Positions 1-20,110 of a stretch of DNA of 20,110 nucleotides are shown piece after piece. The stretch comes from a virus. The stretch is taken from positions 1 to 20,110 of the IMG/VR virus record IMGVR_UViG_3300022752_000490; one strand, given 5' to 3'. The number at the start of each line of letters is the position of its first letter. The stretch's first letter is position 1. The notes under the pieces are model-generated. The model was not told where the DNA came from and ran no database searches. It saw only the letters and a list, made by a program, of their open reading frames with translations. A program made the position numbers and the translations under genes.

Positions 1-39
1 TAATAGGTGTAAGGACTAATTATCCAGTTTATAATTTTT

Positions 40-1053
40 CTAATCATCTCTTTCTCCTTTAAACCACTGTTTACTATAAAGTCTTATTTTAAGAGCTGTT
101 TTGTGTTTTGAAGATAATATCATAGACAGTGTTCTTAGTTTTCCATACTTAACAATACTATCATTTATATCTTTGCAGTTGGACCAATCAGGAAAACTCA
201 CACTCCAATTTTGTTCAATGGCCTGTGCTACAATTTTAGGACCTTCGTGATCTCGATCTGGTACTACAATGACTTCTTTATTTAAGGAATTGATTAAGGA
301 GATCTGCTGAGAATTTAATTCGCTGCCTAGTATAGCCACACCATCTATGCTGATAGCGTCAAATGGTCCTTCAGATACTATGATAAATTTTCTTTCATAG
401 TTTTGATTATCAAAATTAAAAACATATCCAGGTTGTTGTTCACTGATATATTTAGGCTTATGGTCTGTGATTCGTCTAGCAGTATATCCTACAATTAGTC
501 CTTGATATCTAAATGGAATAATAACTCTATCTATATAATTTGGAGACCAATAAAAATCAAAATCGAATGGATTATCAAACCCTCTATTAACAACGTAATT
601 TATTATGCTAAGGTACTTTTCTACTAATTCTTTTGCTGGTTCTACTTCCATGATTTTAGCCCATTCGGTCAAGGGTTTAGCTAGTTCAGGTAGTTCTCTG
701 TTATCAAACTTTGGTATTAGGCTAGCATAATTATTTTTTTCTAATTCATCTTTAAGTTTCAGACTTTCAAAAGAACATTTGCTAATTAGGTCATCTGACA
801 CATTAATCCAGTGCAAGAATTTTTTAAATTTTAATGTAAGCATTCTACCAGATTGCCAACTAGTTTTAAAACCGCAATTAAAACAGTGATAGCTAATATG
901 ATCGCCGTTTAAGATAATTCCACCGCGTTGTCTGTTATCTTGTCCTGTGCCCATATGGTGACAACACACCGCATTAAAGCTGATCCAGCCACTGGGTGTG
1001 GTTTTTCTTTTGTAGGGCAGATGACTAAACACTGTGTCTATGATAAGGCTCAT
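40..1053 (-). CDS. 61: T4 gp61-like DNA primase
   Basis: Probable primase that makes RNA primers for lagging-strand synthesis with the phage helicase. The N-terminal part has a zinc-binding pattern: a Cys-x-His pair near residues 31-33 and a Cys-x-x-Cys (HCFNCGFK) near 56-63. The C-terminal part is a Toprim domain, with the EGPFDA acidic motif near residue 228, the VPDRDHEG Asp-x-Asp motif near 263, and a KDINDSIVKYG segment near 293 that matches the KDVND region of T4 gp61. The length, 337 residues, is very close to the 342 of T4 gp61. The ATG start is 9 bp after the stop of the virion gene, with no strong ribosome binding site. It is the last gene of the minus-strand run in this window. The primase call is strong; orthology to gp61 is inferred from architecture and the C-terminal match. 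Confidence 0.85.
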   Translation of the reverse strand: MSLIIDTVFSHLPYKRKTTPSGWISFNAVCCHHMGTGQDNRQRGGIILNGDHISYHCFNCGFKTSWQSGRMLTLKFKKFLHWINVSDDLISKCSFESLKLKDELEKNNYASLIPKFDNRELPELAKPLTEWAKIMEVEPAKELVEKYLSIINYVVNRGFDNPFDFDFYWSPNYIDRVIIPFRYQGLIVGYTARRITDHKPKYISEQQPGYVFNFDNQNYERKFIIVSEGPFDAISIDGVAILGSELNSQQISLINSLNKEVIVVPDRDHEGPKIVAQAIEQNWSVSFPDWSNCKDINDSIVKYGKLRTLSMILSSKHKTALKIRLYSKQWFKGERDD

Positions 1054-1062
1054 AGCATTAGT

Positions 1063-1869
1063 TTAGCGTCTCACTAGGATTCTGTCAATCTTTCCGGTAT
1101 TGCCTGTGTCCAATACGTATTTTATTCTAGCCCAAACCAAGTTATTGCTATAGTCTTCACCAGTATAGGTCTTGGTCACCGATGATGTACTGCTGGTCAC
1201 AGCGAATGATTCAACTGTTCTCCAATCTGTAGCAGTGCTGACGACTACATCTTCAGTAAATTGTACATCAATTGTGCCCTCAAACAGCTCCAAGTAAAAG
1301 TCAAAATTTACAGTTTGAACAGTGCTTCGATCGTTGGGTTGATTTATTTCTGCTGCTTCGCTATAGTAGGTATAGACAAAAGGTTCTACATTATCGTCTA
1401 CCATATAATGGAATCTGTCTATTTCAATAGGTGGTAATTCCTTTGGCATCACATGACCTATAAGGTCTAGTGTTCCGCTTAGACCAAACTGTGTATCTCC
1501 ATAAACTGGGCTACGAGTGCCATCAGAATTGTCTATATAAATGGTATAGTGCAGGAATTGTGGGGCCAGACTGGCCAATACTCTAGCAGGAATAGTCACA
1601 GTGGCCAGACCTGGCGTCAACAAATGAGTTACTGTGGCTGTATAGATTTCCTGATCTAGTTGATCCATTAGTACACAGCGTATAGTTTTGTCGCTGACTG
1701 TGATTCGTTTTTGTTCACTGTTTTTAAAATCAAGCAGTAGTTCATTATCTAGTCCTTTATAGATTTTAAATTTACGTTGATACACGATTCTATACTCCGT
1801 ATTATGAGCAGTCAAATCAGCAGTTATTTCCATTCGGTTTGGATATAAATAAGCGGTAATTTTTTGCAT
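1063..1869 (-). CDS. virion structural protein (baseplate/tail type)
   Basis: A 268-residue, beta-rich protein with no signal peptide or membrane segment. The N-terminus (ITAYLYPNRMEITADL, then KIYKGLDNELLLDF) resembles the amino-terminal domain of virion structural proteins of T4-like cyanophages, which also recalls upper-baseplate (BppU-like) proteins. The rest is rich in Thr, Ser and Val strands and ends in a domain (VWARIKYVL...KIDRILVRR) typical of these proteins. A late-promoter-like CATAAATA lies about 20 bp upstream on the minus strand, and a GAGG ribosome-binding site sits 10 bp before the ATG; both suit late virion expression. It is divergent from the forward gene at 1894. The exact position in the virion cannot be told from sequence; the family match is from memory. 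Confidence 0.65.
   Translation of the reverse strand: MQKITAYLYPNRMEITADLTAHNTEYRIVYQRKFKIYKGLDNELLLDFKNSEQKRITVSDKTIRCVLMDQLDQEIYTATVTHLLTPGLATVTIPARVLASLAPQFLHYTIYIDNSDGTRSPVYGDTQFGLSGTLDLIGHVMPKELPPIEIDRFHYMVDDNVEPFVYTYYSEAAEINQPNDRSTVQTVNFDFYLELFEGTIDVQFTEDVVVSTATDWRTVESFAVTSSTSSVTKTYTGEDYSNNLVWARIKYVLDTGNTGKIDRILVRR
1844..1851 (+). promoter_or_regulatory. T4-type late promoter motif (TATAAATA)
   Basis: An exact match to the T4 late -10 element TATAAATA, recognised in T4 by gp55 with the gp45 clamp. It lies 42 bp upstream of the ATG at 1894 and inside the first codons of the divergent virion gene. It is the only exact plus-strand copy I found in the window, and it points at the only forward gene in this part of the window. 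Confidence 0.5.
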
Positions 1870-1888
1870 TGGTGATTCGCCTCAACTT

Positions 1889-1896
1889 TATTTATG
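1889..1896 (-). promoter_or_regulatory. late promoter-like motif CATAAATA for the virion gene
   Basis: On the minus strand this reads CATAAATA, seven of eight bases of the T4 late consensus (the first base varies in many relatives). It lies about 20 bp upstream of the virion gene ATG at 1869. Its first bases are the complement of the ATG of the divergent forward gene. Confidence 0.4.
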
Positions 1897-2274
1897 GCTA
1901 AATTAAGAGACAATATACAACAACAGCTACCTTTTATCAGTGTTTTACATTATGGTGATGAAGAATACGTAGGAATTATCATTAATCAAGATCAACATGT
2001 TACCAGTTTTTTTGACCTTGCTATGATAAAGAACAATGAAGAAAAAAGCCTCCTATTGGAAGTAGGAGAAATATGGTGGTGGGAAAGTAATCGTCAGATA
2101 CCGATCAGTATATTTTGTCGTAAAGAAGTAGAGCCATTCAAATATGCCATAAAGACCTTCAACAGCAAGGATGTAAGGTTAATACTAGGGCCCACAGTAA
2201 ACTTATTAAATCTCACCATAAAACGAGTCAAGCGCAAACAGGTTCAATTAATCAGAGCGCCCAAGCGTATCTAA
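1894..2274 (+). CDS. conserved phage protein of unknown function
   Basis: A 126-residue protein, alone on the plus strand amid minus-strand genes. Features are an aromatic WWWES stretch near residue 61, an IPISIF strand near 70, and a basic C-terminus (KRVKRKQVQLIRAPKR, from about residue 110) that could contact nucleic acid. The FNSKDVRLILGP segment and the basic tail resemble a small protein I recall from T4-like cyanophages, with no known role. No good ribosome-binding site precedes the ATG; an exact late motif TATAAATA lies 42 bp upstream. Its TAA at 2272-2274 directly abuts the stop of the convergent gene, with no spacer, so no terminator lies between them. Function is not inferred. Confidence 0.75.
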   Translation: MAKLRDNIQQQLPFISVLHYGDEEYVGIIINQDQHVTSFFDLAMIKNNEEKSLLLEVGEIWWWESNRQIPISIFCRKEVEPFKYAIKTFNSKDVRLILGPTVNLLNLTIKRVKRKQVQLIRAPKRI

Positions 2275-2853
2275 TCAAGCATATTCGTAACTTATAGATT
2301 CGCAGATCAAGTTCATTTGTACAACAATAGCAGCAGCATAGGCAGTGGCATGACTTTTTTTAAAGTAGTATTCGTCACCTTCTGGTTTGGTCCATACTTC
2401 GTTCATCACCGTAGTCCAATCTTTGCCAATCAGATAGCGTTTCGCGGGGCGTATCAGGGCCAAAACTGCCGCTAGCTGGGGTATTGTCCTTGGTTTCATT
2501 TCTCTTAAGATCGAACCATGTCCGTTGACGTGAAAGAGCAAATTGACGAAATCGTCCTGTTCTAGTAGTTCCCATAATGGCTCCTGATTAAGTAGTAGGC
2601 TAAGATGTTGTTCATTTTTAATATCTTTATACACACTGGCATTTAAGAAATCGATTTTAAAGTATCCTCGTTGTTCTGCTGTACGATAATCAAGTGAACT
2701 CAAACCTGTAAGAGGATTATAAGGAATAGGCTGTACATAGATACCTGTATTGTGTGCTACAAGTTTATCCTTGTCCAGTCTACTGGCCTTTATGTGGGTA
2801 ATTTTATTCAAAATTTGATTTCTATCAAAGAAATCTATATCAATGTCAGGCAT
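2275..2853 (-). CDS. miniature DnaE (DNA polymerase III alpha)-like protein
   Basis: A 192-residue protein that strings together, in the correct order, the conserved blocks of the bacterial C-family replicative polymerase. It starts with MPDIDIDF (DnaE PDxDxDF, two catalytic aspartates). HNTGIYV follows at 34-40 (DnaE HxGGVVIAP region), then GYFKIDFLN at 63-71 (DnaE KFDFLG, third catalytic aspartate; here Asp68), LALIRPAK at 131-138 (DnaE ALFRPG) and YFKKSHATAYA at 163-173 (DnaE FNKSHSAAYA). Full DnaE is over 1,000 residues; the PHP, most finger, beta-binding and OB parts are absent. I recall similar short proteins in T4-like cyanophages but cannot verify this. The ATG overlaps the stop of the 56-residue gene (TAATG). 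Whether it polymerises, binds DNA or plays a structural role is open. Confidence 0.7.
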   Translation of the reverse strand: MPDIDIDFFDRNQILNKITHIKASRLDKDKLVAHNTGIYVQPIPYNPLTGLSSLDYRTAEQRGYFKIDFLNASVYKDIKNEQHLSLLLNQEPLWELLEQDDFVNLLFHVNGHGSILREMKPRTIPQLAAVLALIRPAKRYLIGKDWTTVMNEVWTKPEGDEYYFKKSHATAYAAAIVVQMNLICESISYEYA

Positions 2854-3023
2854 TAGTGAATAACCTTTGTTTCAAACAACATTAATGGTAAATGATCAGC
2901 TAGGTATTGAGCATAGGTTTCTGCGTCATCATCTGTGTCAAATCCACTTAGAACTACGGCAACAGTTCTATCCGAGTTATTAAACATAATTTCAATGTTT
3001 ATATCTGTATCTTTGTATATCAT
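2853..3023 (-). CDS. small protein of unknown function (56 aa)
   Basis: A 56-residue reading frame that exactly fills the space between its neighbours. Its ATG at 3023 overlaps the upstream zinc-finger gene's TGA by four bases (ATGA), and its TAA shares one base with the ATG of the DnaE-like gene (TAATG). The protein starts MIYKDTDINIEIMFNN and has a VAVVLSGFDTDDDAETYA segment near residue 21, followed by an amphipathic helix; it is acidic and has no membrane segment. Coupling on both sides and the absence of any other use of this 170-bp space make it a real gene in my view. I do not recognise the family. Confidence 0.7.
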   Translation of the reverse strand: MIYKDTDINIEIMFNNSDRTVAVVLSGFDTDDDAETYAQYLADHLPLMLFETKVIH

Positions 3024-3715
3024 AGCTCTGCCTCCTGCACTACCTGTTTTACCAAGTCAATATCCCAAGTTTGTCTATGAAACTTTTTGATCCATAAATT
3101 GGGATCTATAATTGTACTTATTGAAGAAAGCTGATCATCTCTAAAATTAGCCAGCATATCTTTGCCGGTAGGGCTATTCAATATCAGCCAAGGACTTACT
3201 TTACCATCTTTTATGTCAAATACAGCACGATTAGTGCTGACATATCTAAAGTAGTGATTCCACAGACTGTTAAAATCCTTAGCCCAAGATTCCATATGAT
3301 TTATAGATCTTTCCAGGGCAGTCTCCACGCTTTCTGTGTGTATTAGGTTTACTATATATTTTTGATAAAGATCCTCTCTGCACCAATGGTCCAATTTAAC
3401 TCCGCTAGTTACCACATAGTCTATAAATTTTTCAGGATAAAGTGGATTTACATTAGCAATAAAGCTGCCGAATTTCACAAAGGCAGTATAGTAAGGGCTT
3501 TTTGTAAACTCATCGTAGGTCTTTGTTTCATTCTGATTTTGTGTTAGTTGATAGAATCTATTATAAGTTTGGAATCCTGCTAGATTTGCCCTAGTATCTT
3601 TACTCATATATCTGCGTTTTTGTTCGCACATATGCACTGCCAATGTTTTTTCTTGAGTAAACTTAGATTTACAGTATCTACAAACAAATGGATTATTCAC
3701 AGAAAGTTGTAGCAT
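3020..3715 (-). CDS. C2HC zinc-finger protein of unknown function
   Basis: A 231-residue protein. The N-terminus holds a zinc-finger-like pattern, Cys12-x2-Cys15-x12-His28-x-Cys30, within FVCRYCKSKF and LAVHMCEQKRRY, followed by a basic KRRYM. The remainder is mostly helical and aromatic (for example LWNHYFRYV near residue 152, and FHRQTWDIDLVKQVV near the end), with no catalytic motif I know. Similar N-terminal fingers followed by CExKRRY occur in T4-like cyanophage proteins of unknown role, from memory. Its ATG is two bases after the stop of the clamp-loader-like gene, and its TGA overlaps the next ATG. A nucleic-acid-binding role in replication or late transcription is a guess from context. 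Confidence 0.7.
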   Translation of the reverse strand: MLQLSVNNPFVCRYCKSKFTQEKTLAVHMCEQKRRYMSKDTRANLAGFQTYNRFYQLTQNQNETKTYDEFTKSPYYTAFVKFGSFIANVNPLYPEKFIDYVVTSGVKLDHWCREDLYQKYIVNLIHTESVETALERSINHMESWAKDFNSLWNHYFRYVSTNRAVFDIKDGKVSPWLILNSPTGKDMLANFRDDQLSSISTIIDPNLWIKKFHRQTWDIDLVKQVVQEAEL

Positions 3716-3717
3716 GT

Positions 3718-4194
3718 TTAAATCAGATCTGCGATTTCTTTATCACTATATCCGTGATCTTTGGCCAGTTCTTTCAGCTCCTTTTTAGTATAAAGTTTGG
3801 CCATGAGATCAATTTCATCATCTTTACGATCAGGGTAAATTTCACTTAGAAACTTTGTTGATTTGTTCATGGCCTGATCCTTCTTTTTCATGCCTAACCA
3901 TTCGTGGAAGAATATTTTCTTGCTAGGATGATGGCACATACACAGTAACATCCATAATAATTTAGGATGCTTTTGTAAATCATTCCAATATTTATTAAAA
4001 TATTCATTAGTATAGAGTATGAAATGTCTTTGTATTTCTTTGTTCTGACCTTTCACATTGCTCACATATCTATTCAATAGATAAAAACTATTCTTCAAGT
4101 CCTTTCTTTCATTATCCGATAGTTCATCCCATAGAGGTTTGAAGTCCATATCTACAGCCGCTAGTTTTTCTTTTAAACTAAGTTTTTCACTCAT
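3718..4194 (-). CDS. possible gp62-like clamp-loader small subunit
   Basis: A 158-residue, highly charged helical protein. The order of conserved spots follows the short gp62 of marine T4-like phages: LLNRYVS near residue 39, then YTNEYFNKYW near 62 (the N-E-x-N spot), then KIFFHEWLGMKKKD near 93 (the RFSKW spot), and a C-terminal GYSDKEIADL. In T4, gp62 joins gp44 to load the gp45 clamp. No gp44 or gp45 gene is visible in the window, so context does not confirm this. The match is weak in sequence and could be chance similarity among helical proteins. Expression is probably coupled with the 83-residue gene upstream (9-bp gap) and the zinc-finger gene downstream (2-bp gap). Confidence 0.5.
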   Translation of the reverse strand: MSEKLSLKEKLAAVDMDFKPLWDELSDNERKDLKNSFYLLNRYVSNVKGQNKEIQRHFILYTNEYFNKYWNDLQKHPKLLWMLLCMCHHPSKKIFFHEWLGMKKKDQAMNKSTKFLSEIYPDRKDDEIDLMAKLYTKKELKELAKDHGYSDKEIADLI

Positions 4195-4203
4195 TTGCTA
4201 TGC

Positions 4204-4455
4204 TCACTTTGGATTATCTTTTGATAATCTATATAGTATTATAGCATTTTCCATAACTCTTTGTAAAGCCGGATTGGTTTTCGCTTCTTGCCTCACTTCG
4301 TTCCATAAAATATGATTTTCTAAATCAGCTTGTCCTTCGCTGTGTCGTATACCAACGATAAATTTTTCGTCAGACCCAAATTCTCTTGCGTAGATAGTAG
4401 CACCATTATCCGGGCTTTCATAGATATATTGATGTCCAGGTTTAAGTTGTCCCAT
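4204..4455 (-). CDS. small conserved phage protein, unknown function
   Basis: An 83-residue protein. It starts with MGQLKPGHQYIYESPDNG, then TIYAREFGS and FIVGIRH, a beta-rich N-terminal half, followed by a helical half (LWNEVRQEAKTNPALQRV) and the tail LYRLSKDNPK. I recall a family with the same layout (PGxxYIYE...YARE.G, then LWxEIRxxAxTNPxLQ) in T4-like cyanophages, without known function. It begins one base after the stop of the cupin gene, so it is probably translated together with it. Confidence 0.7.
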   Translation of the reverse strand: MGQLKPGHQYIYESPDNGATIYAREFGSDEKFIVGIRHSEGQADLENHILWNEVRQEAKTNPALQRVMENAIILYRLSKDNPK

Positions 4456-4456
4456 G

Positions 4457-4804
4457 TTAGTCCTTTCTAAATCCCACAGTTTCTCTTTCTATATCATCGT
4501 GGTCAAATTCTGCCCAATACAATTCAAATGCTGTAGTGTCTGATAAAGCTTCAAACTGATGATATTCTCCAGGAGCCACTTTAGTATATTGGCCTTCTCG
4601 TAGAATAGTTTCATCTACTAGGTCATAGTTGTTTTTCCATACACGAACAGATAAACATCCTCGTTCAACATAGAAACCATTCCATTTGTGTTTGTGCTTG
4701 TGTTTACTACAGACACCCCCTTTTTTAATTTCTATACGGTGAAATTCTAGCACACCGTTAGCCTCTAATAATTCAGTTACACCCCAAACTTTTCCTGCTT
4801 TCAT
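4457..4804 (-). CDS. single-domain cupin (sugar isomerase-like)
   Basis: A 115-residue cupin. The barrel motifs are visible: a histidine run HKHKHKWNGFYVERG at 35-49 (metal ligands and the glycine turn) and PGEYHQF at 78-84 with His82 as the later ligand. The N-terminal KVWG-x-TE near residue 5 is typical of phosphomannose-isomerase-like or sugar-epimerase-like cupins. I chose the ATG at 4804 over the GTG at 4816, because a GAGG ribosome-binding site lies about seven bases before the ATG and the GTG is inside the previous gene's stop. It lies in the replication block, far from the sugar genes. Substrate is unknown. Its end (DHDDIERETVG) recalls the end of the cupin half of the fusion at 18499. 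Confidence 0.75.
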   Translation of the reverse strand: MKAGKVWGVTELLEANGVLEFHRIEIKKGGVCSKHKHKHKWNGFYVERGCLSVRVWKNNYDLVDETILREGQYTKVAPGEYHQFEALSDTTAFELYWAEFDHDDIERETVGFRKD

Positions 4805-4812
4805 TTTTGTCC

Positions 4813-5319
4813 TCACAGTATCTTACTAAGGTCGATCATTTCACTTTGACGACTTATTTCTTTTACAAAATAAGCGCAACTGGGTTTTGGTTCAGCGTTT
4901 AGTGGTACTGCCAGTAATTGATTGTTTTTCATTTTAGGAAAATACCATTTTACGTCATTATAAAAATTAATAATTTCTATTTTATAAAATTCTACCTTAA
5001 ACCCGCTCAATGGGTTAAAACAAAAGGCTTCAAATCCTCTATCATTTAAGCTGGTAAGTGGTAAGATTTCTATATCGCAAGCACTGGTACTATCACCCAC
5101 AGCAATATTCCAATCAATAGGCATAGTAATTTCATTTTCTCCTATTTTTAGCACCATAGCAGGGCTATTAAAGCTTTCTAAAAATATTAATGGCATAAAA
5201 TAAAAATCTGGATTACGATTATCACTATTATCTAAAACTGCGAATCTCATATCGTCTTCTACTTCATCGGGTAAGTTATTTAGGTCGAATGCCCTATTGT
5301 CTAAAGTTAAAATCTGCAT
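4813..5319 (-). CDS. conserved phage protein downstream of uvsW
   Basis: A 168-residue protein. The start is set at MQILTLDNRAF (ATG at 5319), one base after the UvsW stop; a longer frame exists but would run 84 bases into uvsW with nothing to recommend it. Visible features are DMRFAVLDNSDNRNPDFYF near residue 24, PLTSLNDRGFEAFCFNPLSG near 97, and DVKWYFPKMKNNQLLAVPL near 123. I recall proteins of this pattern, next to uvsW, in T4-like cyanophages; function is unknown. The sequence suggests a compact beta-rich fold with no catalytic motif. Position right after uvsW suggests cotranscription. Confidence 0.75.
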   Translation of the reverse strand: MQILTLDNRAFDLNNLPDEVEDDMRFAVLDNSDNRNPDFYFMPLIFLESFNSPAMVLKIGENEITMPIDWNIAVGDSTSACDIEILPLTSLNDRGFEAFCFNPLSGFKVEFYKIEIINFYNDVKWYFPKMKNNQLLAVPLNAEPKPSCAYFVKEISRQSEMIDLSKIL

Positions 5320-5320
5320 A

Positions 5321-6784
5321 TTATTTCCAATCAATCTTGTCATGTGTAAAAGGATATCGAGCTTCCTTATAAAATTTTTTCCGTTGTGTAAGATGTCGTT
5401 TGGCAAACTTACAAGTACTGGTTATATCCCAGATTTGTACGAAGTCTTTATCTTCGGCCTTTCTAATGCCTCGCCCAATACTTTGTATAACCCTGACAAA
5501 GCTTTTTCCGGGTTCCAAAAGAACCAAATTAAAAATCCGAGGAATATTAATACCCACAGCGGCCACACCATAAGTCGCCACAATAATCTTGTTATCCACT
5601 GTTTTAATTTCATCATACTCTTCTTTTCGATCTTTGGTTTTTACTTCTCCTGATATGAACACTGAGTCTTTTAAAATTTCCACTAAATGTTTACCAGTAT
5701 CTAGTCTATTAACTAAGACCAATGTGTTTCCACTTTGTGATATACCTTGTACCATATTGGCAATATATCTAACTCTATCTTTGTCTGTTACCAAATATTT
5801 GTTTTCTTCTGCATAGGTTTTAAATTCTGGCAAATCGATTAGTTGAGCAACATTAACGTGACAATTGCTCAACACTCCTGTTTCTTGGAGTTCATATGCA
5901 CTTACACGGTTAATCAATGGTCCTATACTGGCAAAAATTGCTTGATTTTCATAATCTTCTTTAGGAACCGTGCCTGTTAGTCCCCAACGTATCGGAGCAT
6001 TAGAAAGATTCTGAGTTAATAGTTTTTTTAGCACTGCGGCCTTAGCCATATGTACTTCGTCCACGATCACTGTGGTAATATTTGATAAAAATTGATCAAG
6101 TAATTCCGCATCTTTCAAGCTATCTTTGCTTTTTTTATCTAGTATGTTAAGACTTTGCCAAGTGCATATTGTATGTGTTCTAGCTAATTCTTTACGATCC
6201 CCGTAATAGACACCAACATCTAATTTACAGTTGCGAAAGTCTTCTTCTGTTTGTTCTACTAGACTTTTATTTGGTACAATAGTAATTGTTCTTCCGTAAG
6301 GTTCGCACAATTTACTCAGAGTAGCAGTTGTTATTGTTTTACCAAATCCAGTTGCGATTTCTTGTAGACATTGTGGATTAGAAAGAAATTTATTAATAAC
6401 TTCTACTTGATCTTCACGTAATCTTATAGGCTGGCCTTGATAGATATGTCCTTCAGGCCAAGTTTGATCTTTCCAGTAATCTGTAGTAATTTTTTCAAAC
6501 TGAATATCAAAGGTATTTCTATGATCTTCAATCTCAGCAATATCAACATTAGATTTTTCCAATACATCTATTATTTTAGGTAGTTGATGTAGATATCCTG
6601 TACCTCCTAGGCCAAATAAGGTCAAGCTGCCATCCCATCTTCCAAGTTTATAAGCTGGTCGATATCTGGCAGTAGGATCGAGATACTTAAATGTATTTGA
6701 TAATTTTTTACGTACTTCTAAGGAGAGACCTTCTATTTTTAGATTAACCTCATCTCTTATAATTAGTTTACATGATGGCATCAT
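5321..6784 (-). CDS. uvsW: UvsW-like superfamily 2 helicase
   Basis: An ATP-dependent helicase/translocase. In T4, UvsW unwinds branched DNA and R-loops, regresses forks and helps switch replication from origin- to recombination-dependent mode. Numbered from the ATG at 6784, the Walker A motif ATGFGKT is at 144-150, DEVH at 242-245, LTGT at 269-272, and motif VI QSIGRGIRK at 434-442. The N-terminal region (NTFKYLDPTARYRP...LGRWDGSLTLF) matches the T4 UvsW substrate-binding domain (F.PRFRYGNWDGRIRLL). Length 487, versus about 500 in T4. The start MMPSCKLIIRDE has an AGGA site four bases upstream and overlaps the preceding gene by 17 bp; an earlier start at 6805 is less likely. It probably shares the promoter at 7965-7993. 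Confidence 0.9.
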   Translation of the reverse strand: MMPSCKLIIRDEVNLKIEGLSLEVRKKLSNTFKYLDPTARYRPAYKLGRWDGSLTLFGLGGTGYLHQLPKIIDVLEKSNVDIAEIEDHRNTFDIQFEKITTDYWKDQTWPEGHIYQGQPIRLREDQVEVINKFLSNPQCLQEIATGFGKTITTATLSKLCEPYGRTITIVPNKSLVEQTEEDFRNCKLDVGVYYGDRKELARTHTICTWQSLNILDKKSKDSLKDAELLDQFLSNITTVIVDEVHMAKAAVLKKLLTQNLSNAPIRWGLTGTVPKEDYENQAIFASIGPLINRVSAYELQETGVLSNCHVNVAQLIDLPEFKTYAEENKYLVTDKDRVRYIANMVQGISQSGNTLVLVNRLDTGKHLVEILKDSVFISGEVKTKDRKEEYDEIKTVDNKIIVATYGVAAVGINIPRIFNLVLLEPGKSFVRVIQSIGRGIRKAEDKDFVQIWDITSTCKFAKRHLTQRKKFYKEARYPFTHDKIDWK

Positions 6785-7958
6785 TAGTTCCTGATATAGA
6801 ACCAATAATAGGTTCTATTGTATTATAATAAATTTGTAAATCTACAGAACTACACCACTTGCTAGTTTTGCTTGATGTAAAGCTATTAGTATAACTGACT
6901 ACACTGTTAGGGTACCAATCACTGCGTAGAATAAACTTGGGTAATTGATTATTAGCAATAGCAACAATTAAGGAATTTTTATCTAAACGTTGATTTAAAT
7001 TATGTTCTGTGATATATTTGTTAAACATTATATTAGTATCTTTATTATTGTCAAATCTAAAGTATACTCTAATTTTTTCTTTATCTAACAAAGAATTTAC
7101 TGCTATATTTAAATTTTTGATAGCCTCTAATGATCTTAAACTATTATGACCGTCTAAAATCATTAATAATGGAAATCTTTTTAGATCACACAATGACTTT
7201 AAAATATTTTCAATTGTCTGATCCTGAGGTGAAATCCATATTTTAGCTTTTAATCTGTTAGCAAGCTTAAAAGTCAAAGACATATCAGTATTTTCGAAAT
7301 TATAGCGATATTGATATTTTATTCTTCTATCCAACAACAATAGTTGATTATCTATATTATCTCCTAGTTCCTGTTTTAAACAATTTAGAATAATAGGATT
7401 TAAGATACAGTCTATTTCATTTACAGAAAAAGATTTGTTTATGATATTATTAATTTGATTATAAAAATCAACTAAAGATTCTGAAATTTCAAACTTGTAG
7501 GGCCTTAATTTATCTAAGACTAATTTTATATTTTTTTCTGTAAAAGGAATGGAGAAAAGTCTATTAGATTTGTTTATAACATTACCTTGAATTGATTTAG
7601 TTAATTCTGTAAAACTGTTTTGGATACGACTATTATGTGTAAATTCAACAAAAAAATAATTCAATTCATTCTGTTTAGTATAGATTTTTTTGACTACCTG
7701 AAGAACTCTAAATGACTTAGACCATAATGGATTCTTAATGAGATCAAAGTCTTTGCCCAAGAAATTTAAAAATATGTTTTGATTTTCAATCATAATCTTT
7801 AGTAGCAAATTTCCTTGATTTTTGGTGAAAAAATTGCCACCTGTAACTTGCTTATGTAGACTAATTAAAATTTTCTTATCTCTGATAGGAATGTCAACAT
7901 TTTCAAGAAACTGATTTTTTTGTACTAAATCTATGAATAATTGATCTACAGTGTTCAT
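6768..7958 (-). CDS. uncharacterised 396-aa protein upstream of uvsW
   Basis: I do not recognise this protein. It is AT-rich, with many Asn, Lys, Ile and Leu residues. The C-terminal half holds alternating strands and helices: KAKIWISPQDQTIENI near 238, FPLLMILDGHNSLRSLEAI near 262, KIRVYFRFDNN near 295, then LPKFILRSDWYPNSVVSY near 337 and KWCSSVDLQIYY near 366. Nothing resembles a Walker, nuclease or polymerase motif. I faintly recall cyanophage proteins upstream of uvsW that end in a similar way. The gene's stop lies inside the uvsW start region (17-bp overlap), so the two are likely co-translated and may act together. Its promoter lies just upstream and would give an mRNA with almost no leader; no ribosome-binding site is visible before the ATG. 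Confidence 0.7.
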   Translation of the reverse strand: MNTVDQLFIDLVQKNQFLENVDIPIRDKKILISLHKQVTGGNFFTKNQGNLLLKIMIENQNIFLNFLGKDFDLIKNPLWSKSFRVLQVVKKIYTKQNELNYFFVEFTHNSRIQNSFTELTKSIQGNVINKSNRLFSIPFTEKNIKLVLDKLRPYKFEISESLVDFYNQINNIINKSFSVNEIDCILNPIILNCLKQELGDNIDNQLLLLDRRIKYQYRYNFENTDMSLTFKLANRLKAKIWISPQDQTIENILKSLCDLKRFPLLMILDGHNSLRSLEAIKNLNIAVNSLLDKEKIRVYFRFDNNKDTNIMFNKYITEHNLNQRLDKNSLIVAIANNQLPKFILRSDWYPNSVVSYTNSFTSSKTSKWCSSVDLQIYYNTIEPIIGSISGTNDAIM

Positions 7959-7964
7959 GCTATT

Positions 7965-7993
7965 ATTTTACACAAACTTGACATAAATGTCAA
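7965..7993 (-). promoter_or_regulatory. near-consensus sigma70 promoter for the 396-aa gene and uvsW
   Basis: On the minus strand: -35 TTGACA (7993-7988, exact), 17-base spacer, -10 TAAAAT (7970-7965, five of six). The predicted start of transcription falls six to seven bases after the -10, at or next to the A of the ATG at 7958, so the transcript would be leaderless. It fits a phage early promoter read by the host RNA polymerase. Confidence 0.6.
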
Positions 7994-7997
7994 GTTT
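7974..7997. repeat. perfect 10-bp inverted repeat over the -35 box
   Basis: AAACTTGACA at 7974-7983 and its exact reverse complement TGTCAAGTTT at 7988-7997, with a TAAA spacer. Each arm contains TTGACA, one reading leftward (used by the promoter above) and one rightward (no convincing -10 follows). It could be a repressor operator, or an RNA hairpin after the stop of the KpsS-like gene at 7998. On the plus strand it is followed by a T run, but no plus-strand gene ends there; on the minus strand the hairpin is followed by GTGTAAAA, a poor terminator tail. Confidence 0.6.
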
Positions 7998-8843
7998 TTA
8001 CAATAAATTATCCAAAGGGTTTCCTTGAGAAATTTCTTCTAAAGTCCATTCGCAATGACAGATTTTTAATAACCATTCATTTTTGTCAACACTTTCAGGA
8101 TTTTCTAAATTTTCTAAATTTTTGATAGAAATTGGGTATGCGAGGCTGTCTTTTGAGGTATAAACAGGTATATTAGACAAGGCTGCTTGTATAGCAGTAT
8201 TACCTAAAAGATTTAAAACTATATGTGCTCTAGCAAAGTCTTCTACATGATCAAAGTCATCATAGGTTCCTGCTATTTTTTGAGGTATTCTTATTTCTGC
8301 CCCGATTCTTGGCAAGGATTTACACCATTCGAAGTCTCTAGGATGTGGTCTAAAAATAATTTTTCGATCAGTGTGTTTTTTTACTTCTTGTATGACATTT
8401 TCTAGCCATGTTTCTGGTTTTAGATTTTTGTTCCATTGTTGACTTTTAGAATGTTGTCCACAAATAAGCACATTTTCACCAAAATTATAGAGATTTTTTA
8501 GCTCAATACCTAATTTCCTTGGTCTATCTAAATCATAGTTTTCTTTATGATAAAAAAATCCTAAATTATTAATATGTCCAAGACCTACTCGCCAAGTTTT
8601 ACCCCTTAATAGACCACCCACTTCTAAAATTATAAGTTTTTTTCCCTGTTTTTTAGCTAAATCCCATATTTCTTTGTTAGCTGACATTCGGCCGTTCCAT
8701 AGTACCGACCATATTACAAAAACGTCAGCAGTTAAGTCATGTTCGACCACTTCATGGCCTAAACTTATAGCACCAAGACCAAAGGCCTTAAATACAGGAC
8801 CACTATTTAGAGCTCCGAATCGAGGAAAAATTGACACTTTCAT
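7998..8843 (-). CDS. KpsC/KpsS-like capsular polysaccharide glycosyltransferase
   Basis: A 281-residue GT-B-like protein of the kind related to capsule-export or Kdo-transfer proteins. Visible motifs: KHTDRKIIFRPHPRD at 156-170 (the R-P-H-P block), NLLGNTAIQAALSNIPVY at 211-228 (donor-binding S/T-x-A-x-x-A-L-x-G-x-P block, here with Asn for Gly), and a C-terminal CEWTLEE at 264-270. The same three blocks recur in the proteins encoded at 15985 and 16877. The N-terminal half (FPRFGALNSGPVFKAF) is a Rossmann-like first domain. The gene is divergent from the plus-strand sugar operon. Donor and acceptor are unknown. Confidence 0.65.
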   Translation of the reverse strand: MKVSIFPRFGALNSGPVFKAFGLGAISLGHEVVEHDLTADVFVIWSVLWNGRMSANKEIWDLAKKQGKKLIILEVGGLLRGKTWRVGLGHINNLGFFYHKENYDLDRPRKLGIELKNLYNFGENVLICGQHSKSQQWNKNLKPETWLENVIQEVKKHTDRKIIFRPHPRDFEWCKSLPRIGAEIRIPQKIAGTYDDFDHVEDFARAHIVLNLLGNTAIQAALSNIPVYTSKDSLAYPISIKNLENLENPESVDKNEWLLKICHCEWTLEEISQGNPLDNLL

Positions 8844-8859
8844 GATGTTGATAAGTAAT
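8831..8859 (+). promoter_or_regulatory. candidate sigma70 promoter for the plus-strand glycan operon
   Basis: TTGACA (8831-8836, exact) with a 17-base spacer to AGTAAT (8854-8859, four of six). Transcription would start near 8866, giving a leader of about 16 bases with GGTGGA just before the ATG at 8882. The -35 box lies inside the first codons of the divergent gene. The -10 is weak, so this is tentative. Confidence 0.35.
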
Positions 8860-8872
8860 AATAGTATTTAAT
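8860..8872 (-). promoter_or_regulatory. late promoter-like element for the KpsS-like gene
   Basis: On the minus strand ATTAAATACTATT, 11 of 13 bases of the extended T4 late consensus TATAAATACTATT, ending 16 bp before the ATG at 8843. The two mismatches fall in the first two positions, so support is moderate at best. Confidence 0.3.
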
Positions 8873-8881
8873 GGTGGATAG

Positions 8882-9718
8882 ATGTCAAAATATACAGTTG
8901 TCACAACTTTTAATGCCAAAGGCTATGATCAATATGCTCAAAAATTTCTAAGGACCTTTGATGAAACTTGGCCTAAGGATGTAAACATATGTGTATATAC
9001 AGAAAATTGTGAAATTTCAGAAAATTTCACAAATCTAAAAGTAATAGATCTACATCAAGCTAGTGCTGATCTTCTAAGATTCAAAATGACTTGGAAAAAT
9101 GTACCTAAGGCTAATGGAGATGTTACAGATGACCCAATACGATCAAAAAGGGGTGATGCCGGTAAGGGATTTAAATGGGATGCTATACGATTTAGTCACA
9201 AAGTCTATAGTATTTTTCATTGTGCTGATAACATCAGTTCTGAAATATTAATTTGGATGGATGCTGACATGATTTGTCATAGCAAAATCACTTTAGAACA
9301 GATAAGTCATCTTATACCTATGAATGTAGATATTTGTTATCTAGGTCGTGAGGGCAAATATTCAGAATGTGGTTTATATTCTATGAATTTAGCCAGTAAA
9401 ATGACTTTAGATTTCCTAAAAGAATTTAAACGTATGTATGACCAAGCTGAACAAGGAATTTTTCTTCTAGACGAGTGGCATGACAGTTTTGTTTTTGATG
9501 AAGTAATGAAAAAATTTCCTCATTTAAGAAAACATAACTGGAGCGCACATTTATCAGACCTTAGACCAACAAAAAGACATTCAAAAGGCGAAGGGCATCC
9601 TTTAATAAATTGCGATTGGGGGAAATATCTTGACCATCTTAAAGGATCACGTAAAAATACTGGTAAAAGTCTGCCAACAGATTTAATTATTTCTAGAAAT
9701 GAAAAATATTGGCAATGA
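8882..9718 (+). CDS. GT-A-type glycosyltransferase
   Basis: A 278-residue protein, first gene of the plus-strand operon. It has a nucleotide-sugar fold: the N-terminal YTVVTTFNAKGYD strand and turn, the KGFKWDAIRFSHKVYSI segment at 95-111, and the LIWMDADMI motif with Asp127-Ala-Asp129 as the metal-binding DxD. A further acidic block, DEWHDSFVFDEV at 197-208, probably binds the acceptor. The C-terminal DHLKGSRK is rich in base. Similar proteins occur in marine phages, from memory. Ribosome-binding site GGTGGA precedes the ATG. Its TGA overlaps the next ATG (ATGA). A perfect hairpin sits about 125 bases into the gene. Donor and acceptor are unknown. Confidence 0.7.
   Translation: MSKYTVVTTFNAKGYDQYAQKFLRTFDETWPKDVNICVYTENCEISENFTNLKVIDLHQASADLLRFKMTWKNVPKANGDVTDDPIRSKRGDAGKGFKWDAIRFSHKVYSIFHCADNISSEILIWMDADMICHSKITLEQISHLIPMNVDICYLGREGKYSECGLYSMNLASKMTLDFLKEFKRMYDQAEQGIFLLDEWHDSFVFDEVMKKFPHLRKHNWSAHLSDLRPTKRHSKGEGHPLINCDWGKYLDHLKGSRKNTGKSLPTDLIISRNEKYWQ
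9007..9032 (+). repeat. perfect 11-bp inverted repeat inside the first operon gene
   Basis: TTGTGAAATTT (9007-9017) and AAATTTCACAA (9022-9032), CAGA loop. No T run follows, so it is not a classical terminator. Confidence 0.4.
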
Positions 9719-10365
9719 AACAGCATTTTGGTCTTTATTTTCCTGAGTACGACACGCATTTTCCAAGAATGTTAGAAAAAAGTCTCAATAAAGACAATGT
9801 CTTAAGGTATCAATGGCGTCAACGTGATCATGCCATAAACATTTGCCATAATAAACGTATCTGTATTGATATTGGAGCTAATGTAGGACTCTGGAGTTGT
9901 GATTTAGTCTATAAGTTTGAACAGGTTATAGCTTTTGAGCCTGTAGAAGAATTTAGAGAATGTTTTAGGCGCAATGTGAAGAAAAATAACTATATTATAC
10001 ATCCTGTGGCCTTAGGAAAAACAGAATCATTTATCAATATGAATATAACAGAAGGAAATACCGGGCATAGTCATGTTGATCTCTCAAGTTTAGGTCAAGG
10101 TAACATACCTTTACGTACTTTAGATAGTTTTAATTTACTTAATGTAGATTTGATAAAAATAGACGTAGAAGGCTATGAAGAAGAAATTTTATTAGGTGCT
10201 ATGAATACAATAAAAATTAATAAACCTGTTCTAGTAGTTGAGCAGCAACATCATGAATATAAAAACGACATGATTAATAAGCCTGCTATTAAGATTTTAG
10301 AAAGTTGGGGTTATATGGTACAAGCACAGTATAATAAAGATTGGATTTTACAATGTCAAATTTAA
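9715..10365 (+). CDS. FkbM-family methyltransferase
   Basis: A 216-residue SAM-dependent methyltransferase. Motif I, CIDIGANVGLW, is at 50-60, the acidic post-I loop IAFEPVEEF at 72-80, and the FkbM hallmark LIKIDVEGYEEEIL at 146-159; the LRTLDSF segment before it is also typical of the family. FkbM enzymes methylate sugar hydroxyls or other small groups, so a glycan O-methylation is plausible. The ATG at 9715 gives a four-base ATGA overlap with the glycosyltransferase stop; a TTG two codons earlier is less likely. The last codons overlap the next gene by 13 bp. Confidence 0.85.
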   Translation: MKQHFGLYFPEYDTHFPRMLEKSLNKDNVLRYQWRQRDHAINICHNKRICIDIGANVGLWSCDLVYKFEQVIAFEPVEEFRECFRRNVKKNNYIIHPVALGKTESFINMNITEGNTGHSHVDLSSLGQGNIPLRTLDSFNLLNVDLIKIDVEGYEEEILLGAMNTIKINKPVLVVEQQHHEYKNDMINKPAIKILESWGYMVQAQYNKDWILQCQI

Positions 10366-11318
10366 AAATAAGATTTTTTAGTGATAGTTTTAAAAGTAAA
10401 CGGGCAAGCCATCGTCTAAGAGGTGATGTTGTTAGTCAAGCTCTTAGAGAATTAGGGTATGATGCTAAGGTAGTAAGAGATTTTTCAGATGTTGACTCAA
10501 ATACTATTGTAATTTTTCTAAAAAGAAGTTTACCTCCTTCTATTCAACGTGCTAAAGATCTGGGTGCTAAAACTGTCTATGATTTATGTGAAAATAAGTT
10601 TGATGAAAAAGAAGAATATTGTCCTAATTGCGCTCTAGTAGATGTAGTCAGCGTAAACAGTGAACAAATGGCTATTAGCACTAAGAATTACACTGAAAAA
10701 GACAGCATATTAATGCCAGATCCTTTCGAAAGGCCAATTTTAGCTCCTAGATTTCGTCCTGGTAAAACTTTAAACATTTTGTGGTTTGGGTCTCAGTCTA
10801 GTTTTAAATTTTTACCCCTAATCGAAGTTTGGCAACGTTTAGAAAAAGAAATAGGAAATTATACCTATCACATGATTATGTCAAAACCTCAAAGATTATT
10901 AGGTAAGATGCTTAAGAGACAGAGTAAAGGTGAAATTAAAGGTATTAATTTGGATAAGGTTAAAATGTATGATTGGTCTTGGGAACTACAAGGGCAGTTA
11001 TTAAATGATTGTGATTTGGTCTTGATGCCTGTGATAACTGAAAATTATAGAACAGATACTAAAAGTGCTAATCGAGTGATTGATAGTTTAATTTCAGGAA
11101 GATACGTAATAACCAGTCCCTTAGCAAGTTATTTGGAATTTGCTGATTATACATGGCAAGATCCTGATTACATCGCTGGAATTAAACATGCCTTAGATAA
11201 TCCTAGTCTTATACTCTCGAAAATTAAAGAAGGACAAAAGCATACATTAGAAAATTTTAGTCCTAAAAAATTGTCCAAGGCTTGGATAGAAGAGATTATA
11301 GCCAAGGTAGGTTTATAA
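10353..11318 (+). CDS. GT-B (GT4-like) glycosyltransferase
   Basis: A 321-residue protein with the two-domain layout of retaining glycosyltransferases. The N-terminal domain has SKRASHRLRGDVV and VIFLKRSLPPSIQ; the second begins near LNILWFGSQS at 140-149 and holds the sugar-nucleotide-binding block, LVLMPVITE at 222-230 followed by KSANRVIDSLISGRYVITSP at 237-256 and the YLEFADYTW tail. This resembles the marine phage and bacterial GT4-like proteins that carry K-S-x-N-R...G-x-x-V. The ATG at 10353 is preferred over an upstream TTG. Its TAA overlaps the next ATG by one base. Substrate unknown. Confidence 0.7.
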   Translation: MSNLKIRFFSDSFKSKRASHRLRGDVVSQALRELGYDAKVVRDFSDVDSNTIVIFLKRSLPPSIQRAKDLGAKTVYDLCENKFDEKEEYCPNCALVDVVSVNSEQMAISTKNYTEKDSILMPDPFERPILAPRFRPGKTLNILWFGSQSSFKFLPLIEVWQRLEKEIGNYTYHMIMSKPQRLLGKMLKRQSKGEIKGINLDKVKMYDWSWELQGQLLNDCDLVLMPVITENYRTDTKSANRVIDSLISGRYVITSPLASYLEFADYTWQDPDYIAGIKHALDNPSLILSKIKEGQKHTLENFSPKKLSKAWIEEIIAKVGL

Positions 11319-11905
11319 TGGGCAGTCCTAATGACTTAATCTATATTAAAGAAACATGCCCTAGAGTAGATGGCGCTATCTTAGAAATAGGAGCAAGAGA
11401 AAACACCACTGGTTTTAGAACCTATTTCTCAGATAAGTGTACGGAATATATTGGAACTGATCTAGTAGAAGGTCATGATGTTGACATAGTCTGTGATTTA
11501 ATGAATTTTGATAATCCTTTACCAAAAAATTATTTCGATCTTGTTATATGCTGTAGTGTTATGGAACACGTACCAGCTCCTTGGATTTTAGCCGATAATA
11601 TATCTAATCTTGTTCGTCCAGGTGGTAAATTATATATCTGTGTTCCTTGGTCTTGGAGATATCATCCTTATCCAGAGGACTATTATAGATTTAGTTTTAG
11701 AGCTATCGAATATCTTTACCCTCACTTTAACTGGGAAAGATATGCTTATTCGACCGAAAACGAAGGAGATATTAAATGGGTGGAAAAGTCTGCTATAAGC
11801 GATCGTAAGATGGTCTATGCTCTACATGACGATTCTGGTCGTAAAATAAAAAAATATCTTTCTTATTTGTTGATTAACATGATAGGAACTAAAAATGTTA
11901 TCTGA
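11318..11905 (+). CDS. class I SAM-dependent methyltransferase
   Basis: A 195-residue protein of the Methyltransf_11 type. Motif I is LEIGARE (22-28), followed by the acidic IGTDLVEGHDVD, the motif IV region FDLVICCSVMEHVP (73-86) and the post-IV RPGGKLYICVPW (100-111). The start is set at the ATG in TAATG, overlapping the preceding stop by one base. The next gene's ATG lies inside its last codons (11-bp overlap). Target is not predictable; position argues for a sugar or glycan intermediate. Confidence 0.8.
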   Translation: MGSPNDLIYIKETCPRVDGAILEIGARENTTGFRTYFSDKCTEYIGTDLVEGHDVDIVCDLMNFDNPLPKNYFDLVICCSVMEHVPAPWILADNISNLVRPGGKLYICVPWSWRYHPYPEDYYRFSFRAIEYLYPHFNWERYAYSTENEGDIKWVEKSAISDRKMVYALHDDSGRKIKKYLSYLLINMIGTKNVI

Positions 11906-12452
11906 AATAATTGCTGATAGATTATCTAAAAATTTGCCTATTAAACTTCATTTAGGTTGCGGGCATCAAAAATTACAAGGGTATCTAAATGTAGACGGCG
12001 AGTTTATGAATTATGATAAGGAGATTATTATACATGATATCAGTCAACCTTTTCCTATACCAAATAACTGTGTTGATGAAATTTTAACTGTTCATGTTAT
12101 AGAACATTTTAGTAGAGAAATTCCTCCTATAATGTTTAAAGAATTTCTTAGAATATGTAAACCTGGAGGATTTGTGGCTACAGAGTGGCCAGATTTTCTT
12201 AAAATGTGTAAAGAAGTTGTTAAAAATCCTGATTGTTTTTGGACTACAGATAAGAGATTAGTAAAGCGAACAATTTCTGGAATATATGGTGACTATGCTA
12301 GATATCCAGACCCAGTTATGCTACATAAATGGGGGTACAGCGAAGAAAGTATGATAAAATTACTTACAGAAATTGGGTTTAGCACCGTTCACGCAGAACC
12401 TAACAGATATCCTAAAAGTGGTATAGATAGCAGAGTTATTGCGTACAAATAA
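11895..12452 (+). CDS. class I SAM-dependent methyltransferase
   Basis: A 185-residue methyltransferase of a different subtype from its neighbour: LHLGCGHQKLQGYLNVD (18-34, motif I), HDISQPFPIPNN (47-58), the LTVHVIEHF core (64-72), and ICKPGGFVATEWPD (87-100). The HLGCG...GYLNVD pattern is common in predicted sugar or lipid methyltransferases of glycan loci, with a late HKWGYS segment (144-149) typical of that group. Overlaps both neighbours by a few bases, which implies coupled translation. Substrate unknown. Confidence 0.8.
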   Translation: MLSEIIADRLSKNLPIKLHLGCGHQKLQGYLNVDGEFMNYDKEIIIHDISQPFPIPNNCVDEILTVHVIEHFSREIPPIMFKEFLRICKPGGFVATEWPDFLKMCKEVVKNPDCFWTTDKRLVKRTISGIYGDYARYPDPVMLHKWGYSEESMIKLLTEIGFSTVHAEPNRYPKSGIDSRVIAYK

Positions 12453-13195
12453 TGGCAGCTAAGATAGTTAAAGAATTAAAAGGTTTCTCAGGAAACCAAA
12501 TCTTTTTAATGGGTAAGCATGGAAATTTTTTTGTAAGGAAAATAGGAAAGATAGACAGAAACATAGAACGTATGACCGCTCTATCAGCTGAATTTCCTGT
12601 TCCTAAAATCGTAAAATTCTCAAAAGAAGCTATTGACATGGAATATATTCATGGCTTGGATATTAAAACTTTTCTTAAAACTAATAACTATCGAATATTA
12701 CTAAATTTTATTATAAAAATATTAGATAAGTTTAAGGCAGATAATATCATAAAGGATTATTCAAAAATCTATAAACAAAAATTAAATGAAGTAGAGTTAG
12801 CGGAAGATATAGTTTTTACCAAAGACGAGCTATATGAAAAATTACCTAAAACTTTACCATCAGGGCAATATCACGGAGATTTTACATTAGAGAATATAAT
12901 TTATTCTGAAAATAAAGGTTTTTATCTAATAGACTGTGTTCAAATAGAATACGATTCATATATTTTTGATATAGCTAAGATGAGACAAGATTTAGAATTA
13001 GGTTGGTTTATTAGAAATGAAGATTATTTTGAAATACAAACTAAATTTATCCAACAAGAACTATTAGAAAAATATCCAGAAGCTGCTAGTAATTATATTC
13101 TAATTTTAATGCTATTAAGAGTATACAAATACACCACTAGAGAAAGTTTTGAACGTAATTTTTTAACACAAGGAATTAATAAATTATGGAAATAA
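12452..13195 (+). CDS. APH/choline-kinase-like phosphotransferase
   Basis: A 247-residue small-molecule kinase. The catalytic loop is YHGDFTLENI (140-149: His-Gly-Asp-x4-Asn), followed by the metal-binding FYLIDCVQIEYD (157-168, Asp161 as the DFG-type aspartate) and SYIFDIAKM (169-177). At the N-terminus a glycine-poor loop GFSGNQIFLM (11-20) and a possible lysine in FFVRKIG (26-32) form the ATP site. This family includes aminoglycoside kinases, choline kinases (LicA type) and sugar kinases; marker genes here point to the last two rather than resistance. Its last codons overlap the nucleotidyltransferase gene by 10 bp, so both products are probably made together. Confidence 0.75.
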   Translation: MAAKIVKELKGFSGNQIFLMGKHGNFFVRKIGKIDRNIERMTALSAEFPVPKIVKFSKEAIDMEYIHGLDIKTFLKTNNYRILLNFIIKILDKFKADNIIKDYSKIYKQKLNEVELAEDIVFTKDELYEKLPKTLPSGQYHGDFTLENIIYSENKGFYLIDCVQIEYDSYIFDIAKMRQDLELGWFIRNEDYFEIQTKFIQQELLEKYPEAASNYILILMLLRVYKYTTRESFERNFLTQGINKLWK

Positions 13196-13875
13196 TTATG
13201 CCCGCTGCGGGTTTATCCACAAGATTTCCTAACATGCGACCAAAATATATGTTAACTGACAATACAGGAAAAATGATGTTTGAAAAATCATTAGCTCCTT
13301 ATCTGGGAAAGTATCATATTACCATGGGTATTTTACAACAACATCAAGACGAATACCAGATAGCAGATTATGTTAAGAAGGAATATAGTAATGTCATTAA
13401 TATTATAATTTTACCATCTTTAACAAAAGGACCTGCCGATACTGTAAATCAGATTATTAACCAAGCAGGTATATCAGGCGAAATTTTGATTCGAGATTGT
13501 GATAGTTTCTTTGACCATGAACCACAAGAAGGCAATTATGTTTGTGTTTCTGACATACAGGATCATGATATTCTTAAACGACTAAGTTCTAAAAGTTTTG
13601 TAGTTGTAAACAATCAAGGCATTTTAACAAGCATAAAAGAAAAACAAGTAATATCTAGTAAATTTTGTGTAGGTGGGTACAAATTTGAAGAAGCAGATCT
13701 TTTTACCAGAACTTTTGAAAAATTAATAGCATGGCACGACAAGGAAATATTTGTAAGTCATATAATCGAAGATAATCTAAATAATCTACATATTTTTAAA
13801 GAAAATCTTGTAACTAACTATATTGATGTAGGCACAGCAGAAGATTGGTTGGACTATAATAAAGTTAACAATTAA
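13186..13875 (+). CDS. nucleotidyltransferase (sugar-1-phosphate or phosphocholine type)
   Basis: A 229-residue GT-A-type nucleotidyltransferase. The signature MPAAGLSTRF (5-14) plus the PKYML lysine (Lys20) forms the NTP site, KGPADTV (81-87) is the base-binding region, RDCDSFF (103-109) holds the metal-binding aspartates, CVGGYKF (161-167) is the sugar-side loop, and NYIDVGTAEDW (211-221) is the C-terminal metal motif. Such enzymes make NDP-sugars or CDP-choline-like molecules. Next to the kinase, the pair recalls LicA/LicC logic (kinase then cytidylyltransferase), but the sequence alone cannot choose choline over a sugar. Confidence 0.8.
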   Translation: MEIIMPAAGLSTRFPNMRPKYMLTDNTGKMMFEKSLAPYLGKYHITMGILQQHQDEYQIADYVKKEYSNVINIIILPSLTKGPADTVNQIINQAGISGEILIRDCDSFFDHEPQEGNYVCVSDIQDHDILKRLSSKSFVVVNNQGILTSIKEKQVISSKFCVGGYKFEEADLFTRTFEKLIAWHDKEIFVSHIIEDNLNNLHIFKENLVTNYIDVGTAEDWLDYNKVNN

Positions 13876-13877
13876 TT

Positions 13878-14729
13878 ATGTCATTGGCTATTTTTTACAA
13901 CGGTGATAAAAGACATAATCTCAATATCACCTTAGAAAATCACGATAAATTATTTAATAAATTAAATGAGTTGACACCTATAAAAATTTATTGGTTTACA
14001 AAGGATGATCCTGAAAGGGGCTTTTGTCCTTATGAAGAAGGTAACATTCATGATGATAAAGTATATCGTAGAGGGCAAGGTGGAGGAATACAGATATGGG
14101 ACTTTTTAAGAAGTTGCGAAAGAACTACCGAGCCATTTGTGATGAGAATGAGAACTGATACTTGGTTTACAGATACTAGTATAGAAATTATACTTGACGA
14201 ACTGCGTGAAATTTTAAACAATCGAACTGATATAGCTTACTTTGGTAGTGACTGGATACATGAGAACGCAGGAAAGATAAATCAAAAAATACAGGTTATT
14301 AATGGTACTGCTCCAGGAGTTCAAGATTTTGTAATATTAGCTAGAAGAAATAAATTAAAACCTAGTAATGAAATTATTGACTATATTAATTTTTTGCCAG
14401 CTAAAAAACGACGTAGTGGCAATAATTTGTTTAAACTTTTAATTCCAATGCACCAAGAAGATGGTTTATGGGTTCAAGAAGTCAACGCCTATAGAATTTT
14501 ATGCCAAATTTGGCTTGTGAGAAAGACCTATCAAAATTATCCTAGTGATATGGAAGTATGTAAAGATTATATTCAAAGCTATATTTTAGATGACAAGTCA
14601 GAAGTAGGAAAGAAAACCTTTATTATTCCACATCCTATGCAGGATGCTGTAGATTGGTGGAGAGCCCAACAAAGATGGAATAAACTTGACTTAGATATAA
14701 AGGATTTTAAAAGATGGCAATTGCCCTAG
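13878..14729 (+). CDS. glycosyltransferase-like protein, first of a tandem paralogous pair
   Basis: A 283-residue protein of unclear family. The hallmark blocks are GQGGGIQIWDFL (66-77), VMRMRTDTWFTDTS (88-101, with Arg-Thr-Asp as a possible nucleotide-sugar site), QDFVILARRN (149-158), KKRRSGNNLF (176-185) and CQIWLVRKTY (209-218). The Arg-x-Asp block recalls WavE-type LPS-synthesis proteins, hence the tentative call. The next gene carries the same blocks in the same order. Two bases separate it from the nucleotidyltransferase, and it overlaps its paralogue by 16 bp. Compared with the paralogue it has a longer insertion after the first block and a unique C-terminal segment ending DAVDWWRAQQRWNK. 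Confidence 0.55.
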   Translation: MSLAIFYNGDKRHNLNITLENHDKLFNKLNELTPIKIYWFTKDDPERGFCPYEEGNIHDDKVYRRGQGGGIQIWDFLRSCERTTEPFVMRMRTDTWFTDTSIEIILDELREILNNRTDIAYFGSDWIHENAGKINQKIQVINGTAPGVQDFVILARRNKLKPSNEIIDYINFLPAKKRRSGNNLFKLLIPMHQEDGLWVQEVNAYRILCQIWLVRKTYQNYPSDMEVCKDYIQSYILDDKSEVGKKTFIIPHPMQDAVDWWRAQQRWNKLDLDIKDFKRWQLP

Positions 14730-15391
14730 TATATATTGGTCAAAATAGATTTTTTTCAACCGCTCAAAAGAATCATCAAGAATTAATAAACAAGTTAAAA
14801 TCTAAGCATGAATTAAATGTTTATAATTTTATTAAATCTCAAGACGATGCGACCTGTCCATTTAATAGCAGCGGGGGAATTCAAGTATGGGACTTTTTAA
14901 ATGCCATTGACTTAACTAGCGAAGAAATTCTAATCAAATTTAGAACAGATTTATGGTTTACTCAAACTTCTATGTTAATTTTACAAAAAGAATTGGATAA
15001 AGTTTTAAGAGGAGAACTTGATACTGTATTTTTAGGACTAGACTTTTTAAATGGTTACAATAAAATTAAAATGTATACTGATTTTAAAGAAACTAAAAAG
15101 GTCACAGACTTTGTTATAATTACAAAAAGAAATGTATTGAGAAATAGAGAGGATATTGTTAGAGATCTAACAGGGGTTAAAAAGAAAAGTGGTAATCAAA
15201 TGTTTAAATCTATAATAGATGAAAATGCTATGGCATTATCAGTAAGTTGTCAAATTTATCTATTAAGAAAAGATTATACAGATCCAGAAAACTACATAAT
15301 TTATAAAGATTGGACTAGTGAATATCATAAAAGTCAAGAGTCACAGCTATGGGTAAGTGAGAATCCTAGAGTTATACGGAAAGAGTTTTAA
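14714..15391 (+). CDS. glycosyltransferase-like protein, second of a tandem paralogous pair
   Basis: A 225-residue paralogue of the preceding protein: SSGGIQVWDFL (52-62), IKFRTDLWFTQTS (74-86), TDFVIITKRN (131-140), KKKSGNQMFK (156-165), and CQIYLLRKDY (179-188). It lacks the long C-terminal part of its neighbour and has the compact form of the family. Both copies keep the Arg-Thr-Asp-x-Trp-Phe-Thr block, so both are probably active, perhaps on different acceptors. The last base of its stop is the first of the next ATG (TAATG). Family and reaction remain uncertain. Confidence 0.55.
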   Translation: MAIALVYIGQNRFFSTAQKNHQELINKLKSKHELNVYNFIKSQDDATCPFNSSGGIQVWDFLNAIDLTSEEILIKFRTDLWFTQTSMLILQKELDKVLRGELDTVFLGLDFLNGYNKIKMYTDFKETKKVTDFVIITKRNVLRNREDIVRDLTGVKKKSGNQMFKSIIDENAMALSVSCQIYLLRKDYTDPENYIIYKDWTSEYHKSQESQLWVSENPRVIRKEF

Positions 15392-15993
15392 TGTTTAGTG
15401 ATTATTTTTATACCAGTATAGAAATTGGAAAAAGATTTCAGAAAACAAATACTTCATGGGGAGGTGATGACTGTAAAAATTATCATAATCAAATACGTGT
15501 TTTAATGGACAAATATCAAGCAAAAACATTATTAGACTTTGGTTGTGGTAAAGGTCGGCAGTATGTTAACCTAGTTCCTTACGGGTTACCCTACGATAAA
15601 ACAACAGAACCTATGACATTTCAAACACGGATTAATGCCCAAGAAGTTTATAAGTACGATCCTTGCGTGGAAGAATTTAGTACAGAACCTTGTGGTCAAA
15701 TTTTTGATGCTGTAATTTGTACTCAAGTTTTGGGCAGTATTCCTGATATAGACATGAAAAATTTTGCTAATAAGTTAGCTGGATATGCTAGAGAATTCGT
15801 TTTTATTGGTTTACATAATCCTTTCAAGCCCATTAAGAGAAAAAAAATGATGTATGATTCTAAATACATCAGTTATCCTCGATCAGTTGATTGGTATATA
15901 AAACAATTTGAGCATATTACAAGACCTGAAATATATTGGTGGTTTAGAGATTATGAAACAGAATATAATCATTGGTACTATTCGCTAATTTAG
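15391..15993 (+). CDS. class I SAM-dependent methyltransferase (last gene of the plus operon)
   Basis: A 200-residue methyltransferase. Motif I is TLLDFGCGKGRQY (46-58); an acidic YKYDPCVEEF (87-96) and FDAVICTQVLGSIP (105-118) follow. An insertion, YGLPYDKTTEP, between motif I and II is unusual. The LHNPFKPIKRKKMMYDSKY segment near 141 is basic and might contact the acceptor. Its 3' end overlaps the convergent KpsS-like gene by 9 bp. Methylation of a glycan intermediate is inferred from context; the SAM fold is seen directly. Confidence 0.75.
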   Translation: MFSDYFYTSIEIGKRFQKTNTSWGGDDCKNYHNQIRVLMDKYQAKTLLDFGCGKGRQYVNLVPYGLPYDKTTEPMTFQTRINAQEVYKYDPCVEEFSTEPCGQIFDAVICTQVLGSIPDIDMKNFANKLAGYAREFVFIGLHNPFKPIKRKKMMYDSKYISYPRSVDWYIKQFEHITRPEIYWWFRDYETEYNHWYYSLI

Positions 15994-16029
15994 ATATGGT
16001 AAAAATTTCTGATAAATTAGACCTTTTTT
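15985..16029 (+). terminator. weak candidate terminator of the plus operon
   Basis: CTAATTTA (15985-15992) and TAAATTAG (16013-16020) form an 8-bp inverted repeat with a 20-base loop, followed by a six-T run at 16024-16029. The stem is AT-only except for its ends, the loop is long, and the site overlaps the 3' end of both convergent genes, so this is tentative. Confidence 0.25.
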
Positions 16030-16890
16030 ACTTTCTTGATCTGTCCAATGACAAGCAGACAAATCATTAATCCATTGAGTTCTATCATATGAATATGGTT
16101 CGTTAATAGAATCAATATTTCGGTTAGCTACATCCCAACAAACTGAACTAGAATCGTCTACCCATAAATGTACACCTGACATGATAGCTGCTACACCACT
16201 ACTGCTATTAAACACAAACGCTCGTTTAGCATTTTGTAAATCTTGTAATAATGGTGTACTTACACTATTACTGATATAGACACCTTTTTGTTTAAGATGT
16301 GATAAATCTGAAATCTTCCCAGGATGAGGTCGTAGCATAATAGGATCATTATTAAATCTACGTATTTTATTAATTTTGTCTTCTGCCCATTTTACAGGAT
16401 TTAAACCTTTCATTCCCCATCCACCGTCTCTTTGAATTAGTAATAAGTTATATTCTCCGCTATTTTTCCAAGGAGCCATGTGTAAATTAAAATCTCTCTG
16501 TATTTGTAACCATTTATCATTATTGCTATTTTTATTAGCATACTGACCTTTGTCATATTCGACGCTGTTTATGCTGTAGCGTAAGTACAAACTTTCTGTA
16601 TCAATAAATTTAAAACAATTAGCATCTATAGACATTGTATGATCCATATTGTCTTTCTGTCGGTTTACAATTTCGGCTCTAAATTTAATATTTGGTGTAC
16701 TAAGTATAGGACTAGGCCAACCTAGAATAACAGCCAATTTTGCCGGAATAAATCTTAGGTTATCTTCTATGTGTACAGACGCACCAGAGACTCTTGCTCC
16801 ATGAGCAAAAGCCAACAGAGTATCTATTTTTCTTCCTGCCGTTTGTTTTTGTAATGAACTTAGATAAACGACTACATCAAGTTTCTTCAT
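15985..16890 (-). CDS. KpsS-like capsular polysaccharide glycosyltransferase
   Basis: A 301-residue protein paralogous to the one at 7998 and to the C-terminal half of the upstream fusion. It shows NDPIMLRPHPGK (181-192), FVFNSSSGVAAIMSGVHLWV (225-244, donor-binding block) and CHWTDQES (280-287). The N-terminal domain (TLLAFAHGARVSGASVH) lacks known motifs. Its start overlaps the stop of the fusion gene by 14 bp, so the two may be made together. It differs from the 7998 copy by a longer middle, ending in LIYQKFLPYLN. Role in capping or exporting a glycan is inferred. Confidence 0.6.
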   Translation of the reverse strand: MKKLDVVVYLSSLQKQTAGRKIDTLLAFAHGARVSGASVHIEDNLRFIPAKLAVILGWPSPILSTPNIKFRAEIVNRQKDNMDHTMSIDANCFKFIDTESLYLRYSINSVEYDKGQYANKNSNNDKWLQIQRDFNLHMAPWKNSGEYNLLLIQRDGGWGMKGLNPVKWAEDKINKIRRFNNDPIMLRPHPGKISDLSHLKQKGVYISNSVSTPLLQDLQNAKRAFVFNSSSGVAAIMSGVHLWVDDSSSVCWDVANRNIDSINEPYSYDRTQWINDLSACHWTDQESKKGLIYQKFLPYLN

Positions 16891-18502
16891 TTAGGATACG
16901 CCAAGCAGTACCGTTTTTCATTTCAATTTCAGAAAACTGACAGTAAGCTAAATGAGCAGCCCATTCAACTATTTCATCTTTAGTAGGAATGTAAGGATTT
17001 TCTATTTTAGCCAAGTTGTTTAATGAAAGGTGTTGAGCAGCATTAGGACCTAGAGTAAATGCTGGCTTACCAAATAGCAGTGCTTCAGTAGCAGCTATAC
17101 TATTAAATGTTACTAGACAATGAATATCTTTTGACAATGCCATTTCGATACTATCTGAAGAGACTCTGTCTCTTCTACTGGGTTTTGTTCTCACGATAAT
17201 TGGTCTATCAGTATATTTTTTAATAGTTTCAATAGTTTCTGTTAGCCAATCATCCAATACAAGACCAAAACAGGACATTGCTTTTTCGCTTGGAGGACAG
17301 AGTAAAATATTTTTTCCTTTGGTAAACTTAGCAGGTTTTACTCCAGTAGCATCCAGTCTATCTGTTGGTCTACGTTTAATAGGACCGATATTCTGCATGG
17401 CATTTTTGGTAATTCTATGAAAGATTTTTTTCCTTCCATTTCCAAAATAACCTGTGTCAATATAGAAATAATCTCTTCCAATTTCTTCACATTTCTTCAT
17501 ATGCTTACTCTTGGTAATACCTCTAAAAACTACAGGGACCATGGAATTTTCAACTTTATCGTAGTTTGTAATTCTGCCTCCACATCCCACAACAAATGCT
17601 TTAAGGTAAGGATCATAAGGATGACCCTTTTCGTCGTCGCCTTTTCTTTGCCCATCTACAGCAAAAGCATTTTCTTTATTAAGCATTTTTACACCTGTTA
17701 TTATCTGTTCAAATGTTGATCCTAGAAGTTCACCTTCCGGATCTACTCTATAATTTACAATGTCAGCAAATACTTTTTCTATCTCAGAAGGAACATTATC
17801 ATGAGGTTTAAGAATAGGGTCAGGCCGAATAGCATCGAGATATTTATTGCGTTCATCTAACCAATTAGCTCCGTATTCGCAATGAAAATAATTTGGAAAC
17901 CAGGGACCTCCTTCTGTATAATGTATTGCCTTAGGCTTGCCGTCTTTAGGTTCTTTATACCAATTTACTAGCCAGTTCCATTCGTGATCTAGTTCTCCAA
18001 TATGCTTGTCTTCTAACCATTGAAATCTATGTAGATAGGAGGGTTGCTTAGAATTGACTAGATCTGGAGTCAATACTGCGTTAGAAGGATGAGCACAATT
18101 AAACAATATCATACTACTCCAATTTTTCCTAGGATAGGCATATTGAAATTTGCCGTCCATCTTAAAGCCTTCTTCTGGAGTGTAATCATGCTTGACTACC
18201 ATTACAGCGTACTTGTCGTCAGCAAGTTTAAAGAGTTGTTCTATATCCCCTAACCATAAAAAGTCACAATCAACAAATACTGCCCAGCCTTTATATTCAG
18301 ATAAATGCGGAACTAAAAATCTAGTGAAAGTAAATTCAGTGCTGGCTAGGTAATCCACAGGCCTAGTGTATATACCTTTCTCTCTTAATTCGTGTTGTTT
18401 TAAGGGTTCTACAGATGCCTTAGGTTGTCTGGTTAGAATACTATATCTACATATTTGATATGCTATATCTTCTCTTGAGTCCCACCCAATATAAATTTTC
18501 AT
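16877..18502 (-). CDS. fusion of GT8-like glycosyltransferase and KpsS-like domain
   Basis: A 541-residue two-domain protein. Residues 1 to about 225 resemble GT8-type glycosyltransferases: KIYIGWDSRED at the start, FVDCDFLWLGDI (76-87, DxD at 78-80), RKNWSSMILFN (125-135) and HYTEGGPWF (194-202). Residues about 230 to 541 match the KpsS-like proteins of this window: TDRPIIVRTKPSRRDR (431-446), LVTFNSIAATEALLFGKPAF (463-482) and a final CQFSEIEMKNG (521-531). The domains are joined without a frameshift. A natural enzyme pair (transfer plus a second transfer or capping) is the simple reading. The ATG is coupled to the upstream fusion gene (ATGA overlap). Confidence 0.7.
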   Translation of the reverse strand: MKIYIGWDSREDIAYQICRYSILTRQPKASVEPLKQHELREKGIYTRPVDYLASTEFTFTRFLVPHLSEYKGWAVFVDCDFLWLGDIEQLFKLADDKYAVMVVKHDYTPEEGFKMDGKFQYAYPRKNWSSMILFNCAHPSNAVLTPDLVNSKQPSYLHRFQWLEDKHIGELDHEWNWLVNWYKEPKDGKPKAIHYTEGGPWFPNYFHCEYGANWLDERNKYLDAIRPDPILKPHDNVPSEIEKVFADIVNYRVDPEGELLGSTFEQIITGVKMLNKENAFAVDGQRKGDDEKGHPYDPYLKAFVVGCGGRITNYDKVENSMVPVVFRGITKSKHMKKCEEIGRDYFYIDTGYFGNGRKKIFHRITKNAMQNIGPIKRRPTDRLDATGVKPAKFTKGKNILLCPPSEKAMSCFGLVLDDWLTETIETIKKYTDRPIIVRTKPSRRDRVSSDSIEMALSKDIHCLVTFNSIAATEALLFGKPAFTLGPNAAQHLSLNNLAKIENPYIPTKDEIVEWAAHLAYCQFSEIEMKNGTAWRILNEET

Positions 18503-19248
18503 TTTCTTTCAATGTCCTCTTCTACGCATTGATCGCCGTATTGTATTTCTAAAATATGGCATGGTTGATCTGTGTCATTACGACATTGATGCCATACTTC
18601 ACGACCAATGATATAAGTTTCATTGGCTTTTTTATGTATAGTATTTTGAATACCGTTAAATTCAGTTAATATAGCACATTGGCCTTTGAGCACAAACCAA
18701 TGTTCATTTCTATGAAAGTGTCGTTGAAAAGACAGACTCGAATGAGGATTAATGACTAATTCTTTTACTTTGTATCCGGGTTCAGATCTTATCACACCAT
18801 ACCAGCCCCATGGCCTGTCTGTTCGATTTATAGTCCAATTATCTAATATCCAACTGCTCGAGTTTAGTTTTTCTTCTCCGCCTACTCCAAAGACAAATTC
18901 AACATCATCAAACACCATTTCTGGACAGTTACTTTTATTACGGTCGCCGCCGTTAGCAAATATTAATTGGTGTTTTTTAGGATACATTTGTTTGACCGTT
19001 TCTATAGCTTTTATAGAAGTATTATCGTCATCTTTAAAGGTAATAACCTGATCAACCATTTTCAAACTGTTTATAAGTTCTGTTCGTTCCCAACAGGGAA
19101 GAAATGGTCTACCTTTTTTCCTACTAAGCCATGCATCGCTGTTGACGCCGACTATGAGTTTATCCCCTAATTTTTTTGCTTCTTTAAAATAGTTTAAATG
19201 CCCTGAGTGTAAGGGGTCAAACCCTCCAGTAACTAATACGATTCTCAT
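18499..19248 (-). CDS. fusion of cytidylyltransferase-like domain and cupin
   Basis: A 249-residue fusion. Residues 1-135 form a nucleotidyltransferase of the RfaE-C/TagD type: VTGGFDPLHSGHLNYF (6-21) with the HxGH site, the GVNSDAWL loop, FANGGDRNK (97-105) and KLNSSSWIL (127-135). Residues 145 onward form a cupin like the C-terminal part of type II phosphomannose isomerase: RPWGWYGVI (145-153), VKELVINPHSSLSFQRHFHR (161-180) and EHWFVLKGQCAIL (182-194), and it closes with ILEIQYGD and EEDIERK. It probably transfers a CMP or AMP group onto a sugar phosphate, while the cupin may isomerise or bind the sugar. Substrate unknown. The gene is 8 bp downstream of the uvsY-like gene. Confidence 0.75.
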   Translation of the reverse strand: MRIVLVTGGFDPLHSGHLNYFKEAKKLGDKLIVGVNSDAWLSRKKGRPFLPCWERTELINSLKMVDQVITFKDDDNTSIKAIETVKQMYPKKHQLIFANGGDRNKSNCPEMVFDDVEFVFGVGGEEKLNSSSWILDNWTINRTDRPWGWYGVIRSEPGYKVKELVINPHSSLSFQRHFHRNEHWFVLKGQCAILTEFNGIQNTIHKKANETYIIGREVWHQCRNDTDQPCHILEIQYGDQCVEEDIERK

Positions 19249-19256
19249 GGCTGTAT

Positions 19257-19712
19257 TTACAATGAAGCGTCCTCCATACCGGCAACTCTGAGTTTAACGA
19301 TGTTGGTAATCATCCATTGTTTTTGATCAAGTGCCTTGGTAACACCTAACCATTTATTACGTATAAGAGCGAAATCATTGATAATTTTTTCAAAATCAAC
19401 AACATCATCTTCGCCCTCTACGTATTTTTCACAGTCTCTACTACTTAGAGCACGTTGATAATTTTCAAGATACTTACGAAAATATTGGCTTTTCAGTCGA
19501 CGCAGTTCGATGTTTAGATATTCAAGAATAGCTTCAATTTCTTGTAACTGTCCATACCGATGCTCCACAATACCGGGCATATTTGCCGCGGCCTTTTCTA
19601 TATTACCCGTTATACGGCTGTCTACTTTTGCTGCCTGTAATTCGGCTTCGTAGTATTCGACAGCATCGGGGATATTACTGATATCCTTGGATATCTTTGT
19701 ATACCAGTTCAT
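19257..19712 (-). CDS. uvsY: probable UvsY-like recombination mediator
   Basis: A 151-residue helical protein. A coiled-coil-like stretch includes YGQLQEIEAILEYLNIELRR near residue 53; then KYLENYQRALSSRDCEKYV near 79, and LIRNKWLGVTKALDQKQWM and ITNIVKLRVAGMEDASL at the end. The layout (helical N-terminus, a RYL-x-x-Y spot, a final helix of N-x-V-K-x-R) is that of UvsY of marine T4-like phages; T4 UvsY is 137 residues. UvsY loads UvsX recombinase onto gp32-coated ssDNA. No uvsX is visible here. The ATG overlaps the stop of the acidic gene (ATGA). It is adjacent to sugar genes, unlike T4. The identification is motif-based and moderate. Confidence 0.55.
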   Translation of the reverse strand: MNWYTKISKDISNIPDAVEYYEAELQAAKVDSRITGNIEKAAANMPGIVEHRYGQLQEIEAILEYLNIELRRLKSQYFRKYLENYQRALSSRDCEKYVEGEDDVVDFEKIINDFALIRNKWLGVTKALDQKQWMITNIVKLRVAGMEDASL

Positions 19713-19957
19713 TCGTCGTCTTCGTAGTCCCAGTTATCTTCTTCGTAATCTTCAGTTTCCTCATCTCCTTGATCTAAGTAGTATTCTATGGCTGTGTCTA
19801 AGTCGTCGTCTACACCAGTGGCAGACTCCATTACCTTATCTGAGATGCCATGGTCGGCAAGTAGATCAACATATCGTTCTGCAACAGCTTCGACATTTTT
19901 CTTATCTACATATTCTTTAAACAGCATCCAGATATCGGCAATTTGATTCTCATTCAT
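19709..19957 (-). CDS. acidic small conserved phage protein
   Basis: An 82-residue protein: a helical N-terminus (QIADIWMLFKEYVDKKN), a middle block VAERYVDLLADHGISDKVM near 25, and a very acidic C-terminal tail (DQGDEETEDYEEDNWDYEDDE). I recall a short protein with the same helical core (IANIW-x-LF...VAERFVD) next to uvsY in marine T4-like phages, of unknown role. The tail could mimic nucleic acid or bind a basic partner; this is speculation. The start overlaps the end of the upstream gene (ATGAATGA). Confidence 0.65.
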   Translation of the reverse strand: MNENQIADIWMLFKEYVDKKNVEAVAERYVDLLADHGISDKVMESATGVDDDLDTAIEYYLDQGDEETEDYEEDNWDYEDDE

Positions 19958-20110
19958 TTTCTACAGGCTCCTCAGGTTGTTCGACAATAGTTTTCTTATG
20001 GTTGTGATAATCATTCATTATCATAAGTAATTTATCATCTTTCCACTCTTTTCTATAGTGTAAGTGTTCTTGACCACTACTGTCAACAAACTTGAGTCTG
20101 TTTCCTTGTT
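19950..20110 (-). CDS. 3' part of a minus-strand gene (5' end beyond window)
   Basis: Reading from the right edge, an open frame runs from 20108 to the TGA at 19952-19950, giving 52 residues that begin QGNRLKFVDSSGQEHLHYRK and end EQPEEPVENE. Eight bases overlap the start of the acidic gene. The frame stays open to the window edge, so the true start lies beyond. I do not recognise the family; the middle is charged and the end acidic. Confidence 0.6.
   Translation of the reverse strand, partial: QGNRLKFVDSSGQEHLHYRKEWKDDKLLMIMNDYHNHKKTIVEQPEEPVENE

Follow-up and report, generated by a model that had tools for sequence, protein, structure and literature searches.

We present evidence that a 192-residue open reading frame in an environmental virus encodes the C-terminal unit (C-unit) of a minimal nucleotidyl transferase of the C family (DNA polymerase III alpha) that is split over two genes in group-2.2-type jumbo phages, a reading to which we assign a probability of roughly 0.7. 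The window, i.e. the whole stretch of DNA analysed here, comprises 20,110 nucleotides and corresponds to positions 1-20,110 of IMG/VR virus record IMGVR_UViG_3300022752_000490. A split minimal Pol III alpha was previously predicted for group 2.2 jumbo phages (Iyer et al. 2021, Viruses 13:63; PMC7824862), with NTP-binding and Mg2+/template-binding units as two proteins from distant loci and in the same phages (e.g. Atu_ph07), which also carry a family-B polymerase. The window gene is a new copy of this enzyme and, with 34-52% identity to the aligned C-units of cultured phages, a new environmental member; the PHROGs equivalents of the N-terminal unit (N-unit) and the C-unit are phrog_11127 and phrog_11778, respectively. 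What we add to the 2021 prediction is the position of the junction (393|399 in DnaE numbering), absence of the thumb as judged by motif spacing, the distribution among environmental contigs and the lack of any PHP or HhH match genome-wide in relatives. Experimental work on the split enzyme was not found in the literature searched.

The open reading frame starts with an ATG at 2853 and its stop codon ends at 2275, giving a product that reads MPDIDIDF at its start and ISYEYA at its end. Along it lie five blocks which can be aligned with positions in E. coli DnaE:

2275..2853, minus strand: C-terminal unit of split minimal DNA polymerase III alpha (predicted), comprising the latter part of the palm and shortened fingers; 192 aa, phrog_11778
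2830..2853, minus strand: block 1, MPDIDIDF, from residue 1 (E. coli DnaE M399); metal-binding D3 and D5 correspond to D401 and D403
2743..2754, minus strand: block 2, HNTG (within HNTGIYV), from residue 34 (E. coli DnaE H511 region)
2644..2667, minus strand: block 3, GYFKIDFL; K66 and metal-binding D68 correspond to E. coli K553 and D555
2440..2463, minus strand: block 4, LALIRPAK, equivalent to VALFRPGP in the fingers, from residue 131 (E. coli DnaE V635)
2335..2364, minus strand: block 5, FKKSHATAYA, from residue 164 (E. coli DnaE F756); H168 corresponds to the steric-gate H760

Block 3, taken as YFKIDFLN, aligns residue 64 here with L551 of E. coli DnaE. D401, D403 and D555 coordinate the catalytic magnesium and are absolutely conserved across the C family (PMC3919608), while H760 has been proposed as a steric gate that keeps out ribonucleotides (PMC8485763). 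Across 81 distinct aligned family members, with identities down to 34%, D3, D5, D7, K66, D68, R135 and H168 are all invariant and so are, among others, I6, H34, P136, K138 and Y172. A previous sequence-only reading of this DNA had proposed that the protein keeps five DnaE blocks in order together with the three catalytic aspartates; both proposals are confirmed by the alignment with DnaE, and the aspartates (D3, D5, D68) prove to be conserved throughout the homologues. That the five-block match is more than chance is supported by the match of the protein to phrog_11778 ('DNA polymerase'; E = 9.8e-68, residues 3-186) and by the rarity of the ordered-motif pattern, which occurs in 103 of 4,458 ORFs (>=100 aa, from the fetched loci), all of them members of the C-unit family or large DnaE-type ORFs. 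Coupling of the start codon to the upstream gene, also proposed before, is evident from a TAATG overlap between the stop of a 56-aa ORF and the C-unit start, and the same kind of -2 start/stop overlap recurs in 34 of the 69 family members that were scored. As for the annotation of this family, the Atu_ph07 copy (L085, 11992-12567; RefSeq FDI40_gp074) is annotated from 12073, whereas the motif-bearing frame opens at 11992; since the annotated start lies downstream of PDIDIDF, the annotated protein probably lacks two of its three catalytic aspartates.

In support of homology to DnaE, an AlphaFold model of the C-unit (mean pLDDT 88.6), computed from an alignment of the window protein with 70 relatives, recovered DnaE/PolC entries in all of the first 12 places of a Foldseek search, albeit with a modest best E-value (1.1e-3). 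Upon structural realignment the top 14 entries were all bacterial Pol III alpha or PolC (best match: Z 9.5, 188 residues, 3.8 A), while the next entry scored Z 3.4. Residues 1-190 of the model span 461-841 in Taq, 419-811 in M. tuberculosis, 400-784 in E. coli and 970-1363 in PolC. Profile searches agree with this: the C-unit profile found M. tuberculosis DnaE1 among solved structures (4.5e-4) in four collinear blocks, and hhalign against a DnaE alignment gave 97.7% probability over residues 1-192. With Foldseek E-values that are weak for the C-unit and for the N-unit model (1.1e-2) alike, it is consistency and ranking that carry the fold case; on these grounds, DnaE homology and a superposable palm-like core, as the previous reading had it, hold up. 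Judging by the superposition together with the aligned motifs, D3, D5 and D68 would cluster in space.

Several parts of the bacterial enzyme are absent from the C-unit. The spacing between D403 and H511 is 108 residues in DnaE and 29 here, a loss of about 79 ahead of block 2 that, in terms of sequence spacing, appears to match the thumb, which we take to lie at around residues 433-510 of E. coli DnaE (Lamers 2006 structure). Similarly, the RP and SH motifs are 121 residues apart in DnaE and 33 here, so that some 88 fingers residues are gone, and the LRRAMGKK stretch (DnaE 708) is missing. Neither a GRGS loop nor a PHP domain nor a clamp- or tau-binding region was found in the 192 residues. With PHP domain and GRGS loop both lacking, the C-unit on its own is unable to build the known dNTP site, and a stand-alone mini-DnaE is ruled out, the GRGS loop being found on a second gene. 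Hence, the 'shrunken DnaE' of the previous reading was correct as to ancestry yet not as to completeness: the protein begins at the first catalytic motif and leaves GRGS to another gene. Binding of the 192-aa protein to the clamp and a role as a decoy of the host polymerase, both suggested before, are not supported by any evidence we found.

The second gene is exemplified by GAP32_323, a 172-aa protein annotated as DNA polymerase III alpha, which matches PF07733 and phrog_11127; the C-unit of the same phage is GAP32_282. The C-terminus of GAP32_323 (...GRGSSVSSYCLYLIGLHLVDSIKYDLDVNEFLKW) takes the correspondence with DnaE as far as residue 393, and the C-unit picks it up again at 399. Consistent with this, the N-unit profile matched E. 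coli DnaE (2.1e-5) with the match ending at residue 393, and an AlphaFold model of the N-unit (pLDDT 91.9) aligned with DnaE/PolC at Z 7.9-11.9 and with nothing else above Z 2.4. The ranges covered by N-unit and C-unit abut without overlap in E. coli DnaE (276-393|400-784) and are arranged likewise in M. tuberculosis (303-413|419-811), Taq (293-455|461-841) and PolC (822-964|970-1363), the step from N-unit end to C-unit start being six or seven residues in each of the four enzymes. GRGS is invariant in both N-unit alignments, and the three aspartates are all absent from the N-unit. CBB_328 and GAP32_323, both labelled 'DNA polymerase III alpha', represent the counterpart of the C-unit in this predicted enzyme and differ from the window gene in that they have GRGS without the three aspartates and lie beside gp44 rather than primase. 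The CBB authors took the N-unit for a truncated alpha subunit (PMC5259590), the Atu_ph07 authors list a Pol III alpha subunit, gp316 (PMC6102473), which we find to be the N-unit, and PF07733 marks 51.9% of one marine jumbo phage cluster (PMC9123017). Compared with cellular DnaE/PolC, the palm catalytic triad, K553, the steric-gate H760 and the palm plus fingers fold are shared, but where the cellular enzyme unites PHP, palm, thumb, fingers and GRGS in one polypeptide, the phage enzyme is split, has fingers some 88 residues shorter, and no PHP, thumb, (HhH)2 or OB parts were found for it.

Two observations concern the N-unit itself. Its front of about 65 residues (residues 1-65, e.g. L134:6001-6504) is confidently predicted and stands at the place of the DnaE PHP domain, without a match to any solved structure. 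In Vibrio phage 2.275.O (L093, 5001-5516), the N-unit is annotated from 5148 while its frame and homology start near 5001.

Homologues covering at least 80% of the C-unit were found in 63 phage records, and a scan of viral contigs returned at least 556 relatives. All ten jumbo phage records examined that are complete or nearly so (Phosso, Paride, GAP32, Atu_ph07, CBB, SCTP-2, XacN1, Vibrio 2.275.O, whose record is marked partial, RAS14 and RaK2) carry both halves, as do five out of five viral contigs above 200 kb; shorter contigs often hold one half only, as expected of fragments. Among the matches listed, 59 of 60 phage records with a C-unit also have the N-unit, the exception being a 109-kb record. 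The 20,110-base record of the window, a fragment, contains no N-unit, and we predict that the phage has its own copy outside these 20 kb. No fused ORF occurs in 160 viral loci (80 around the N-unit and 80 around the C-unit), and ORFs matching both units were cellular DnaE only. Nor did a scan of genome contigs reveal a relative in cellular genomes other than DnaE-type genes, with about 30% identity within residues 34-137. On contig G038, a 408-aa frame matches the C-unit weakly; the gene looks unrelated, and the match was taken as chance. PHP and HHH_6 (HhH) domains gave no match in 14 related genomes, and a second fingers gene was not found in the genomes searched, where the sole fingers match was the C-unit. 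Sequence distances of N-unit and C-unit correlate only moderately (r = 0.73), a value obtained without a control and one that shared ancestry alone can give. A family-B polymerase accompanies both halves in 15 of 15 related genomes. The previous reading had called a C-family fragment unexpected because T4-like phages replicate with a B-family enzyme; co-existence of the two families is borne out in these relatives, but for group 2.2 jumbo phages it had already been described in 2021 (PMC7824862).

The C-unit lies in a conserved set of genes, which in the window and in 84 loci with a C-unit is made up as follows:

40..1053, minus strand: DNA primase (phrog_47, Toprim), a member of this replication module; primase in 68/84 loci
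1894..2274, plus strand: 126-aa convergent gene (phrog_11637), conserved neighbour; 82/84 loci by best match
2853..3023, minus strand: 56-aa upstream ORF, no family; homologue near the C-unit in 41/84 loci
3020..3715, minus strand: 231-aa zinc-finger-like protein (phrog_11058); neighbour in 80/84 loci
3718..4194, minus strand: 158-aa neighbour (phrog_11758); 79/84 loci
5321..6805, minus strand: UvsW-type DNA helicase, marking the upstream limit of the conserved module; UvsW in 61/84 loci

In addition, a 268-aa protein is found near the C-unit in 74/84 loci. Annotated jumbo phages show the same gene order, with a DnaB-type helicase beyond the primase, and in most of them the N-unit is located near the gp44 clamp loader. 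The surroundings of both units point to the replication fork, bearing in mind that proximity is not function. The 158-aa neighbour had previously been thought to be clamp-loader-like, but no Pfam, PHROG-function, PDB or clamp-loader structure match backs this identity, and it is the N-unit which in relatives adjoins gp44; the neighbour may still be kin to gp62. The 231-aa phrog_11058 protein, the most constant upstream neighbour, has an invariant C-x2-C...H-x-C near its N-terminus and is a possible DNA-binding partner. An invariant WWWESNR motif (WWWESNRQ in the window) characterises the 126-aa phrog_11637 protein.

Could the C-unit be what is left of a bacterial dnaE that was captured and is now decaying? 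It does correspond to just a small portion of a large protein from bacteria, and its partner half was called 'truncated' by the CBB annotators (PMC5259590). Against decay, dN/dS has a median of 0.15 over the 232 pairs whose dS was usable, the length is constant at 188-214 aa and the motifs are intact in 81 distinct members, the same neighbourhood is kept in about 80 loci, and there is a partner with complementary limits. This refutes decay, to which we give next to no weight, and it upholds the view of the previous reading that the gene is not broken. A different scenario sees a catalytically dead C-family relic kept for protein contacts, be it as a decoy of the host polymerase or as a scaffold of the phage replisome. 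Thumb, PHP and part of the fingers, all of which cellular Pol III needs, are missing, and the phage relatives already own a family-B replicase. However, aspartates, lysine and steric-gate histidine are invariant in 81 divergent proteins, and so is GRGS in the partner. Moreover, the host-facing clamp- and tau-binding regions are exactly the parts that are missing, so the decoy once suggested for this gene is improbable: active-site residues were kept, host-binding parts were not. A dead relic of either kind therefore seems unlikely.

Ranked just behind it, and unlikely as well, is an active nucleotidyl transferase that does not carry out templated DNA synthesis and acts instead in terminal transfer, in nucleotide addition to RNA or protein, or in phosphorolytic or nuclease editing. 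The pol-beta-type palm fold is common to many nucleotidyl transferases, and the thumb that grips the duplex is missing here. There is also a precedent in the X family, some bacterial members of which are reported to be exonucleases without polymerase activity (PMC9226535). Speaking against such an enzyme, the steric gate against ribonucleotides is retained together with its fingers helix, and the gene sits within a primase-helicase-UvsW module.

We favour the split nucleotidyl transferase. Its C-unit would bring the aspartates that bind metal, the lysine used in catalysis and that portion of the palm which binds the template, along with shortened fingers bearing the steric-gate histidine. The N-unit, some 170 aa encoded elsewhere in the genome, would contribute the palm front, with its GRGS loop holding the triphosphate of the incoming nucleotide. 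Joined across the break between DnaE residues 393 and 399, the halves (~360 aa) may rebuild a pol-beta-like palm plus part of the fingers, lacking PHP, thumb, HhH and clamp-binding parts. The two halves probably assemble and carry out nucleotidyl transfer; forming one palm, they would bind Mg2+ and dNTP and extend a primer. A point that counts against a split polymerase is the distance between the genes, which ranges from about 15 kb (XacN1, RAS14) to more than 180 kb (G008, Phosso) and is odd for obligate subunits. In addition, loss of the thumb and of ~88 fingers residues including LRRAMGKK might abolish polymerisation.

As to its role, lack of a thumb and of clamp-binding parts should make the enzyme distributive, which is why a brief job, for instance the extension of RNA primers or the filling of gaps, fits best. 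Only tentatively, then, do we suggest a distributive auxiliary DNA polymerase that works with primase, helicase and the family-B replicase in one of these tasks. Slightly more doubtful still is the narrower notion of a two-subunit thumbless C-family polymerase of ~360 residues that is dedicated to primer extension or gap filling and hands over to the family-B replicase; the pair is possibly the smallest C-family polymerase. If true, this would be a viral parallel to the hand-over from DnaE to PolC or from Pol alpha to Pol delta and would bring together in a single replisome two replicative polymerase families that are not related. If the halves form an active enzyme, they would reveal how small a part of the bacterial replicase fold suffices for DNA synthesis, and that polymerases of the C and B families can coexist in the same viral replisome. 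The split enzyme also bears on the proposal that minimal forms of this type resemble Pol III ancestors (PMC7824862). With junction, conserved residues and cultured phages now identified, the question is directly testable.

Finally, the replication/recombination module of the window contains an island (7998-19248) of glycosyl-, methyl- and nucleotidyl-transferase-like genes, which sits between UvsW (5321-6805) and a UvsY-like gene (19257-19712) and includes:

9709-10365: methyltransferase
13186-13875: NTP-transferase-like gene
18499-19248: heptose adenylyltransferase-like gene with a cupin-like tail
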